This document shows positions 1-64,000 of a stretch of 64,000 bases of DNA, in pieces. This DNA comes from Blautia sp. (GTDB taxonomy: Bacteria; Bacillota; Clostridia; Lachnospirales; Lachnospiraceae), in NCBI GenBank assembly GCA_029257805.1, contig JARIAR010000031.1:1-64000 (forward strand), given 5' to 3'. A program made the position numbers and the translations under genes. The notes under the pieces are model-generated. The model searched no databases. It saw only the letters and a list, made by a program, of their open reading frames with translations, and was not told where the DNA came from. Positions within the stretch are counted from its first letter, which is position 1. Each line of letters opens with the position of its first letter.

Positions 1-96
1 ACAAGATTTCCTCACAATTACCTGATATGATAAATACATCTTAAAAGAACAGAGCTTTTAAGATAACTCTTTCCTTTCCCTAAATATGTAAATAAC

Positions 97-143
97 AAAA
101 CTACCTCGAATAGCAAGATCGCTAAAGCATGAGGTAGTTTTTG
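97..143. terminator. Hairpin terminator
   Basis: An 11-bp stem (AAAACTACCTC at 97-107 with GAGGTAGTTTT at 131-141) is followed by T residues, and a short inner TAGC/GCTA stem lies in the loop. It is A-rich on one side and T-rich on the other, so it could work in either direction. It presumably ends transcription from a gene left of the window. Confidence 0.7.
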
Positions 144-157
144 TTTGCAATAAACTG

Positions 158-213
158 AAATCCCCTAGGCATTCTGATGTTTTTAAATATCCCGGAATGC
201 TAGGGGATTTTTT
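158..213. terminator. Second hairpin terminator in tandem
   Basis: Arms AAATCCCCTAGGCATTC (158-174) and GAATGCTAGGGGATTT (195-210) pair with a one-base bulge and run into TTTTTT. With the hairpin just upstream it makes a double terminator that isolates the sugar operon to the right. Confidence 0.75.
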
Positions 214-317
214 GTTATTGTGACATTGTAAGATGAAAAGTTGCGTAAAGGGCAGTACCATTAACGTTTAGAAGAATTGTTAAAAAACGTAAAAAGGATT
301 AAAATATACAAAAATAA

Positions 318-382
318 AACAAAAAAACATTCGATTTATAAACAAAAAAGCATTCAAACTCAAAAAAACAAAAAAATATTCG
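318..382 (+). repeat. Three A-rich direct repeats upstream of the sugar operon
   Basis: Near-identical 16-mers start at 318, 341 and 367 (form AACAAAAAAACATTCG, with one or two changes). Spacing is 23 and 26 bp, close to two helical turns. The last copy ends about 10 bp before a candidate -35 box. The layout suggests stacked binding sites for a regulator, possibly the HTH protein encoded just downstream. A/T-tract bias alone could produce part of the similarity. Confidence 0.45.
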
Positions 383-391
383 TGATAATGA

Positions 392-420
392 TTGATAATT
401 AGGAGAAAATACTTCAAAAT
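392..420 (+). promoter_or_regulatory. Candidate promoter of the HTH/DhaK/ABC operon
   Basis: TTGATA (392-397) and CAAAAT (415-420) are separated by 17 bp. The predicted start site is near 427, followed by AGGAGG and an ATG at 452. The -10 is imperfect, which would fit an activated promoter. Confidence 0.4.
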
Positions 421-451
421 ACAGTGATAATGTGACAACAGGAGGTAGGGG

Positions 452-946
452 ATGACAGAGTTTGAAGAGATTACCTTGAAGAAAATTATAAAAGGAAAAA
501 TGGTAGATGAATTTTATGTGAATTTAAATGTGATGCTAGGTAGAAATTATATTGGGAATAATGAATTAAGTCGAAAGATAGGATGGGACTCGGCTGGTTA
601 TAATCAAAAGTTAAACAGGCAGAGTGATTTAAGATTATCGACATTGATTAATATGTTTGTAGCAATTTTAAATCTTTCCAACGAAAAAAATGATACGGGC
701 TTTTCTTTTTATGAAAGATATGAGGCAATGGATTTTGCAGGATTATTTACTCAGACAGAATTTCGCCTTGGAGAGTTGTTTCTGCATGTAAGTGCAGTTG
801 TTGAAGGGAAAGAAGAATTTCTGGATACGCCGGAGCATATTAAGACATATAAATCTTTGAAGATGTATGTACTTGGAAAAAGATGTTCGCCACAATTGTC
901 GGAAAATGAGAAAAAGGTATATATGAAATTTTATGAAATGGTTTAA
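452..946 (+). CDS. Small HTH DNA-binding protein, likely operon regulator
   Basis: This 164-residue protein has no family I can name with certainty. Residues about 36-70 read as a lambda-repressor-like helix-turn-helix (NNELSRKIGW, then a turn, then QKLNRQSDLRLSTLINMF). The remainder is a helical region without membrane segments or metal motifs. AGGAGGT lies 5-11 bases before the ATG. It is the first gene of the operon and ends 30 bases before the first DhaK gene, so a role as local transcription regulator is likely but inferred. The direct repeats at 318-382 are candidate binding sites. Confidence 0.6.
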   Translation: MTEFEEITLKKIIKGKMVDEFYVNLNVMLGRNYIGNNELSRKIGWDSAGYNQKLNRQSDLRLSTLINMFVAILNLSNEKNDTGFSFYERYEAMDFAGLFTQTEFRLGELFLHVSAVVEGKEEFLDTPEHIKTYKSLKMYVLGKRCSPQLSENEKKVYMKFYEMV

Positions 947-976
947 GTAAATAAATGGACATGAGAGGAATTGTTT

Positions 977-1975
977 ATGCAAAAAATAATGAATAATCCG
1001 CAAAATGCAGTAGAAGAATTATTGGAAGGTTATGTTAAGTGTAGTTCAAGTTGTGTTGAAAGAACAAAAAATCCAAGGGTTTTTGTTCAAAAAGAAAAAA
1101 ATAAAAAGCGCAAAGTGGGAGTTGTATCCGGCGGAGGTACAGGACATTTTCCGGCTTTTATTGGATATTTAAGACCAGGTATATTGGATGCTGTTGCAGT
1201 GGGAGAGATATTTAAAGCTCCTGATGCAGAAATTTTTCTGGATGCGTTTCGAGAGGCAGATATGGGAGAGGGTGTAGTATGCATACAGGGAAATTATAAA
1301 CTAGACAATAAAAATGTGCAGGATGCAGTTGAGTTGGCAAAAAAAGAAGGAATTCATGTAGAACGAGTTGTGGCTAATGATGATGTAGCTTCTATGAAGG
1401 ATGAAGATAGAAGCAGCAGCCGGGGGCTGGCAGGAGAAGTGCTTTTATGGAGAGTTGCTGGGGCTGCAGCAGATATGGGATACAGTCTGGATGATATTGT
1501 GTCTCTTTGTAAAACGGCTATGGACAATACAAAAAGTATAGGAGTAGGTATTTCAGCCTGTACAATACCGGAGGTTGGAGTTCCTAATTTTGATGTGGTT
1601 GAAGGAACGATGGAGTTTGGTATTGGACATCATGGAGATCCGGGTTTGGTTACTTATAAACTGAGAACAGCAGAAGAAATTGCGGAATTAATGCTACAGG
1701 AAATTATGAAAAACGGAGATTATGCTGTAGGTACAGAGGTTTTAATTCTTTTGTCAGGGCTGGGATCTACCACACAGATGGAATTATATATTTTGTTTAA
1801 TAACATACACGATATTCTGATAAAGAAGAATATAAAGATTTGTCGTTCTTATGTAGGCAATTATTTTACCTCTTTAGATATGGGGGGAGCATCTGTTACA
1901 TTGCTGAAGCTTAATGAAGAACTGAAAAAAATATTTATATGTTCGGAAAAAAGTGATTTATTGTGTCGATTTTGA
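977..1975 (+). CDS. dhaK: Dihydroxyacetone kinase DhaK-like subunit (copy 1)
   Basis: 332 residues, the normal length for a stand-alone DAK1 domain. DhaK subunits bind a small ketose as a hemiaminal on a histidine while the partner DhaL brings the phosphoryl donor. Here the nucleotide/substrate loop GGGTGHFPAF carries His57, Asp110 sits in GNYKLDNKN, and the covalent histidine is His219 in GIGHHGDPG. I chose the ATG at 977 over the TTG at 971: it has proper spacing from GAGAGGA, and the second DhaK in the operon starts with a matching MQ-I-NNP sequence. This copy is more diverged (Phe instead of Glu after GH; Leu-Asp instead of Gly-Asp) and is not next to DhaL. It may use a different substrate or act as a DhaQ-like ketose sensor for the neighbouring HTH protein. 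Confidence 0.8.
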   Translation: MQKIMNNPQNAVEELLEGYVKCSSSCVERTKNPRVFVQKEKNKKRKVGVVSGGGTGHFPAFIGYLRPGILDAVAVGEIFKAPDAEIFLDAFREADMGEGVVCIQGNYKLDNKNVQDAVELAKKEGIHVERVVANDDVASMKDEDRSSSRGLAGEVLLWRVAGAAADMGYSLDDIVSLCKTAMDNTKSIGVGISACTIPEVGVPNFDVVEGTMEFGIGHHGDPGLVTYKLRTAEEIAELMLQEIMKNGDYAVGTEVLILLSGLGSTTQMELYILFNNIHDILIKKNIKICRSYVGNYFTSLDMGGASVTLLKLNEELKKIFICSEKSDLLCRF

Positions 1976-1991
1976 AAAGGGAGAGATATAG

Positions 1992-2555
1992 ATGGAGTAT
2001 AAGGAACTGTATGAAAAGATGTTAATAGAATATAAACAGGTATTTGAACGAATAGATCAGCAAAATTTAAAAGATTTTATTGAGCAAATTAAGAAACATT
2101 CCAGGATTTTCTGCATTGGGGTAGGGAGAGAAGGATTAATGACAAGAGCTTTTGCTATGCGGCTTATGCACATGGGGAAAGAAGTTCATTGGATCTGGGA
2201 TGATACAACTCCTGGAATAGAAAAAGGAGATCTTTTGCTTGCTACAATGGGGGATGGACGAATTGGTCATATCCACTATGTGTGTGAACGGGCAAAAGAA
2301 AAAGGAGCTGTTGTGTGTGTTGTGACAGGATCTCCAAGTGGAAAAACTGCAAAAGATTTAGCTGATCAGGTGTTGTTTATACCGGCTAGTGTGTATAGAG
2401 GAACCGATCAGGTAGTTCCATCCTGCCAACCGATGGGAAATCTGTTTGAGCAGAGCCTTTTAATGATTTTTGATATGGCAATTATGATGATGGTGGAAGA
2501 AAATCCGGAATTGTCTTTTGAAAAAATGTCCGCAAGGCATAGAAATGTAGAGTAG
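1992..2555 (+). CDS. SIS-domain sugar-phosphate isomerase (6-phospho-3-hexuloisomerase family)
   Basis: This 187-residue cytosolic protein consists of one SIS domain. The start of the fold is FCIGVGREGLMTRAFAMRL, followed by CVVTGSPSGKTAKDLAD and MGNLFEQSLLMIFD, and it ends in SARHRNVE, the C-terminal pattern of PHI/HxlB-type isomerases. Those enzymes shift a keto group between C3 and C2 of a phosphorylated ketose. Next to ketose kinases and an RpiB homologue it probably moves the carbonyl of a phosphorylated short ketose rather than working in formaldehyde fixation, because no hexulose-phosphate synthase is nearby. GGGAGAG precedes the ATG by seven bases, and the gene lies 16 bases after dhaK copy 1. 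Confidence 0.75.
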   Translation: MEYKELYEKMLIEYKQVFERIDQQNLKDFIEQIKKHSRIFCIGVGREGLMTRAFAMRLMHMGKEVHWIWDDTTPGIEKGDLLLATMGDGRIGHIHYVCERAKEKGAVVCVVTGSPSGKTAKDLADQVLFIPASVYRGTDQVVPSCQPMGNLFEQSLLMIFDMAIMMMVEENPELSFEKMSARHRNVE

Positions 2556-2637
2556 GGATATGAAAGAATATGGGAATATAGACACGTGGGAAGTGTTTTA
2601 TATAGCAAAAAAATAATATTAATAGGAGGTTTTGAGT

Positions 2638-3630
2638 ATGAAAAAAATGTTAGCTTTATCAATGATCGCGGCAATGTGTTTAACGTCTGCTGTTCCTGTA
2701 GCAGCAAAAGAGGAAAAATACACCATTGCATTGTGTGCAAAAACAGAAGGTATTGCATGGTTTGGTGATATGCGTACTGGTGTAGATGAATTTAATGAAG
2801 ACCATGATGATGTTTATGCATATGAGATCAATCCAGAAGGAAGCGATGCGGCCAAACAAAATGCAATGTTAGAAGATTTGATTGCACAGGGAGTAGATGC
2901 AATTTGTTGCGTGCCAGTTGATGCACAGGCAGTAGCAGAAACATTGCAAAAGGCCAGAGATAAAGGGATTGTAGTTGTAACTCATGAGGCATCTGATATT
3001 TTAAATAATGTAGATTATGATTTAGAGGCTTTTGATAATGATTACTTTGGAACACTCTATGGGAAATATCTGGCAGAGGCTATGGATGGAAAAGGACAGT
3101 ATTATGCAGCAGTTGGTGGTCTTGGAATGACAACACATATGCAGTGGTTTGATTCTTGTGTAAAATATTTGGAAGAAAATTATCCAGATATGGAACTGGT
3201 GAATCCGGATGGAATACCAGGTGAAGATGATAATGATGAATCTACAGCGTATAATCTGGCAGTAGAAGCTATTGCGGCATATCCAGACTTAAAAGGGTTT
3301 ATTGACTGTGCGGCATCTTCTAATGGAATGGCATTAGCGTTAGAAGAACTGGGGCGTACAGATATCAAGCTTGTAGGTTTAGCTACACCGTCTCAGGGCG
3401 GAGAATATATCAAAAATGGGACACAGCATGTGGGGCTTTGCTGGAGACCGGCGGATGCTGGATACACAGCATGTGAAATTGCATATAAAATTCTTACCGG
3501 AGAGGGGATTTCCAAAGAATCTACATTTACCAAAGAAGGATATGAAAAAATAACTTTAGATGGCAATTTGATTTGTGGTAATGCGCCGTTAGTGTTTACT
3601 GCTGATAATGTGGATGATTATCCATTTTAA
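2638..3630 (+). CDS. Sugar ABC transporter substrate-binding protein (CUT2, Peripla_BP_4)
   Basis: The 330-residue precursor starts with a Sec signal peptide (MKKMLALSMIAAMCLTSA, cleavage likely after VPVAA). There is no convincing lipobox because Met precedes the only early Cys. The mature part is a type I periplasmic binding fold of the ribose/AI-2/erythritol class (IALCAKTEGIAWFGDMRTGV near the start, VDAICCVPVD in the first lobe). In a Gram-positive a non-lipidated binding protein would need another means of retention, so a non-canonical lipobox is possible. ATG 2638 sits eight bases after AGGAGG; an in-frame TTG at 2632 is too close. The ATPase and both permeases follow, after a stem-loop. 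Confidence 0.85.
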   Translation: MKKMLALSMIAAMCLTSAVPVAAKEEKYTIALCAKTEGIAWFGDMRTGVDEFNEDHDDVYAYEINPEGSDAAKQNAMLEDLIAQGVDAICCVPVDAQAVAETLQKARDKGIVVVTHEASDILNNVDYDLEAFDNDYFGTLYGKYLAEAMDGKGQYYAAVGGLGMTTHMQWFDSCVKYLEENYPDMELVNPDGIPGEDDNDESTAYNLAVEAIAAYPDLKGFIDCAASSNGMALALEELGRTDIKLVGLATPSQGGEYIKNGTQHVGLCWRPADAGYTACEIAYKILTGEGISKESTFTKEGYEKITLDGNLICGNAPLVFTADNVDDYPF

Positions 3631-3670
3631 GTAGAGTCGGAAATAGCGGATACATATTAATGGATAGTGG

Positions 3671-3700
3671 TGCGGGCGTATTATCGCCCGCATAGTTTTT
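3671..3700 (+). terminator. Intra-operon attenuating stem-loop after the binding-protein gene
   Basis: TGCGGGCG (3671-3678) pairs perfectly with CGCCCGCA (3685-3692), followed by TAGTTTTT. Its position between the binding-protein gene and the ATPase gene suggests partial termination or 3' stabilisation, giving more binding protein than transporter. Confidence 0.65.
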
Positions 3701-3725
3701 ACAACAAGGCTATGGGAGGTAAGTT

Positions 3726-5243
3726 ATGGGAAGTGTAAAAAATATTGTATCAGCAGAACATATATGCAAAAGTTATGTGGGGGTACAGGCTCTTGACGAT
3801 GTCAGTATAAGCATAAAAGAGGGTGAAATTAAATGTCTGGCAGGTGAAAACGGTTGTGGAAAATCGACTTTTGTTAAAATTATAGCAGGAGTCGAAAGTT
3901 GTACATCCGGTACAATTTATATTAATGGGAAAGAATGTACAAGGCATACAGCGAAAGATGCAATAGATGAAGGGATACAGGTTATATTTCAGGATTTATC
4001 TTTGTTTGATTCGATGTCTGTAGCAGATAATATAGCAATGAACAAATTAATAAAAGAAGGAAAGCCTCTTACAAATAAAAAAGAAATAAATAAAATTGCA
4101 CAGCAGACATTGGATTTAATAGGGGTAGATATTCCTCTGGATGCACAGATACAGGAATTATCCATAGCAAATCGTCAGCTTATTGCTATTTGCAGAGCAC
4201 TTGCATTAGATGCAAAGCTATTATTTATGGATGAACCTACAACCGCGTTGACCAAAAATGAAGTTGATCGTCTTTTAGACATTGTATTGGGATTAAAGAA
4301 GAAAAATATTGCGGTTGTATTTATTAGTCATAAATTAGATGAAGTCATGCGTATTGCAGACAGTATTACAGTTATTCGTGACGGGCATAAAATAGGAGAT
4401 TTTGAAGCTGGGGACATAGATTCTAAAAGGCTTGTTTATTATATGACGGGACGTCAGATAGATTATCAGCAGTATGAGAGAAGAGAAAAAGAAGAAACAA
4501 AACTACTGGAAGTAAAACATCTAACAAGAAAAGGAAATTATGAAGATGTGAATTTTAATGTGCGGCCGGGAGATATTTTAGGAATAACGGGATTGCTGGG
4601 AGCGGGGCGTACGGAACTTTCTCTTTCTATTTTTGGTTTAAATAAACCAGATAGTGGAGAGATTTATGTGAATGGTAAAAAAGCAGTGATTAACAGTCCG
4701 TCTGATGCTATTGACTTGGGAATTGGTTTAGTGCCAGAAGAGAGAGCTGTTCAGGGATTGTTTTTGAAAAAAAGTGTAGATGAAAATGTAGCAGCAGCGA
4801 TTTTAAAAAGGCTAAAAGGATTTATGGGAAATATTAATTCTGATGCTTCAAAAAAACTGGCAAAAGAGGCAATCGAACAGTTTAGGATTAAAGTGTATAA
4901 CGAGGAAACGGTGATCAATACACTATCAGGCGGTAATCAGCAGAAAGCACTTATTGCTCGTTGGGCGGCATCAGATCCTAAAATTTTTATCTTAGATACA
5001 CCGACTGTAGGAATTGATATTGGGTCGAAAGCAGAAATTTATGAATACATACAGAAGTTTGCAGAAATGGGAATGGGAATTATTATTATTTCAGATGAAG
5101 TAGAGGAAATTGTAAGTAACTGTAATCGAGTGCTTGTTATGTTTGGTGGGAAAATCGTTAAGGAGTACACAGAAGAGGAAATGAAGAAGCCGGATATAAA
5201 GGACAAAATTAGTGCGCTGGTCGAGTCCGGAAAGTACAGTTAA
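3726..5243 (+). CDS. CUT2-type sugar ABC transporter ATP-binding protein (two NBDs)
   Basis: 505 residues with two fused nucleotide-binding domains, as in RbsA/XylG/AraG. The first domain has a full Walker A (GENGCGKST), Walker B (LLFMDEPTTAL) and an H-loop (FISHK). The second has the degenerate P-loop usual for this family (GLLGAGRTE) but keeps the LSGGNQQK signature and ILDTPTVGID. It drives uptake of the sugar captured by the upstream binding protein through the two permeases downstream. GGGAGG precedes the start. Confidence 0.92.
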   Translation: MGSVKNIVSAEHICKSYVGVQALDDVSISIKEGEIKCLAGENGCGKSTFVKIIAGVESCTSGTIYINGKECTRHTAKDAIDEGIQVIFQDLSLFDSMSVADNIAMNKLIKEGKPLTNKKEINKIAQQTLDLIGVDIPLDAQIQELSIANRQLIAICRALALDAKLLFMDEPTTALTKNEVDRLLDIVLGLKKKNIAVVFISHKLDEVMRIADSITVIRDGHKIGDFEAGDIDSKRLVYYMTGRQIDYQQYERREKEETKLLEVKHLTRKGNYEDVNFNVRPGDILGITGLLGAGRTELSLSIFGLNKPDSGEIYVNGKKAVINSPSDAIDLGIGLVPEERAVQGLFLKKSVDENVAAAILKRLKGFMGNINSDASKKLAKEAIEQFRIKVYNEETVINTLSGGNQQKALIARWAASDPKIFILDTPTVGIDIGSKAEIYEYIQKFAEMGMGIIIISDEVEEIVSNCNRVLVMFGGKIVKEYTEEEMKKPDIKDKISALVESGKYS

Positions 5244-5256
5244 TGGAGGTGCGGGG

Positions 5257-6264
5257 ATGAAGTTTTTGAAAAAAATTGATAAGACACAGCGTTTTTTAAT
5301 TGCGATCATTGTTGTTTACTGTATTGTTGTTACATTTCGCAATCCTGCTTTTTTGAGCTTACCTACATTGTTTAATCTAGTGCGTTCATCAGCAGGGACA
5401 ACTATTTTAGCTATGGGAGTTCTTGTGGTGATGATCTCAGGTGGAATTGATGTATCCTTCCCTGCAATTGCAATCTTTGGAGGATATACATCTTTAAGAA
5501 TATGTATGGCTTTTAAAATTGAAAGTTTATTTGTTGCATTTGTTATTTCTATTGTTATAGGGATTGCGTTAGGTGTGATAAATGCGGTTCTGATCAATAT
5601 TTTAAAATTGGAACCATTTATTATTACGTTGTCTACAGCAAGTGTGTTTTTTGGTTTAATGACAATTTTAGTTGGTACTCAGAATGTAGGAGCAAGTTCT
5701 TTGCCAAGTCAGTTTCGGGCATTGAGTGCAGCAAAGATTTTTACAACTACAAATAAACATGGAGGAACAATTGGGTTATCTGTTTTTGTTATTCCAGTCA
5801 TTATTTGCATAGTGCTTACCTGGTTTATTCTACATAGAACACTGATAGGAAAAGGGATTTTTGCCATGGGATGTAGCAATGAAGCTGCTCGACGTTCAGG
5901 GTTTAATGTAAATTTACTTAGAATATTTATTTTTGGATATGCTGGCTTCCTGGGAGGCATTATGGGAGTTATTTATATAGCAGGAACGAATTCTGTAAAT
6001 CCGGTGTCGTTAGTAGGAACAGAAATGTCAGTGATTGCCTGCGTGGTAATTGGCGGAGCGTCTCCAAATGGAGGATATGGAAAAATTTTTGGAACTCTTT
6101 TAGGTGTTATTTTATATTATTTATTTAATCAGACTTTAATCTATCTTGGATTGTCTTCTTCCTGGCAGGATTTCTTCATGGGAATTGTTCTTTTGTTCAG
6201 TATTATTACTACATCTTATCAGCGGAGAGTAAGGAACCGAAAGAATTTTATTTATACCGAATAA
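5257..6264 (+). CDS. CUT2 sugar ABC transporter permease (first)
   Basis: 335 residues, almost entirely hydrophobic with roughly ten membrane helices, and the BPD_transp_2 pattern (GGIDVSFPAIAIFGGY near residue 60; GGASPNGGYGKIFGTLLGV near the C-terminus). The start at ATG 5257 is set by GGAGGT six bases upstream, thirteen bases after the ATPase stop; an upstream in-frame GTG would overlap the ATPase gene. It presumably forms a heterodimer with the next gene product. Confidence 0.88.
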   Translation: MKFLKKIDKTQRFLIAIIVVYCIVVTFRNPAFLSLPTLFNLVRSSAGTTILAMGVLVVMISGGIDVSFPAIAIFGGYTSLRICMAFKIESLFVAFVISIVIGIALGVINAVLINILKLEPFIITLSTASVFFGLMTILVGTQNVGASSLPSQFRALSAAKIFTTTNKHGGTIGLSVFVIPVIICIVLTWFILHRTLIGKGIFAMGCSNEAARRSGFNVNLLRIFIFGYAGFLGGIMGVIYIAGTNSVNPVSLVGTEMSVIACVVIGGASPNGGYGKIFGTLLGVILYYLFNQTLIYLGLSSSWQDFFMGIVLLFSIITTSYQRRVRNRKNFIYTE

Positions 6265-6282
6265 TACATGGAGGTAATTGAT

Positions 6283-7302
6283 ATGAAAAAAGTAAAAGAA
6301 TATTTGAACAGAGACATATCTATGGCAATTCTTTTTTCATTTTTCTTAATAATTTGCATTATTATGCTATGTAGCTTTGGAACCGGAATGTTTAATAGAA
6401 ATACTCTGTCCAGTATGGCATTTCAGCTTTCAGAAGTGGCAGTTTTGGCATTTGGAATGGCATTGTGTATGTTGTTAGGAGGTATTGATTTATCAATTGT
6501 AGCGATAGCTAATCTGTCCAGTCTTGTAGCTGCAATGATATTAACCGGGAAATGGTTTGATATTGAAAAGGCTGGTGTGGGAATAACGATTGTAGTGGCG
6601 GTCGTTGTAGCTTTGACCATTGGTCTGGTATGCGGGATTGTGAATGGTATTATTATTTCAAAATTTTCGGTTTCTCCAATTGTGGCCACTTTATCTACAA
6701 TGACTCTTTATTCCGGGCTTGGAATGGGGATAACAGGAGGAAAAAGTATTGGTGGATATCCGGCTAAATTTTTAATATTTGGGACAGGATCAGTTGGTCC
6801 GGTACCAATTGTTTTTCTTGTAACATGTATTGTATTTTGCATTTTGATCATGGCGTTAGATAGGACAAAATTAGGAAGAGAAATCCATTATATTGGGGAA
6901 AATCATACAGCGGCCCGCTTTGCGGGAATTGATAATGAATCAGTCATTATTAAAACTTATGCAATTTCCGGTTTAATGGCAGGAATCGCCTCTTTAATGA
7001 TCATGGCAAGATCTAATTCTGCTAGAAGTGGATATGGAGATACCTATCAGCTGCAGGTTATTATGATTGCCGTTCTTGGAGGGATTAGTCCGTCAGGTGG
7101 GAAAGGGCGATTATACGGAGTGTTTATTGCAACATTTTGTTTACAGATTATGCAGACGGCATTTACTTTATGGCAATTTTCTCCGTATTCTAAAAAGCTG
7201 ATCTGGGGTATGATGCTTCTGGCTATTATGTTGATTAATATGATTCAGGACAGGGTAAGTAAGAGGGCGAGAATTCGGAATATGAGTGCTAATAAAAAAT
7301 AA
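6283..7302 (+). CDS. CUT2 sugar ABC transporter permease (second)
   Basis: 339 residues, polytopic, same family as the preceding permease. It shows the LGGIDLSIVAIANLSSL motif and the C-terminal cytoplasmic loop GGISPSGGKGRLYGVF. I chose ATG 6283 because GGAGGT lies eight bases upstream; the ATG at 6268 overlaps that ribosome binding site. It is encoded eighteen bases after the first permease stop, so translation is likely coupled. Confidence 0.88.
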   Translation: MKKVKEYLNRDISMAILFSFFLIICIIMLCSFGTGMFNRNTLSSMAFQLSEVAVLAFGMALCMLLGGIDLSIVAIANLSSLVAAMILTGKWFDIEKAGVGITIVVAVVVALTIGLVCGIVNGIIISKFSVSPIVATLSTMTLYSGLGMGITGGKSIGGYPAKFLIFGTGSVGPVPIVFLVTCIVFCILIMALDRTKLGREIHYIGENHTAARFAGIDNESVIIKTYAISGLMAGIASLMIMARSNSARSGYGDTYQLQVIMIAVLGGISPSGGKGRLYGVFIATFCLQIMQTAFTLWQFSPYSKKLIWGMMLLAIMLINMIQDRVSKRARIRNMSANKK

Positions 7303-7319
7303 GAAAGGAGATAAAAGAC

Positions 7320-8315
7320 ATGCAGAGAATTTTAAATAATCCGGATAATATTGTGGAGGAAATGTTAGAAGGTTTTTTGAGAAATCACAGCGATCTGGTA
7401 TGCGCAACGGACAATCCGCGGGCGATTAAATCTGTATATTCTACAGAAGGAAGAGTAGGAGTAGTGACAGGGGGCGGTTCTGGTCATGAACCTGCATTTA
7501 TCGGATTTTGTGGACAAAATATGTGTGATGCAGTAGCAGTTGGGGAAATATGTTCTTCTCCAACAGCAAAAGCTTTTTTGGATGCATTCAAAGCTGTGGA
7601 TAGTGGAAATGGTGTAGCCTGCCTGTATGGAAATTATTCCGGTGATAATATGAATGTAAAAATGGCCGTGAGAATGGCCAAAAAAGAAGGGCTTACGGTT
7701 AAAACAGTTGTAGCAAACGATGATGTGGCCAGTGCTCCTAAAGAAGAAAAAGAAAAACGACGTGGAATAGCAGGGGAAGTTATTATGTACAAGTGTGGAG
7801 GCGCTATGGCCGCTACAGGAGCAAAGCTTGATGAAGTTATCCGAGTGGCTCAGAAAGCAGTTGATAATACAAGAAGTGTGGGAATTGGCCTTACACCTTG
7901 TACTTTGCCGGCTGTAGGGCATCCTAATTTTGAAATTGAAGATGGAACAATGGAAGTGGGAGTAGGTCCTCATGGAGAACCAGGGATGAGTGTGTGCCCG
8001 TTAGAGACAGCGGAAGGGATGGCAGAACAAATGTTGAATATTCTTTTGCCGGATTATCCGTTTGTGGAGGGGGATGAGGTTTGTGTTCTGGTCAATGGAA
8101 TGGGGGCAACTCCATTAAATGAGTTATATGTTTTATTTAATGAGGTGGCAAAAATTTTAGCTGAAAAGAAAATTGTAATTTATAAGTCATATGTGGGAAA
8201 TTATCTTACATCAATGGATATGATGGGGGCATCGGTAACTTTAACAAAGCTAGATGAAGAATTGAAAAAAATGATTGATATGCCGGCTTATGGAGTGGGG
8301 CTTCAACAGAGATAG
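7320..8315 (+). CDS. dhaK: Dihydroxyacetone kinase DhaK-like subunit (copy 2)
   Basis: 331 residues, a complete DAK1 domain. The three residues known to matter in E. coli DhaK fall at the same numbers here: His56 in GGGSGHEPAF, Asp109 in GNYSGDNMN and the covalent substrate histidine His218 in GVGPHGEPG. It is directly followed by dhaL, so this is the more likely catalytic kinase subunit of the operon. No DhaM phosphotransfer protein is in the window, so the phosphoryl donor may be ATP bound by DhaL, or a DhaM encoded elsewhere. The substrate is a short ketose (dihydroxyacetone or erythrulose class); which one cannot be read from the sequence. Confidence 0.88.
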   Translation: MQRILNNPDNIVEEMLEGFLRNHSDLVCATDNPRAIKSVYSTEGRVGVVTGGGSGHEPAFIGFCGQNMCDAVAVGEICSSPTAKAFLDAFKAVDSGNGVACLYGNYSGDNMNVKMAVRMAKKEGLTVKTVVANDDVASAPKEEKEKRRGIAGEVIMYKCGGAMAATGAKLDEVIRVAQKAVDNTRSVGIGLTPCTLPAVGHPNFEIEDGTMEVGVGPHGEPGMSVCPLETAEGMAEQMLNILLPDYPFVEGDEVCVLVNGMGATPLNELYVLFNEVAKILAEKKIVIYKSYVGNYLTSMDMMGASVTLTKLDEELKKMIDMPAYGVGLQQR

Positions 8316-8326
8316 GAGAGGATTAC

Positions 8327-8974
8327 ATGGGTGAAAATTTTAAAAATAAAGATGGAAAGCCTATTTTATTGAAAATGGTAGAAGGGATCCAGCAAAATAA
8401 AGATTTTCTAGGTGAGGTAGATGGTCTTATTGGAGATGGAGATCATGGAATGAATATGAATAAAGGCTTTACTATATTTGAAAATCGATTTTGTGAAGAA
8501 GAATTCAGTTTTTCAGAAGGGTTAAATGAGCTGGGAATGATTCTGATGAATGAAATTGGCGGATCTATGGGGCCTATCTATGGAACTATTTTAATGGATA
8601 TGGGTGACTATATTGAAGAAAATTGTAAAGAAGAGATTGACCTTTCAGGTTTTGCGGGAAGTTTGAATGCAGGATTAGAAGGACTATATGATATTGTAGA
8701 CGCAAGAGTTGGAGATAAAACACTTGTGGATACATTGGCACCGGCGGTAAAAATTCTTCAGGAAGATGCAGGCAGGGATATGAGTTTTAGAGAAGCGTTA
8801 ATTCATATGAAGGATGCGGCCAAAACAGGGAGGGATTCCACAAGGAATCTGATAGCAAAATATGGAAGATCCAGCAGGCTGGGAGAACGATCTAAAGGGG
8901 TATTGGATGCAGGATCCTGTTCCTGCTATGTGATATTAGAGGCAATTGCAGAAGGAATATCGAAATTACTGTAA
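8327..8974 (+). CDS. dhaL: Dihydroxyacetone kinase DhaL-like ADP/ATP-binding subunit
   Basis: 215 residues forming one DAK2 domain. The metal-binding aspartates are in GLIGDGDHGMNMNKGF (Asp32, Asp37, Asp39), and the helical barrel motifs GGSMGPIYGTILMDMGD and DARVGDKTLVDTLAPA are intact. It should supply the nucleotide for phosphorylating ketose held by DhaK. GAGAGG precedes the start, and the gene lies twelve bases after dhaK copy 2. It may serve both DhaK copies. Confidence 0.88.
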   Translation: MGENFKNKDGKPILLKMVEGIQQNKDFLGEVDGLIGDGDHGMNMNKGFTIFENRFCEEEFSFSEGLNELGMILMNEIGGSMGPIYGTILMDMGDYIEENCKEEIDLSGFAGSLNAGLEGLYDIVDARVGDKTLVDTLAPAVKILQEDAGRDMSFREALIHMKDAAKTGRDSTRNLIAKYGRSSRLGERSKGVLDAGSCSCYVILEAIAEGISKLL

Positions 8975-9012
8975 TTTTACATAATAAGAGTGAAAATAAG
9001 GAGAGGGAAAAC

Positions 9013-9465
9013 ATGAAAATTGCAATTGGTTGTGATCCGAATGCCAGACATTTAAAAGAAGTTTTGAAAAAAGCTTGTGAAGAGCAAGGGCATATAGTGG
9101 AAGATATGGGAAGTGAAGATCCAATTTATGCGAATACAGCAATAGCGGTGGGGAATAACGTGGTATCAGGAAAATCTGACAGAGGTATTTTGGTATGTGG
9201 AACCGGAATTGGAATGAGTATTGCTGCAAATAAGGTAAAAGGTGTTTATGCAGCATTACTTACAGATGTATATTCTGCTGAACGCGCTATAAAAAGTAAT
9301 AATAGTAATATAGCTTGTTTGGGGGCATTTACAGTTGGGGAAAAATTAGCTGTGGAATTAGTGAGAAAATGGCTTTCCTGTGAGTTTGATCCGTTGACAT
9401 CCTCTGCGCCTAAAGTTGCAAAATACAAAGAATATGATGAGGGTAGAGATATAATTATTAAATAA
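9013..9465 (+). CDS. RpiB/LacAB-family sugar-phosphate isomerase
   Basis: 150 residues of the RpiB/LacAB fold. The catalytic cysteine is Cys62 in VCGTGIGMSIAANK, and the active-site loop that usually reads DHAG is DPNARH here. In erythritol and threitol catabolism RpiB homologues turn D-erythrulose 4-phosphate into D-erythrose 4-phosphate; in other settings they act on ribose, allose or galactose phosphates. As the last gene after ketose kinases it probably makes the aldose phosphate that enters central metabolism. AGGAGAGGG precedes the ATG and a strong terminator follows. Confidence 0.82.
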   Translation: MKIAIGCDPNARHLKEVLKKACEEQGHIVEDMGSEDPIYANTAIAVGNNVVSGKSDRGILVCGTGIGMSIAANKVKGVYAALLTDVYSAERAIKSNNSNIACLGAFTVGEKLAVELVRKWLSCEFDPLTSSAPKVAKYKEYDEGRDIIIK

Positions 9466-9476
9466 AAAGTTATAGA

Positions 9477-9530
9477 ATACCAGGCATTCAAGCACTTGAG
9501 TTTCATTTAAAAGAATGCCTGGTATATTTT
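9477..9530. terminator. Bidirectional terminator closing the sugar operon
   Basis: A perfect 13-bp inverted repeat (ATACCAGGCATTC at 9477-9489, GAATGCCTGGTAT at 9513-9525) is followed by TTTTA. It sits between converging genes and overlaps the end of the minus-strand ATPase gene, so it likely serves both. Confidence 0.85.
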
Positions 9531-11259
9531 ATCTTCTCCTGTACCGATTAAAGCAAGAGTAGATTTCCTGTATTCGTGGTACCGCATATCCTCCGGGTAT
9601 AGATTCTTCTTCGCTGAAAACTTCTAACCCTTTTTGTTCTAATTCTTTATTAAGAAATTCTACAATTTCCCTTAAAGTACGTTTTCCGTCAATAAGATGT
9701 TCGCAGGCATATTTCAAGAGAAGTCCAAGAGCGGCGGTTTGTTCAGAATCTGTAATTTGTTCAAGGTAGCGAAGATCGATTTCCTGTTTGCCCAGGGAGA
9801 AACCATCTTTTCCGTGCACTTTTACTTTCAGACGCTCCTGTGTTCGGGCTATTTCTTTTCCGAAATAATTTCGCCCTCTGCTTTTTGCGGGGGCTGCTTT
9901 TGTCATAATCCGTTTGCTGTCCGGCATGTGAAAGTCTGGGCTTAGGGATTCTGAAAGAGGGTAATTTTTGCACAGTTCTTTTGTGGGGGCGGTAATATCC
10001 ACAGGATGATAATTATCCATCTGGATAATGGTATCTGCTATATGGAAAAAAGCTCCGGAGCTTCCGGCCACTAAAATAGTGGAGATGCCTCCTTCCTCGT
10101 AAAGACTACGGGCCCGCTGGAGAAACGGGGTAATAGGTTCTTTTTCCCGACGTATAACTTTTTGCATAAATTCATCCCGTACCATGAAGTTTGTGGCAGA
10201 AGTGTCTTCATCAAGCAGGAAAAGATGACTTCCGGCTTCGATGCCTTCTACAATGCCGGCTGCCTGAGAGGTACTTCCGCTTGCATCTTCTGTGGTAAAG
10301 CAATGCGTGTCTTTTTTGTTTGGAAGATCATTTATAAACATGGAAATATCTGTGTCTTTAATAAAACGTCCGTCTTCAGAGCGAAGTTTTAAAGCAGTTT
10401 CGTCTGTAATTACGTATTCCCGCCCGTCTTCTAAAATGTGATTGTATACTCCAAGTTCTAAAGCATTTAAAAGCGTGGATTTTCCATGATATCCTCCGCC
10501 CACAATGAGAGTAATGCCGCAAGGGATGCCCATTCCGGTGATTTTGCCTTTATGTGGAAGTGTAAGAGAAACTCGAAGGCTCTCCGGGGAAGAAAAAGCA
10601 ACCGAATGTTTCATAGGGCGTTGTGAAACACCGCTTTCTCTTGGCAGGATGGAGTTATCTGCGACAAAGGCAACAAGATTTTTTTCTTTTAACGATTTAC
10701 GGATAAATTCCTGATCTTCAGCAAGGAAAATAGAGTTTTCCAGATGGACCGGATTGATATTTTTATAAAAAAAGCTATTTTCGACACTTGCAGGCAGGAA
10801 AGTGAAAAGAATCTTTTCAAGTTCCGGGGCATTGATGGTGCGGCCATTTGCAGGGAAACCTATAAAAAACCGAACGATAATTTCTTTGTCTGTGATTTCA
10901 CAGGCGGTTCGGGAAAGCACTTCCTGGCCACAGTGGCTTACAGAAATCAATCCGCTTTTTCCGGAGCCTTTGGCCTGAAAAGAATAATGGTTCGTCTGTT
11001 GTTCAAAGCGGCGTATCAGATAATCCGAGAGTGTCGTTTGGGTAAGTTTATCTTTATAATAGCCGGAAGGAAAACCTGCGTCTTTATGCGGGATATATAA
11101 ACTTATGTGTGATGGGGAAGCAAAAGGATCCCCCTGTACATGATCAATGGATAAAATATATTGGGGGAATCGGTAACGTCCTTTTAAAGATTTATATGCA
11201 GGATAGCTTTTTCTGTGAAGAGTGTGAAGCTGTTCCTGGAGCTGGGCAGATGTCTGCAT
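9529..11259 (-). CDS. Predicted ABC-class ATPase (COG3044 family)
   Basis: 576 residues. The central P-loop is GGGYHGKSTLL and the Walker B region is HLFLLDEDTSATNFM, as in the COG3044 group of predicted ABC-class ATPases. The N-terminal 200 residues and the C-terminal tail are family-specific, with no membrane segments. Cellular function is not established. The start has GGAGG eight bases upstream on the minus strand. It is a single gene facing the sugar operon. Confidence 0.85.
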   Translation of the reverse strand: MQTSAQLQEQLHTLHRKSYPAYKSLKGRYRFPQYILSIDHVQGDPFASPSHISLYIPHKDAGFPSGYYKDKLTQTTLSDYLIRRFEQQTNHYSFQAKGSGKSGLISVSHCGQEVLSRTACEITDKEIIVRFFIGFPANGRTINAPELEKILFTFLPASVENSFFYKNINPVHLENSIFLAEDQEFIRKSLKEKNLVAFVADNSILPRESGVSQRPMKHSVAFSSPESLRVSLTLPHKGKITGMGIPCGITLIVGGGYHGKSTLLNALELGVYNHILEDGREYVITDETALKLRSEDGRFIKDTDISMFINDLPNKKDTHCFTTEDASGSTSQAAGIVEGIEAGSHLFLLDEDTSATNFMVRDEFMQKVIRREKEPITPFLQRARSLYEEGGISTILVAGSSGAFFHIADTIIQMDNYHPVDITAPTKELCKNYPLSESLSPDFHMPDSKRIMTKAAPAKSRGRNYFGKEIARTQERLKVKVHGKDGFSLGKQEIDLRYLEQITDSEQTAALGLLLKYACEHLIDGKRTLREIVEFLNKELEQKGLEVFSEEESIPGGYAVPRIQEIYSCFNRYRRR

Positions 11260-11298
11260 AAGAAACCTCCTTGTTGTATAAAAAATTCTTTTGTTTTT

Positions 11299-11327
11299 AC
11301 TATAGCCAACAGAATTGTTTTTGTAAA
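11299..11327 (-). promoter_or_regulatory. Promoter of the COG3044 ATPase gene
   Basis: On the minus strand TTTACA (11327-11322) and TATAGT (11304-11299) are exactly 17 bp apart, about 40 bases before the start codon. On the plus strand TATAAT at 11359-11364 is a candidate -10 for the divergent aminopeptidase gene, without a clear -35. Confidence 0.6.
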
Positions 11328-11433
11328 GTTAGAGGTAGAAAAATATATAGTTTTGCTTTATAATAGGAGACATATGGGAAAAACCATAAAAGAAATATCC
11401 TTTTTATATGAAGGGTAAGAAAGGCGGATTAAA

Positions 11434-12822
11434 ATGGAAAGAAGAAATGCATGGCTTTCTTATACAGAAGCAGATGAGAAAGAAATGGAGAGCCTGGCAA
11501 AGGCATACAAAAACTTTCTGGATAATGGAAAGACAGAACGTGAATGCGTAGACAGAACGATTGAGGAAGCAAGAGCAAAGGGTTATGTTTCCCTGGAAGA
11601 AAAACTGGAAAAAGGGGAAACTGTAAAAGCAGGAGATAAGGTTTATACAGTTGACATGAATAAAATCGTGGCACTTTTTCATATAGGAGAAGAGGAACTT
11701 TCCAAAGGTATGAATATCCTTGGCGCTCATATCGACTCCCCACGTATTGATATCAAACAGAACCCGCTTTATGAAGAAGCAGATCTTGCTTATCTTGATA
11801 CCCATTACTATGGCGGCGTTAAAAAATATCAGTGGACAGCGATTCCTCTGGCACTTCATGGCGTGATCGCAAAAAAAGATGGTACTGTTGTAAATGTAAA
11901 TGTTGGAGAAGCTGATGAAGATCCAATCGTATATATCACAGACCTTCTTGTACACCTTGCTGGAAAGCAGATGGCAAAAAAAGCATCTGAGGTAGTGGAA
12001 GGGGAAAACCTGGATATTCTTGTGGGCAGCAGACCGCTGAAAGATCTTCCGGAAGATAAGAAAGAAGCAGTAAAAGAAAACGTTATGAAGCTGCTTAACG
12101 AAAAATATGGTATTGAAGAAGAAGATTTTCTTTCTGCAGAGCTTGAAATCGTTCCTGCAGGAAAAGCAAGAGATTGTGGCCTTGACAGAAGTATGATCGC
12201 TGCTTATGGACAGGATGACCGTGTGTGCGCATACACCTCTCTTGTTGCAATGCTTGAGATGGAAGCACCAAAACGTACATGCTGCTGCCTTCTTGTAGAT
12301 AAAGAAGAAATCGGAAGCGTGGGCGCAACCGGTATGCAGTCACGTTTCTTTGAAAACAGCGTTGCAGAGCTTATGGAAGCAATGGGTGCATATACAGATC
12401 TTGGTTTAAGAAGAGCACTTCGTAATTCCAGTATGCTTTCTTCTGATGTAAGTGCTGGATTTGACCCGGCTTATGCAGAATGCTTTGAGAAGAAGAATTC
12501 AGCTTTCCTTGGAAGAGGAATCGTTCTTAACAAATTTACAGGTTCAAGAGGAAAATCAGGATCCAACGATGCAAATGCAGAGTACGTTGCAAGAGTACGC
12601 AAGATCTTTGATGATCATGAAGTTGCATTCCAGACAGCTGAACTTGGAAAAGTAGATATTGGCGGTGGCGGAACAATCGCATTTATCGCAGCTCTTTATG
12701 GAATGGAAGTAATTGACAGCGGTGTTGCAGTTTTAAGTATGCATGCTCCGTGGGAAGTAACAAGCAAAGCAGATGTGTATGAGGCAAAGAAGGCATACAA
12801 AGCATTTCTTCTTGATGCATAA
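11434..12822 (+). CDS. M18-family aminopeptidase
   Basis: 462 residues, typical for M18 (aspartyl aminopeptidase/aminopeptidase I) zinc peptidases that trim N-terminal residues in the cytosol. Metal and catalytic segments are present: GAHIDSPRID with the first His and Asp, LVDKEEIGSVGATGMQS with the Glu pair, SSDVSAGFDP, and a C-terminal SMHAPWEVTSKAD with the last metal His. The ATG at 11434 follows AAGAAAGGCGG. Codon use (many CTT, GAA and GGA) suggests good expression. Confidence 0.9.
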   Translation: MERRNAWLSYTEADEKEMESLAKAYKNFLDNGKTERECVDRTIEEARAKGYVSLEEKLEKGETVKAGDKVYTVDMNKIVALFHIGEEELSKGMNILGAHIDSPRIDIKQNPLYEEADLAYLDTHYYGGVKKYQWTAIPLALHGVIAKKDGTVVNVNVGEADEDPIVYITDLLVHLAGKQMAKKASEVVEGENLDILVGSRPLKDLPEDKKEAVKENVMKLLNEKYGIEEEDFLSAELEIVPAGKARDCGLDRSMIAAYGQDDRVCAYTSLVAMLEMEAPKRTCCCLLVDKEEIGSVGATGMQSRFFENSVAELMEAMGAYTDLGLRRALRNSSMLSSDVSAGFDPAYAECFEKKNSAFLGRGIVLNKFTGSRGKSGSNDANAEYVARVRKIFDDHEVAFQTAELGKVDIGGGGTIAFIAALYGMEVIDSGVAVLSMHAPWEVTSKADVYEAKKAYKAFLLDA

Positions 12823-12823
12823 G

Positions 12824-12845
12824 CCTTAAAAGAGGCAATTTATTG
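12824..12845 (+). terminator. Weak terminator after the aminopeptidase gene
   Basis: GCCT and AGGC form a short stem (12825-12837) followed by AATTTATT. This is a weak signal and may only slow transcription. Confidence 0.3.
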
Positions 12846-12882
12846 GATTATTAAAAAAATAAAAAAAATTTTAAAATAACTC

Positions 12883-12911
12883 TTGACATTTTGGTCCTTA
12901 TAGGGTAGAAT
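12883..12911 (+). promoter_or_regulatory. Promoter of the tRNA-Arg gene
   Basis: TTGACA (12883-12888) and TAGAAT (12906-12911) with a 17-bp spacer lie about 30 bases before the tRNA. This is a near-consensus housekeeping sigma promoter. Confidence 0.85.
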
Positions 12912-12942
12912 ACTCATTGTTGCGAGGGAAAAACGCAAAGAT

Positions 12943-13016
12943 GTGTGTTTAGCTCAGCTGGATAGAGCGTTTGGCTACGGACCAAAAGGTCGGGGGTTCG
13001 AATCCTCTAACACACG
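12943..13016 (+). tRNA. tRNA-Arg (anticodon ACG)
   Basis: Full cloverleaf: acceptor GTGTGTT/AACACAC, D-arm GCTC..GAGC, anticodon stem TTTGG/CCAAA with loop CTACGGA (anticodon ACG at 12977-12979), and T-arm with TTCGAAT. CCA is not encoded. It reads CGN codons after A34-to-inosine editing. It stands alone with its own promoter and terminator. Confidence 0.93.
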
Positions 13017-13020
13017 TAGT

Positions 13021-13059
13021 GCCACTGGAAATGAAAGTTTCCGGTGGCTTTTTTTTTAC
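13021..13059 (+). terminator. Terminator of the tRNA-Arg gene
   Basis: GCCACTGGAAA (13021-13031) pairs with TTTCCGGTGGC (13038-13048) with one G-T pair, followed by nine T. Strong intrinsic terminator. Confidence 0.92.
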
Positions 13060-13123
13060 AATTTCATAAAAAGCATTCTTTAAACAAGATAGTGATGCAA
13101 CAGGTTACGAAGGAGGAAATCAG

Positions 13124-14473
13124 TTGGAAATTACATTTTACAGATTATTATGGATTTTTGCTGTATATGCAGTAATTGGATGGGGAATTGGTACAGCAGT
13201 GGCAGCAGTAAGAGAGAAAAAATTTGTAGATGTGGGATTTCTTTTTGGTCCATGGTGTCCTGCATATGGTTTTGGTGGTGTAATATTTGCCATATTTTTG
13301 CAGGAATTAAAAAATGAATTGCTGTTCCTTTTTCTTGGCGGTGTTATTTTATCGTTTTTACTTTCCATATCAACAGGGTTTATTCTGGAAAAGATTTTTC
13401 ATAAAAAATGGTGGGATTATTCCAGAAAGAGATTTCAGTTTGGAGGCTATGTCAATCTTCCATATACCGTAGTATGGGGAATTGCAGCAGTGATTTGTAT
13501 TTTTTTTGTAAATCCGTTTATTGGGAAGCTGTCGGGACTTTTTCCAAAAAAGATAGGGGAAATCTTTTTATTTGTAGTTTATATATTGTTGTGTATGGAT
13601 TTTGTTGGAACAGTTGTTAGTATTACAGCCGTCAATCGTCGAATCAGAAAGCTGGCGATCATTTCCAATGTTTCAGAAAATCTTCAAAAAGCAGCAGACG
13701 ACATGGGAAAAGGGATTGTAGGGCTTGTTCTGAAACACATGAGTCGTGCATATCCAAGTCTGGAAGCGAAAAAGCTTCTTGAGGCACGTCAGGAAAAAGA
13801 TCGTTTGCTGGAAGAAGAAAAAGAAAAAGCCGGTGTTTTTGCAGTTGGCTGCTCTTTTTATAAGCTGGTAAGTCTGTTTTTAATCGGTGCTTTTATAGGA
13901 GATATTACAGAAACAATTTTTTGTTTTGTTACAACTGGAAGAATAATGAGCCGCAGTAGTGTGGTGTATGGGCCCTTTAGTATTGTATGGGGATTGGGGT
14001 GTGTTCTTTTGACCGCCCTTCTCTATCAGTATCGAAGCAGAAGTGACGGATATATTTTCGTATTTGGAACCGTTTTAGGTGGTGCTTATGAATACATATG
14101 TAGTGTTTTTACAGAAATAGTATTTGGAACCGTCTTTTGGGATTACAGTGCGATTCAATTTAATCTTGGAGGAAGGATCAACCTCTTATTCTGTTTTTTC
14201 TGGGGGATTGTAGCAGTGATCTGGATGCGCTTTTTATATCCTTTTTTATCAGGGGTGATAGAAAAAATCCCAAAAAAGGCAGGGGTTATCATAACCTGGA
14301 TTATGATTGTATTTATGATATTTAACATTGCTATTTCAGGTCTGGCTCTTGGCCGATATACACAGCGAAAAACAGAAAAAAAGGAAAATGTAACGGCAAT
14401 CGGCGCTTTTTTGGATGAACATTTTCCAGATGAAAGAATGAAACGGATTTATCCGAATATGATTTTTAAATAA
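13124..14473 (+). CDS. CmpB-like putative ABC-transporter type IV membrane protein (tandem domain)
   Basis: 449 residues with two copies of the CmpB (Pfam PF06541) membrane domain. The first begins WIFAVYAVIGWGIGTAV and continues FLFGPWCPAYGFGG. The second begins LIGAFIGDITETIF and continues VVYGPFSIVWGLG. A charged cytosolic stretch joins them (about residues 185-240). Each half has around five to six membrane helices. The substrate is unknown. TTG at 13124 is the start: AGGAGG lies seven bases upstream and no closer ATG or GTG fits. It ends 18 bases before pcrA. Confidence 0.75.
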   Translation: MEITFYRLLWIFAVYAVIGWGIGTAVAAVREKKFVDVGFLFGPWCPAYGFGGVIFAIFLQELKNELLFLFLGGVILSFLLSISTGFILEKIFHKKWWDYSRKRFQFGGYVNLPYTVVWGIAAVICIFFVNPFIGKLSGLFPKKIGEIFLFVVYILLCMDFVGTVVSITAVNRRIRKLAIISNVSENLQKAADDMGKGIVGLVLKHMSRAYPSLEAKKLLEARQEKDRLLEEEKEKAGVFAVGCSFYKLVSLFLIGAFIGDITETIFCFVTTGRIMSRSSVVYGPFSIVWGLGCVLLTALLYQYRSRSDGYIFVFGTVLGGAYEYICSVFTEIVFGTVFWDYSAIQFNLGGRINLLFCFFWGIVAVIWMRFLYPFLSGVIEKIPKKAGVIITWIMIVFMIFNIAISGLALGRYTQRKTEKKENVTAIGAFLDEHFPDERMKRIYPNMIFK

Positions 14474-14491
14474 GAAAATAGGAGAGATAAC

Positions 14492-16723
14492 ATGAATATA
14501 TATGATACCTTAAATCCTCCGCAGAAAGAGGCGGTGTTTCATACAGAAGGGCCGCTTTTGATTCTGGCAGGAGCCGGTTCTGGTAAAACAAGAGTATTAA
14601 CCCATAGAATTGCCTGCCTGATTGAAGAAAAGGGAGTTAATCCATGGAATATCCTGGCAATTACCTTTACAAATAAGGCGGCTCAGGAGATGAGGGAACG
14701 TGTAGACCGCTTGATTGGAACAGGGGCAGAAAGTATCTGGGTATCCACCTTTCATGCCGCCTGTGTGCGAATTTTGAGAAGACATATAGATTTCCTGGGG
14801 TTTGATACACGATTTGCAATTTACGATACAGATGATCAGAAAACAGTTATAAAAGAAGTATGCAGACGTCTGAACTTGGATACAAAGATTTTTAAAGAAA
14901 GAACATTGATGTCTAGAATTTCTCATGCCAAAGATGAATTGATGACACCGGATGAGATGGAAAAGGAAGCCGGAGGAGATTTTAATGCAAAGAAGATTGC
15001 AGCTGTTTATCGAGAATATCAGGCTGCACTTCGAAAAAATAATGCGTTGGATTTTGATGATCTTATTGTAAAAACTGTTGAACTATTTGAAAAGCATCCA
15101 AATGTTTTGGAATATTATCAGGATCGCTTCCAATATATTATGGTGGATGAGTATCAGGATACTAATACAGCACAGTTTAAATTTGTAAGTCTTTTAGCAT
15201 CTAAATATCAAAATCTCTGTGTGGTTGGAGACGATGACCAGTCGATTTATAAATTTCGAGGCGCTAATATTGGGAATATTCTGGGGTTTGAAAAGAATTT
15301 TTCTAAAGCGAAAGTAATCCGTTTGGAGCAAAACTATCGTTCAACAGGAAATATACTGGAAGCTGCAAATCATGTAATTTCCAACAATACAGAGAGAAAA
15401 AGCAAACGATTATGGACAGAGAGTGATGCGGGAGAAAAAATACATTTTCGTCAGTTCCTTAATGGATTTGAAGAAGCGGAATATGTGGTAGGAGAAATTA
15501 GCAAAGCACAGAGAAACGGAGATTGTAATTATAAAGACTGTGCAGTTCTTTACCGTACAAATGCTCAGTCCAGACTTTTCGAAGAAAAGTTTCTTATGGC
15601 CAATATTCCTTATAAGATTGTGGGGGGTATAAATTTCTATTCCCGTAAAGAGATCAAAGATCTGCTTAGCTATTTAAAAACTATCAGCAATGCGCGGGAT
15701 GATCTTGCAGTACGCAGAATTTTAAATGTGCCAAAAAGAGGAATTGGCGCAACCACAGTAAGCAGAGTGCAGGATTATGCTGATTATATGGAAATTAGTT
15801 TTTATGATGCTCTGCGTGTGGCTGAGGAAATTCCTTCTATTGGAAGAAGTCTTTCGAAGATTAATGGTTTTGTAGAGTTGATTCAGTCTCTTCGTTCCAA
15901 AGAAGAAGTGTACACAGTACGTGATATTTTGGAAGAAGTGATTCGTCTTACAGGATACAGGGATGAGCTTCTTGCAGAAGACACAGAGGAAGCAAGAGCA
16001 AGGATTGAAAATATAGATGAATTGATTTCAAAAGCAGAGACTTATCAAGACACAATGCAGGAGCAAAATGAAAAGGCAACGCTTGCTGGTTTTCTGGAGG
16101 AAATAGCGCTTGTGGCAGATATTGATTCTGTAGATCCGGATCAGGATTATGTGTTGCTTATGACTCTTCACAGTGCCAAGGGTCTGGAATTTCCAAGGGT
16201 ATTTTTGACCGGGATGGAAGATGGTATTTTTCCCGGATATATGTCTATAAGTTCCGGAGATTTATCAGAACTTGAGGAAGAACGGCGGCTTTGTTATGTG
16301 GGAATTACAAGAGCGATGCAGGAACTTACCGTTACCTGTGCACAGCAGCGTATGATACGGGGAGAAACGCAATATAATCGTGTTTCACGTTTTGTGCGGG
16401 AGATTCCCAGAGAACTTGTTGATCTGGGACACAGCATTCCTGAGAAAAAGACAAGTATTGAGGATATTGTTCCAAAAAATAACAGTTATATGCAAATGAA
16501 GATGGCTTTTAAGGCGAAGCCATTTCAGCCTAGAGAATTTAAAGTTACAAAAGCGGAATCTCTTGATTATGAAGTGGGAGATACCGTGCGTCATATGAAG
16601 TTTGGTGTGGGTATTGTAAAAAATATCACAGAAGGCGGAAGAGATTATGAGGTGACGGTAGAGTTTGACAGATTCGGAGTAAAGAAAATGTTTGCAAGTT
16701 TTGCAAAGCTGAAAAAAATATAA
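14492..16723 (+). CDS. pcrA: ATP-dependent DNA helicase PcrA/UvrD
   Basis: 743 residues, a superfamily 1A 3'-5' helicase for nucleotide excision repair and clearing of proteins from DNA. Motifs in order: Q motif LNPPQKEAV, Walker A AGAGSGKT (residues 26-33), Ia ITFTNKAAQEM, II VDEYQDTN, III GDDDQSIYKFRGA, IV LEQNYRS, V LMTLHSAKGLEF, VI EERRLCYVGITRA. The C-terminal about 60 residues form the Tudor-like domain typical of Gram-positive PcrA (VGDTVRHMKFGVGIV). GGAGAG precedes the ATG. Confidence 0.95.
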   Translation: MNIYDTLNPPQKEAVFHTEGPLLILAGAGSGKTRVLTHRIACLIEEKGVNPWNILAITFTNKAAQEMRERVDRLIGTGAESIWVSTFHAACVRILRRHIDFLGFDTRFAIYDTDDQKTVIKEVCRRLNLDTKIFKERTLMSRISHAKDELMTPDEMEKEAGGDFNAKKIAAVYREYQAALRKNNALDFDDLIVKTVELFEKHPNVLEYYQDRFQYIMVDEYQDTNTAQFKFVSLLASKYQNLCVVGDDDQSIYKFRGANIGNILGFEKNFSKAKVIRLEQNYRSTGNILEAANHVISNNTERKSKRLWTESDAGEKIHFRQFLNGFEEAEYVVGEISKAQRNGDCNYKDCAVLYRTNAQSRLFEEKFLMANIPYKIVGGINFYSRKEIKDLLSYLKTISNARDDLAVRRILNVPKRGIGATTVSRVQDYADYMEISFYDALRVAEEIPSIGRSLSKINGFVELIQSLRSKEEVYTVRDILEEVIRLTGYRDELLAEDTEEARARIENIDELISKAETYQDTMQEQNEKATLAGFLEEIALVADIDSVDPDQDYVLLMTLHSAKGLEFPRVFLTGMEDGIFPGYMSISSGDLSELEEERRLCYVGITRAMQELTVTCAQQRMIRGETQYNRVSRFVREIPRELVDLGHSIPEKKTSIEDIVPKNNSYMQMKMAFKAKPFQPREFKVTKAESLDYEVGDTVRHMKFGVGIVKNITEGGRDYEVTVEFDRFGVKKMFASFAKLKKI

Positions 16724-16774
16724 TGGAACAAATTTTGAAAATTTAAGGAAACCATGGTAAAATATTAAAAATTA

Positions 16775-16783
16775 TGGTATAAT
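16775..16783 (+). promoter_or_regulatory. Extended -10 promoter for the small acidic membrane protein gene
   Basis: TGGTATAAT (TG at -15/-14, TATAAT at 16778-16783) lacks a good -35, as is common for extended -10 promoters. It lies about 60 bases before the ATG. Confidence 0.5.
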
Positions 16784-16841
16784 AACAAAAGTAAAAAAGC
16801 TGGCCATACGGCAGCAAAATTGAGAGAGGATGGTGCGAGAT

Positions 16842-17066
16842 ATGAATATGAATAAATTTGAAGAGCTGTTATCCACATTAAAGAAAAAAGAAGACGAAAA
16901 ACAGAAAAATACAGTCCTCTGGGTACTGGCGATTATTGGTGCAGTGGCAGCAGTAGCAGGTATCGCATTTGCCGTATATCGTTTCTTCACACCGGATTAT
17001 CTGGAAGATTTTGAAGAAGATTTCGATGATGACTTTGATGATTATTTTGAGGATGAAGAAGAGTAA
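16842..17066 (+). CDS. Small single-pass membrane protein with acidic tail
   Basis: 74 residues from ATG 16842, chosen because AGAGAGGA sits 11 bases upstream; ATG 16830 overlaps that site. The layout is a charged N-terminal helix rich in Lys/Glu, one membrane helix (VLWVLAIIGAVAAVAGIAFA), then a C-terminal tail of almost only Asp, Glu, Phe and Tyr. I do not recognise the family. Such tails can bind cations or basic proteins, but no function is claimed. A terminator follows. Confidence 0.65.
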   Translation: MNMNKFEELLSTLKKKEDEKQKNTVLWVLAIIGAVAAVAGIAFAVYRFFTPDYLEDFEEDFDDDFDDYFEDEEE

Positions 17067-17100
17067 ACATCTTCTGATCATGAATGAAAAGAAAGATCAA

Positions 17101-17132
17101 AATAGCTCCGGCGAAAACCGGAGCTATTTTTG
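17101..17132 (+). terminator. Terminator after the small membrane protein gene
   Basis: AATAGCTCCGG (17101-17111) pairs with CCGGAGCTATT (17118-17128) around CGAAAA, followed by TTTT. It lies only a few bases before the ribosome binding site of the next gene, so read-through or an overlapping promoter is needed downstream. Confidence 0.8.
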
Positions 17133-17146
17133 GATGGAGGTTAAAT

Positions 17147-18571
17147 ATGAAAAAAGGTGAAATTTATGAGGGAATCATTGAGAAAGTTGATTTTCCAAAT
17201 AAAGGCATTGTTTTTGTTGACGGTCAGAAAGTTACAGTGAAAAATGGAATTCCCGGACAAAAAATCCGATTTATGATAAATAAAAAACGTTCCGGGAGGG
17301 CTGAGGGACGACTTTTGGAAGTTCTGGAAAAATCTCCGCTGGAAGTAAGAGAACCTGTATGCAGCATTTTCCCTGCATGCGGGGGATGTATGTATCAAAC
17401 CATGTCTTATGAAGAGCAGCTTTGTATGAAAGAACGGCAGGTGCGTGAACTTTTAGATGGAGCAATAGAAGATTGGAGAAAAAGCAAGGGGGATATACAA
17501 GAGGATGCCTGTCTCTCTTATCGATGGGAAGGGATTCATGGAAGTCCTATAGAATTTAGATATCGAAATAAAATGGAATTTTCTTTTGGAGATGAATATA
17601 AGGATGGTCCGCTTTCTCTTGGACTTCATAAAAAAGGAAGTACATATGATGTGCTGACTGCTGCAGATTGTAAGCTGGTGCATGAAGATATGACAAAAAT
17701 TTTATCTTGTGTGCTGGAGTATTTTCGTTTACGCGGAGCATCTCATTATAAAAAAATGCAGCATACAGGATATTTGCGCCATTTGCTTTTAAGAAGGGGA
17801 GTAACAACAGGTGAAATTCTTGTGCATATCGTTACCACAACGCAGGAGGAGTGGGATATGGAACCGCTTGTAGAGCAGTTGTGTGGACTTTCTCTGGAAG
17901 GAAAAATTGTGGGGATCATGCATATTTTAAATGACTCTCTTTCGGATGTGATCAAAAGTGATGAAACCCGCATTTTATATGGAAGGGACTATTTTTATGA
18001 AACATTGCTGGGACTTCAGTTTAAGATTAGCACCTTCTCCTTTTTTCAGCCAAATTCCCTTGCAGCGGAGCTCCTTTATTCAGTAGTCCGTGCGTATATT
18101 GGAGATACCCGGGATAAAGAAGTGTTTGATCTTTACAGTGGTACCGGAACAATTGCGCAGCTTGCAGCTTCTGTTGCAAAAGAAGTGATCGGAGTGGAAA
18201 TTGTGGAAGAAGCGGTAATTGCCGCTCGCGAAAATGCCGGAAGAAATGGTCTTGCAAATTGCCGTTTTATAGCAGGAGATGTATTGAAGGTGCTGGATGA
18301 GCTTTCCCAGAAACCAGATACGATTATTCTGGATCCTCCAAGAGATGGGATCCATCCAAAGGCTTTGCCAAAAATCCTGTCTTATGGAGTAGATCATATA
18401 GTCTATATTTCCTGCAAAGCTACAAGCCTTGCGCGAGATCTTCCGGCCTTTCTGGATGCGGGATATAGAGTAGAAAAAGCATGTTGTGTGGATCAGTTTT
18501 GTGAAACGGTGCATGTGGAGACTGTGTGCCTGTTAAAAAAGGAAGGCGCATCTTATGTCGGTCACAATTAA
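17147..18571 (+). CDS. RlmD/TrmA-family RNA (uracil-5-)-methyltransferase
   Basis: 474 residues from ATG 17147 (GGAGG six bases upstream). The order is an N-terminal TRAM-like beta domain, a [4Fe-4S] cysteine cluster (CSIFPACGGC with a preceding Cys), a central RNA-binding region, and a C-terminal SAM methyltransferase domain with DLYSGTGTIAQL, VIGVEIVEEAV and LDPPRDGIHPK. The catalytic nucleophile is the Cys in ISCKATSLARDL. This group methylates C5 of uridine in 23S rRNA (RlmD/RlmCD) or tRNA; the target cannot be assigned here. The 3' end overlaps the LacI gene by 17 bases. Confidence 0.87.
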   Translation: MKKGEIYEGIIEKVDFPNKGIVFVDGQKVTVKNGIPGQKIRFMINKKRSGRAEGRLLEVLEKSPLEVREPVCSIFPACGGCMYQTMSYEEQLCMKERQVRELLDGAIEDWRKSKGDIQEDACLSYRWEGIHGSPIEFRYRNKMEFSFGDEYKDGPLSLGLHKKGSTYDVLTAADCKLVHEDMTKILSCVLEYFRLRGASHYKKMQHTGYLRHLLLRRGVTTGEILVHIVTTTQEEWDMEPLVEQLCGLSLEGKIVGIMHILNDSLSDVIKSDETRILYGRDYFYETLLGLQFKISTFSFFQPNSLAAELLYSVVRAYIGDTRDKEVFDLYSGTGTIAQLAASVAKEVIGVEIVEEAVIAARENAGRNGLANCRFIAGDVLKVLDELSQKPDTIILDPPRDGIHPKALPKILSYGVDHIVYISCKATSLARDLPAFLDAGYRVEKACCVDQFCETVHVETVCLLKKEGASYVGHN

Positions 18572-19604
18572 AGATGTAGCACGAATGGCAGGTGTGTCTA
18601 CCGCAACAGTATCCAAAGTGATCAATGGAAAGCCATCTATATCAGCGGAAACCAGGCATCATGTTTTCCAGGTGATGGAGCAGTTGCATTACCATCCCAA
18701 TGCCCAGGCAAGTAATTTTGCAAAAAAACGTTCGGAAAATATTGTTTTTTTAGCAGTTACGGAAGCACATACTGCTTTTTCTAATCCGCATATGTTTGAA
18801 ATTTTATGTGGTGCACAGAAAAAAATCCGGGAGAAAAAATATAATTTTAGTTTTATTGGTTCACCTACAAAAGAAGATGCTTTTAGAGAAGCAGAGTATA
18901 TTATTGGAAGAAAAGCTGCCGATGGAATCTTGATTCATGGATCTGCAACTTCCAGATCTCTGGCTGCTTTGCTGGGCAACACAGATTTTCCTCACATCAT
19001 TATTGGAAGACCTTGTTTTTCCACAACAACATGTTGGATTGATATTAATAATTATGTTTCAGGAGAAATGGCAACAAAGTATTTAAATAAATGTGGTTAT
19101 ACAAAAATTGCGTTTATTGGTGGACCTGAAACAGATGAAATTTCCAGACACCGGCTGAAGGGATTTATATCTACGATGCATATTAATGGGCTGACAGTGC
19201 CGGATTCTTTTATAAAATATGGAAGCTACAGCCGTAAGAGTGGTTTTTCAATGATGGAAGAACTGTTGCGGGGAAATTGCCTTCCCGATGCTGTTATTTG
19301 TGAAAATAATGAAATTGCAATGGGAGCTACAGATGCAATTAGAAAACATGGAATGGAAATCCCTAATGATATCGGTGTGATAACGTTTGATGATTATCCT
19401 CTTTCGCAGTTCATTGATCCTCCTTTAACGGTGGTGGATATTGATGTAAATGAAATGGGGCATCTGGCAGCAACGCTTCTGTTAAAAAAAATTAAAAATC
19501 CGGCATTTCACATACAGTCCTTTGCTACTTTACCATCCTTGATTGTCAGAGCTTCTACACGAAATATAACAGAAGAAAATCGGTGCGAAAGCAATTTGCT
19601 TTGA
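18555..19604 (+). CDS. LacI-family transcription regulator, probably of the maltodextrin operon
   Basis: 349 residues. The N-terminal LacI helix-turn-helix is clear (TIKDVARMAGVSTATVSKVI), followed by the hinge helix (YHPNAQASNFAKK) and a periplasmic-binding-like effector domain with VITFDDYPLSQFIDPPLT near the end. It is translated from within the end of the methyltransferase gene (AAGGAAGG upstream) and converges on the minus-strand MalEFG/GH13 operon. The pseudo-palindrome at 24571-24582 is a plausible operator. The inducer is presumably a maltodextrin. Confidence 0.88.
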   Translation: MSVTIKDVARMAGVSTATVSKVINGKPSISAETRHHVFQVMEQLHYHPNAQASNFAKKRSENIVFLAVTEAHTAFSNPHMFEILCGAQKKIREKKYNFSFIGSPTKEDAFREAEYIIGRKAADGILIHGSATSRSLAALLGNTDFPHIIIGRPCFSTTTCWIDINNYVSGEMATKYLNKCGYTKIAFIGGPETDEISRHRLKGFISTMHINGLTVPDSFIKYGSYSRKSGFSMMEELLRGNCLPDAVICENNEIAMGATDAIRKHGMEIPNDIGVITFDDYPLSQFIDPPLTVVDIDVNEMGHLAATLLLKKIKNPAFHIQSFATLPSLIVRASTRNITEENRCESNLL

Positions 19605-19617
19605 CACCGATTTTTTT
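19576..19617. terminator. Bidirectional terminator between lacI and the GH13 gene
   Basis: AAATCGGTG (19577-19585) and CACCGATTT (19605-19613) enclose a nested AAAGC/GCTTT stem and are followed by TTTT. The 5' arm lies in the last codons of the LacI gene. Confidence 0.82.
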
Positions 19618-19634
19618 AGATTGTTATTTGTGAA

Positions 19635-21398
19635 TTATTTTTTTGACTGGTAAATGCAATAGCCATTTTGCTTTAGTAAGCCATTTTCAAATTGATCTGC
19701 CATTAAAATGTTATGAGGATTTATTGGAAAGAGATTTTTTTCATCCCCTGAATTTAAAAGCACGGTAATTTCTTTTTTAGAATTTATTCGACGAAATGCG
19801 AAGATTCCATCGTTGATCAATGACCATACAGGACAGTACGTAGTGGCAGAATCGATATAGTCTTTTCGTATCTGTATTAACTTTTTGATGAAGCTGCAGT
19901 CGTTTTCTGCTTCCCATTTCATCCCACGGCGATATTCTTGTTCTGTAATCCCTTGGATTCTCTGTTCATCGCCGTAAAACAGGCTGGGAACTCCGGGCAT
20001 TAAAATCAATAATATACAAGCCAGGCGCCATTTTTCACGATTTCCATCACAGAGAGAAAGAAATCTTGGAACATCATGGCTGTCAATTAAATTTAACTGA
20101 CCATTGACAAAATTAGTAGGATATCTAAGACGCATTTTTTCGAATTGATAAACGGCAGATAATGCATTTGAATCATTTTCTAAAAGATATTCTTTGCAGA
20201 TCCTCCGAAATTCATAATTCATTGTAGAGTCAAACATATCTCCTTTTAACCATGTGTGGGCATTTTCCCATACCTCTCCGATCAGTACCGCTTCTGGATT
20301 CGCTTTTTTTACGGATGTACGAAATTTTCTCCAGAAATCGCGATTGATTTCATTTGCTACATCCAGACGCCATCCGTCCACATGAAATTTTGTAATCCAA
20401 TATGCACCCACATCTGCAAAATACATTTGAACTTCACGGTCTGCCGTATTTAGTTTGGGCATCTTTCGTTCATAGGCAAAGCATGTATATCCGGGGGTGT
20501 CATTTTCGTTTTGTGGCTTTTCCACTGGAAATTCCAAATTATAAAACCATTTACAGTAGCGAGAATTTTTGCCTTTTTTTATCACATCTTCAAAGGCAAA
20601 AAATTCCCAGCTGCAATGATTAAATACACCATCTATAATAATTTTCATTCCTCGATGGTGCAGTGCATTTACAAGATTTTCAAAGTCCTCCTCTGTTCCC
20701 AGACATGGATCAATATGATAGTAATCTAATACATCATATTTATGATATTCCCCTGCTGAAAAAATCGGATTTAAGTACAGGCAGGTAAACCCCATTTCCT
20801 GAATATAATCCAGATTTTCCATAATGCCTTTTAAGGTTCCACCCAGTCTGGATTTGCACAATTGTCCGGTTTCCAGTTTCTTTTCCATTGCTCGTTCTTG
20901 GAGCAGTTGTTTTCCATTGGCAAAGCTATCTGGGAAAATATTATATACAACTGCATTTTTAAACCATTCCGGTATATCCGGTATTTCTTCTCTCAAAATA
21001 AATGGATATTGATAATATTCGCTTCTCCCATCTACAATCTGACCCTGAATATAGGTATCTCCTAATTGTTTTGTGAAACGGTCTGCATAATATAACGTCC
21101 ACTCCGTGTTTTTTACTAATTTAAAATAGTAACAAATCCGGTTATAAACGGTTTCAATCCGTGCTTCATAATAATCAAAATATTCATCAGTTCCGCAAAT
21201 TTTCATTGGCAGATTATAGAATTCGATAGGTGTCTTTCTGCAGACACGATCGGCATAGTATAAAGTGCAGGAGGACAGATCATTCTTTTTTGTACGAATT
21301 CGTATGATTAAAGTATGTTCTGATTCCGGAAATGCATATTCCGATAATGGTATATGCAAAACTGCTGCACGATCGATTGGGGTTTCTTCTAAAATCAT
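19635..21398 (-). CDS. GH13 alpha-glucan hydrolase (neopullulanase/cyclomaltodextrinase type)
   Basis: 587 residues without a signal peptide, so cytosolic. An N-terminal beta domain (about 1-140) precedes the GH13 barrel. Conserved regions: I DGVFNHC (255-262), II GWRLDVANE with nucleophile Asp346, III GEVWEN with acid/base Glu375, IV LIDSHDVPR with Asp442. The subfamily resembles neopullulanase/cyclomaltodextrinase, which open imported linear or cyclic maltodextrins to maltose and glucose. It is the last gene of the MalEFG operon and its start codon overlaps the malG stop by four bases. Confidence 0.88.
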   Translation of the reverse strand: MILEETPIDRAAVLHIPLSEYAFPESEHTLIIRIRTKKNDLSSCTLYYADRVCRKTPIEFYNLPMKICGTDEYFDYYEARIETVYNRICYYFKLVKNTEWTLYYADRFTKQLGDTYIQGQIVDGRSEYYQYPFILREEIPDIPEWFKNAVVYNIFPDSFANGKQLLQERAMEKKLETGQLCKSRLGGTLKGIMENLDYIQEMGFTCLYLNPIFSAGEYHKYDVLDYYHIDPCLGTEEDFENLVNALHHRGMKIIIDGVFNHCSWEFFAFEDVIKKGKNSRYCKWFYNLEFPVEKPQNENDTPGYTCFAYERKMPKLNTADREVQMYFADVGAYWITKFHVDGWRLDVANEINRDFWRKFRTSVKKANPEAVLIGEVWENAHTWLKGDMFDSTMNYEFRRICKEYLLENDSNALSAVYQFEKMRLRYPTNFVNGQLNLIDSHDVPRFLSLCDGNREKWRLACILLILMPGVPSLFYGDEQRIQGITEQEYRRGMKWEAENDCSFIKKLIQIRKDYIDSATTYCPVWSLINDGIFAFRRINSKKEITVLLNSGDEKNLFPINPHNILMADQFENGLLKQNGYCIYQSKK

Positions 21399-22240
21399 CC
21401 TTTTACACCTCCTGCTGTCAAACCGGAAATCATATATTTTTGAATACAGAAAAAAACAATCAAAATGGGAATGGAGACTAAAATGGCAGCTGCTGAAAAA
21501 AGAGGCCAGCTTCTGCTATAGTCGCCAGACTGTAATTGATACAATCCGGCTGCCAGTGTATAGCTGTTTTCGTTCATCATAAAGGTTGTGGAAAATAAAT
21601 ATTCATTCCATACAAAAATCAATACCATCACTGCTGTTACAATAATTGCAGGACGAGCTAGTGGAAGTACTATTTTAAAGAGAAGCTGTCTGCTATTTGC
21701 TCCATCAATTCTGGAAGCTTCTTCTATTTCTATGGGAATGGTATCAAAATATCCTTTCATATTCCATATGCTGAAAATACACATACTTCCGGCATATACA
21801 ATAATTAATCCTATGTAGGAATTTAATAAATGGAAGGTTTTAAAAAGCCGGAATATCGCAAACATGGATAAAATCTGTGGAAAAGCATTTAGGATCAGAA
21901 GAACCTGCAGGACTCCATTTTTGCCTTTAAATCGATATCTGGAAAATGCGTAAGCGGCTGTGATCGCTGTTCCCATAGCAAGTATCATAGTACCAATGCT
22001 TAAAATGGCAGAGTTTTTTAACCACAACAAAAAGGGTTCGTTTACTATAATTTCATAATAGTTTGCCAGGGTTGGGTTTTGTGGCCAAAAGGAAAGTCCG
22101 GAATTAAGACCGGTTCCTCCACGACTTACAGATAAGGAAAGTGCATATAAAATTGGAATGAATATGATTGTACACAATGCAATAAATAGTATATTTAAAA
22201 CAGTAAGTCCTGTTATATGTCTGACTTTTTTTGTATTCAT
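21395..22240 (-). CDS. malG: Maltodextrin-type ABC transporter permease MalG
   Basis: 281 residues with six membrane helices. The binding-protein-dependent EAA loop reads EIEEASRIDGANSRQLLFKI around residues 170-190. It ends in VKG like many MalG proteins. Its ATG overlaps the malF stop (ATGA), and its own stop overlaps the GH13 start in the same way, so the three are translationally coupled. It pairs with MalF; no ATPase gene is in the operon, so a shared MsmK-type ATPase from elsewhere is expected. Confidence 0.88.
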   Translation of the reverse strand: MNTKKVRHITGLTVLNILFIALCTIIFIPILYALSLSVSRGGTGLNSGLSFWPQNPTLANYYEIIVNEPFLLWLKNSAILSIGTMILAMGTAITAAYAFSRYRFKGKNGVLQVLLILNAFPQILSMFAIFRLFKTFHLLNSYIGLIIVYAGSMCIFSIWNMKGYFDTIPIEIEEASRIDGANSRQLLFKIVLPLARPAIIVTAVMVLIFVWNEYLFSTTFMMNENSYTLAAGLYQLQSGDYSRSWPLFSAAAILVSIPILIVFFCIQKYMISGLTAGGVKG

Positions 22241-23124
22241 GCGGCCTCCTTTATTTCACGGTTGGTAAACAATGAAAATAAAATAATAAAAAGAAAAATA
22301 ACAATGGAAACTGCGGAAGAAAGTCCATAATTATTAGATACAAAGGCATTTTGGTGGGCATATGTAATAATGGTCTGCAAGGTGGATCCGGATAAAGAGC
22401 CTTTCTGCATAGTTAAGAGATAGATAATGTCAAATTGTTTAAATGTCGTAAATGTTGTCATAATGATGGAAGGAAGCAAAATCGGTTTAATGGAGGGGAT
22501 CGTAATGTACCAGTTTTGTTTCCAAAAACCTGCACCATCCAGTTTTGCACTTTCGTAATAGCTTCTGTCAACACTTTGTAAAGCACCATCCATCATCATG
22601 ATCATAAAAGGAAGCGCCATCCATAAGTTTAAGATCATGCAGGAAAGAAAGGCCGGAACATTTTCTGAAAGAAAGTTCATTTTTTCCAATCCCATAGCAG
22701 TGAGGATTTTATTGAGAAATCCAAATTCTGTGTTGAACATTCCGACTTTCCACAACAGGATGGAAACGTATGCCGGCATTGCCCAGGGAAACATCAAAAA
22801 AGTTTTGTATACTCTTGCCATTTTAAGTCCTTTTACATTTAAGCCAAGGGCAATAAAAAAGGCAATAGCAATTTGGATGACCATATTTAAGAAAGTCCAG
22901 AGGATTGTGGTCAGCAGTGCTTTAAAAAAGCCAGAATCTACTTTAAGCAGCGCTCTCTGAAAGTTTTCCAATCCTATTAAATGATAATTATCCCAGTGGT
23001 ATAAATTCATATTTGTTAAGGAAATGTATCCTGTATACAAAATGGGGAAAACTACAATAATCCCTATTAAGATAAGCGCTGGAAAACTATACATCCAAGG
23101 ACGGTTTTTTCGTTTATTTTTCAT
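22237..23124 (-). CDS. malF: Maltodextrin-type ABC transporter permease MalF
   Basis: 295 residues from the ATG at 23124, preceded by GAGGT on the minus strand. An upstream in-frame start would extend it by 21 residues without support. Six membrane helices are visible, with the EAA loop YYESAKLDGAGFWKQNWYIT near residue 190. It lacks the long periplasmic loop of E. coli MalF, as usual for Gram-positive homologues. Confidence 0.88.
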   Translation of the reverse strand: MKNKRKNRPWMYSFPALILIGIIVVFPILYTGYISLTNMNLYHWDNYHLIGLENFQRALLKVDSGFFKALLTTILWTFLNMVIQIAIAFFIALGLNVKGLKMARVYKTFLMFPWAMPAYVSILLWKVGMFNTEFGFLNKILTAMGLEKMNFLSENVPAFLSCMILNLWMALPFMIMMMDGALQSVDRSYYESAKLDGAGFWKQNWYITIPSIKPILLPSIIMTTFTTFKQFDIIYLLTMQKGSLSGSTLQTIITYAHQNAFVSNNYGLSSAVSIVIFLFIILFSLFTNREIKEAA

Positions 23125-23193
23125 ACTGTATACCTCATAAAGAAAGATGGCAGGGCATCCATATGGCTGTCCTGCCACTTCTTGCATTGTTAT

Positions 23194-24438
23194 TTACTTC
23201 ATATCTGCGATTGCAGTTTCTGCTTCTTTTTGATATTTTTCAGCGGCTGTGTCTAAATCTTCTTCTGATTTATTTACTGCCGCTAATAAAGATTCGGTTG
23301 GCCCCCACATTACGCTCATTTCCGGAATGTTTGGCATAGGTTGGGCAGTTTCGGCAGTTTGTTTCATGGCAGAAATCATTTCATTATTAGCTACTTTTTC
23401 CTGGTCATATGCTTTCTGATTTGCAGGAGCGCAATTTGCTTTTTCTGCCAGTGCAACTCCAACATCTGGTTTTGATAATACAGTAAGAACCTTTTTGATA
23501 GCGTCTTTTTTATTTTCTGCAGCGTGTTTTAACACCCCAATGGCCTGAATGCCAGAATAAGGAGCCAGACTATTGCCATTAGGCAGTGTGAAATCAGATA
23601 ATGATTTAATGCCAAGATTAATATTCGCGTCTTTAATTCCCGGTATTAGCCATGGACCCCCAATAATAGCCTGGGCTTTTCCTTCATTAAATAAAGTTGT
23701 TACAGTGTTGTAATCACCATCCGCTTCTAATGCAGCGAATTTCTTGTTGTATTCAATTGCCTCTTTTGTTTCTTTTTTTGTCAGACCTGGTTTGGCTTCT
23801 TCATTTATAACGTATCCGCCAAATCCATTAATAACAGGTGACACATTATATGCTGTAGAATGCTGGTTTACTAAAGCATATGTTCCCTTTGCGGAATCTG
23901 TGTTCTGTTCCATATATGTATACAGTTCTTCGGTAGTGGATGGAATTTCGTCTGTCCATAAATCCTTGTTATACATAAAAAGCAGAGTTTCAAAATATAA
24001 AGGAAGCAGATACTGCTTGCCTTGATATTCTCCCGCTTTCAATGTCATTGGCAGCATATCTTTATAAGCATCTTTTTCCAGAATATCTGTAATTGGAGAT
24101 AACACTCCCATTTCTACGAATGCACCAAGAGAGTCGTGTGCGTATAAATACATATCCGGTCCGCTTTCTTCGTCATTCCCATATAATTTTATCTGGTCTG
24201 TTAATCCGCTTTTCTTTTCAAATTTTACAGTAAGCTGATCTTCTGCCAGTTCTTTGTTAACCTGTTCTTGGATTACGCTCATTACGGATTCATCACCGTC
24301 ATGCCAAATGCTGATTTCTTGTGCTTTTGCAGTGTCATTTTGTGGCTTTTCATTAGTATTAGATGTTTTGTTTCCGCATCCGGCTAAGAGTGAGGCAGCC
24401 ATAGTGGCGCAAAGAAACATAGCGATTCTTTTTTTCAT
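23194..24438 (-). CDS. malE: Maltodextrin-type ABC transporter substrate-binding lipoprotein
   Basis: 414 residues. The signal peptide ends in the lipobox LLAGC (Cys near residue 21), so the protein is anchored in the membrane by lipidation. The mature part is a family 1 solute-binding protein: EISIWHDGDESVM at the start, and GKAQAIIGGPWLIPGIKDANI and APYSGIQAIGVLKHA in the middle. Together with the GH13 enzyme this indicates maltooligosaccharide or cyclodextrin uptake. ATG 24438 was chosen because GGGGGAT lies seven bases upstream; the upstream in-frame ATG at 24483 has no ribosome binding site. Confidence 0.88.
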   Translation of the reverse strand: MKKRIAMFLCATMAASLLAGCGNKTSNTNEKPQNDTAKAQEISIWHDGDESVMSVIQEQVNKELAEDQLTVKFEKKSGLTDQIKLYGNDEESGPDMYLYAHDSLGAFVEMGVLSPITDILEKDAYKDMLPMTLKAGEYQGKQYLLPLYFETLLFMYNKDLWTDEIPSTTEELYTYMEQNTDSAKGTYALVNQHSTAYNVSPVINGFGGYVINEEAKPGLTKKETKEAIEYNKKFAALEADGDYNTVTTLFNEGKAQAIIGGPWLIPGIKDANINLGIKSLSDFTLPNGNSLAPYSGIQAIGVLKHAAENKKDAIKKVLTVLSKPDVGVALAEKANCAPANQKAYDQEKVANNEMISAMKQTAETAQPMPNIPEMSVMWGPTESLLAAVNKSEEDLDTAAEKYQKEAETAIADMK

Positions 24439-24509
24439 TTCACATCCCCCTTTAATTAATGAAGTTAAATTTTTCGTGTTCATCAGATATATATCGGATA
24501 TTTAAGTAA

Positions 24510-24538
24510 TTTTTACCATTAAAACATTATGTTTTCAA
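24510..24538 (-). promoter_or_regulatory. Candidate promoter of the malEFG-GH13 operon
   Basis: On the minus strand TTGAAA (24538-24533) and TAAAAA (24515-24510) are 17 bp apart, about 70 bases before the malE start. The weak -10 is compatible with regulated expression. Confidence 0.45.
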
Positions 24539-24570
24539 TGTTTTCTATATATTTTGTTCAAAAAAATAAG

Positions 24571-24582
24571 GTAACCGTTTAC
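24571..24582. promoter_or_regulatory. LacI-type pseudo-palindrome upstream of malE
   Basis: GTAACCGTTTAC is a 12-bp imperfect palindrome with the central CG typical of LacI-family operators (two mismatched positions). It lies 33 bp upstream of the candidate -35. It is a likely site for the LacI regulator at 18555-19604. Confidence 0.4.
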
Positions 24583-24618
24583 TTTAGAGGGATTGTGTTT
24601 GTAAATGAAATAATAAAA

Positions 24619-24674
24619 GGTCTCCTATGATAAGCAGGGGATGAGATAACCCCAAAACATTATCATAGAAGACC
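24619..24674. terminator. Long hairpin after the short-chain dehydrogenase gene
   Basis: GGTCTCCTATGATAA (24619-24633) pairs with TTATCATAGAAGACC (24660-24674) with one mismatch, and the loop carries an inner GGGG/CCCC stem. On the minus strand it is followed by TTTTATTATTT. It separates the dehydrogenase gene from the malE promoter. Confidence 0.7.
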
Positions 24675-24680
24675 ATTTTA

Positions 24681-25427
24681 TTAGGCTCTTGCCATACCGT
24701 CTACACTTAGTACCACACCGGTAATATAGGAAGCTTCGTCAGATGCCAGAAATACAAAGGCGTTTGCAATATCTTCCGGTTTGCCAAGGCGGCGCAGAGG
24801 AATCTGACGGATCATTGGTTGGATGACTTCGTCAGGAACTGCTTTCATCATATCGGTTTCGGTGATCCCGGGAGCAACTGCATTTACGCGTATCCCTTTT
24901 GGACCTAATTCCCGTGCCAGAGAAACAGTCAGTCCGTTCACGGCAAATTTAGAAGCTGGATAAGCGAAACCGCTTGGCTGTCCGGAAATACTAACCATAG
25001 AAGAAGTGGAAAGGATTACTCCGCTACCGCGGGCGATCATACATTCACTGGCTGCACGGGTGGCATTAAAAACACCTTTTACGTTCAGATCCATAACTTT
25101 GTCATAAGTTTCTTCTGTGTATTCCGTGAAAGGTGTGCTTTCGGAAACACCGGCATTATTCACCAGGATATCCACACATCCATATTTGGAAGCAGCTTCG
25201 CAAAATGCGTTCTGTACAGATTCCAGATTAGCAAGGTTTGGGCTGATTCCGGCAACAGTGCTATCTGGATATTTTTCCTTTAGTTGTGCGACTGCAGTAT
25301 CGGCAGATTTCTGTGAACTGGCTGTCAGAATGACGGTAGCGCCTTCTTTTAAAAATTTATCTGCAGTGGCAAAACCGATTCCACGACTTCCTCCGGTAAT
25401 AATGGCTACTTTATTTTTTAATCTCAT
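24681..25427 (-). CDS. Short-chain dehydrogenase/reductase, BaiA-like
   Basis: 248 residues, a classical SDR. The cofactor loop is TGGSRGIGFATA (residues about 11-22), then NNAG, the catalytic STSS and Tyr-x-x-x-Lys in AYPASK. As I recall the family, it resembles clostridial bile-acid 3-alpha-hydroxysteroid dehydrogenases (BaiA) in the start KVAIITGGSRGIGFA, in QLKEKYPDS, and in the end (PLRRLGKPEDIANAFVFLAS, then ITGVVLSVDG). The substrate is inferred only; 3-oxoacyl-ACP reductase or sugar oxidoreductase roles cannot be excluded. It is a single gene between a terminator and a divergent regulator. Confidence 0.75.
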   Translation of the reverse strand: MRLKNKVAIITGGSRGIGFATADKFLKEGATVILTASSQKSADTAVAQLKEKYPDSTVAGISPNLANLESVQNAFCEAASKYGCVDILVNNAGVSESTPFTEYTEETYDKVMDLNVKGVFNATRAASECMIARGSGVILSTSSMVSISGQPSGFAYPASKFAVNGLTVSLARELGPKGIRVNAVAPGITETDMMKAVPDEVIQPMIRQIPLRRLGKPEDIANAFVFLASDEASYITGVVLSVDGMARA

Positions 25428-25463
25428 AGAGACTTCCTCCTGTTTTCCTATTTGTTTTTATTT

Positions 25464-25505
25464 ATTATAGAGAGAAAAAGTATAGATTTCTGTGATGAAA
25501 TCACA
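25464..25505 (-). promoter_or_regulatory. Dehydrogenase promoter with palindromic operator
   Basis: The minus-strand -10 is TATAAT (25469-25464). No good -35 is present. Where the -35 should be there is instead a perfect palindrome, TGTGATGAAATCACA (25491-25505), centred about 41 bases upstream of the predicted start site. That is the position used by class II activators. Confidence 0.5.
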
Positions 25506-25569
25506 TATAATCATCTTATTGCGTTATGGAATATGGAAAGCCATGTAAAAGAATATTTGCGCCTGAATT

Positions 25570-25597
25570 TTGACAGATGCAAAGGCGCTTTTATAGA
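25570..25597 (+). promoter_or_regulatory. Promoter of the XRE-family membrane regulator
   Basis: TTGACA (25570-25575) and TATAGA (25592-25597) are 16 bp apart, about 50 bases before the ATG. A GCGCCT/AGGCGC inverted repeat (25559-25564, 25583-25588) overlaps the promoter and could be an operator. Confidence 0.6.
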
Positions 25598-25646
25598 CAT
25601 AGTGTATCTTGTTTTATAAAATCCATACAAAAGGAGGTAAACTATC

Positions 25647-26381
25647 ATGACATTAGGAAGTAATATTCAAAAATTGAGAAAGGAGGCACATTTGTCTCAA
25701 GAGGAATTTGCAGAGCGTTTTCATGTTACGAGACAGACCATTTCAAATTGGGAAAATTCAAAAAGTTATCCGGATTTAGAAACCATCATAAAAATCAGTG
25801 ATAGTTTTGAAATCTCCTTGGATGTTTTATTGAAGGAGGATATGACTATGGTAAAAACGATTGATAATGAAGTAAAAAGTACAAGAAAGTATGCACGAGC
25901 ATTAATAGCGATAACAGCAGTTCTGGTTTTATTAATTGGAAGCTTTGGTATCTATTCTATTGTATATGTTCATACAAAAAATAATCTGGAACATAATTTT
26001 GAAGAACAATTAAAGAATAATGATTTCTATAAAAATACATCAGGATATTATTCCATGGATTTTAAAGAAGGTATTCAATATGCAATCCCTAATCAGTCCA
26101 TGCCAGGGCTATTTGATTTCTCTCTTCATTTTCATGCAGAACAAATATGGTGTTATGTAAATTTGGGAGATGCAGAGGTAGAGATCACATGGAGTGATTA
26201 TAATGATTTTTATGCTGCGTCGATTTCACAGGATACCCATAAGGTGTTGGGGAGCACTGCCGGGTTTGAAAAAGAGGATTATTCTAATATGAAGAAACTG
26301 GGTGATGAATTAGGTATTTCAGAAAAAGAGATAACGGAAATTATTGCAAAAGGAAATGAGTTATATAAGAAATTTTATTAA
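25647..26381 (+). CDS. XRE-family regulator with a membrane anchor and extracytoplasmic domain
   Basis: 244 residues. Residues 4-60 are a Cro/CI-type helix-turn-helix (NIQKLRKEAHLSQEEFAERF, VTRQTISNWENSKSYPDLET). One membrane helix follows at about 90-112 (ALIAITAVLVLLIGSFGIYS). The remaining 130 residues, outside the membrane, match no domain I know. The build suggests a one-component sensor that couples an external signal to DNA binding. AAGGAGGT precedes the ATG by eight bases. It diverges from the dehydrogenase gene and may control it. Confidence 0.75.
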   Translation: MTLGSNIQKLRKEAHLSQEEFAERFHVTRQTISNWENSKSYPDLETIIKISDSFEISLDVLLKEDMTMVKTIDNEVKSTRKYARALIAITAVLVLLIGSFGIYSIVYVHTKNNLEHNFEEQLKNNDFYKNTSGYYSMDFKEGIQYAIPNQSMPGLFDFSLHFHAEQIWCYVNLGDAEVEITWSDYNDFYAASISQDTHKVLGSTAGFEKEDYSNMKKLGDELGISEKEITEIIAKGNELYKKFY

Positions 26382-26385
26382 GTAA

Positions 26386-26422
26386 ATGGGGACAGAGTCT
26401 GTACAGGCTCTGCCCCCATTTC
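26386..26422. terminator. Terminator between the XRE and FUSC genes
   Basis: ATGGGGACAGAGTCTGTACAG pairs with the following CTCTGCCCCCAT (to 26420) with small imperfections, then TTT. It lies between converging genes. Confidence 0.75.
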
Positions 26423-26429
26423 TATGCGT

Positions 26430-27506
26430 TTAGGAAAGACTGGTAGAAGGAGACTCTGCTGGTTTTAGTTTTGGTTCTACAAATTTATCATAGAGGAAAA
26501 TAAAACATAAACCGAAGATTAGTCCCAGAATATTATTGCATATACGCAGTAATACAGCACCGTGCACCCCGTAGAGTTCAGCGCTGATCATTAACGCACC
26601 AAAACAGTTCATAATTGTCTTATAACGATAGTTTGCACAGAATCCAAGGCATAATCCGCCAAGAGGTCCCATAAGAGAATGGAGGCTGGCAGGCATAATT
26701 TGATAAATTATAAAAAACATACCAGATCCAATGATAATACCTATAATTCTTTGCCAAAATCGTTCGGTGGCATTTGAAGTATACGGGTAGTTTGATAATA
26801 AAGAAGCACAGGCAAATCCCATCCACATAAATCGTTCTACATGGAGAAAACTACCGGCTGTTAATACAAGGCTAACGCCAATTGCCATGCGTAAGTGCCA
26901 GCGATAAACAACATTAGACAGATCGAATTTACATACGATATGATGAAAACGAACTTTTTTATGGGCATGACGATGTTTGAAGAATAAGATGGCAGCGCAA
27001 ATAATATATCCGGTGAGAGTCAGAAGTGCACGGTGAATGAATGCATTTCCTGTAACGGGATTACCGGTAAGATATACATAAGCAAAGCTATATAAACCGC
27101 CATTTCCAAACTCCGGACGCTGACAAGTCATATAAAGAATGGCAAAAAAGGAAATAAAATGTATGATAATAGCAAGAATTGGAGGAACAACTGTGACTAA
27201 AACAGGAGAAACCAATAAAAGACCTAAAGAGATTGCCAATGTTATAAGAGAATCCTGAATACAGTATTCAAAGTTTACGAAACGAATACCCAGCATAATA
27301 CAAAATAAAGCAACAGCCATCGGTGTGTTTTCTGTTCCAAATATATTTGCAAGTGATCCAATAAAAATGATGGCAAAGATGACAATTAAAATAGAACGTA
27401 ATGCCATGGCAGAAAAGAAAAACCAGCGTTCTTTTCGTGTCTGACTGTTACGTATTTTGGGTTTTAATACAGAAGGATCTAATTGTAATGCATCATAGAA
27501 ATTCAT
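26430..27506 (-). CDS. FUSC-family inner-membrane protein
   Basis: 358 residues with two blocks of about five membrane helices separated by a short cytosolic stretch (about residues 170-205), the pattern of FUSC/aromatic-acid exporter-like proteins. It is a half-size member without the large soluble domain. It starts two bases after the MarR stop and shares its promoter, so it is probably an efflux component controlled by that regulator. The substrate is unknown. Confidence 0.75.
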   Translation of the reverse strand: MNFYDALQLDPSVLKPKIRNSQTRKERWFFFSAMALRSILIVIFAIIFIGSLANIFGTENTPMAVALFCIMLGIRFVNFEYCIQDSLITLAISLGLLLVSPVLVTVVPPILAIIIHFISFFAILYMTCQRPEFGNGGLYSFAYVYLTGNPVTGNAFIHRALLTLTGYIICAAILFFKHRHAHKKVRFHHIVCKFDLSNVVYRWHLRMAIGVSLVLTAGSFLHVERFMWMGFACASLLSNYPYTSNATERFWQRIIGIIIGSGMFFIIYQIMPASLHSLMGPLGGLCLGFCANYRYKTIMNCFGALMISAELYGVHGAVLLRICNNILGLIFGLCFIFLYDKFVEPKLKPAESPSTSLS

Positions 27507-27508
27507 AA

Positions 27509-27949
27509 TTAAATTTCCTCCTTTCTTTTTGTCGGTATTTGTGTAACTGCTTTGTCAACGAGCTGCAAAAGATTTTCAAATTCAGGTCCCATCAGCCGCC
27601 ATAAGTCATAAAAAGGCTGTAAAATGTTTTCGTAACCTTTACGCAGTTCTGTAAGACCGGTATCTGTAAGAGAAAGAGCATAGCTGCGTTCGTCCAGAGG
27701 ATGCTTCTTTCGGCGGATACAATCTTTTTCATATAAATTTTTTAAACATCGGCTGACGGCTTCCTTTTTCATGCCGCTGCATCGGCTAAGAGAAAGGGGG
27801 GTATTTTCTTCCGGATGAAGATAGAGCCATGCCAACAGTTCGCATTCACTGGTTGTAAGACTGGCGTGTTTGGGAGACAGCAAGATTCGTGAAAATTTTT
27901 GAAGCTGCTGCTGATAATGTACCATTTCAATCCAATGTATTTCGGACAA
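27509..27949 (-). CDS. MarR-family transcription regulator
   Basis: 146 residues, a winged-helix MarR fold: LTTSECELLAWLYLHPE, LSRCSGMKKEAVSRCLKNL as recognition helix region, and the wing KHPLDERSYALSLTDTG. The start is TTG at 27949, set by GGAGGTGA seven bases upstream; the first ATG is 24 bases further in. Its promoter is covered by a near-perfect palindrome, which points to autorepression and control of the FUSC gene behind it. Confidence 0.85.
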   Translation of the reverse strand: MSEIHWIEMVHYQQQLQKFSRILLSPKHASLTTSECELLAWLYLHPEENTPLSLSRCSGMKKEAVSRCLKNLYEKDCIRRKKHPLDERSYALSLTDTGLTELRKGYENILQPFYDLWRLMGPEFENLLQLVDKAVTQIPTKRKEEI

Positions 27950-27965
27950 AATAAAATCACCTCCA

Positions 27966-28011
27966 TATGATTAACGGGGTTAATTATATATCGGGTAAAA
28001 TAGATTGTCAA
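27966..28011 (-). promoter_or_regulatory. Consensus promoter with overlapping MarR-type operator
   Basis: On the minus strand TTGACA (28011-28006) and TATAAT (27988-27983) are 17 bp apart, a perfect consensus promoter. The palindrome at 27966-27988 (core ATTAAC-GGG-GTTAAT, ten-base arms with one mismatch) covers the -10 box and start region, ideal for repression by the adjacent MarR protein. Confidence 0.75.
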
Positions 28012-28124
28012 GTGTGGACAGGAAGATTTATCATGGAAAAATTCATAAAAAATGTATGGAAAAAAAAACAAAATTAGATTTTTCAGGTACAGAATTGTAT
28101 AAAATTCAATACAGGGCGCAAAAT

Positions 28125-28177
28125 TGGCAAATATATGCCATTTTTTGTTTGTCTTTTATTTAACAGGATGTTATACT
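28125..28177 (+). promoter_or_regulatory. pflB promoter with upstream inverted repeat
   Basis: TTGTCT (28149-28154) and TATACT (28172-28177) with a 17-bp spacer lie about 55 bases before the pflB ATG. Just upstream is TGGCA-N6-TGCCA (28125-28140), which may be a regulator site or the end of an upstream transcript, since six T follow it. Confidence 0.6.
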
Positions 28178-28231
28178 GTGCTCATGAAACAGAAAACATA
28201 TTGATAGATAATAATTGAAGGAGGAGCAATC

Positions 28232-30484
28232 ATGGTAAACCGTGAACAGTGGAATGGATTTAAAAGTGGAAATTGGCAGGCATCTGTCGATGTACGTGAT
28301 TTTATTCAGTGTAATTATACACCATATGATGGTGATGCATCATTCTTAGAGGGACCAACAGAAGCAACAGACAAATTATGGGGAAAACTGCAGGAACTGC
28401 AGAAAGAAGAGCGTGCAAAAGGCGGCGTTCTTGATATGGAAACAGAAGTAGTATCCGGTCTTACAGCATATGGTCCTGGATATATTGACGAAAGCATGAA
28501 AGATCTGGAAACCGTTGTAGGTCTTCAGACTGACAAACCTCTGAAAAGAGCGTTTATGCCATATGGTGGAATCAACATGGCAGAAAAAGCATGCACAACT
28601 TATGGTTATCAGCCAAGTGAAAAACTTCATGAGATTTTCACAAAATATCATAAAACACATAACCAGGGTGTATTTGATATCTATACACCAGAAATGAAAA
28701 AAGCACGTCATAACAAAATTATTACAGGTCTTCCGGATACATACGGCAGAGGTCGTATTGTAGGCGATTACCGTCGTGTGGCTCTGTACGGAATTGACTT
28801 CCTGATCGAAAAGAAACAGTATGATTTTGAACGTTATGCAAGACACGGCATGAAAGGAACAGATTTCCGTCTTCGTGAAGAAATTGCAGACCAGATTCGT
28901 GCACTGAACGAAATGAAAGAAATGGCAGCTTCTTATGGCTTCGATATTTCTCAGCCTGCAAAAGATGCAAGAGAAGCAGCACAGTGGTTATACTTCGGAT
29001 ACCTTGCAGCAATCAAAACACAGAATGGTGCAGCAATGAGTGTTGGCCGTATCTCTACTTTCCTTGATATTTATATGGAAAGAGATCTTAAGAACGGTAC
29101 TCTTACAGAAAAAGAAGCACAGGAACTTGTAGACCATATGGTTATGAAATTCAGAATGGTAAAATTTGCACGAGTTCCTTCTTATAATGAATTGTTCTCC
29201 GGTGACCCGGTATGGGCAACTCTTGAAGTTGCTGGTCTTGGACAGGATGGACGTTCAATGGTAACAAAGAACGATTACCGTTTCCTGCATACACTGGAAA
29301 ACATGGGACCGTCTCCAGAACCGAACCTGACAGTTCTTTATTCTTCCAGACTGCCTGAAAACTTTAAGAAATATGCATCTCTGATTTCTGTTACAACAAG
29401 TTCCATCCAGTATGAGAACGATGATGTAATGCGTCCGGTATGGGGAGATGATTACAGCATTTGCTGCTGTGTATCTGCTACACAGACTGGTAAAGAAATC
29501 CAGTTCTTCGGTGCACGTGCAAACCTTGCAAAATGCCTTCTTTACGCTATCAATGGCGGTGTTGATGAAAAAACAAAAGTACAGGTAGGACCGGCATACC
29601 GTCCGATCACTTCCGAATACCTTGATTTTGAAGAAGTAATGGAACGTTATGATGAAATGATGGATTGGCTTGCTAAACTGTATGTAGATACTCTGAACAT
29701 GATCCATTACATGCATGACAAATATTATTATGAAGCTGCTGAAATGGCACTTATTGACACAGATGTAAGACGTACATTTGCTACAGGAATCGCTGGATTC
29801 TCACATGTAGTAGACTCTTTAAGCGCAATTAAATATGCAAAAGTAAAAGTAATCCGTGATGAAGATGGTGTTGCAGTAGACTTTGAAACAGAGGGAGAAT
29901 TCCCAAGATACGGAAACGATGATGACCGTGCAGATGATCTTGCAATTGCACTCTTAAAGAAATTCATGCATAAGCTGAATAAATGCCATACATACAGAGA
30001 TTCTGAGCCAACAACTTCCATTCTTACAATTACATCTAATGTTGTATATGGTAAAGCAACTGGAAGCCTTCCGGATGGAAGAAAACTTGGAGAGCCTCTG
30101 GCACCAGGAGCAAACCCATCTTATGGAGCAGAAAAGAATGGTCTTCTTGCATCTCTGAACTCTGTTGCAAAACTTCCATATGAACTGGCACTGGATGGTA
30201 TTTCTAATACACAGACAATCAGCCCAGGAGCACTTGGACACAGTGATGAAGAACGTACAGATAACCTGGTAAATGTACTTGACGGATACTTTGATCAGGG
30301 CGCACATCACCTGAATGTAAACGTATTTGGAACAGAAAAACTGATCGATGCTATGAATCATCCGGAAAAACCAGAATATGCAAACTTTACAATTCGTGTA
30401 TCCGGATACGCTGTAAAATTCATTGACCTGACACGTGAACAGCAGTTGGATGTTATTTCCAGAACCTGCCACGAGTCTATGTAA
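28232..30484 (+). CDS. pflB: Formate C-acetyltransferase (pyruvate formate-lyase)
   Basis: 750 residues, the normal length. This glycyl-radical enzyme turns pyruvate and CoA into acetyl-CoA and formate under anoxia. The two catalytic cysteines lie within [12 protein letters not shown], and the radical glycine is Gly725 in RVSGYAVKF near the C-terminus. GGAGGAG precedes the ATG. Codon use is strongly biased to a preferred set (CTT, GGT, CGT), indicating high expression. The activase gene follows 17 bases later. Confidence 0.97.
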
Positions 30485-30501
30485 GAATTAAGAGGGAACA
30501 T

Positions 30502-31257
30502 ATGGCAGAAGTAAAAGAAGTGGCAGGATATGTGCATTCTCTGGAAAGCTTTGGCTCTGTAGACGGGCCAGGTGTAAGATTTGTGATTTTTCTGGCAGGC
30601 TGCAGCATGCGCTGCCAGTTCTGCCACAACCCGGATACCTGGAAAATGGAGACCGGAACAAAGTATGCACCGGAGGAACTTCTTAAGAAGGCAGTCCGTT
30701 ATCGGTCATATTGGGGAGAAGAAGGTGGAATCACGGTAACAGGTGGAGAGCCTCTTCTTCAGATTGATTTTCTTATTGAATTGTTCCGTGAAGCAAAAAA
30801 ACAGGGGATTCATACAACAATTGATACAAGTGGCAATCCTTTTACGAAAACAGGAAGTTTCTTTGAAAAATTCCAGGAATTAATGAAATATACAGATCTT
30901 GTGATGCTGGATATTAAACACATGAATGAAGAAGCTCATAAAAAGCTTACTGGTAAGACTAATGCAAATATATTAGAACTTGCCCGTTATCTGGACGAAA
31001 TAAAGAAACCGGTGTGGATTCGTCATGTACTTGTACCGGAGCGTACAGATTATGATGAAGCGTTATGGGAACTTTCAGATTTTATCCATTCTCTGCATAA
31101 TGTAGAAAAGGTGGAAGTTTTACCATATCATACCCTTGGGGCATATAAATGGAAAGAACTTGGAATTACTTATCAGCTGGAAGGGATTGATCCTCCAGAG
31201 AAGTCAAGGATAGAGAATGCAGAAAAGATTCTTCATACGGACAGAGTGAATAAGTAA
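30502..31257 (+). CDS. pflA: Pyruvate formate-lyase activating enzyme
   Basis: 251 residues, a radical SAM enzyme that installs the glycyl radical in PflB. The [4Fe-4S]/SAM motif is CSMRCQFCHNPDTW (C-x3-C-x2-C). The Gly-rich SAM segment is TVTGGEPLLQ, and the C-terminal part has VLPYHTLGAYKWKELG. No extra ferredoxin insert is present, as expected for PflA. AGAGGG precedes the ATG. It is co-transcribed with pflB. Confidence 0.95.
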   Translation: MAEVKEVAGYVHSLESFGSVDGPGVRFVIFLAGCSMRCQFCHNPDTWKMETGTKYAPEELLKKAVRYRSYWGEEGGITVTGGEPLLQIDFLIELFREAKKQGIHTTIDTSGNPFTKTGSFFEKFQELMKYTDLVMLDIKHMNEEAHKKLTGKTNANILELARYLDEIKKPVWIRHVLVPERTDYDEALWELSDFIHSLHNVEKVEVLPYHTLGAYKWKELGITYQLEGIDPPEKSRIENAEKILHTDRVNK

Positions 31258-31272
31258 ACCGAAAAATATTAA

Positions 31273-31310
31273 AAAACAGCAGCAGGGCAAATTGCCATGC
31301 TGCTGTTTTT
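31273..31310 (+). terminator. Terminator of pflB-pflA
   Basis: AAAACAGCAGCA and TGCTGCTGTTTT enclose an inner GGCAA/TTGCC stem and end in TTTTT. Strong and symmetric, so it may also serve the converging chromate-type transporter genes. Confidence 0.85.
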
Positions 31311-31398
31311 GTTGTGCATACGAATCCGTTTTTGTTCTAAACATACTCAAACCGTGAGAATTCGTCTTGCTTTTGAACAGAGCTTATTAAGTGAACAG

Positions 31399-31980
31399 TT
31401 AAAACAGATTTATAGTTAAATATGCCATTGTTCCCACGATGCCGGAGCCAAAAATAATCTTCACAGCACTCATTTTTTCTTTGTATTTTCTAAGAAGAAA
31501 CAGACATATAAAAAAGAGAATAAATTCTACAGGCTTAAATGCATATAAATCCACACTGTCTGGATTTGCATTAAATAATGCAAGTACAAGAATGGAAATG
31601 CCTGCAGATCCAATTAAGGCGACAACTGCCGGGCGAAGGGCGGCAAGCACTTTTTGTACCCCGGAAAAAGAACGATATTTGTAGTAAAAATAAGCAAGTG
31701 TAAGGCAAATAATAAAGGAAGGAATGATACATCCTAATGTACATAAAAGCGCACCGCCTATTCCGGCAAGACGTGTACCTACAAAAGTAGAAGAATTGAT
31801 AGAAATAGGTCCCGGTGTCATTTCTGCAATGGTAATAAGATCGGAAAATTCCTCCATTTGCATAAGCCCGTGGATATTGACAATTTGTTCCTGAATCAAA
31901 GGAATGGCTGCATATCCGCCTCCTACTGAGAAGAGGCCGACCTGCATAAAGGCGAAAAATAATTTAATCAGAAGTGTCAT
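31399..31980 (-). CDS. Chromate transporter family protein (half-size, second subunit)
   Basis: 193 residues, a single ChrA-type domain: FMQVGLFSVGGGYAAIPLIQ at the start, EMTPGPISINSSTFVGTRLAG in the middle, then four further hydrophobic helices. Full-length ChrA has two such domains in one chain; here they are separate genes that should form a heterodimer. The natural substrate in gut anaerobes is unknown and chromate is only the family name. Its 5' end overlaps the upstream half-gene by 17 bases, and AAGGAG lies inside that gene. Confidence 0.85.
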   Translation of the reverse strand: MTLLIKLFFAFMQVGLFSVGGGYAAIPLIQEQIVNIHGLMQMEEFSDLITIAEMTPGPISINSSTFVGTRLAGIGGALLCTLGCIIPSFIICLTLAYFYYKYRSFSGVQKVLAALRPAVVALIGSAGISILVLALFNANPDSVDLYAFKPVEFILFFICLFLLRKYKEKMSAVKIIFGSGIVGTMAYLTINLF

Positions 31981-32560
31981 TTGTTAATGCTCCTTTCGTT
32001 ACGATCACATCATAAATGGCATCCGCTATACCAATGGCAAGACAGATTAAAATAATATACATGGCACCAACACCGCAGAAACAGGTTGCAATAAACGCAA
32101 CTGCCATAAGAAAGATATGAAATACAGAGCGACTGTTCCATACATTTTTCGCAAGATCCCATGTTACGTCAAGAATAACAGCAGCCACTCCGGCTCTCAT
32201 AACCTGAAGCGCAATAGAAATATAGGGATTTTCACGAAATTGTGTGTAAAATACACTGATAACAGAAATGATCATCATTGGTGGAAGGATTGTTCCTAAA
32301 ACTGCCACCATGGAACCGATAATTCCGCTCATGCGATATCCGATAATAACTGATGCATTTACCGGAAGCGGACCTGGAGAAGACTGTGTAATGGCAGTTA
32401 TGTCAAGCATTTCATCTTCATCAAGCCATTTTAATTCTTCTACAAATTTTTTGTTCATAAGAGAAACGATTACGAATCCGCCTCCAAATGTACAGGAACT
32501 TAAAGCAAACATAGATTTGAATAAAATCCATAGTGTTTTTGGATTTATGTTTTTTCTCAC
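31964..32560 (-). CDS. Chromate transporter family protein (half-size, first subunit)
   Basis: 198 residues, the partner ChrA half: MFALSSCTFGGGFVIVSLM, then ITQSSPGPLPVNASVIIGYR, then membrane helices. The start is GTG at 32560 with GGAGG seven bases upstream; no ATG is nearby. It is transcribed with the second half from a promoter at 32592-32620. Confidence 0.84.
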   Translation of the reverse strand: MRKNINPKTLWILFKSMFALSSCTFGGGFVIVSLMNKKFVEELKWLDEDEMLDITAITQSSPGPLPVNASVIIGYRMSGIIGSMVAVLGTILPPMMIISVISVFYTQFRENPYISIALQVMRAGVAAVILDVTWDLAKNVWNSRSVFHIFLMAVAFIATCFCGVGAMYIILICLAIGIADAIYDVIVTKGALTNDTSD

Positions 32561-32591
32561 TGAAAAACCTCCTTTTTTTCATTCACGAACA

Positions 32592-32620
32592 ATAATAGAA
32601 CATTTTAAGTATAATGTAAA
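32592..32620 (-). promoter_or_regulatory. Promoter of the split chromate-type transporter
   Basis: Minus-strand TTTACA (32620-32615) and TATTAT (32597-32592) with a 17-bp spacer, about 35 bases before the GTG start. Confidence 0.6.
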
Positions 32621-32737
32621 ATAATCATACTTTATTTTATCATAAATATAAATTATGTATTTTCGGAGACGTCATAGGAAAAGATTGTGAAAAGAATATA
32701 AAATTTAAGTTTAGATTACAGACAATGGAAAAAACTA

Positions 32738-32746
32738 TGGTATAAT
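32738..32746 (+). promoter_or_regulatory. Extended -10 promoter of the DUF1002 gene
   Basis: TGGTATAAT with TATAAT at 32741-32746. The surrounding TATGGTATAATA is nearly the same as at the other extended -10 near 16778. Confidence 0.5.
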
Positions 32747-32813
32747 ACAAGCACCGGATGCTTATAAGAAGCGGTAATTCGGAGAAGAGATTTCAAAAAA
32801 GGAGTATGAAAAT

Positions 32814-34337
32814 ATGAGGAAAAAGAAATTACTGGGTGCAGTTCTTTTAAGTGCATGCCTGAGTGTAGGCAGCGTTGTTCCGGCAATGGCAGACGGAATG
32901 CGCGTAGTGACCTTGGGAGCAGATCTGACAGATGCACAGAAGCAGACTATGATGAAATATTTTAAAGTTAATTCCAATGAAGTACAGGTTCTTACCATAA
33001 CAAATGCGGATGAAAGAAAACATTTAAGTTCTTATGTGCCGTTGGAGCAGATTGGAACAAGAACGGTAAGTTGTGCATATGTAAAGCCAACACAGTCAGG
33101 TGGAATCAAGGTCAGAACTGCAAATTTAAACTGGGTAAGCGGCAATATGATCGCAACAACTCTTTCTACATCAGGTGTGAAAAACTGTGAGGTTGTAGCA
33201 GCCTGCCCGTTTGAAGTATCTGGAACAGGTGCACTTACCGGAATTCAGATGGCTTATGAAGCAGCCAGTGGAGAAAAGCTGGATGAGACTAAAAAAGAGC
33301 TTGCAACAGAAGAAATGGTAGTAACTGGAAATCTTGCAGATCAGGTTGGAAAAAATGATGCTACGACTGTTATGAATCAGGCGAAAATGGAGATTATTCA
33401 GAACGGTGTGCAGAATGCAGATGAGATTTATAATATTGTATTTAACATTGCACAGCAGAATAATATCACAATTAATTCAGAGCAAATGGATAAGATCGTA
33501 GATCTTTTAGAGCAGATTGCACAGCAAAATTACAATTATTCTGACATGCAGGAAACTTTGGAGCATGTAGAAGAAAATGTTAATGGAGAAAGCGGCGGAA
33601 CAGAAGAAAATGAGTCAGAAGTGGCTGATGAAGACAGTATTCTGAACGATGTGGATGAAAGCGTTCTTGGGGAAGATGTTCATACAAGTTCTACAGAAGA
33701 GCCTATGGTAGAGGAAGATCCGAGTGTAGAAAAAGAGCCGGAAAAAAATGAAGATGGTGTGGTAGAGGAAATGCCAGATGGAGAATACGAAGAAAAAGAT
33801 ACAGAACTTCCGGCATTAAGTGAACAGGCACAGTCTCAGTATGATCTTCTTCATTCCTTCTGTCTGGGTGAATATCAGGCGGATGCAGCGGCACTTCAGA
33901 ATGCTATGGGAGAAGACTTCCATCCATCCGTTACTCTGGATATGGAGACAGGCAAAAAACTTTCCAAGAAAGTGGAAGATGCATACTATAAAATTCTTGC
34001 AGAAGGAACAGATTCTTACATTCCAACAGGGGAAGAAGTATATATGAATCTGGAACTGAACGCAATGAATGACAGTCTGAAGAAAATCTTCCATATTGAC
34101 CAGACGGAAGCTGCAGAAGATATGCAGGAAACAGAAGAGGATATTCTTGCCAATGTGTCAGCAGAAGATAAAGAGCTTCTTTATAAAGATACTCTGAAGT
34201 TTTTTGAACATCTTTACGGAGAAAATACAGATACATCTGCAGAAGCACAAAATACAGAAGGTACGGAAACACCGGAACAGACAACAGAAGAATCTGCAAT
34301 TCCGGATGCAACAGAAGAGACTTTTCCAACTGAATAA
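32814..34337 (+). CDS. Secreted DUF1002 protein with long acidic C-terminal region
   Basis: 507 residues. A Sec signal peptide (KKKLLGAVLLSACLSVGS, cleavage near PAMA-DG) leads into a DUF1002 domain at about residues 27-255 (VVTLGADLTDAQKQTMMKYF, LNWVSGNMIATTLSTSGVKN). This is followed by a low-complexity Glu/Asp/Thr-rich segment, a second helical region (about 340-450) and another acidic tail. Function is unknown; DUF1002 proteins are found mainly in Firmicutes. It is a single-gene unit bounded by its own promoter and terminator. Confidence 0.8.
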   Translation: MRKKKLLGAVLLSACLSVGSVVPAMADGMRVVTLGADLTDAQKQTMMKYFKVNSNEVQVLTITNADERKHLSSYVPLEQIGTRTVSCAYVKPTQSGGIKVRTANLNWVSGNMIATTLSTSGVKNCEVVAACPFEVSGTGALTGIQMAYEAASGEKLDETKKELATEEMVVTGNLADQVGKNDATTVMNQAKMEIIQNGVQNADEIYNIVFNIAQQNNITINSEQMDKIVDLLEQIAQQNYNYSDMQETLEHVEENVNGESGGTEENESEVADEDSILNDVDESVLGEDVHTSSTEEPMVEEDPSVEKEPEKNEDGVVEEMPDGEYEEKDTELPALSEQAQSQYDLLHSFCLGEYQADAAALQNAMGEDFHPSVTLDMETGKKLSKKVEDAYYKILAEGTDSYIPTGEEVYMNLELNAMNDSLKKIFHIDQTEAAEDMQETEEDILANVSAEDKELLYKDTLKFFEHLYGENTDTSAEAQNTEGTETPEQTTEESAIPDATEETFPTE

Positions 34338-34350
34338 GGAATAAAGGAAC

Positions 34351-34390
34351 AAAAAAGAGAATGGCATGATCTGTCATTCTCTTTTTTTTT
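34351..34390 (+). terminator. Terminator of the DUF1002 gene
   Basis: AAAAAAGAGAATG (34351-34363) pairs with CATTCTCTTTTTT (34375-34387), followed by more T. Confidence 0.88.
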
Positions 34391-34468
34391 ATGTGTAATG
34401 TGTCCATTGTGAAGTGGAATCTGAAGGAAGTTGGAGGTAAATAAAATAATTAGGTATCTCCTATCCGA

Positions 34469-35071
34469 TCAGGCCTGCTTGGTTTTGATTTTAATGATCT
34501 GCATCCGTATGAGTGCCGGGCGAACTGCGTTATAAAGGAAACCAACAAGGATAACGGATACAATAGCATTGATAAAAGTTGCGACTGCGCTCATTTTTGC
34601 AAGTGCATCTGCCAACTGCTGTGGCTGTCCGAGAATATATTGTTTATAGAAATATCCTACAATCGGATCTGCAACAACATTAAAAGCCAGTCCTGCAATG
34701 GAAGCCAGGATGCTCCATTTAAAGACATATTTTTTGTCATTGCTTTCGTTAATGTGGGCAATTTTATGTGCAACGAATCCTGTGATCAGTCCGATACAAA
34801 GCTTCAGGACAAAGGTTTTGGGAGCAACTGTGATGTAGACCGGATCCATAATGTCTGCAATTGTCATACCAATGGCTCCTGCCAGACCACCGTACCAGCC
34901 TCCCAGAAGAAGTGCTCCCATAACGCAAAAAGCGTTTCCTATATGAAGGGAAGTTGCATCGCCTCCAGGGACAGGAATCTTTATTTGCAAGAATGTAAAA
35001 GAGACAAAACAGAGAGCTGCTAACAATGCAGTTTCTGCCAGTTTGATAAGTGTTTCGTTTTGTTTGTTCAT
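34469..35071 (-). CDS. ECF transporter S component (vitamin-type substrate binder)
   Basis: 200 residues with about six membrane helices. The pattern GGDATSLHIGNAFCVMGALL, GGLAGAIGMTIADIMDP and PKTFVLKLCIG matches the PF07155-type S components of energy-coupling factor transporters. These bind a vitamin or related compound and work with shared EcfA/A'/T proteins encoded elsewhere. The substrate cannot be assigned and no riboswitch was found in its leader. It is monocistronic. Confidence 0.82.
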   Translation of the reverse strand: MNKQNETLIKLAETALLAALCFVSFTFLQIKIPVPGGDATSLHIGNAFCVMGALLLGGWYGGLAGAIGMTIADIMDPVYITVAPKTFVLKLCIGLITGFVAHKIAHINESNDKKYVFKWSILASIAGLAFNVVADPIVGYFYKQYILGQPQQLADALAKMSAVATFINAIVSVILVGFLYNAVRPALIRMQIIKIKTKQA

Positions 35072-35105
35072 ATTTTTTCACTGCCTTTCTTCAACTGTTA
35101 CTCTT

Positions 35106-35134
35106 ATCATATGTGGAAACTGTACTTCTTTCAA
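35106..35134 (-). promoter_or_regulatory. Promoter of the ECF S-component gene
   Basis: Minus-strand TTGAAA (35134-35129) and TATGAT (35111-35106) with a 17-bp spacer, about 35 bases before the ATG. Confidence 0.6.
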
Positions 35135-35273
35135 TATCCAATTTTTATTATTTTTATAAGGACAGTTTTGCGGAAAACAGGATGTTACATATGAACTTTT
35201 TGTGTATTACTGGAAAATCCATATTAACTGTGATAAAATATATCCTAAATTCTAAAACAAAGGAGAATGCCCA

Positions 35274-36476
35274 ATGTCCTTAGCAATCGTAACTTTAAAA
35301 AAAGGGGAAGGCCGTTTGTTAAAATCCGGTGGAGCCTGGATTTTTAATAATGAAATAGGAAGTATTACAGGAAGCTTTCAGAATGGAGACATTGTTCTTG
35401 TACATGATTTTGATGGTTATCCTCTTGGACGTGGATTTATTAATACGAATTCTAAAATCACGGTTCGTCTTTTAACACGGGACGAACGCCAGGAAATTGA
35501 TGACGCATTTATGGAGGCCCGTGTACGTGATGCCTGGGAATATCGTAAGAAAGTAGTAGATACAGGATGCTGTCGTCTGATCTTTGGAGAAGCTGATTTT
35601 TTGCCGGGACTGGTGGTTGATAAGTTCTCTGATGTGCTTGTGGTGCAGTCTCTGGCACTTGGCATTGAACGGTGGAAAGAAAAAATTGTAAAAATGCTGA
35701 AAGAAATTCTGGAAGAAGACGGTATCCGGATACGAGGCGTTTATGAAAGAAGCGATGTGAAGGTACGGCGTCAGGAAGGAATGGAACTTTATAAAGGGTT
35801 TCTTGGAGAAGAATTTCCAACACTTGTGCAGATTGAAGAAAATGGCGTAAAGTATGAAGTAGATATTAAAGACGGACAGAAGACAGGGTTCTTCCTGGAT
35901 CAGAAATATAACCGCCTTGCTATCCAGAGATTATGTAGAAATGCAAAAGTTCTTGACTGTTTTACCCATACAGGTTCTTTTGCATTAAATGCCGGAATCG
36001 CAGGAGCTGCAAGTGTAACAGGTGTGGATGCGTCTGCTTTGGCAGTGGAACAGGCAACAAGAAATGCAGAATTAAATGGCTTATCCCAGAGTGTAAAATT
36101 TATCTGTGAGGATGTTTTTGAACTGCTTCCAAAACTGGAAGAGACAGGGGAAAAGTTTGATGTGGTGATTTTGGATCCGCCGGCATTTACAAAATCCAGA
36201 AGTTCCATAAAGAATGCAGTAAAAGGTTATAGAGAAATAAATCTGCGGGCTATGAAACTTGTGAAAGATGGAGGGTTCTTGGCAACCTGTTCCTGTTCGC
36301 ATTTTATGGATTATGAACTTTTTACAAAAACAATCGGGCAGGCGGCTAAAAATGTGCATAAGCGTTTGCGTCAGGTGGAATATAGAACACAGGCTCCGGA
36401 TCATCCGATCTTATGGGCGGCAGATGAATCATATTATTTGAAATTTTATATTTTTCAGGTGTGCAGTGAGCGATAA
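35274..36476 (+). CDS. RlmI-like class I SAM-dependent rRNA cytosine methyltransferase
   Basis: 400 residues. An N-terminal PUA domain (about 1-75, KKGEGRLLKSGGAWIFNNEI) is followed by a linker and a Rossmann methyltransferase domain: VLDCFTHTGSFALNAGIAGA (motif I), VTGVDASALAV, and the catalytic-loop motif VILDPPAFTKSR. The family includes RlmI, which makes 5-methylcytidine in 23S rRNA; the exact target here is inferred. AGGAG lies eight bases before the ATG. The flavin reductase gene begins 16 bases after its stop. Confidence 0.87.
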   Translation: MSLAIVTLKKGEGRLLKSGGAWIFNNEIGSITGSFQNGDIVLVHDFDGYPLGRGFINTNSKITVRLLTRDERQEIDDAFMEARVRDAWEYRKKVVDTGCCRLIFGEADFLPGLVVDKFSDVLVVQSLALGIERWKEKIVKMLKEILEEDGIRIRGVYERSDVKVRRQEGMELYKGFLGEEFPTLVQIEENGVKYEVDIKDGQKTGFFLDQKYNRLAIQRLCRNAKVLDCFTHTGSFALNAGIAGAASVTGVDASALAVEQATRNAELNGLSQSVKFICEDVFELLPKLEETGEKFDVVILDPPAFTKSRSSIKNAVKGYREINLRAMKLVKDGGFLATCSCSHFMDYELFTKTIGQAAKNVHKRLRQVEYRTQAPDHPILWAADESYYLKFYIFQVCSER

Positions 36477-36492
36477 AGCAGGAGGAATGAAA

Positions 36493-37002
36493 ATGGGATT
36501 TAAGGAAATAAAAGCAGAAGAACTGGTATTGAATCCATTTACCAAAATTGGAAAGGAATGGCTCCTTATTACAGCAGGGAATGAAGAAAACTGTAATACC
36601 ATGACAGCCAGCTGGGGGTCCATGGGAGTGATATGGGGGAAAAATGCAGTGACGGTATATATTCGTCCGCAGCGTTATACAAAAGAATTTGTAGACCGAG
36701 AAGAGACATTTACGATTTCTGTTCTTGGAGAGGAATATAGAAAAGCTCTGAATTATTGCGGACAGGTTTGTGGAAAAGGTATCAATAAAATAGAAGAAGC
36801 AGGTCTGAATCCCTATTATGTTGATGGAACAACAGGAATTGAGGAAGCAGATTTGATCATGGTGTGCAGAAAAATGTATCACGATGATATAAAACCGCAG
36901 TGTTTTGATCAAGAAGAGAAAGATGGAAGATGGTATCCACAGAAAGATTATCATACAATGTATATTGCAGAGATTGAAAAAGTTTTAGTGAAAGAAGCGT
37001 AA
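36493..37002 (+). CDS. Flavin reductase family protein
   Basis: 169 residues from ATG 36493, set by CAGGAGG seven bases upstream; two other in-frame starts overlap that site or the previous gene. The FMN-binding split-barrel pattern is clear: LLITAGNEENCNTMTASWGS, then VTVYIRPQRYTKEFVDREE and FTISVLGE. Members bind FMN and act as flavin reductases or oxidoreductases of unknown partner. It is probably co-transcribed with the upstream methyltransferase gene. Confidence 0.82.
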   Translation: MGFKEIKAEELVLNPFTKIGKEWLLITAGNEENCNTMTASWGSMGVIWGKNAVTVYIRPQRYTKEFVDREETFTISVLGEEYRKALNYCGQVCGKGINKIEEAGLNPYYVDGTTGIEEADLIMVCRKMYHDDIKPQCFDQEEKDGRWYPQKDYHTMYIAEIEKVLVKEA

Positions 37003-37019
37003 GGAGCAGTGGATTTATT

Positions 37020-37427
37020 ATGAAAGAAAAATTTATGCGGTTCATGCAGGGGCGCTATGGAGTAGATTCTTTATCCAGATTTACAATAGGAGCGGCGCTT
37101 GTATGTATATTGCTGGCAAATTTCATGGGAAGGAGTCGGGCAGGTGTACTTCTTAATACATTAGGATTGGCAGCCATTGTTTATACGTATTTTCGGATTT
37201 TTTCTAAAAACATTCAAAAAAGATACGCAGAGAATCAGAAATATCTTGCTGTGACTGCAAATATACGTATGCGTTTTCAGAAAGAAAAAAATCTGATGGC
37301 AGAGCGCAGAACCAATCATATTTATACATGTCCGGGATGTGGACAGAAGATCAGGATCCCAAGAGGAAAAGGCAAGATAGAGATAGAATGTCCAAAGTGT
37401 CGTACAAAGTTTGTAAAAAGGAGCTAG
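37020..37427 (+). CDS. Small membrane protein with C-terminal zinc ribbon
   Basis: 135 residues. Two hydrophobic helices (residues about 21-36 and 42-60) precede a basic cytosolic stretch and a treble-clef/zinc-ribbon at the end with CPGCGQK and CPKCRTKF (four Cys). Such ribbons bind one zinc. The specific family is not recognised. It stands 17 bases after the flavin reductase gene and one base before the DUF5685 gene, and appears to form one unit with the DUF5685 and J-domain genes. Confidence 0.75.
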   Translation: MKEKFMRFMQGRYGVDSLSRFTIGAALVCILLANFMGRSRAGVLLNTLGLAAIVYTYFRIFSKNIQKRYAENQKYLAVTANIRMRFQKEKNLMAERRTNHIYTCPGCGQKIRIPRGKGKIEIECPKCRTKFVKRS

Positions 37428-37428
37428 T

Positions 37429-38283
37429 ATGTTCGGTTACATAGTTGTAAATAAGCCGGAGCTGAAAATCAAGGATTTTGATACATATCGTTCGTTTTAT
37501 TGTGGACTGTGCCGGGAACTGAAACACAGATACGGAATTTCCGGACAGATTTCCATAAGTTATGATATGACGTTTGTCGTTATGCTTTTAAGCGGTTTGT
37601 ATGAGCCGTCTACAAAAAAAGGAACAACGAGGTGCGGTGTGCATCCAATTCATAAGCAGTCTGTAAGAAAAAATGAAATTACAGAATACGGGGCAGATAT
37701 GAATGTGCTGTTAACATATTATAAGTGCATGGATGACTGGAATGATGAAAAAAAAGTAACACGGCGTATTTATGCTGCACTTTTGCAAAACAGAGAAAAT
37801 CGTTTGGAAGCTGTATATAAAAATAAAATTCAGGTAATTATAAATGATTTGGAACAGCTTTCCCGGTGGGAGAAAGCAGGAGAGAAAGATCTGGACAAAA
37901 TGGCCGGATGTTTTGGGAAGATCATGGAAGAAATTTTTGCTTATCGAGAAGATGTATGGGAAAAGTCCCTGAGAAGAATGGGATTTTATCTTGGGAAATT
38001 TATTTATCTTTTAGATGCTTATGATGATGTGGAGAAAGATATAGAAAAAGAAAACTATAATCCATTTGCCGAGAAATATAAGAGCAAACATTTTGAAGAA
38101 GAAGTACGCAGCATTTTGATTATGATGCTGGCAGAAGTGTGTAAAGAATTTGAGAAACTTCCTATTATAAAATATGGAGATATTTTAAGAAATATACTGT
38201 ATTCTGGTGTCTGGTGCAGATTTGAGGATATTAGTCGAAGGAGAAGGGAAGAACAGGAGAAAGAAAATGTTAGATCCATATAG
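37429..38283 (+). CDS. DUF5685 family protein
   Basis: 284 residues, no signal peptide or membrane helix. The N-terminus [20 protein letters not shown] with [13 protein letters not shown], and [15 protein letters not shown] further on, match the DUF5685 family. Its all-helical appearance and DDW, DDVEKD segments recall isoprenoid-synthase-like folds, but no activity is known. Its 3' end overlaps the J-domain gene by 17 bases, suggesting the products are made together. Confidence 0.8.
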
Positions 38284-38917
38284 TGTATTAGGTGTACAGA
38301 GGAGTGCATCAGACGAAGAAATAAAAAAAGCATATCGACGTCAAAGCAGAAAGTACCATCCGGATGCAAATATCAATAATCCAAACAAGGAGTTGGCTGA
38401 GGAAAAGTTTAAAGAGGTACAGCAGGCTTATGAACAGATTATGAAAGAAAGAGAATACGGATATGATTCCTCCGGGATGAATGACGGATATGGCGGATTC
38501 GGCGGATATGGTGGTTTTGGCAGACAGCAGAACAGCACATATCAGGATGAAGAAGGGCTTCGCAGACAGGCAGCAGCCAATTATGTACAAAGTGGACATT
38601 ATCAGGAGGCATTAAATGTATTGAATGCACTTGGGCAACGGAATGGACAGTGGTATTATTTGTCAGCTATGGCAAATATGGGAATTGGGAATAATGTAAA
38701 TGCATTGAATCATATTCGGGAAGCGGTGCGATTGGAGCCGGATAATGTTCAGTATCAAATGCTTCTTCGACGAATGGAGGGCGGAGGAACCTGGTATCAG
38801 GAGCAGCAGAATCCCTTTGGAGGAATGCCCCGAAGCGGAGGAGATATTTGCATGAATTTATGTCTGGCTCAGGCTGCATGTAATTGCTGCTGTCCCGGAA
38901 CATTTTTTTGTTGTTGA
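38267..38917 (+). CDS. J-domain protein with TPR-like region and Cys-rich C-terminus
   Basis: 216 residues from ATG 38267 (AGGAGA six bases upstream). Residues 1-65 are a J domain with the Hsp70-activating HPD in [10 protein letters not shown] Gly/Tyr-rich linker ([12 protein letters not shown]) follows, then two TPR-like helical repeats ([37 protein letters not shown]). The tail [12 protein letters not shown] is very rich in cysteine (nine in the last 30 residues). It should recruit DnaK to a client, perhaps the DUF5685 protein or the zinc-ribbon membrane protein encoded upstream. Confidence 0.82.
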
Positions 38918-38929
38918 TATAGAAAAATA

Positions 38930-38958
38930 TTGACAATTGAAATTAAGAATATTACTAT
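38930..38958 (+). promoter_or_regulatory. Promoter of ddh
   Basis: TTGACA (38930-38935) and TACTAT (38953-38958) with a 17-bp spacer; the predicted start site is about 30 bases before the ATG. Confidence 0.65.
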
Positions 38959-38993
38959 TTTAAAGTCTTAAAAAATATAGGAGGTAACCAAAT

Positions 38994-39980
38994 ATGAGTA
39001 TACGTATTGGAATTTTAGGATATGGAAATCTGGGACGAGGCGTGGAATGTGCCATTAAACATAATCCGGATATGGAACTGGTTGGAGTTTTTACACGCCG
39101 TGATCCTTCAACGGTAAATATTCTTACAGAAGGTGCAAAAGTATATTCTGTAGAAAAAGCCTCAGAAATGAAAGATGATATAGATGTTATGATTCTTTGT
39201 GGAGGCAGTGCAACAGATCTGCCGGCACAGACACCGGAGTTTGCACAGTGGTTTAATGTTGTAGATAGTTTTGATACACATGCAAAAATTCCGGAGCATT
39301 TTGCCAATGTAGATGCAGCAGCAGAGAAAAGCGGACATGTTGGAATTATTTCTGTAGGTTGGGATCCGGGTATGTTTTCTCTTAACAGAATGTATGCAAA
39401 TGCAATTCTTACAAATGGAAAAGATTATACATTCTGGGGCAAAGGGGTAAGCCAGGGACATTCTGATGCAATTCGCCGTGTAGAAGGTGTAAAAGATGGA
39501 AAACAGTATACCATTCCGGTTGAATCTGCATTAGAAGCAGTGAGAAACGGAGAAATGCCGGAACTTACAACAAGACAGAAACATATTCGGGAATGTTTTG
39601 TTGTAGCAGAAGAAGGCGCAGATCTTGCCCGCATAGAAGAAGAAATTAAAAATATGCCGAATTATTTTGCGGATTATGATACAACCGTTCATTTTATTAC
39701 CGAAGAAGAATTAAAGCGTGATCATAGTGGAATCCCGCATGGTGGTTTTGTAATTCGAAGTGGAAAGACAGGATGGAATGACGAAAATCAGCATGTAATT
39801 GAATATAGCCTTAAACTGGATTCTAATCCGGAATTTACATCCTCTGTAATTGTTGCTTATGCTCGTGCCGCTTACCGTATGCATAAAGAAGGGCAGAAAG
39901 GATGTAAAACCGTGTTTGATGTGGCACCTGCATATTTAAGTGCAATGGATGGAGCAGAACTTCGTAAACACCTTCTGTAA
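38994..39980 (+). CDS. ddh: meso-Diaminopimelate D-dehydrogenase
   Basis: 328 residues, as usual for the family. It performs the one-step reductive amination of tetrahydrodipicolinate to meso-diaminopimelate with NADPH, for lysine and peptidoglycan. The Rossmann start IGILGYGNLGRGVE and FTRRDP (NADPH-phosphate recognition) are followed by the dehydrogenase-specific SVGWDPGMFSLNR, GKGVSQGHSDAIRR and HGGFVIR segments. AGGAGGT precedes the ATG. It has its own promoter and terminator. Confidence 0.93.
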   Translation: MSIRIGILGYGNLGRGVECAIKHNPDMELVGVFTRRDPSTVNILTEGAKVYSVEKASEMKDDIDVMILCGGSATDLPAQTPEFAQWFNVVDSFDTHAKIPEHFANVDAAAEKSGHVGIISVGWDPGMFSLNRMYANAILTNGKDYTFWGKGVSQGHSDAIRRVEGVKDGKQYTIPVESALEAVRNGEMPELTTRQKHIRECFVVAEEGADLARIEEEIKNMPNYFADYDTTVHFITEEELKRDHSGIPHGGFVIRSGKTGWNDENQHVIEYSLKLDSNPEFTSSVIVAYARAAYRMHKEGQKGCKTVFDVAPAYLSAMDGAELRKHLL

Positions 39981-40008
39981 TTTTAGGATGTATTTGTAAA
40001 TAGAGTGT

Positions 40009-40047
40009 AAAAAAGGATGAAACAAGGAAATGTTCATCCTTTTTTTT
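40009..40047 (+). terminator. Terminator of ddh
   Basis: AAAAAAGGATGAA pairs with TTCATCCTTTTTT around CAAGGAAATG, followed by further T. Confidence 0.9.
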
Positions 40048-40063
40048 GTGCCGCAATTTCTGG

Positions 40064-40092
40064 TTGACGGAATGTTTCCTTTGAGATATAAT
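40064..40092 (+). promoter_or_regulatory. Promoter of the choline-binding-repeat NlpC/P60 gene
   Basis: TTGACG (40064-40069) and TATAAT (40087-40092) with a 17-bp spacer give a predicted start near 40099, leaving an 80-base leader. Confidence 0.75.
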
Positions 40093-40105
40093 GAGGTCAT
40101 GGATT

Positions 40106-40122
40106 TGTAACAAAATTGTAAA
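40106..40122 (+). promoter_or_regulatory. WalR-like box just downstream of the promoter
   Basis: TGTAAC-AAAAT-TGTAAA fits the WalR (YycF) consensus TGTWAH-N5-TGTWAH exactly. WalR controls cell-wall hydrolases. Its place just after the predicted start site would favour repression, if the promoter call is right. Confidence 0.5.
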
Positions 40123-40177
40123 AAATAGTGTGTAAAGAAATCCACACGTAATAAAAAAGAAAAAAAGGAAGGTAGAT

Positions 40178-41770
40178 ATGCGAAATATATGTAAGAAGTT
40201 CAAGATTTTTGGATTACTTCTGATACTTGTAGTTGCCACTGCCGGAATTACAACATATGTAAACCCGACTCAGGTAGAGGCGGCAACCAAGAAAGGTTTC
40301 CAGAAAATTAACGGAAAACAATATTACATATTACAAAGTGGGGCAAAGGCAAAAGGCTGGCTTACTTTGAATGGTAAGAAATACTACTTTGATCCGAAAA
40401 CAGGTGTTCAGAAAAAAGGCTGGCTTACCTTAAATGGCAAGAAGTATTATTTTACAAACTCCAGTAAACCTCAGGACTGTACCATGGCGATTGGATGGAG
40501 ACAGGATAAAGAGGGAAACAGACGGTATTTTACCCGGTCTGGTATCATGGTAAAAGGCTGGCTTACTTTAGAAAATAAAAAATATTACTTTGATAAAACC
40601 TCAGGTATTATGCGGAAAGGCTGGTTGTACGAGGGTGGATATAAGTATTATTTTAATACGAAGACAGGTATCATGTCTTCGGACGTTCTTCTGACAGATA
40701 CAAAGAGAAAGATTACAAGATACTTTAATAAATCTGGTCGTATGGCTCTTGGTTGGAAAACTTTTTCCAGTTCTAAAAAATGCTATTTTGAGTCAAATAA
40801 AGGAAAAGAAAACGATGGTGCGATGGTACATGGGTTTAAAGAAATCGATGGAAAAACGTACTATTTTTTAAGTACAGATGGAAGAAAAGTAACAAAATGG
40901 GTAACCAATAAGAAGACAGGTGCAAAGTATTATCTCAATCCGGCAAACGGCGGTGTGCGTGTAGAGAATACAGAGATGAAGATTGATGGCAAAACCTACG
41001 TTTTTGATAAAGACGGTGTAGCAACTCTGAAACAGAATGTAGGTCCGGACGTAACAGCCCCAACAGGAAAGAGAACCATTAAGAACTACCTTGCAGGGGC
41101 ACTTCAGCCGGTAGGACAGGCTCTTTATGTATGGGGCGGAGGATGGAATGATTCTACCAGAAAAGGTGTAAGTCCAAAGTGGAGAGAATGGTATAACAGC
41201 CAGGATAGCGATTATAATTATCATGACTGGGATGATTTAAGTACGGCAAATCGTGCGAAAGGTCTTGACTGCTCCGGATTCGTAGGATGGGCTGCTTACC
41301 AGGTAATGCATAACAGAAGCGGTGAAGGGTACGGCTATACAGTTGTTTCCGGTGAGATTGGTGATTCCTACAGAAGAAGAGGATGGGGAAGCATTCTGAC
41401 ACAGTCTTCCCTTGCAGGAAGCAATTACACCTTGAAACCGGGAGACATAGGATACAATAGTGGCCATACATGGATCGTTCTTGGTCAGTGTAGTGATAAG
41501 AGTGTGGTGATCGTACACTCTACCCCAAATGCCGGCTGTCAGATTTCCGGTACTCCTACACCGAAAGGTGATTATGGAAGTGAGGCAATCGCACTTGCAG
41601 AACAGTATATGTCAAGATATCCGGGTGTAAGCAAATATGACTATCATGAATCAAGTGGAAACTACATCCGTAATGGAAACTACTTTAGATGGAGTACAAA
41701 TGTACTTTCAGATCCGGAAGGATATAGAAACAGAACCGCAGATCAGATACTTTCAGATCTGTTTTCATAA
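40178..41770 (+). CDS. Secreted NlpC/P60-like hydrolase with cell-wall-binding repeats
   Basis: 530 residues. A signal peptide (about 1-35, ending VEAA) is followed by about ten CW_binding_1-type repeats (GWLTLNGKKYYFDPKTGVQKK and variants, about 40-290), which bind choline or other wall polymers. The C-terminal catalytic domain (about 300-530) has the NlpC/P60 pattern: GLDCSGFVGWAAY with the nucleophile Cys, and NSGHTWIVLG with the His. It is likely a peptidoglycan endopeptidase tethered to the wall. AAGGAAGG precedes the ATG. Confidence 0.85.
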   Translation: MRNICKKFKIFGLLLILVVATAGITTYVNPTQVEAATKKGFQKINGKQYYILQSGAKAKGWLTLNGKKYYFDPKTGVQKKGWLTLNGKKYYFTNSSKPQDCTMAIGWRQDKEGNRRYFTRSGIMVKGWLTLENKKYYFDKTSGIMRKGWLYEGGYKYYFNTKTGIMSSDVLLTDTKRKITRYFNKSGRMALGWKTFSSSKKCYFESNKGKENDGAMVHGFKEIDGKTYYFLSTDGRKVTKWVTNKKTGAKYYLNPANGGVRVENTEMKIDGKTYVFDKDGVATLKQNVGPDVTAPTGKRTIKNYLAGALQPVGQALYVWGGGWNDSTRKGVSPKWREWYNSQDSDYNYHDWDDLSTANRAKGLDCSGFVGWAAYQVMHNRSGEGYGYTVVSGEIGDSYRRRGWGSILTQSSLAGSNYTLKPGDIGYNSGHTWIVLGQCSDKSVVIVHSTPNAGCQISGTPTPKGDYGSEAIALAEQYMSRYPGVSKYDYHESSGNYIRNGNYFRWSTNVLSDPEGYRNRTADQILSDLFS

Positions 41771-41780
41771 GTGAAAAAGC

Positions 41781-41814
41781 AAAAAAGGAAAGGCAGAGAT
41801 GCCTTTCTTTTTTT
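41781..41814 (+). terminator. Terminator after the first NlpC/P60 gene
   Basis: GGAAAGGC and GCCTTTCT pair around AGAGAT, followed by TTTTTTT. Confidence 0.8.
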
Positions 41815-41876
41815 ATAAGGCATTTCGGAAAAGTTACTAAATGTTACAGAATTTTAAACTTTTAGGTAAAAAAACC

Positions 41877-41905
41877 TTGCAATAGATGTAACGATATGTT
41901 AATAT
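41877..41905 (+). promoter_or_regulatory. Promoter of the coiled-coil NlpC/P60 gene
   Basis: TTGCAA (41877-41882) and TAATAT (41900-41905) with a 17-bp spacer. Several TGTWAH half-sites lie around it (41842, 41887, 41897, 41905) and AAATGTTACAGA occurs twice (41839-41850 and 41933-41944), so WalR-type control is possible although no box has perfect spacing. Confidence 0.5.
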
Positions 41906-41975
41906 GTAAAAGAATTAAATAAGATATTTCATAAATGTTACAGATAAGTATTAAAAGTTATGAGGGTGAATAATC

Positions 41976-43322
41976 ATGAAGAAAAGAATCATGTGCCTTG
42001 CAATGGCACTTTTAATGTGCACAACTCAGGCAGTGAGTGTAAGTGCTTCAAGAGAAGATGACTTGAGAGAGGAACAGGCTTGGACAAGCCAGCAGTTAGA
42101 TGCTACCTATGCTCGTATGGATGAGCTGTGGGCTGCAAAACAGCAGTTGGAAAGTGAAATAGCCACTCTCGATGCAAACCTTGTAGATGTTATGGTTTCT
42201 ATTGATGTTCTGAAAAGTGATATTTCCAGCAAGGAAGTTGATATCGTACGTACAAAACAGGATCTGGGAAAAGCACAGAAGGCTCGTGATAAACAATATG
42301 ATGCAATGAAAAAACGTATCCAGTATCTTTACGAAAAAGGCGGAGATGATGCCTGGTTCCAGATGATGATGAATGCAGAAAATCTGGCTGATCTTCTTAC
42401 AAGAGCAGAGTATACACAGAAAATGTACGATCAGGATAGAAAGAGCCTTGAAAAATATGTAAATACTGTAGATGAAGTAAAAAATCTTCAGACAAAATAT
42501 GAAAGCGAGCAGGCTGAACTGGAAGAAATGAAAGCTTCATATGAAGAACAGTCTGTAGTTCTTCAGAACCAGATTGATGAAAGAAGAGCGACTTCAGCAG
42601 ATTGTGATAATGAAATTGCATATGCACAGCAGCAGGCTACAGAATATGCAAATCTGATCGTAGAGCAGCAGGCAGAGATTGAAAGACTGGAAGCTGAGAG
42701 AATTGCCGCAGAAGAAGCAGCAAGAAGAGCAGCAGAAGAAGAGGCTGCAAGATTAGAAGCAGAACGTGCAGCACAGGCGGAAGCAGAGGCGAATAGCGAA
42801 AGCCAGGAAGAGCCGGTATATGATGAAGAAGGTAATGTGGTAGAAAATTCCGCAGAAGAATCTTCAGAAGCTTCATCCGGTGATGTAGAATACGATGAAT
42901 ATGGTAATGTAATTGATTCTGATAATACAGTATCTGTTGATGATTATGAAAGCCAGAGTGGCGGAAATAATTATTCAGGTTCCGGATCTTCCGTTGTAGA
43001 TTATGCAACACAGTTTGTTGGAAATCCATATGTATGGGGTGGTACAAGCCTTACAAACGGTGCAGACTGTTCCGGATTCGTACAGAGTGTTTACTCCAAT
43101 TTTGGTGTGAGTCTTCCAAGAACTTCTTATGAACAGCAGAATGCAGGTACAGAAGTTTCTTATGCAGATGCGCAGCCTGGAGATTTGATCTGCTACGGCG
43201 GTCATGTTGCCATCTATATGGGAAATGGACAGATTGTACATGCTTCCAACTCCAGAGATGGTATTAAAATCAGCAATGATGCAACATATAGAACAATTCT
43301 TTCTGTAAGAAGATTAGTATAG
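41976..43322 (+). CDS. Secreted coiled-coil NlpC/P60 endopeptidase (PcsB-like build)
   Basis: 448 residues. The signal peptide is about 1-25 (ending VSVSA). A long coiled coil (about 28-250) has heptads such as LDATYARMDELWAAKQQLE and ends in an Ala/Glu-rich run. An acidic, repeat-like linker (YDEEGNVVEN, YDEYGNVIDS) follows. The NlpC/P60 domain (about 330-448) has Cys in GADCSGFVQSVYSNFG and His in GGHVAIYMGNG. The build matches division hydrolases of the PcsB type that are switched on through the coiled coil by FtsEX; this role is inferred. Confidence 0.88.
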   Translation: MKKRIMCLAMALLMCTTQAVSVSASREDDLREEQAWTSQQLDATYARMDELWAAKQQLESEIATLDANLVDVMVSIDVLKSDISSKEVDIVRTKQDLGKAQKARDKQYDAMKKRIQYLYEKGGDDAWFQMMMNAENLADLLTRAEYTQKMYDQDRKSLEKYVNTVDEVKNLQTKYESEQAELEEMKASYEEQSVVLQNQIDERRATSADCDNEIAYAQQQATEYANLIVEQQAEIERLEAERIAAEEAARRAAEEEAARLEAERAAQAEAEANSESQEEPVYDEEGNVVENSAEESSEASSGDVEYDEYGNVIDSDNTVSVDDYESQSGGNNYSGSGSSVVDYATQFVGNPYVWGGTSLTNGADCSGFVQSVYSNFGVSLPRTSYEQQNAGTEVSYADAQPGDLICYGGHVAIYMGNGQIVHASNSRDGIKISNDATYRTILSVRRLV

Positions 43323-43330
43323 TTTATAAG

Positions 43331-43379
43331 AAAAAAAGTCATGCAAAGTATTGAAAAATACCTTGTATGACTTTTTTTT
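43331..43379 (+). terminator. Terminator after the coiled-coil NlpC/P60 gene
   Basis: AAAAAAAGTCAT pairs with ATGACTTTTTTT, enclosing further pairing (CAAaGTATT/ATACcTTG). Very strong. Confidence 0.9.
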
Positions 43380-43398
43380 AACAAAAAATAAAAAAAGA

Positions 43399-43427
43399 TT
43401 GTCCTATGATATATTTTATGATATAGT
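43399..43427 (+). promoter_or_regulatory. Promoter of the malate/Hdr/fumarate reductase operon
   Basis: TTGTCC (43399-43404) and TATAGT (43422-43427) with a 17-bp spacer. The leader to the ATG at 43578 is about 145 bases and AT-rich; I saw no clear attenuator in it. Confidence 0.6.
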
Positions 43428-43577
43428 GGTAGAAATGGAACTTAGCTGTAAAATATACAAAAAAAGGCGTTTGAATAATTAAGAATAGGTGAATAACGTC
43501 AAAATCATAAGTGGAGTTCCAGATTTTTTTTACCAAACATTGTTAAAAAAATGACAAAGTAATGAAAGGGGAATGTT

Positions 43578-44531
43578 ATGAGCAGCAAAATTACGATTAT
43601 TGGAGCCGGAAGTGTAGGAGCAACAATCGCATATACTTTATCCCATGCAGATATTGCTTCAGAAATTGTGTTGATTGATATCAACAGGGAAAAAGTAGAA
43701 GGTGAAGTTATGGATATTGTGCAGGGAACCTGTTTCCGGGATCCAATTTCCATTACAGCAGGAGACTACAAAGATGCAAAAGATTCAGACATTGTAATTA
43801 TTACATCCGGCATTGCCCGTAAACCAGGACAGACAAGAATCGAGTTGACCCAGACAAATGTAAATATTTTAAAAGCTATTACACCGGAAATTGTAAAAGC
43901 TGCACCAGATGCACTTTATATTATGGTAAGTAATCCGGTAGATGTAATGACTTATGTGTTTACAAAGATTTCCGGTCTTCCAGAAAAACAGATTATTGGT
44001 TCCGGTACCATTTTGGATTCCGCAAGATTACGCTGTGGTCTTTCCGAACATTTTAAAGTTGCTCAGAAAAATATTCATGCCTATGTATTTGGGGAGCATG
44101 GAGATACTTCTTTTATTCCGTGGACAGGAGCATATATTTCCGGTGTTAATGTGGATGAGTTTTATGATACAATGCACAACCTTGGAAAGGATGTAGAAAA
44201 GCTGGATAAAGAGGGAATGTTGGAATACGTTCAGAAATCCGGAGGGAAGATTATTGCTAATAAAGGGGCAACTTTCTATGCAGTGTCAACAGCTGTGTGC
44301 AAACTTTGCAGCATTCTTCTGTCTGCTTCTAATTCAATTACAACGGTTTCTTCCATGATGCATGGAGAGTATGGAATCGAAGACGTGTGTCTTAGTACTC
44401 TGACTCTTGTAGGGCCTGAGGGGATTGAAGGAAAAATCCCGATGAGATTGAACCAGGAAGAAATTGAAAAGCTTCGTGCAAGTGCAAAAGCATTAAGAGA
44501 TGTTATTGATCAAATTGATCTTACAGTCTGA
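43578..44531 (+). CDS. LDH-fold NAD-dependent dehydrogenase with malate-type specificity residue
   Basis: 317 residues of the lactate/malate dehydrogenase family. The NAD loop is GAGSVGATIAY, the proton relay His is in GEHGDTSF, and the Asp/Arg pair in LDSARLR. Overall it looks like an L-LDH, but the substrate-specificity position reads GIARKPGQTR, with Arg81. True LDHs have Gln there (QKPGETR) and malate dehydrogenases have Arg (ARKPGMSR). This predicts oxaloacetate/malate rather than pyruvate/lactate. As first gene of the operon with fumarase and fumarate reductase genes, malate dehydrogenase fits well. L-lactate or another 2-hydroxy acid remains possible. Confidence 0.75.
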   Translation: MSSKITIIGAGSVGATIAYTLSHADIASEIVLIDINREKVEGEVMDIVQGTCFRDPISITAGDYKDAKDSDIVIITSGIARKPGQTRIELTQTNVNILKAITPEIVKAAPDALYIMVSNPVDVMTYVFTKISGLPEKQIIGSGTILDSARLRCGLSEHFKVAQKNIHAYVFGEHGDTSFIPWTGAYISGVNVDEFYDTMHNLGKDVEKLDKEGMLEYVQKSGGKIIANKGATFYAVSTAVCKLCSILLSASNSITTVSSMMHGEYGIEDVCLSTLTLVGPEGIEGKIPMRLNQEEIEKLRASAKALRDVIDQIDLTV

Positions 44532-44567
44532 TTAAGATTTCATTACTTAAAGAAAGGACAACAGAGA

Positions 44568-45365
44568 ATGATAAAGTACAGTTATTATCCGGGGTGCACG
44601 CTTCGCACTAAGGCCAAAGAACTGGATCAGTATGCCAGATCTTCTGCATCAGCACTGGGGTTTGAACTGGAAGAAATCGAGGATTGGCAGTGCTGCGGCG
44701 GTGTCTATCCTCTGGGGACTGATGAAATTGCCACTAAACTTTCTTCCGTTCGTGCTCTTAATGAGGCGAAAGAAAAAGAACAAGATCTGATAACGCTTTG
44801 TTCTGCCTGTCATCATGTGATCAAAAGAGTAAATGATGATATGAAAAATGTAGAAGATATTCAGAGACGGGCAAATCAGTATATGGGGCTTACGGTGCCA
44901 TATAAGGGAGAGACAAATGTTCTTCACTACTTAGAGGTGCTGCGTGACAGAGTAGGATTTGATAAAATCAGGGAAAAAGTAGTTCATCCTTTTACCGGGA
45001 AAAAGATTGGAGCATATTATGGATGCCTTCTTCTCAGACCGGGAAAAATTCTTGAATTTGATGATCCGGAAAATCCTTCTATTATAGAAGAGTTTATTCG
45101 GGCTATTGGAGGAGAACCTGTGATTTATCCTTATCGAAATGAATGCTGCGGCGGCTATATTTCTTTAAAAGAAAAAGAGCTGTCTGGGAATATGTGCCAT
45201 AAGATCGTGGAAAGTGCAAAAGGTTTCGGGGCGGAAATGTTGATCACAGCCTGTCCCCTGTGTTTGTATAATTTAAATAAAAGCAATGGAGAAAAATTAC
45301 CTGTTTATTATTTTACAGAACTTCTTGCAGAAGCGCTGGGCGTGAAGGAGGTGTCGGAAAAATGA
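44568..45365 (+). CDS. hdrB: Heterodisulfide reductase subunit B-like protein (HdrB)
   Basis: 265 residues with two CCG domains: the first has YYPGCTLRTKAKELD and WQCCGG, the second GCLLLRP, NECCGGY and TACPLCLYNLN. In HdrB these cysteines bind two non-cubane [4Fe-4S] clusters that reduce disulfides. It is cytosolic and forms HdrABC with the next two genes. In methanogen thiol:fumarate reductase an HdrB-like domain is fused to the Fe-S subunit; here it is a separate gene in the same operon as the fumarate reductase subunits. AAAGGA precedes the ATG. Confidence 0.88.
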   Translation: MIKYSYYPGCTLRTKAKELDQYARSSASALGFELEEIEDWQCCGGVYPLGTDEIATKLSSVRALNEAKEKEQDLITLCSACHHVIKRVNDDMKNVEDIQRRANQYMGLTVPYKGETNVLHYLEVLRDRVGFDKIREKVVHPFTGKKIGAYYGCLLLRPGKILEFDDPENPSIIEEFIRAIGGEPVIYPYRNECCGGYISLKEKELSGNMCHKIVESAKGFGAEMLITACPLCLYNLNKSNGEKLPVYYFTELLAEALGVKEVSEK

Positions 45366-45751
45366 ATACCTCAAAAAAACAGGCGGAAATGATCAGGGAA
45401 ATTAGTGGTACGAATCCTTTGAAATGTATGAAATGTGGAAAGTGTTCGGCTTCCTGTCCTTCTTTTTCCGAGATGGATATTAAACCACATCAGTTTGTGT
45501 CTTATGTGGTAAATGAAGATATTGATGCTCTGGTAAATTCCAAATCTCTTTGGAAGTGCCTTTCCTGTTTTGCCTGCGTAGAACGATGTCCGCGTGATGT
45601 AAAGCCGGGAAAACTTATTGATGCTGCAAGACAGCTTGTGGTAAGGCAGAAAGGACAGGATTATCTGTCCCCAAATGAGATTCCGGAACTTCTTGATCCG
45701 GATCTTCCGCAGCAGCTTTTAGTCAGTGCATTCAGAAGATATAGGAGGTAA
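45362..45751 (+). CDS. hdrC: Heterodisulfide reductase subunit C-like protein (HdrC)
   Basis: 129 residues with two [4Fe-4S] motifs: CMKCGKCSASCP and CLSCFACVERCP. It should wire HdrA to HdrB. Its ATG overlaps the hdrB stop by four bases, showing translational coupling. Confidence 0.9.
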   Translation: MNTSKKQAEMIREISGTNPLKCMKCGKCSASCPSFSEMDIKPHQFVSYVVNEDIDALVNSKSLWKCLSCFACVERCPRDVKPGKLIDAARQLVVRQKGQDYLSPNEIPELLDPDLPQQLLVSAFRRYRR

Positions 45752-45756
45752 ACCTG

Positions 45757-47745
45757 GTGCAGAGAATAGGTGTATTTGTCTGTCATTGCGGAAGTAATAT
45801 TGCTGCAACGGTAGATGTAAAAAAAGTAGCAGAAATGGCTTTGCTGGAGCCTGGTGTTGTCCATGCAGAAGATTATCCATATATGTGTTCAGAAGCAGGA
45901 CAGGCAAAAATTGCAGAGGCTATTAAAGAGAAAAAACTTACAGGAATTGTAGTATGTTCCTGTTCTCCGCGTATGCATGAGGCAACTTTCCGAAAAGCAG
46001 CGGAAAGAGCGGGGTTAAATCCATACATGGTGGAAATTGCCAACATTCGTGAACATTGTTCATGGATTCACAAGGATATGGAAGAGGCAACAAAAAAGGC
46101 CGTGATACTTGCACGGGCAGCCATTGCAAAAGTAAATCTGAATGCTCCTTTGAAACCGGGAGAAAGCCGGGTTACGAAAAGAGCCCTGGTAATTGGAGGC
46201 GGTATTGCGGGAATTCAGACAGCCCTGGATATAGCAGATGCAGGATATGAAGTGGATATTGTAGAAAAGACTCCAAGTATTGGGGGAAGAATGTCCCAGT
46301 TGGATAAAACCTTCCCTACTCTGGACTGCTCAGCCTGTATTTTGACACCAAAGATGGTAGAAGCGGCAGCTCATGAAAAGATAAATATTTATACATATAG
46401 TGAAGTGGAAAAAGTAACAGGATTTGTAGGGGATTTTACAGTAGATATCCGAAAAAAAGCCAGAAGTGTAAACATGGATAAATGTACAGGATGTGGCATT
46501 TGTCAGGAAAAATGTCCATCTAAGAAGATTCCTAGTGAATTTAACAGAGGACTTGGAAACAGAACGGCTATTTATACGCCGTTTGCACAGGCAATCCCCA
46601 ATGTACCTGTTATTGACAGAGAACACTGTATTAAATTCAAAACGGGAAAATGCGGAGTGTGTGCCAAAGTATGTCAGGCAGGCGCTATAGAGTATGACCA
46701 GCAGGATGAGATTGTTACGCAGAAATATGGTGCGATCGTGGTCGCTACTGGTTTTGATATGATTAAACTGGATAAATATGATGAATATGCATATAGCCAG
46801 AGTAAAGATGTAATCACTTCCCTGGAACTGGAACGTATTATGAATGCGGCAGGCCCTACCAAAGGTCATCTTGAGCGTCTTTCTGATGGGAAAGCACCAA
46901 AAGAAATGGTCTTTATCCAGTGTGTAGGAAGCCGTTGTGCGGATGACAGAGGAAAAAGTTACTGTTCCAAGATCTGCTGTATGTATACGGCAAAACATGC
47001 AATGTTAATTCGTGATAAGTATCCGGATGTGAATGTAACGGTATTTTATATAGATGTGCGTACTCCCGGTAAAAACTTTGACGAGTTTTACAGAAGAGCA
47101 GTGGAACAGTATGGAGTAAATTATGTAAAAGGTCAGGTAGGTAAGGTAATTCCTCAGCCGGACGGAAAACTGCTTGTGCAGGGAGTGGATCTTCTTGATA
47201 ATAAGCAGATACTAAAAGAAGCAGATATGGTAGTTCTTGCAGCTGCAATTGAGCCGGAAGCAGATGTACGGCGTATTGCAACGATGCTTACGGCAAGTAT
47301 TGATACAAATAATTTTCTTACAGAAGCCCATGCGAAACTTCGCCCTGTGGAATCACCTACAGCGGGCATTTTCCTTTCTGGTGTATGTCAGGGACCGAAG
47401 GATATTCCGGAGACAGTTGCACAGGCAGGTGCAGCAGCAGTAAAAGCAATTGGACTGCTTGCGAAGGATAAACTGATGACCAATCCATGTACTGCAAAAT
47501 CAGATGAACTTCTTTGTAATGGCTGTTCTACATGTGCGAATGTTTGCCCATATGGTGCCATTACATATGAAGAAAAAGAAGTGAATGATCATGGAATCCG
47601 TGAAATGCGCCGCATTGCTGTTGTAAATGATGCGCTTTGCCAGGGATGCGGAGCCTGCACAGTTACCTGTCCGTCTGGTGCCATGGATCTGCAGGGATTT
47701 TCAAATAGACAGATTATAGCGGAGGTGGATGCAATATGTCGATAG
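45757..47745 (+). CDS. hdrA: Heterodisulfide reductase subunit A-like flavoprotein (HdrA)
   Basis: 662 residues, the full length of HdrA, the flavin-bifurcating subunit. The order is an N-terminal domain with CHCGSNI and CSCSPRMHE, an FAD Rossmann loop (VIGGGIAGIQTALDIADAGY, about residue 145), the cluster-binding CSACILTPK region, a 4Fe-4S motif CTGCGICQEKCPSK with a following CGVCAKVC, and a C-terminal two-cluster ferredoxin domain (CNGCSTCANVCP, CQGCGACTVTCP) that faces ferredoxin. GTG 45757 is the start: AGGAGGT lies seven bases upstream. It lacks the fused extra modules seen in some HdrA types. Confidence 0.9.
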   Translation: MQRIGVFVCHCGSNIAATVDVKKVAEMALLEPGVVHAEDYPYMCSEAGQAKIAEAIKEKKLTGIVVCSCSPRMHEATFRKAAERAGLNPYMVEIANIREHCSWIHKDMEEATKKAVILARAAIAKVNLNAPLKPGESRVTKRALVIGGGIAGIQTALDIADAGYEVDIVEKTPSIGGRMSQLDKTFPTLDCSACILTPKMVEAAAHEKINIYTYSEVEKVTGFVGDFTVDIRKKARSVNMDKCTGCGICQEKCPSKKIPSEFNRGLGNRTAIYTPFAQAIPNVPVIDREHCIKFKTGKCGVCAKVCQAGAIEYDQQDEIVTQKYGAIVVATGFDMIKLDKYDEYAYSQSKDVITSLELERIMNAAGPTKGHLERLSDGKAPKEMVFIQCVGSRCADDRGKSYCSKICCMYTAKHAMLIRDKYPDVNVTVFYIDVRTPGKNFDEFYRRAVEQYGVNYVKGQVGKVIPQPDGKLLVQGVDLLDNKQILKEADMVVLAAAIEPEADVRRIATMLTASIDTNNFLTEAHAKLRPVESPTAGIFLSGVCQGPKDIPETVAQAGAAAVKAIGLLAKDKLMTNPCTAKSDELLCNGCSTCANVCPYGAITYEEKEVNDHGIREMRRIAVVNDALCQGCGACTVTCPSGAMDLQGFSNRQIIAEVDAICR

Positions 47746-48179
47746 AAGCAAAAGAAGAGTTCAGACCGAAAATCGTGGCGTTTTGCTGTAACTGGTGCAG
47801 TTATGCCGGAGCAGATCTGGCAGGAAGCAGCCGTCTTACCTATCCGGCGGATGTAAAAATCATCCGGGTACCGTGTTCCTGTCGTGTAAATCCTATGTTC
47901 ATTTTAAGAGCCTTTGAAAAAGGTGCAGATGGGGTTATTATGTGTGGCTGTCATCCAGGTGATTGTCACTATAGTACAGGAAATTATTATGCAAGAAGAC
48001 GTATGACGCTTTTGTTCTCCATGCTTGATTATATTGGTGTGGAAAATGGACGTACAAGAGTAGAGTGGGTATCTGCCGCAGAGGGTGTAAAGTTTTCTAC
48101 AACGATGAATGAGTTTGTGGAAAAAATATATTCTCTTGGCGAGAATGTCAGACTGGAGGATTTAAGATGCAGGAAATAA
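47736..48179 (+). CDS. flxD: MvhD/FlxD-like iron-sulfur adaptor subunit
   Basis: 147 residues. Cysteines in CCNWCSYAGAD, VPCSCR and CGCHPGDCHYSTGN match MvhD, the [2Fe-2S] protein that links HdrA to its electron donor (hydrogenase in methanogens, the Flx NADH module in Desulfovibrio). It starts inside the 3' end of hdrA (10-base overlap) and overlaps the next gene by 13 bases. No hydrogenase gene is in the operon, and a FlxA-like gene lies downstream, so NAD(P)H is the expected donor. Confidence 0.87.
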   Translation: MSIEAKEEFRPKIVAFCCNWCSYAGADLAGSSRLTYPADVKIIRVPCSCRVNPMFILRAFEKGADGVIMCGCHPGDCHYSTGNYYARRRMTLLFSMLDYIGVENGRTRVEWVSAAEGVKFSTTMNEFVEKIYSLGENVRLEDLRCRK

Positions 48180-49129
48180 TCAATCGGGCAAAAGAACTTC
48201 TGGCATCAGGAGAAGTGGCACGGGTTCTGGGCTGGAAAGCGGGCGATCTGCCATATAATCCGGAGCCTGCATTTTTTGAGAAAGAAGAAGAACTGGAACA
48301 TTTTGTGTACAATGGCTTTTGCGGGGCAAATTTAAGTAAATATATGATTGCTGCATCCAAAATGGACGGAAAAACAATGGTATGTCTTAAACCATGTGAT
48401 ACATATAGTTTTAATCAGCTGATTAAGGAACACCGTGTAGACAGGGAAAAAGCATATATTGTAGGAGTTGGATGTAAAGGAAAACTTGATATTGAAAAAA
48501 TCCGAAAAATGGGGATCAAAGGAATCGAAAGCATTCAGGGAGCCGGTATGGACGATGCGTGTGAAACATTGACGATTCAGACTATTTATGGAGAGAAGAC
48601 CTGCACATATGCAGACGCACTGTTAGAACGATGCCATGTATGCAAAGGAAAAGAACATAAGATTTATGATGAGATCATAGGAGAGTCACGCGATACAAAA
48701 GATGCAGATCGTTTTGCTGAAGTAGAGAAGATCGAGGCGATGAGTCCGGAAGAAAAATTTGCATTTTTTCAGAAGGAATTAAGTAAATGTATCCGCTGTA
48801 ATGCATGCAGAAATGTCTGTCCTGCATGTTCCTGCCGAAAATGTGTATTTGACAGCACAAAATTTGACAGTGCCCAGAAAGCAAATGCGGATTCCTTTGA
48901 GGAAAAAATGTTTCATATTATTCGTGCCTTTCATGTTGCCGGAAGATGTACAGATTGCGGTGAATGCAGCAGAGTGTGTCCGCAGGGAATTCCCCTTCAT
49001 CTTTTTAACCGTAAATTTATTAAAGATATTGACGCACTTTATGGAGAGTATCAGGCGGGAGAAGATACAGATTCCAAAGGGCCGCTGACCAGCTTTACCT
49101 TTGATGATGCAGAGCCTGGCAGCGTATGA
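48167..49129 (+). CDS. FlxB-like iron-sulfur protein
   Basis: 320 residues. The N-terminal half resembles F420-reducing hydrogenase beta-type or related Fe-S proteins (CLKPCDTYSFNQLI; GVGCKGKLD; CHVCKGKEH). The C-terminal part carries two [4Fe-4S] sites, CIRCNACRNVCPACSC and CTDCGECSRVCPQG. It is probably an electron wire between the NADH:flavin module and MvhD/HdrA. I assign it to the FlxB/FlxC role by position and motif content, not by a specific signature. Confidence 0.72.
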   Translation: MQEIINRAKELLASGEVARVLGWKAGDLPYNPEPAFFEKEEELEHFVYNGFCGANLSKYMIAASKMDGKTMVCLKPCDTYSFNQLIKEHRVDREKAYIVGVGCKGKLDIEKIRKMGIKGIESIQGAGMDDACETLTIQTIYGEKTCTYADALLERCHVCKGKEHKIYDEIIGESRDTKDADRFAEVEKIEAMSPEEKFAFFQKELSKCIRCNACRNVCPACSCRKCVFDSTKFDSAQKANADSFEEKMFHIIRAFHVAGRCTDCGECSRVCPQGIPLHLFNRKFIKDIDALYGEYQAGEDTDSKGPLTSFTFDDAEPGSV

Positions 49130-49144
49130 GAAAGGGGATAAGGT

Positions 49145-50188
49145 ATGTATAAGATTGCAAAAGAAAATCTTCCGGCATTGTTTCGACTGATTGCAGGAGA
49201 ACAGGAATTATATTTGCCGGTGAGAATAAATGGGCAGGTTAATTTTGCGGCATGGAAAGAAGATGCAGAGGTAGATCTGGATACTTTAAAAACGGTAAAA
49301 TCGCCGAAAGATGCCTTTTTCCCTCAAAGTGAGAACTTATATACCTGTGTACGGGAAGGGAAAAAGATTAAAGTAGAACCTCAAACTTTAAAAGAACAGG
49401 ATTTTGTTGTGTTTGGAATGAAAGCCTGTGATGTAAAAGGGATAGAAGTTCTGGATAGGGTTTTTCTGGCAGATCCTGTTGACAGTTTTTATGCAGCAAG
49501 AAGAGATCACGGGACAATCGTTGCTATGGCCTGTCATGAACCGGAAGAAACATGTTTTTGTACAGTTTTTGGTGTTGATTGTGCAGAACCTGCGGCAGAT
49601 GTCGCAACATGGATGCTGGATGGAGAACTGTACTGGAAGCCTCTGACTTTAAAAGGGGAAAAACTTACGGAATTGGTGAAATCTCTTTTGAATTCTGCAG
49701 ATGAAAAAGATGAGAGCAATGTGGAAGAAGAAAAAGAAACGATCAGAGCAATCGTAGAGAAGCTTCCGTATTCAACCCTTTCTCTTGAGGGATGGAATGG
49801 AGATGCATTAAAAGAAAAATTTGACTCCGCTCTTTGGGAGGAATTGTATAAACCCTGTCTGGCCTGTGGAACCTGCACGTTTGTATGCCCTACATGTCAG
49901 TGCTATGATATTAAAGATTATGATACAGGAAATGGAGTGCAGAGATATCGCTGCTGGGATTCCTGTATGTATTCCGATTTTACCATGATGGCTCATGGAA
50001 ACAATCGTACAAGTCAGATGCAGAGATTCCGCCAGCGTTTTATGCATAAACTGGTGTATTTCCCTGCAAATAATGACGGAATGTATTCCTGTGTCGGTTG
50101 CGGCAGATGCGTAGAGAAATGTCCGTCAGCTTTGAATATTGTAAAAGTGATCAAATCTTTTCAGGATCAGGGAGGTGACAAGAAATGA
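49145..50188 (+). CDS. FlxC/AsrA-like 4Fe-4S dicluster protein
   Basis: 347 residues. A helical N-terminal domain (LYLPVRINGQVNFAAW) with CHEPEETCFC in its middle is followed by two cluster motifs near the end, CLACGTCTFVCPTCQC and CVGCGRCVEKCPSA. This layout is typical of sulfite reductase subunit A (AsrA), sulfhydrogenase beta and FlxC. With the FlxA-like protein, whose start overlaps its stop by four bases, it should form the NAD(P)H-oxidising arm of the complex. Confidence 0.78.
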   Translation: MYKIAKENLPALFRLIAGEQELYLPVRINGQVNFAAWKEDAEVDLDTLKTVKSPKDAFFPQSENLYTCVREGKKIKVEPQTLKEQDFVVFGMKACDVKGIEVLDRVFLADPVDSFYAARRDHGTIVAMACHEPEETCFCTVFGVDCAEPAADVATWMLDGELYWKPLTLKGEKLTELVKSLLNSADEKDESNVEEEKETIRAIVEKLPYSTLSLEGWNGDALKEKFDSALWEELYKPCLACGTCTFVCPTCQCYDIKDYDTGNGVQRYRCWDSCMYSDFTMMAHGNNRTSQMQRFRQRFMHKLVYFPANNDGMYSCVGCGRCVEKCPSALNIVKVIKSFQDQGGDKK

Positions 50189-51039
50189 GTGAATGCACAT
50201 GTCATAAAAATTATACATTGGATACATTGATTCCGAAGGTGGGAGTTATTACAGATATTAGAGAAGAGACACCGGATGTGAAAACGTTCCGTGTGAACGC
50301 TCCGGAAGGTGGAAAGCTTTTTGATCATATGCCAGGGCAGTGTGCGATGCTTTGCGTTCCTGGAATCAGTGAAGGAATGTTTTCTATCACCTCTTCTCCT
50401 ACAAATACAGAATATCAGGAGTTCAGTATAAAAAAGTGTGGAATACTTACCGATTATCTGCACAGCCTTCAGGTGGGAGATGAAATTACAGTACGTGGTC
50501 CGTATGGAAATCATTTTCCGGTAGAAACAGAACTGAAAGGGAAGAATCTTCTTTTTGTTGCGGGAGGAATCGGACTTGCACCTCTCCGTTCAGTAATTAA
50601 TTATGTGCTGGATAATCGGGAAAACTACGGAACGGTAGATATTCTTTATGGTTCTCGTTCGGCAGATGATCTGGTACAGCTGAAAGAAATCCAGGAAGTA
50701 TGGATGAAAACAGAAGGGGTAAATGTATATCTTACCATTGACCGTGAGCAGGAAGGATGGGACGGACATGTAGGGTTTGTTCCAAATTATCTGAAGGAAA
50801 TCGGTTTTGATACAGATAAAACAGCCCTTGTATGCGGACCGCCTATTATGATCAAGTTCGTACTTGCCGGTTTAAAGGAAATGGGATTTGAAAATGAACA
50901 GGTTTATACCACGCTGGAACTTCGTATGAAATGTGGTGTGGGAAAATGCGGACGCTGTAATATAGGATCAAAATATGTTTGCAAAGACGGACCTGTATTT
51001 CGTTTTGATGAAATTGACGAATTGCCTAATGAATATTAA
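50185..51039 (+). CDS. flxA: FlxA/AsrB-like FAD- and NAD(P)-binding electron-transfer subunit
   Basis: 284 residues of the ferredoxin-NADP reductase superfamily. It has an N-terminal beta barrel with the FAD site (FSITSSPTN), an NAD(P) Rossmann domain (FVAGGIGLAPLRSVINY; VDILYGSRSADDL; CGPPIMIKFV) and a C-terminal [2Fe-2S] motif CGVGKCGRCNIG with a following Cys. Such subunits (PyrK, AsrB, FlxA) take hydride from NAD(P)H and pass electrons to Fe-S partners. Translational coupling to the upstream gene supports a tight complex. Confidence 0.85.
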   Translation: MSECTCHKNYTLDTLIPKVGVITDIREETPDVKTFRVNAPEGGKLFDHMPGQCAMLCVPGISEGMFSITSSPTNTEYQEFSIKKCGILTDYLHSLQVGDEITVRGPYGNHFPVETELKGKNLLFVAGGIGLAPLRSVINYVLDNRENYGTVDILYGSRSADDLVQLKEIQEVWMKTEGVNVYLTIDREQEGWDGHVGFVPNYLKEIGFDTDKTALVCGPPIMIKFVLAGLKEMGFENEQVYTTLELRMKCGVGKCGRCNIGSKYVCKDGPVFRFDEIDELPNEY

Positions 51040-51063
51040 TTGAGAAAGGACTGGTATTTTACG

Positions 51064-51738
51064 ATGGATAAAATGGTGAATGTATTCTTTTTCGGTAAGA
51101 AATACAGTGTGCCTGCAGATCTTACAATTATGACGGCAATGGAATATGCCGGATATACTTTGAAAAGAGGATGTGGCTGCCGCCATGGTTTTTGCGGCGC
51201 CTGTGCTACGATTTATAGAATTAAGGGAAAAAATGAATTGAAAACATGTCTCGCCTGTCAGACACAGGTAGAAGAAGGAATGTATGTAGCAAGCATTCCG
51301 TTTTTTCCCACAGATAAAAGAAAATATGATATAGAAGAGATTAAGCCTGATCATCAGATCATGATGGAACTCTATCCGGAAATCTATAGCTGCATAGGAT
51401 GTAATGCCTGTACAAAAGCCTGTACACAGGATTTGAATGTAATGCAGTATATCGCATATGCACAGAGAGGGGAACTGGAAAAATGTGCAGAAGAATCGTT
51501 TGACTGTGTTGGCTGCGGATGCTGTTCCGTAAGATGTCCGGCTGGAATTTCTCATCCAATGGTAGGACTTCTTGCAAGACGTCTTACAGGTAAATATATT
51601 GCTCCGGAATCAAAGCATCTGAAAAACAGAGTGGAAGAAATCCATGAAGGTGCCTATGATGAACTGATTGAGCAGATCATGCAGAAACCAATCACAGAAA
51701 TGCAGGAACTTTATAATACAAGAGACATTGAGAAATAA
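51064..51738 (+). CDS. Fumarate reductase iron-sulfur subunit (TfrB/FrdB-like)
   Basis: 224 residues from ATG 51064 (AAAGGA 13 bases upstream; a TTG at 51040 directly after the previous stop is less likely). The N-terminal domain holds a [2Fe-2S] pattern, GCGCRHGFCGACATIY and TCLAC. The C-terminal domain holds two clusters, CIGCNACTKACTQ and CVGCGCCSVRCPAG. This is the FrdB/SdhB order, but without the CCG domain fused in methanogen TfrB. No membrane anchor gene follows, so the reductase is probably cytosolic. Confidence 0.82.
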   Translation: MDKMVNVFFFGKKYSVPADLTIMTAMEYAGYTLKRGCGCRHGFCGACATIYRIKGKNELKTCLACQTQVEEGMYVASIPFFPTDKRKYDIEEIKPDHQIMMELYPEIYSCIGCNACTKACTQDLNVMQYIAYAQRGELEKCAEESFDCVGCGCCSVRCPAGISHPMVGLLARRLTGKYIAPESKHLKNRVEEIHEGAYDELIEQIMQKPITEMQELYNTRDIEK

Positions 51739-51750
51739 GGAGGACAACCT

Positions 51751-53352
51751 ATGTTTACACCAGAAATGCTTGAGTCGATCAAAAAGGTGGAGGCTACCAG
51801 AGATGAACGTATGGGAATGGAGCCAAGACGAATGACTGCAGATGAAAAGGATGCCCTTCTGAAGGCTTTTCATCCGGACTACCGTGAAGACGGATTTGTG
51901 GAAATTAAAATCGGACCTAATAAAGGACAGAAGGTGCCTACAGAACTGGGACATCTTTTGCATTCTAATAGCCGTCTCTTGACAGAACATGTAGATTTGA
52001 GTAAAGTAGATTACGATGTAGACGTGTTAGTGATCGGAGGAGGCGGAGCCGGCGCTTCTGCTGCTATTGAAGCGCATGAGGCTGGGGCTAACGTTATGAT
52101 CGTTACAAAACTGCGTATTGGTGATGCAAATACCATGATGGCTGAGGGTGGAATACAGGCAGCAGATAAAGAAAATGATTCTCCTGTACAGCATTATCTG
52201 GATGCTTTTGGAGGTGGTCATTTTGCTGCGAGACCAGAGCTTTTAAAGAGACTTGTTATGGAAGCACCGGATGCGATCCAATGGCTGAATAAGCTGGGCG
52301 TTATGTTTGATAAAGATGCGGAAGGTAATATGGTTACGACACATGGCGGTGGTACATCCAGGAAGAGAATGCATGCATGTAAGGATTATTCCGGTGCGGA
52401 AATTATGCGTACACTTCGGGATGAAGTAATTAACCGTGGAATTCCGGTTGTAGAATTTACGTCTGCAGTAGAATTGATCAAAGATGAAAAAGGTCAGGTT
52501 GCAGGTGCGGTTCTTTTAAATATGGAAACAGAAGATTATATGGTGGCAAGAGCAAAGACGGTTATTATTGCAACAGGAGGAGCCGGTCGCCTTCATTATC
52601 AGAACTTTCCTACTTCCAATCATTACGGAGCAACAGCAGATGGCTTGATCCTTGGATATCGTGCAGGAGCGCCTCTTCTTTATCAGGATACGATTCAGTA
52701 TCATCCTACAGGAGTTGCGTATCCGGCTCAGATTTATGGGGCACTTGTAACAGAAAAAGTTCGCTCTCTTGGAGCTATGCTGGTAAATGCAGAGGGAGAA
52801 GCTTTTATGCATCCTCTTGAAACCCGGGATGTTTCCGCTGCTTCTATTATCCGCGAATGTACGGAAAGAAAAAAAGGAGTAGAGACACCTCTTGGAAGTG
52901 GAGTATGGCTGGATACACCGATGATCGAACGTCTTGGAGGAGAAGGAACCATTGAGAAACGAATTCCTGCAATGCTTCGTATGTATATGAATTATGATAT
53001 TGATATGCGTAAAGTTCCGATCCTTGTATATCCGACTCTTCATTATCAAAATGGAGGTCTGGAAATTGGAGGGGACGGATTTACAAAAGCAATTTCGAAT
53101 CTTCTTGTTGCCGGAGAAGCAGTAGGTGGAATCCATGGAAGAAATCGTCTTATGGGCAATTCTCTTCTGGATATTATTGTATTTGGCCGAAACGCCGGTA
53201 AAGCTGCTGCAGCAAGAGCAAAAGAAGTGGAACTTGGAACAATGAGCCTTTCCCATGTTGAAAAATATGCAGAAGAACTGAAAAATGCAGGGATGGAATC
53301 AGAGGATGTATCTCCGCTGCTCCTTCCGAAATATGCACGTCATGAGAGATAA
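51751..53352 (+). CDS. Fumarate reductase flavoprotein subunit
   Basis: 533 residues of the FrdA/SdhA/NadB family. The FAD loop is VLVIGGGGAGASAAIEAHEAG (about residue 90). Active-site segments are intact: MAEGG, HGGGTSRKR, HPTGVAYPAQ, LVTEKVRSLGA, LHYQNGG and GRNRLMGNSLLD. The histidine that in E. coli FrdA binds FAD covalently (RSHTVAAEGG) is replaced by Asn (ANTMMAEGG), so FAD should be non-covalent, as in soluble relatives. L-aspartate oxidase is an alternative for the fold, but the neighbouring FrdB-like and fumarase genes favour fumarate reduction. AGGAGG precedes the ATG. Confidence 0.85.
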   Translation: MFTPEMLESIKKVEATRDERMGMEPRRMTADEKDALLKAFHPDYREDGFVEIKIGPNKGQKVPTELGHLLHSNSRLLTEHVDLSKVDYDVDVLVIGGGGAGASAAIEAHEAGANVMIVTKLRIGDANTMMAEGGIQAADKENDSPVQHYLDAFGGGHFAARPELLKRLVMEAPDAIQWLNKLGVMFDKDAEGNMVTTHGGGTSRKRMHACKDYSGAEIMRTLRDEVINRGIPVVEFTSAVELIKDEKGQVAGAVLLNMETEDYMVARAKTVIIATGGAGRLHYQNFPTSNHYGATADGLILGYRAGAPLLYQDTIQYHPTGVAYPAQIYGALVTEKVRSLGAMLVNAEGEAFMHPLETRDVSAASIIRECTERKKGVETPLGSGVWLDTPMIERLGGEGTIEKRIPAMLRMYMNYDIDMRKVPILVYPTLHYQNGGLEIGGDGFTKAISNLLVAGEAVGGIHGRNRLMGNSLLDIIVFGRNAGKAAAARAKEVELGTMSLSHVEKYAEELKNAGMESEDVSPLLLPKYARHER

Positions 53353-53365
53353 GGAGATGAATACC

Positions 53366-54208
53366 ATGCGTGAAATTGAAGTAAGTAAGCTTACAGATGT
53401 GGTAGAGAAGCTTTGCATAGAGGCAAATGAACATTTGCCTGAAGATGTGAAATGTGCAATTAAAAACTGCCGTGCTTGTGAAGACGGTGAAATTGCAAAA
53501 GGAGTTCTTGATAATATTATAGAAAATTTTGAAATTGCAGATGAAGAATGTGTACCGATCTGCCAGGATACAGGAATGGCGTGTGTTTTTCTGGAAATTG
53601 GTCAGGATGTTCATTTGGTAGGCGGTAACCTTGAAGATGCTATTAATGAAGGGGTACGTCGTGGTTATGACAAGGGATATTTGAGAAAATCTGTTGTAAA
53701 GGATCCGATACGCCGTGGAAATACAGGGGACAATACCCCTGCCATGATCTATACAGAAATCGTTCCTGGAGAAAATGTAAAAGTTACAGTAGGTCCAAAA
53801 GGGTTTGGAAGTGAAAATATGAGTGCAATCCGTATGTTCAAACCTTCTGCCGGACTTCAGGGTATTAAAGATTTTATTTTGGAAACAGTAGAAACAGCCG
53901 GTCCCAATCCATGTCCACCTATGGTAGTCGGTGTTGGTATAGGCGGAACTTTTGATAAAGCGGCATTTCTTGCAAAAAAAGCTTTGATGCGTTCTCTGGA
54001 TTCTGAAAATCCGGATCCGTTTTATGCAGATCTGGAAAAGGAAATGCTGGAAAAAATCAATAAGCTTGGAATAGGACCGCAGGGATTTGGAGGAAAAACA
54101 ACAGCAATTGGTCTTAATATCGAAACACTTCCGACTCATATTGCTGGAATGCCTTGTGCGATTAATATAAATTGTCATGTAACCCGTCACAAAACGGAGG
54201 TGATCTAA
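53366..54208 (+). CDS. Fumarate hydratase class I, alpha subunit
   Basis: 280 residues, the N-terminal half of a two-subunit, oxygen-sensitive [4Fe-4S] class I fumarase (FumA/TtdA family). Cluster cysteines are seen in [11 protein letters not shown], and [15 protein letters not shown] and the [11 protein letters not shown] segment are typical. ATG 53366 is chosen because AAGGAG lies nine bases upstream; ATG 53357 overlaps it. L-tartrate dehydratase is a sister family, but the operon (malate dehydrogenase, fumarate reductase) points to malate/fumarate. Confidence 0.88.
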
Positions 54209-54766
54209 ATGGAAAAACATATAACATTGCCATTAACCGAAGAATTGGCACAAACTCTTCATGCAGGTGATCGTGTTCTTCTTACAGGAACAATTTATAC
54301 CTCCAGAGATGCCGGACATAAGAGAATGTGTGAAGCACTTGAAAAAGGAGAAAAGCTTCCTTTTGATCCTATGGATGCAACCATTTATTATGTGGGACCA
54401 ACTCCTGCAAAACCGGGTCAGGTGATTGGTTCGGCCGGTCCTACAACCAGTGGTCGTATGGATGCATATGCGCCAACTATGATGTCTGTAGGCGCAAGAG
54501 GAATGATTGGAAAAGGAGCGCGTCTTCCGGAAGTTGTAGAGGCTATGAAAAAATACAGTGGAGTGTATTTCGGTGCGATTGGCGGAGCAGGAGCACTTCT
54601 TGCAAAATCCATTAAGAAAGCGGAATTAATCGCTTATGAAGACCTTGGAGCAGAAGCACTTAGAAAACTTTATGTAGAGGACATGCCGCTTGTGGTGATC
54701 ATCGACAGCAAAGGGAATAATCTGTATGAAGAAGGTCGTGCAGAATATTTAAAGAATATAAAATAA
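54209..54766 (+). CDS. Fumarate hydratase class I, beta subunit
   Basis: 185 residues, the C-terminal half of class I fumarase: GDRVLLTGTIYTSRDAGHKR at the start, GSAGPTTSGRMDAYAP in the middle and EDMPLVVIIDSKGNNLY near the end. Its ATG follows the alpha stop codon directly, with GGAGGTGA inside the alpha 3' end. It completes the route from malate to fumarate for the upstream reductase. Confidence 0.9.
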   Translation: MEKHITLPLTEELAQTLHAGDRVLLTGTIYTSRDAGHKRMCEALEKGEKLPFDPMDATIYYVGPTPAKPGQVIGSAGPTTSGRMDAYAPTMMSVGARGMIGKGARLPEVVEAMKKYSGVYFGAIGGAGALLAKSIKKAELIAYEDLGAEALRKLYVEDMPLVVIIDSKGNNLYEEGRAEYLKNIK

Positions 54767-54811
54767 AAAGAAAGAATATGGGAACCCCGGTTTCCAGAAT
54801 GGCGGAGTAAC

Positions 54812-55516
54812 ATGAAAGAAGATAAAAAAAATAGAAGACAGCATTTACATTTATGTGTTTCGGATATTCAGATGTCAGAGGCATTTGTGAATAATATGTT
54901 TCTGGCGTTTTCCGGCGGACTTCAGGATGCCTATACATATAACACAAGAGACGGAGTGTTTTCCAACGCACAGACAGGAAATGTAGTTCTTATGAGCCAG
55001 CTGATCATGTCCGGAAAATGGCGGGCGGCCCTGCACTATTTGTTTCCACTTATTGCGTTTATTGCAGGTGTGATCGTAGTGGAGGGGATTCAGGGGAAAT
55101 TCGGAAATGCGAAACGCCTGCACTGGAGACAGGGAGTTCTGTTGACAGAGATCCTAATATTATTTGGTGTGGGATTTATTCCATATAAATGGAATATTAT
55201 AGCGACTGTTCTTGTATCTTTTTCCTGTGCCATGCAGGTGCAGGCATTCCGTAAGGTAAGAGGGTATGCCTATGCAAGCACGATGTGTATTGGCAATATA
55301 CGAAGTGGAACAGAAGCGTTATCTGCTTATTTCAGGGAAAAAAATCCGGAACTGTTAAAAAAAGCAGGATATTATTTTGGAATTATACTGTTTTTTGCAA
55401 TAGGAGCCGGAATTGGCGGAAATCTTTCGATAAAATATGGGATTTCTGTTATTTGGATATGTTGTGTGTGCCTTTTTATAAGTTTTTGTCTGATGTTTGT
55501 GGAAAAAGTAGAATGA
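54812..55516 (+). CDS. YoaK/DUF1275 family membrane protein
   Basis: 234 residues with about six membrane helices. The family marks are FSGGLQDAYTYNTRDGVFSNAQTGN near the start and YAYASTMCIGNIRSGTEAL later. DUF1275 proteins have no proven function. It lies 45 bases after the fumarase beta gene in the same direction and no terminator was seen between them, so it may be the last gene of that transcript. Confidence 0.8.
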   Translation: MKEDKKNRRQHLHLCVSDIQMSEAFVNNMFLAFSGGLQDAYTYNTRDGVFSNAQTGNVVLMSQLIMSGKWRAALHYLFPLIAFIAGVIVVEGIQGKFGNAKRLHWRQGVLLTEILILFGVGFIPYKWNIIATVLVSFSCAMQVQAFRKVRGYAYASTMCIGNIRSGTEALSAYFREKNPELLKKAGYYFGIILFFAIGAGIGGNLSIKYGISVIWICCVCLFISFCLMFVEKVE

Positions 55517-55522
55517 CGATAC

Positions 55523-55551
55523 TTGACAAAGCATTGACAGAATGATATAGT
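55523..55551 (+). promoter_or_regulatory. Promoter of the cobalamin-riboswitch transcript
   Basis: TTGACA (55523-55528) and TATAGT (55546-55551) with a 17-bp spacer. A second TTGACA at 55534-55539 is offset by 11 bases and could pair with TATAAT at 55560-55565 only with a long 20-bp spacer. It starts inside the region directly after the YoaK-family stop. Confidence 0.7.
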
Positions 55552-55577
55552 GACAATAGTATAATTCCATAGTGAAC

Positions 55578-55838
55578 GTATTAAGTGCTGTTTGCAAAAT
55601 GCAGACAGAAGAGGGAATCAGGTGAGAAACCTGAGCGATCCGGTCACTGTAACAGAGGAGTGAGTCTCGCAAAAATCCATTGTGCATAGCATGAGAAGGA
55701 GAGATAAACGAAGATTCTGGAGCCAGGAAACCTGCTTAATATGGCAAGGTTAAACTTCCGTGTAAAGTGTAACGACCAATTTCAGGGATTCCGCAGCCCT
55801 GAAACGTTGTCCGCTTTTTCGAGAGCGGGCATTTTTTA
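55578..55838 (+). promoter_or_regulatory. Cobalamin (B12) riboswitch with terminator
   Basis: The order of conserved blocks fits the adenosylcobalamin aptamer: GGGAA at about 55614, GGTGAGAAACC (55621-55631), CGGTCACTGTAA (from about 55641) and the B12 box AGCCAGGAAACCTGC (55721-55735). A P13-like stem TTTCAGGG/CCCTGAAA (55780-55787, 55797-55804) follows. An intrinsic terminator comes next (GTCCGCT at 55809-55815, AGCGGGC at 55824-55830, ATTTTTT). High B12 should stop transcription before the downstream cysteine-rich small-domain gene. Confidence 0.9.
55809..55837 (+). terminator. Riboswitch expression-platform terminator
   Basis: GTCCGCT/AGCGGGC stem (one G-T pair), loop TTTTCGAG, then TTTTTT. 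Part of the cobalamin riboswitch. Confidence 0.75.
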
Positions 55839-55882
55839 TGGAATCCGCCTGTTCATATGAATTATACATGATTAAATGGCAG

Positions 55883-55958
55883 GCGATACTGCTTCGGATA
55901 CATCCGTTCCCTCCGCGCACTCATGAATGGAATGTTTTCTACACCGAAGTAGCATCGC
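55883..55958. repeat. Long imperfect inverted repeat between the riboswitch and its gene
   Basis: Arms GCGATACTGCTTCGG (55883-55897) and CCGAAGTAGCATCGC (55944-55958) pair with two mismatches. The loop contains further partial pairing (CATCCGTTC with GAATGGAATG). CCCTCTTTTTATA follows the right arm. It may be a second terminator or an interspersed palindromic repeat element. Only one copy was seen in this window. Confidence 0.6.
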
Positions 55959-56033
55959 TCCCTCTTTTTATACGGGAAATTTAAAGACCGGAACAGAAAC
56001 AGATGGGCGTATGTGTTGGAATAGGAGGATATA

Positions 56034-56321
56034 ATGGAAAAACCATATTGGGAAGATAAAGAATTTTCTTTTTTTAGTCATAAAAAATGTGAATATTTTC
56101 CGTGCCACAAAGGAGCAAATCCTGAGGAATTTAATTGTCTTTTCTGCTATTGTCCGCTTTATGCACTGGGGAAAGACTGTGGAGGAAATTTTACTTATAC
56201 AGAACAGGGGTATAAAGATTGTACCAATTGCCTTGTTCCTCATAAAAAGAACAACTATGGATATATAACAGGAAAATATCAGGAGCTTGCAGCTCGAATT
56301 GCGAAAATGGATGAAAAATAA
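56034..56321 (+). CDS. Cysteine-rich small domain protein (cobalamin-linked family)
   Basis: 95 residues. Eight cysteines occur in ordered pairs and triplets (KCEYFPC, NCLFCYCPLYALGKDC, DCTNCLVPH), matching the cysteine-rich small domain (PF04071), which is often found near or fused to cobalamin-biosynthesis proteins. The cobalamin riboswitch upstream supports a role in B12 metabolism or uptake. Its chemistry is unknown; metal or Fe-S binding is likely. GGAGG precedes the ATG. It is the only gene on the riboswitch transcript before a strong terminator. Confidence 0.85.
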   Translation: MEKPYWEDKEFSFFSHKKCEYFPCHKGANPEEFNCLFCYCPLYALGKDCGGNFTYTEQGYKDCTNCLVPHKKNNYGYITGKYQELAARIAKMDEK

Positions 56322-56358
56322 AAGGTGCTGTCCGAAAAAGAAGGACAGCACCTTTTTT
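56321..56358. terminator. Terminator after the cysteine-rich small-domain gene
   Basis: AAAGGTGCTGTCC pairs with GGACAGCACCTTT around GAAAAAGAA, ending in TTTTTT. It can also serve the converging PHP phosphatase gene. Confidence 0.9.
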
Positions 56359-56364
56359 GCGCAA

Positions 56365-57078
56365 TTATCGTGTTTGTAAGAATACCCGTAATTTAGGGAG
56401 CTGGTTGTTCAGAATCAGCTCTTCGGGGAAACATTCCTGATGGACAAAGTCTGCGGCATAAGTAAAATCTCCGATGTGTTCGCTTCCGTGACTGTCGCTG
56501 GATAAAAGAATAGGAACCTGATGTTTGCGTGCACAGCGAAGAATTTCACGGTTATTTGCTTGTGTGTCCCCTCGATAACCGTAGGGGGCAAGGGAAGCTT
56601 CGTTGATTTCAAAGGCAACCCCGTTTTCTTTTGCACACAAAGCAAGGGCTTCATAGTTTGCTGGAAAATTGGGATTGTCACAGTGCCCTAAAATTTTGAC
56701 AGAAGGATGTTTCATCGCATTTATGTAGGCGGTGGTATTGTTTTCTATGGTATCGGAAGTATAATTTTGAGCATGCATACTTACAATCGCATAGTCGAGT
56801 TTTGAAAGAAGTTCTTCATCCAGATCGATAGCGCCATTGTGATCGAGAATGTTTAATTCAATGCCATAAAAAAGTTCCACATCAAATCGTTTTCTGGGAG
56901 AAAAAGTAAGGCTTCTAAAGTAAGAAGGAGTTCCGGCAGCAAGCGTTGCCGGACCATGGTCTGTAATGCCCAGAAGTTTAAGACCTTTGACGGAGGCTGC
57001 CTTTGCCATATCTGAAATGGTGCAGGTTGTTCCATGACCGCTTGCGATGGAATGCGTGTGCATATCTGAAAGATACAT
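56365..57078 (-). CDS. PHP-domain phosphatase/phosphoesterase
   Basis: 237 residues from the ATG at 57078 (AAGGCGGG upstream). An upstream in-frame start would add 49 residues without a ribosome binding site or family similarity. Metal ligands of the PHP fold are visible: DMHTHSIASGHG, GITDHGPA, YGIELNILD, VSMHAQNY, ILGHCDNP and SSDSHGSEHIG. The closest type is YcdX/histidinol-phosphatase-like trinuclear metal phosphatases. The substrate is not known; it is a single gene with no histidine-pathway neighbour. Confidence 0.86.
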   Translation of the reverse strand: MYLSDMHTHSIASGHGTTCTISDMAKAASVKGLKLLGITDHGPATLAAGTPSYFRSLTFSPRKRFDVELFYGIELNILDHNGAIDLDEELLSKLDYAIVSMHAQNYTSDTIENNTTAYINAMKHPSVKILGHCDNPNFPANYEALALCAKENGVAFEINEASLAPYGYRGDTQANNREILRCARKHQVPILLSSDSHGSEHIGDFTYAADFVHQECFPEELILNNQLPKLRVFLQTR

Positions 57079-57255
57079 GTTGTATCCCGCCTTTCTGAAT
57101 AACCGATTTATTTGAGAAAAAATCTTAATTTCAGTATGACAGAGAGAAAAAATCTTGTCAATAACAAAAAAACGATTTTTATAAAAAACAAATAAAAACC
57201 ACATATAAAACCCTAGGAAATCCACACAAATAAAAAAAGGAGATGTTGGATTTCG

Positions 57256-57284
57256 TTGACATATATAAGCGGCTACGGTATAAT
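57256..57284 (+). promoter_or_regulatory. Consensus promoter of the microcompartment operon
   Basis: TTGACA (57256-57261) and TATAAT (57279-57284) are 17 bp apart, a perfect consensus. The start site should be near 57291, giving a leader of about 95 bases. Confidence 0.85.
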
Positions 57285-57296
57285 AATAGCATATGG

Positions 57297-57371
57297 CATG
57301 AACCGAAAAAATAAGAAAAAGCCGCCCTGGGAGCGCGGAGAAAGAGCTGCTTTTTAAATAGAACGGTCATG
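57297..57371 (+). promoter_or_regulatory. Structured leader ahead of the glycyl-radical enzyme gene
   Basis: Outer pairing CATGaACCG (57297-57305) with CGGTCATG (57364-57371) encloses a second stem, AAAAAGCCGC (57316-57325) with GCTGCTTTTT (57346-57355), one mismatch, ending in five T. The inner part resembles an intrinsic terminator placed between a perfect promoter and the gene, so an attenuation or antitermination control is possible. Confidence 0.45.
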
Positions 57372-57384
57372 AGAAAGGAGTAAC

Positions 57385-59910
57385 ATGGAAAAATTTCATA
57401 CATCCGATATTCCCAAAACTGACAGAATCACCAGAATGATCGAACGTTTATATGAAAACATGCCGGTTATTGAATCTGCCAGGGCAAGATTGCTTACGGA
57501 ATCTTATAAGGAAACAGAGAGTGAGCCGATCATTACTCGCAGAGCAAAGGCTTTTGCACACATACTTCGGAATATTCCCATAGTGATTCGTGAGGAAGAG
57601 TTGATCGTGGGCAGTTCTACACTGGCTCCCAGAAGCTGTCAGACATACCCGGAATTTTCTTTTCAGTGGCTGGAGGATGAGCTGGATACGGTAGAGACAA
57701 GAAGCGCAGATCCTTTTTACATTGCAGAGGAAACAAAGGCGGAACTGAGAGAGATACATAAATACTGGAAAGGGAAAACAACAAGTGAACTTGCGCTTTC
57801 CTATATGGCGCCGGAGGCAATACGGGCTATAGATCACAACATCTTCACACCTGGAAACTATTTTTATAATGGAGTAGGCCATGTGACGGTAAAGTATGAA
57901 GAAGTTCTTGCGATTGGATACGAAGGTATTATGGAAAAAGCGCAGAAAGAACTTGAAAACTGCAGTGTCGGAGATGGAGATTATGCAGAAAGATCTCATT
58001 TTCTTAATGCAGTAATCCTAAGTTGCCAGGCAGTTATGGAATATGCACAGCGCTATAGTGTGCTGGCAAGAGAAATGGCAGAACAATGCAGCGATGCTGC
58101 AAGGCGGGAAGAACTGCTTGAAATATCAAGAAACTGCAGCCGGGTTCCTGCAAAAGGTGCAGAAACATTTTATGAGGCTTGTCAGTCCTTTTGGTTTGTA
58201 CAGCAGCTGATCCAGCTGGAATCAAGCGGACATTCAATTTCTCCTGGACGATTTGATCAGTATATGTATCCATATTATAAGAAGGATATTGAACGTGGCG
58301 CGATTACCAGGGAGTTTGCTCAGGAACTTATGGATTGTATCTGGGTGAAATTAAATGATCTGAATAAATGCCGGGATTGCGCATCCGCAGAAGGATTTGC
58401 AGGATATAGTCTTTTTCAGAATCTTATTGCGGGAGGACAGAATAAAAACGGAGAAGATGTGACAAATGATCTGTCGTTTATGTGTATTCAGGCTTCTATG
58501 CATGTGCGTCTGCCGCAGCCATCTCTTTCAGTGAGAGTATGGAACGGATCTCCTCATGAGTTTTTGATCAAAGCAGCCGAACTGACAAGAACCGGAATCG
58601 GACTTCCGGCTTATTACAATGATGAAGTGATCATTCCGGCGCTTCAGAATCGCGGACTGAGTCTGGAGGATGCCCGGGAATATAATATCATTGGTTGTGT
58701 AGAACCGCAGAAAGCGGGAAAAACAGAGGGATGGCATGATGCTGCATTCTTTAATATGTGCCGTCCGCTGGAACTTGTATTTTCCAATGGAAAAGACCAG
58801 GGAGAGATGGTGGGGATTCCTACAGGTGATGTCACGAAAATGACATCTTTTGAGGAATTTTACGATGCATATAAGAAACAGATGGAATACTGTATTTCTC
58901 TTCTGGTCAATGCAGATAATGCTATTGACGTAGCTCATGCAAAACGTTGTCCGCTTCCGTTTTTATCATGTATGGTAGATGACTGCCTGAAACGTGGAAA
59001 GTCCGTGCAGGAAGGGGGCGCTGTTTATAACTTTACAGGTCCTCAGGGATTCGGAATTGCGAATATGGCGGATTCTCTTTTTGCAGTGAGAAAACTTGTA
59101 TACGAAGAGAAAAAAGTCACTATGCAGGAAATGAAAGAAGCTCTTGTATGGAACTTTGGAAAAGGCCTGGATGAGCAATCCGTGAAAGAAATGGCGGCTG
59201 CAATTTTAAAAGAAATGCAGGCAGCTGGTAAGAAGATAGAGGAAGACACAGTTTCTTCTATATTAAATGTAGTTATGAACACACATCCGGACGAACAAAA
59301 GATGAGACGATATGAGGAAATTCATAAGATGATCGATGAAGTTCCTAAATTTGGAAATGATATTCCGGAAGTTGATTATTTTGCAAGAGATGTAGCTTAT
59401 ACATATACAAGACCGCTTCAGAATTATCGTAACCCAAGAGGTGGACAATTCCAGGCAGGACTTTATCCTGTATCTGCAAATGTGCCTCTGGGAGGTCAGA
59501 CAGGGGCAACGCCGGATGGTCGTTACGCACATACACCGGTTGCAGATGGTGTATCTCCGTCAGCAGGAAAAGACGTAAAAGGACCAACCGCAGCGGCGAC
59601 TTCTGTTTCACGTCTGGATCATTTTATTGTGTCAAACGGAACATTGTTCAATCAGAAGTTCCATCCTTCTGCTTTGTCAGGAAGAGAAGGGCTTGAAAAA
59701 TTTGTTGCTCTGATCCGTTCGTATTTTGATCAGAAGGGAATGCATATGCAGTTTAATGTTGTTGATCGACAGACACTTCTGGATGCTCAGAAAAATCCTG
59801 AGAAATACAAACATCTTGTTGTTCGTGTTGCGGGATACAGTGCATTGTTTACAACACTTTCACGTTCTCTTCAGGATGACATTATCCGTCGGACGGAACA
59901 GGGGTTCTAG
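57385..59910 (+). CDS. Glycyl-radical diol dehydratase (B12-independent propanediol/glycerol dehydratase)
   Basis: 841 residues. The radical glycine is Gly817 in VRVAGYSA. Active-site residues match those of the Clostridium butyricum B12-independent glycerol dehydratase with small offsets: Cys438 and Glu440 in GCVEPQ, His166 in GVGHV, His283 in SGHSISPGRF and Asp452 in EGWHD. This favours dehydration of 1,2-propanediol (or glycerol) to propionaldehyde and disfavours choline lyase, which uses other residues. With the aldolase and aldehyde dehydrogenase downstream, 1,2-propanediol from fucose or rhamnose is the expected substrate. No N-terminal encapsulation extension is present. GAAAGGAG precedes the ATG. 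Confidence 0.9.
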   Translation: MEKFHTSDIPKTDRITRMIERLYENMPVIESARARLLTESYKETESEPIITRRAKAFAHILRNIPIVIREEELIVGSSTLAPRSCQTYPEFSFQWLEDELDTVETRSADPFYIAEETKAELREIHKYWKGKTTSELALSYMAPEAIRAIDHNIFTPGNYFYNGVGHVTVKYEEVLAIGYEGIMEKAQKELENCSVGDGDYAERSHFLNAVILSCQAVMEYAQRYSVLAREMAEQCSDAARREELLEISRNCSRVPAKGAETFYEACQSFWFVQQLIQLESSGHSISPGRFDQYMYPYYKKDIERGAITREFAQELMDCIWVKLNDLNKCRDCASAEGFAGYSLFQNLIAGGQNKNGEDVTNDLSFMCIQASMHVRLPQPSLSVRVWNGSPHEFLIKAAELTRTGIGLPAYYNDEVIIPALQNRGLSLEDAREYNIIGCVEPQKAGKTEGWHDAAFFNMCRPLELVFSNGKDQGEMVGIPTGDVTKMTSFEEFYDAYKKQMEYCISLLVNADNAIDVAHAKRCPLPFLSCMVDDCLKRGKSVQEGGAVYNFTGPQGFGIANMADSLFAVRKLVYEEKKVTMQEMKEALVWNFGKGLDEQSVKEMAAAILKEMQAAGKKIEEDTVSSILNVVMNTHPDEQKMRRYEEIHKMIDEVPKFGNDIPEVDYFARDVAYTYTRPLQNYRNPRGGQFQAGLYPVSANVPLGGQTGATPDGRYAHTPVADGVSPSAGKDVKGPTAAATSVSRLDHFIVSNGTLFNQKFHPSALSGREGLEKFVALIRSYFDQKGMHMQFNVVDRQTLLDAQKNPEKYKHLVVRVAGYSALFTTLSRSLQDDIIRRTEQGF

Positions 59911-59919
59911 GAGAAAATA

Positions 59920-60711
59920 ATGAGTGATTTAGAGAAAAAAGGCAGAATATTTGATATTCAGCGTTATTCTATCCATGACGGACCGGGGATTCGTACGATT
60001 GTATTTTTGAAAGGCTGTGTACTCAGATGCCGGTGGTGTTGTAATCCTGAATCTCAGGAATATGAAATCCAGACAATGAAAGTGCAGGGCGAAGACAAAA
60101 TCATTGGCAGCGATGTGACAGTACGGGAAGTTATGGAAGAAGTAGAAAAAGACAGAGCGTATTATTATCGCTCCGGAGGAGGAATGACTCTTTCGGGAGG
60201 AGAATGCTTCTGTCAACCGGAGTTTGCGACAGCTCTTTTGCGAGAAGCAAAAGAGCGCGGGCTTCATACAGCTGTGGAAAGCATGGCGTGTGCACCTTGG
60301 GAAGATATAAAGGCAGCTTTGCCTTATCTGGATTTGTATTTAATGGACATAAAACATATGAATCCTGTAAAACATAAAGAATTTACAGGCCGTTCCAATG
60401 AACTTATGTTGGAAAATGCAAGACGGGTGGCATTGTCCGGGCAAACAAAACTTGTAATTCGTGTTCCTGTAATTCCAACGTTCAATGCAACAATAGAAGA
60501 AATACAGGAAATTGCCAGATTTGCGGCAACCCTGCCAGGGGTAGAAAAAATCCATCTTCTGCCGTATCACCGACTGGGACAGGATAAATATACAGGTCTT
60601 GGACGGGAATACGGTATGGAAGGGATTCTTCCGCCTTCTGCAGAAGATATGGAAGCACTAAAAAAGGCAGTTCATGCTGTTTGCAATCTGGATTGTCAGA
60701 TTGGAGGGTGA
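59920..60711 (+). CDS. Glycyl-radical enzyme activating protein (short form)
   Basis: 263 residues, a radical SAM enzyme that installs the glycyl radical in the diol dehydratase. The SAM cluster motif is CVLRCRWCCNPE (C-x3-C-x2-C), with TLSGGECFCQ and LLPYHRLGQDKY downstream. Diol-dehydratase and choline-lyase activases usually carry an extra ferredoxin-like insert with two more clusters directly after the radical motif; here only about 20 residues (EYEIQTMKVQGEDKIIGSDV) replace it. The short form looks natural, not a deletion, as the frame is clean. It is coupled to the dehydratase gene (nine bases) and the shell gene (one base). Confidence 0.88.
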   Translation: MSDLEKKGRIFDIQRYSIHDGPGIRTIVFLKGCVLRCRWCCNPESQEYEIQTMKVQGEDKIIGSDVTVREVMEEVEKDRAYYYRSGGGMTLSGGECFCQPEFATALLREAKERGLHTAVESMACAPWEDIKAALPYLDLYLMDIKHMNPVKHKEFTGRSNELMLENARRVALSGQTKLVIRVPVIPTFNATIEEIQEIARFAATLPGVEKIHLLPYHRLGQDKYTGLGREYGMEGILPPSAEDMEALKKAVHAVCNLDCQIGG

Positions 60712-60712
60712 A

Positions 60713-61090
60713 ATGGGATATACAGATTATATGCCGCCGGAAGTGAAACAGAGAATTATTCAGGAACTGGTTCCGGGGAAACAAATATCTCTTGCGCATA
60801 TTATTGCAAACCCGGATAAGACTCTTTACACAAAACTTGGCCTTGATCCGGCAGTTGATTACTCACGCTCTGCAATTGGGATTTTAACAGTGAGTCCGGC
60901 AGAAACAGCCATTATCATGGCGGACATTGCGTTGAAGTCTTCAGGCGTTGAGATTGGATTCGTGGATCGGTTTAGCGGGAGCCTTATTGTAACAGGAACT
61001 GTTTCAGAAGTGGAAGCTGCAATAAATGCCATTCTGGAATATGTGAAGGAAAGACTGGGATTTGTTATTTGCCCTATCACCAGAACATAA
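60713..61090 (+). CDS. Microcompartment shell protein, EutS/PduU type (permuted BMC-H)
   Basis: 125 residues from ATG 60713 (GGAGGG eight bases upstream). The circularly permuted BMC fold begins VPGKQISLAHIIANP and continues AIGILTVSPAETAIIMADIALKS, VEIGFVDRFSGSLIVTG and ends in a helix. EutS/PduU proteins form hexamers with a beta-barrel pore cap and sit in the shell facets. It marks this locus as a bacterial microcompartment operon. Confidence 0.9.
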   Translation: MGYTDYMPPEVKQRIIQELVPGKQISLAHIIANPDKTLYTKLGLDPAVDYSRSAIGILTVSPAETAIIMADIALKSSGVEIGFVDRFSGSLIVTGTVSEVEAAINAILEYVKERLGFVICPITRT

Positions 61091-61104
61091 GAAGGCTTTT
61101 TAAT

Positions 61105-61575
61105 ATGAAAAAAATTGTTTTAATCGGACGCAGTGAAGCGGGAAAGACAACTCTTACCCAGGCGCTGCGGGGAGAAAAAATCCACTATCATAAAACACAG
61201 TATGTAAATAATTTTGATGTTATAGTGGATACGCCGGGAGAGTATGCGCAGACAAAGGGGCTGGGGCATGCACTGGCGCTTTATACATATGAATCAGATG
61301 TTGTTGGTCTGCTTGTTTCGGCTATTGAGCCGTACTGCCTTTTTCCGCCGTGCATTACATGTATGGCAAACAGAGAAGTTGTGGGGATTGTTACAAAAAT
61401 CAATCATCCCGATGCAAATGTAAAAAGAGCGGCGTCATGGCTTGAGCTTGCAGGCTGTAAAAAGATTTTTTTTGTGGATTCCAAAGCCCAGGAAGGGGTA
61501 TCCGATATACTGGAATATCTTAGAGAAGACGGAGATGTGATGCCCTGGGAACGGGAAACGATGGAAACACAATAA
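61105..61575 (+). CDS. PduV/EutP-family small GTPase of the microcompartment
   Basis: 156 residues from ATG 61105; the P-loop GRSEAGKTTLTQ starts within ten residues of the Met. Further GTPase motifs are VDTPGEYAQT (G3) and TKINHPDANV (G4 region). PduV/EutP proteins are found in microcompartment operons and have been linked to positioning or assembly of the organelle. The gene follows the shell gene by 14 bases. Confidence 0.87.
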   Translation: MKKIVLIGRSEAGKTTLTQALRGEKIHYHKTQYVNNFDVIVDTPGEYAQTKGLGHALALYTYESDVVGLLVSAIEPYCLFPPCITCMANREVVGIVTKINHPDANVKRAASWLELAGCKKIFFVDSKAQEGVSDILEYLREDGDVMPWERETMETQ

Positions 61576-61624
61576 AAACAACATAAAAACCACGGGGAAA
61601 CCAACAAAAAACAACAGGCATATC

Positions 61625-61653
61625 TTGACTTTTTCTGTGGCCTGATGTAAAAT
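61625..61653 (+). promoter_or_regulatory. Second promoter inside the microcompartment locus
   Basis: TTGACT (61625-61630) and TAAAAT (61648-61653) with a 17-bp spacer lie in the 125-base gap before the aldolase gene, so aldolase and the following genes can be expressed apart from the dehydratase. Confidence 0.7.
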
Positions 61654-61661
61654 TACATCAG
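61642..61661. promoter_or_regulatory. Perfect palindromic operator over the aldolase promoter
   Basis: CTGATGTAA-AA-TTACATCAG is a perfect nine-base inverted repeat that covers the -10 box. It is a strong candidate repressor site; the regulator is not encoded in this window. Confidence 0.65.
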
Positions 61662-61700
61662 AAACAAACAAAACCAAATGCGCTCAAGGAGGAAGATAGC

Positions 61701-62510
61701 ATGGTAAACGAATATGAAATCAAAAAACAGATTTGCGAAGTTGGAAGAAGAATCTACAACCGCAACATGGTAGCAGCAAACGATGGAAACATTTCCGTTA
61801 AACTGAACGACAATGAATTCCTTTGCACACCAACAGGTGTTTCCAAGGGATTTATGACTCCAGAATATATCTGTAAAGTAGATGCACAGGGTAATGTAAT
61901 CCAGGCAAACCCGGGATTCCGTCCTTCATCTGAAATCAAAATGCATATGAGAGTTTATGAAAAAAGACCGGATGTAGGTTCTGTTGTTCATGCTCATCCT
62001 ACTTTTGCAACAAGCTTTGCAATTGCAGGTATTCCGTTAACACAGCCGATCATGCCGGAAGCAGTTATCGCACTTGGATGCGTTCCGATCGCTGAGTATG
62101 GTACACCTTCTACAGTAGAAATTCCGGACAATCTTGAAAAATACCTTCCATATTATGATGCAGTTCTTCTTGAGAACCACGGTGCACTTACATGGTCCAC
62201 TGATTTAATGGCTGCATACATGAAAATGGAATCTGTAGAATTCTATGCAGAACTTCTTTACAAATCCAAAATGCTTGGTGGACCGAAAGAATTCGACAAA
62301 GAGCAGATTGAAAAACTGTATGAAATCAGAAGAAAAATGGGTCTTCCGGGAAAACATCCGGCAAACCTTTGCCAGAATAAAGATGGCGTTAACTGCCATA
62401 ACTGCGGCGGAAGCTGTTCTTGTTCTTCTGAAGAAACAACATCTACAGCAGATGCTGATTTAGTAGCAAACATCACAAAACAGGTAATGGCACAGCTGGG
62501 ATTAAAATAA
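61701..62510 (+). CDS. Class II aldolase (fuculose-/rhamnulose-phosphate type) with C-terminal encapsulation peptide
   Basis: 269 residues, about 50 longer than L-fuculose-1-phosphate aldolase. The zinc site is seen in VVHAHPTFATSF and LENHGALTWS, with acidic residue Glu in the SSEIKMHM segment. The enzyme should cleave a 6-deoxyketose 1-phosphate to dihydroxyacetone phosphate and lactaldehyde, the precursor of 1,2-propanediol. The extra C-terminus has a cysteine-rich linker (Cys224, 232, 235, 239, 241) and then an amphipathic helix, DADLVANITKQVMAQLGLK, typical of encapsulation peptides. AAGGAGGAAG precedes the ATG. Confidence 0.9.
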   Translation: MVNEYEIKKQICEVGRRIYNRNMVAANDGNISVKLNDNEFLCTPTGVSKGFMTPEYICKVDAQGNVIQANPGFRPSSEIKMHMRVYEKRPDVGSVVHAHPTFATSFAIAGIPLTQPIMPEAVIALGCVPIAEYGTPSTVEIPDNLEKYLPYYDAVLLENHGALTWSTDLMAAYMKMESVEFYAELLYKSKMLGGPKEFDKEQIEKLYEIRRKMGLPGKHPANLCQNKDGVNCHNCGGSCSCSSEETTSTADADLVANITKQVMAQLGLK

Positions 62511-62546
62511 TCTGGCGATATTACATAAATGAAGGAGGACAATTTC

Positions 62547-63935
62547 ATGCCAATTAGTGAAAATATGGTACAGGAAATTGTACAGGAAGTCATGGCAAAG
62601 ATGCAGATTGCCGATGCTCCCTCCGGAAAACATGGGATTTTTAAAGAAATGAACGATGCAATTGAAGCTGCAAAAAAAGCGGAATTGATCGTGAAGAAAA
62701 TGTCCATGGACCAGAGAGAAAAGATTATTACATGTATCCGCAGAAAAATCAAAGAAAATGCAGAAATTCTGGCACGCATGGCTGTTGATGAAACTGGAAT
62801 GGGAAATGTTGGAGATAAGATCCTGAAACATCATCTTGTAGCAGATAAGACTCCTGGAACAGAAGATATTACAACAACCGCATGGTCTGGCGACAGAGGA
62901 CTGACTTTGATTGAAATGGGACCGTTTGGTGTAATTGGAGCGATCACTCCATGTACAAACCCAAGCGAAACCGTACTTTGCAATACAATCGGTATGCTGG
63001 CAGGTGGAAACACAGTTGTGTTTAATCCGCATCCGGCAGCAATTAAAACATCTATTTATGCAATCAATCTGCTGAATGAAGCTTCTCTGGAAGCTGGCGG
63101 ACCGGACAATATTGCAGTAACAGTAGAGAAACCAACACTTGAAACAAGCAATACTATGATGAAACATAAAGACATTCCGTTAATTGCTGCAACAGGTGGT
63201 CCTGGCGTTGTAACTGCTGTTCTGTCTTCTGGAAAACGTGGAATCGGTGCAGGTGCAGGTAATCCTCCGGCACTTGTAGATGAAACAGCAGATATTCGTA
63301 AAGCAGCACAGGATATTGTGAACGGATGTACATTCGATAACAATCTTCCATGTATTGCTGAAAAAGAAATCGTTGCGGTATCTTCTATCGTGGATGAACT
63401 GATGCATTATCTTGTAACAGAGAATGATTGTTATCTGGCATCCAAAGAAGAGCAGGACAAACTGACAGAAGTAGTTCTGGCAGGTGGAAAACTGAACCGT
63501 AAATGTGTAGGACGTGATGCAAGAACCTTGCTTTCCATGATCGGGGTAAATGTTCCGGCCAATATACGTTGTATCGTATTTGAAGGACCGAAGGAACATC
63601 CGCTGATCAGCACAGAGCTTATGATGCCGATCCTTGGTGTTGTAAGAGCAAGAGATTTTGATGATGCAGTAGAACAGTCTGTATGGCTGGAACATGGAAA
63701 TCGTCATTCTGCACATATTCATTCTAAAAACATTGACAATATTACAAAATACGCAAAAGCAATTGACACCGCAATTCTTGTGAAAAATGCACCATCTTAT
63801 GCAGCACTTGGATTTGGTGGAGAAGGCTACTGTACATTTACAATTGCAAGCCGTACAGGAGAGGGTCTCACCAGCGCAAGTACATTCACAAAGAGAAGAC
63901 GTTGCGTAATGTCTGACAGCCTTTGCATTCGTTAA
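62547..63935 (+). CDS. CoA-acylating aldehyde dehydrogenase with N-terminal encapsulation peptide (PduP/EutE type)
   Basis: 462 residues from ATG 62547 (AAGGAGGA seven bases upstream; the ATG at 62529 lies ahead of that site). Residues 1-20 (ISENMVQEIVQEVMAKMQ) are an amphipathic encapsulation helix. The dehydrogenase domain has GVIGAITPCTNPSET, AATGGPGVV, and the catalytic Cys in FDNNLPCIAEKE. It should turn propionaldehyde and CoA into propionyl-CoA inside the microcompartment, recycling NAD. It follows the aldolase gene by 36 bases. Confidence 0.92.
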   Translation: MPISENMVQEIVQEVMAKMQIADAPSGKHGIFKEMNDAIEAAKKAELIVKKMSMDQREKIITCIRRKIKENAEILARMAVDETGMGNVGDKILKHHLVADKTPGTEDITTTAWSGDRGLTLIEMGPFGVIGAITPCTNPSETVLCNTIGMLAGGNTVVFNPHPAAIKTSIYAINLLNEASLEAGGPDNIAVTVEKPTLETSNTMMKHKDIPLIAATGGPGVVTAVLSSGKRGIGAGAGNPPALVDETADIRKAAQDIVNGCTFDNNLPCIAEKEIVAVSSIVDELMHYLVTENDCYLASKEEQDKLTEVVLAGGKLNRKCVGRDARTLLSMIGVNVPANIRCIVFEGPKEHPLISTELMMPILGVVRARDFDDAVEQSVWLEHGNRHSAHIHSKNIDNITKYAKAIDTAILVKNAPSYAALGFGGEGYCTFTIASRTGEGLTSASTFTKRRRCVMSDSLCIR

Positions 63936-63953
63936 TCAGGAGGAGAGAAGAAC

Positions 63954-64000
63954 ATGGATATGAATAACGTTAATATTGAAGAAATCGTAAAACAGGTTCT
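63954..64000 (+). CDS. Start of the next microcompartment gene (partial)
   Basis: Only 15 codons are in the window. AGGAGGAG lies seven bases before the ATG. The readable N-terminus MDMNNVNIEEIVKQV looks like an amphipathic encapsulation helix, so another lumen enzyme (for example a phosphotransacylase or alcohol dehydrogenase) is likely. The identity cannot be decided. Confidence 0.6.
   Translation, partial: MDMNNVNIEEIVKQV

What the first reader, a model, noticed from the sequence alone, without database searches (positions are those of the whole stretch)
43578..54766. Hdr-Flx-fumarate reductase operon: candidate soluble, electron-bifurcating NADH:fumarate reductase
Twelve closely spaced or overlapping genes encode a malate-type dehydrogenase, HdrB, HdrC, HdrA, MvhD/FlxD, two FlxB/FlxC-like proteins, FlxA, a 2Fe-2S/4Fe-4S FrdB, FrdA and both class I fumarase subunits. 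Established: HdrABC with MvhD or Flx modules performs flavin-based bifurcation, and methanogen TfrAB couples thiols to fumarate. Seen: no membrane anchor (FrdC/D, cytochrome b) and no hydrogenase. Inference: electrons from NADH enter by FlxA, split at HdrA, and reduce fumarate (high potential) and ferredoxin (low potential), giving succinate and reduced ferredoxin in the cytosol. This would link succinate formation to energy conservation without a quinone. I do not know of a characterised complex with this exact set.
Basis: partly seen in the sequence, partly recalled or inferred. Interest (0 to 1): 0.95.

Follow-up and report, generated by a model that had tools for sequence, protein, structure and literature searches.

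The report
Ferredoxin-linked soluble fumarate reductase operon
A gut bacterium carries a gene set that looks like a soluble enzyme complex making succinate from NADH while saving part of the energy as reduced ferredoxin; the idea was proposed before for one heat-loving relative, but the gene set turns out to be common in gut Clostridia and still awaits a test at the bench.

Summary
The twelve genes are there as described (43578-54766, +). The nine-gene core HdrB-HdrC-HdrA-MvhD-FlxB-FlxC-FlxA-FrdB-FrdA was found in one order in 100 loci (29 of 36 class, 66 of 80 named, 5 of 7 family); of the other 23, 22 are cut by contig ends and one is rearranged. FrdA keeps its catalytic residues, FrdB and HdrB all cluster cysteines. 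HdrA aligns end to end with HdrA of solved complexes. The operon encodes no membrane protein. Best reading: a soluble NADH:fumarate reductase that also reduces ferredoxin. Ferredoxin reduction is inferred, not shown. The idea is not new: a Pseudoclostridium thermosuccinogenes 'succinate operon' of the same make-up was given this mechanism in 2019-2020, and flxABCD-hdrABC with tfrAB was noted in rTCA clusters. New here: presence in Blautia luti, B. wexlerae and many other Clostridia, and, outside the class, the same FrdBA pair beside several other electron-input modules, 17 of 38 loci having no Hdr gene in the stretch read.

The parts
43578..44531 (+). malate-type dehydrogenase (Ldh/MDH family, 317 aa)
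   Evidence: LDH/MDH family, best NCBIfam models are LDH; Arg in the specificity loop, Gln in two of the three aligned LDH-named chains
44568..45365 (+). HdrB, two CCG domains (265 aa)
   Evidence: all ten CCG cysteines invariant in 22 sequences; profile matches 5odc_B and 7bkb_B over nearly full length
45362..45751 (+). HdrC, 4Fe-4S dicluster (129 aa)
45757..47745 (+). HdrA, FAD and Fe-S, predicted bifurcation site (662 aa, GTG start)
   Evidence: residues 3-660 align to 5-649 of 5odc_A, 690 bits
47736..48179 (+). MvhD/FlxD (147 aa)
   Evidence: FlpD PF02662, 182.7 bits
48167..49129 (+). FlxB, adaptor related to the FdhB-type subunit of Hdr complexes (320 aa)
   Evidence: sequence match and fold match to 7bkb_E and 8rvu_E
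49145..50188 (+). FlxC, sulfhydrogenase-beta/AsrA-like Fe-S protein (347 aa)
   Evidence: 9nez_B, residues 3-334
50185..51039 (+). FlxA, FAD/NAD(P)H and 2Fe-2S, predicted NADH entry (284 aa)
   Evidence: 9nez_C, residues 27-281
51064..51738 (+). FrdB, one 2Fe-2S and two 4Fe-4S motifs (224 aa from ATG; 232 aa from TTG 51040)
   Evidence: twelve cluster cysteines in 80 of 80
51751..53352 (+). FrdA flavoprotein (533 aa)
   Evidence: H318, E335, R359, H431, R466 in 79 of 79; T334 in 78 of 79
53357..54208 (+). class I fumarase alpha subunit
   Evidence: NF004885, 422 bits, cut-off 276
54209..54766 (+). class I fumarase beta subunit (185 aa)
   Evidence: NF005310, 299 bits, cut-off 238

Best explanation
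The nine proteins HdrB, HdrC, HdrA, MvhD, FlxB, FlxC, FlxA, FrdB and FrdA form one soluble cytosolic complex. NADH gives two electrons to the FAD of FlxA; they pass through FlxC, the FdhB-like adaptor FlxB and MvhD to the FAD of HdrA, which splits them. One electron of each pair goes through HdrC and HdrB to FrdB and FrdA, where fumarate becomes succinate; the other goes to ferredoxin: 2 NADH + fumarate + Fd(ox) -> 2 NAD+ + succinate + Fd(red, 2 e-). The neighbouring malate dehydrogenase and fumarase genes supply fumarate from oxaloacetate. Ferredoxin is then used by Rnf, where present, or by hydrogenase. Shown: gene content, order, conserved residues, homology of each part. Inferred: complex formation, order of the wire, NADH as donor, the split at HdrA, the ferredoxin product.
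For: Nine-gene core in one order in 29 of 36 class loci (in L035 the last gene is itself cut), 6 others cut by contig ends, 1 rearranged; in 66 of 80 named loci, the other 14 cut by contig ends; in 5 of 7 family loci, 2 cut. The rearranged order Fum-FrdBA-HdrBCA-MvhD-FlxBCA (L038/L203) still keeps the two modules together. FrdB distances follow those of the Hdr/Flx proteins (r 0.84-0.93, 91 loci). HdrA aligns end to end with 5odc_A; FlxA/FlxC with sulfhydrogenase gamma/beta; FlxB with the FdhB-type chain of Hdr complexes. The methanogen TfrB model is matched by FrdB at positions 19-179 and by HdrB at 265-487, so the two exist as a natural fusion. FrdA catalytic residues (T334 in 78 of 79, the others in 79 of 79) and FrdB cysteines (80 of 80) are conserved. 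Sdh_cyt anchor over cut-off in 0 of 55 genomes. RnfC over cut-off in 33 of 55, the window genome included. Energetics: with fumarate/succinate +33 mV and NAD -320 mV (passages) and ferredoxin -420 to -500 mV (recalled), about -49 to -33 kJ per fumarate (my arithmetic).
Against: No biochemistry for such a complex was found. A sister design, MetFV-HdrABC-MvhD, did not reduce ferredoxin (passage). 22 of 55 FrdB-positive genomes lack RnfC over the cut-off. Outside the class the same FrdBA pair stands without any Hdr gene in the fetched stretch in 17 of 38 loci, so FrdBA does not need this input. The correlations have no housekeeping control; fumarase follows FrdB as closely (0.85-0.86) as Hdr/Flx do, MDH less (0.74), and FrdA follows the Hdr/Flx proteins somewhat less (0.81-0.85). 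The FrdB model was poor and no complex could be modelled. Only one membrane-anchor family was searched.
Confidence: 0.65

Rival explanations
1. One soluble NADH:fumarate reductase complex without bifurcation: HdrABC-MvhD is only a wire and ferredoxin is not reduced.
For: MetFV-HdrABC-MvhD of Moorella has NADH-oxidising activity at HdrA and was not seen to reduce ferredoxin (passage). 22 of 55 genomes lack RnfC over cut-off.
Against: HdrA keeps full-length similarity to HdrA of bifurcating complexes, and the whole FlxABC-MvhD-HdrABC set is kept, more than NADH-driven fumarate reduction would seem to need (inference).
Confidence: 0.17
2. Two enzymes joined by a small thiol: Hdr-Flx reduces a disulfide at HdrB and FrdBA oxidises the thiol, as TfrAB does in methanogens.
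For: HdrB keeps both CCG cluster sites in 22 of 22 sequences. FrdA scores best with the TfrA model among NCBIfam models (337 bits).
Against: FrdB has no CCG part; HdrB is the only CCG protein among the ten proteins scanned, so the thiol would have to meet the same HdrB twice. Five phylum loci have HdrC-HdrB-FrdB with no HdrA in the stretch, which suits direct wiring but would also suit a thiol-oxidising enzyme.
Confidence: 0.12
3. FrdA acts on another substrate, such as L-aspartate (NadB-like) or another enoate.
For: FrdA reaches 250 bits with the nadB model, the window genome has no NadB over the cut-off, and NadB controls share the Asn at the flavin site.
Against: 250 bits against a cut-off of 452.75; two NadB controls carry Ser where 78 of 79 FrdA have Thr; the neighbours are fumarase and MDH.
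Confidence: 0.04
4. The complex runs backwards, oxidising succinate with NAD+ and reduced ferredoxin.
For: Such complexes are reversible in principle (inference).
Against: About 33 kJ or more uphill under standard conditions (my arithmetic from potentials and a recalled ferredoxin potential); Asn replaces the covalent-flavin His in 79 of 79 FrdA, which is recalled to go with fumarate reduction rather than succinate oxidation.
Confidence: 0.02

Closest known systems
'Succinate operon' of Pseudoclostridium thermosuccinogenes (CDQ83_RS03365-03315; PMC7282089, passages and abstract)
   Same: Fumarase, a Flx-Hdr block of seven locus tags and a fumarate reductase of two locus tags; the same bifurcation proposed there
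   Different: Sequences not compared here. By locus tags the fumarase stands at the other end and no malate dehydrogenase is named; it was studied by transcriptomics and flux sums in the passages seen, not by enzyme purification
FlxABCD-HdrABC of Desulfovibrio vulgaris (Ramos 2015, seen as a reference only)
   Same: HdrABC with FlxABCD, NADH side
   Different: No FrdBA and no fumarase in that set (recalled)
Methanogen thiol:fumarate reductase TfrAB
   Same: FrdA is nearest to TfrA among NCBIfam models; the TfrB model combines FrdB- and HdrB-like parts
   Different: HdrB is a separate gene; NAD(P)H module present; TfrA score 337 against cut-off 718
HdrABC-MvhAGD and Fdh-Hdr complexes of methanogens (5odc, 7bkb)
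   Same: HdrA, HdrB and an FdhB-type adaptor by sequence; MvhD by family model
   Different: Donor module is Flx (NADH), not hydrogenase or formate dehydrogenase; acceptor FrdBA, not heterodisulfide
flxABCD-hdrABC with tfrAB and korABCD in rTCA clusters of Gammaproteobacteria (PMC6315080, passages)
   Same: Flx-Hdr genes interspersed with a Tfr-type fumarate reductase, complex suggested
   Different: Carbon fixation clusters with 2-oxoglutarate:ferredoxin oxidoreductase; other phylum; sequences not compared here

Membership tests
Flx-Hdr-linked fumarate reductase (P. thermosuccinogenes type) | Flx-Hdr block of seven genes directly before frdBA, with fumarase in the operon | tested here: met
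   the reference operon is known to me only from the description
Flx-Hdr-linked fumarate reductase (P. thermosuccinogenes type) | NADH-dependent fumarate reduction coupled to ferredoxin reduction | not testable with these tools
   only a proposal in the literature seen
HdrA-type flavin-based bifurcating complexes | Full-length HdrA with FAD domain and Fe-S motifs | tested here: met
   residues 3-660 to 5odc_A 5-649, 690 bits. NCBIfam HdrA2 gives 795 bits, under that model's cut-off 1100; positions 641-773 of the model match the separate MvhD gene
HdrA-type flavin-based bifurcating complexes | Bifurcation measured | not testable with these tools
   needs the purified complex
Thiol:fumarate reductase TfrAB | TfrB with FrdB and CCG parts in one chain | tested here: not met
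   FrdB and HdrB are separate genes hitting different parts of NF004898
Thiol:fumarate reductase TfrAB | TfrA equivalog score | tested here: not met
   337 bits, cut-off 718
Quinol:fumarate reductase / SDH (complex II) | Membrane anchor gene in the operon | tested here: not met
   twelve genes, none with a membrane segment in a hydropathy scan
Quinol:fumarate reductase / SDH (complex II) | Membrane anchor subunit elsewhere in the genome | tested here: inconclusive
   PF01127 in 0 of 55 over cut-off, no match in the window genome; other anchor families (PF02300, PF02313) were not searched; three Blautia genomes have weaker PF01127 matches, in B. luti within a second SdhCAB-like set
Quinol:fumarate reductase / SDH (complex II) | FrdB with a 3Fe-4S third cluster (recalled) | tested here: not met
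   four Cys at the third motif in 80 of 80
L-aspartate oxidase NadB | NadB equivalog score | tested here: not met
   250 bits, cut-off 452.75

The most novel reading that the evidence does not exclude
FrdBA of this type is a self-standing fumarate-reducing cassette that members of this phylum have plugged into different electron sources: NADH through Hdr-Flx (two gene orders), HdrC-HdrB without HdrA, a tandem of two HdrA with MvhD but no NADH subunit, a malic-enzyme operon, a multi-span FMN/Fe-S membrane set, and a cytochrome b561 protein. In the window's class it has settled on the Hdr-Flx form, so that succinate-forming gut commensals such as Blautia luti and B. wexlerae would gain ferredoxin, and thereby Rnf ion transport or hydrogen, from every fumarate reduced, which the published energy balance for B. 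luti leaves out.
Probability: 0.45. Interest if true: 0.75.

Novelty: new member of a known kind. Interest (0 to 1): 0.55.

Why it matters
How gut Clostridia that form succinate reduce fumarate, and what they gain by it, is not settled in the papers I saw. If fumarate reduction also yields reduced ferredoxin, each succinate would pay for part of an ATP through Rnf or drive hydrogen formation, and the energy and hydrogen budgets of common gut bacteria would need recalculation. The 2026 B. luti study (passages; strain DSM 14534) reckons with a plain NADH-dependent fumarate reductase, and the search terms hdr and flx do not occur in its main text, while B. luti strain MSK.16.34 carries the full nine-gene core (L098). 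The mechanism can be tested in a cultured commensal.

Tried and rejected
Rejected: L-aspartate oxidase; methanogen TfrAB in the strict sense; an operon-encoded quinol-linked enzyme. Thought less likely: plain lactate dehydrogenase for gene 1 (Arg in the specificity loop; but the best PDB match, named LDH, has Arg too). Led nowhere: the FrdB model had mean pLDDT 60.8 and was not used for a fold search; promoter-like sites 33 against 28.9 in shuffles and terminator-like sites 11 against 8.0. PEPCK_ATP is weak in the window genome (61.9 bits; three of the 18 positive genomes are that weak), so the route to oxaloacetate there is not settled. MM-CoA mutase is absent from 19 of 21 genomes, so succinate is probably an end product there. 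I could not tell which of two fumarate reductase-like sets of B. luti the published activity belongs to. The 2019 preprint on P. thermosuccinogenes was not read. Of 39 non-own class loci I fetched 36 around the hit (G099, G255 and G274 left out); of 38 phylum loci all 38; of 7 family loci all 7. On the FrdA tree one of 80 rows was dropped for length or a stop, L220 and L231 were not put in, and contig-cut class and family loci were labelled with the Hdr-Flx form without seeing all nine genes.
Full report
What is there. The window holds twelve + strand genes from 43578 to 54766 with gaps of 0-36 bp or overlaps of 4-13 bp (later starts taken for FrdB and FumA): a malate-type dehydrogenase, HdrB, HdrC, HdrA, MvhD, FlxB, FlxC, FlxA, FrdB, FrdA and the two class I fumarase subunits. 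A hydropathy scan finds no membrane segment in any of them. The window lies in a 2.60 Mb genome of 68 contigs with one FrdA match. The nearest named records are mostly Lachnospiraceae and other Clostridia, many from animal guts.

The parts. Gene 1 scores best as L-lactate dehydrogenase but carries Arg in the specificity loop. In the three PDB alignments shown, two LDH-named chains have Gln there and the best, 1y6j, has Arg; Arg is the mark of malate dehydrogenase (recalled). HdrA aligns over residues 3-660 with the HdrA of the solved methanogen complex 5odc (690 bits). The HdrB profile matches HdrB of 5odc, 7bkb and 8rvu over nearly its full length, and its ten CCG cysteines are invariant in 22 sequences. 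FlxC and FlxA match the beta and gamma subunits of sulfhydrogenase 1 (9nez). FlxB matches the FdhB-type chain of the Fdh-Hdr and Elp-Hdr complexes by sequence and by fold (7bkb_E, 8rvu_E, from a model of mean pLDDT 75.6). I take it to be the adaptor between FlxC and MvhD (inference).

FrdA and FrdB. In 79 FrdA sequences of all architectures seen, the positions H318, E335, R359, H431 and R466 are invariant and T334 holds in 78; their catalytic roles are recalled from E. coli fumarate reductase. Asn stands in all 79 where E. coli FrdA has the His that binds FAD covalently (recalled); the two NadB controls in the same alignment also have Asn, the two Blautia SdhA-like proteins Gln. FrdB keeps four cysteines for a 2Fe-2S cluster and eight for two 4Fe-4S clusters in 80 of 80, whereas quinol-linked FrdB has a 3Fe-4S third cluster (recalled).

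How widespread and how fixed. FrdB was found in 40 of 291 genomes of the class (window genome included), in 22 families and 28 of 181 genera, and in 8 of 60 genomes of the family (window genome included), so it is patchy even among near relatives. Around 36 of the 39 other class loci the nine genes stood in order in 29 (in L035 the last gene is cut), were cut by a contig end in 6, and were rearranged to Fum-FrdBA-HdrBCA-MvhD-FlxBC in one, L038, where FlxA follows next (L203). In the 7 other family loci 5 are complete and 2 cut. Of the 80 kept, 66 have the nine genes in order and 14 are cut by contig ends; named carriers of the full core include Blautia luti, B. wexlerae, B. schinkii, B. glucerasea, Oliverpabstia intestinalis and [Clostridium] asparagiforme. 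Over 91 non-redundant complete loci, FrdB distances correlate with those of the Hdr and Flx proteins at 0.84-0.93, with fumarase at 0.85-0.86 and with MDH at 0.74; FrdA correlates with Hdr/Flx at 0.81-0.85. There was no housekeeping control.

Other architectures. In a draw of 398 genomes of the phylum 39 have FrdB (window genome included); the other 38 are labelled same phylum, that is outside the class. I read all 38 loci: 1 with the Hdr-Flx core before FrdBA (HdrC before HdrB); 4 with FrdBA before HdrBCA-MvhD-FlxB-FlxC (the stretch ends there); 11 with HdrC-HdrB-HdrA, further HdrA-like sequence, MvhD and a FlxB-like protein but no FlxC or FlxA match (two of them cut); 5 with HdrC-HdrB-FrdB and no HdrA (one cut); 6 with fumarase, malic enzyme and FrdBA (one cut); 2 with a membrane protein of 12-13 predicted spans and an FMN-binding Fe-S protein; 3 with a Fe-S/cytochrome b561 protein; 6 others. 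So Hdr genes stand beside FrdBA in 21 of 38. The domain calls come from one member of each kind, the rest from clustering and profiles, spans. On a tree of 79 FrdA these eight architectures need 11 changes where 7 is the least possible. I read FrdBA as a cassette that can take electrons from several modules, with HdrB or HdrC as a usual contact. The curated TfrB model supports that contact, since FrdB matches its first part and HdrB its last.

Genome context. RnfC over the cut-off is present in 33 of 55 FrdB-positive genomes, the window genome among them. The Sdh_cyt anchor (PF01127) is over cut-off in none of 55; other anchor families were not searched. Three Blautia genomes have weaker matches; the one in B. 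luti lies in an SdhCAB-like set of a 179-aa protein with 5 predicted spans, a 518-aa flavoprotein and a 237-aa protein. MM-CoA mutase is missing in 19 of 21 genomes, and ATP-type PEPCK is present in 18 of 21, weakly in three of these, the window genome included.

Mechanism. The best-supported reading is one soluble complex: NADH to FlxA, FlxC, FlxB, MvhD, then HdrA, where electrons split to fumarate (HdrC, HdrB, FrdB, FrdA) and to ferredoxin. With +33 mV and -320 mV from passages and ferredoxin at -420 to -500 mV (recalled) this gives about -49 to -33 kJ per fumarate (my arithmetic), enough to drive the split. Only the parts, their order and conservation are shown; assembly and ferredoxin reduction are inferred. 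The main doubt is that a comparable Hdr complex, MetFV-HdrABC-MvhD of Moorella, was not seen to reduce ferredoxin (PMC8578096, passage).

Prior work. PMC7282089 (passages and abstract) describes a 'succinate operon' of P. thermosuccinogenes made of fumarase, seven Flx-Hdr locus tags and two fumarate reductase tags, reports about 4-fold higher expression at low CO2 (not significant for all subunits) and cites a 2019 preprint (not seen) for the bifurcation idea. That it is the same nine genes I infer from the description; I did not compare sequences. PMC6315080 (passages) found flxABCD-hdrABC interspersed with tfrAB and korABCD in rTCA clusters and suggested a complex. PMC8542988 (passages) reports Tfr with Mvh-Hdr in Candidatus Celaenobacter. 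I found no purification or assay of such a complex in the searches, which cover only the open PMC library. The B. luti study (PMC12773636, passages) measured viologen-linked fumarate reductase in extract (504 mU/mg on glucose in its table, 499 in its text), reports frdAB highly transcribed, and reckons with an NADH-dependent enzyme; the terms hdr and flx have no occurrence in its main text.

Verdict. Real, conserved, and of a kind already proposed; new as to host range and as to the range of modules around FrdBA. Interest 0.55: little surprise for a specialist who knows the 2019-2020 proposal, but an open question about energy conservation in gut bacteria becomes directly testable.

Noticed in passing
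L192, L193, L210, L212, L214, L216, L218, L219, L222, L223, L224: FrdBA preceded by HdrC-HdrB-HdrA, a second HdrA-like chain (1058, 1489 and 1098 aa in L192, L193 and L210), MvhD and a FlxB-like protein but no FlxC or FlxA match; a malic enzyme in front in 7 of the 11. The electron donor is unknown.
   Followed up: partly
L198, L201, L207: FrdBA followed by a 4Fe-4S/cytochrome b561 protein (PF01292 in L201, the others by clustering); in L201 a MmgE/PrpD protein stands in front and in L207 proteins of the same cluster flank it. Possibly a membrane-linked reductase for another dicarboxylate.
   Followed up: partly
L186, L197: Fumarase, a membrane protein of 12-13 predicted spans (no Pfam match in L186 at E 1e-6), an FMN-binding Fe-S protein and small Fe-S proteins before FrdBA: a possible membrane input module.
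   Followed up: partly
L202:7572-10362 (Blautia luti genome): A second, SdhCAB-like set with a 179-aa protein of 5 predicted spans, which complicates the assignment of the fumarate reductase activity measured in B. luti extract.
   Followed up: partly
window 55566-55753: Cobalamin riboswitch (RF00174, 96 bits) downstream of the operon, before a small cysteine-rich ORF at 56034-56321.
   Followed up: no
window 57385-60711: Glycyl radical enzyme of the PFL2/glycerol dehydratase group and its activating enzyme; no substrate-specific NCBIfam model over its cut-off.
   Followed up: no
window 54812-55516: Membrane protein (4 predicted spans) 45 bp behind the fumarase gene, without NCBIfam match at E 1e-8; similar genes lie behind the operon in 9 of 80 named loci.
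   Followed up: no
window 34403-34454: Short match to a group II intron model (RF02001, 36.3 bits).
   Followed up: no
G000:C65:38990-40180: The only PEPCK_ATP match of the window genome is weak (61.9 bits, 569-aa frame), as in G303 and G269: perhaps a divergent carboxykinase.
   Followed up: no
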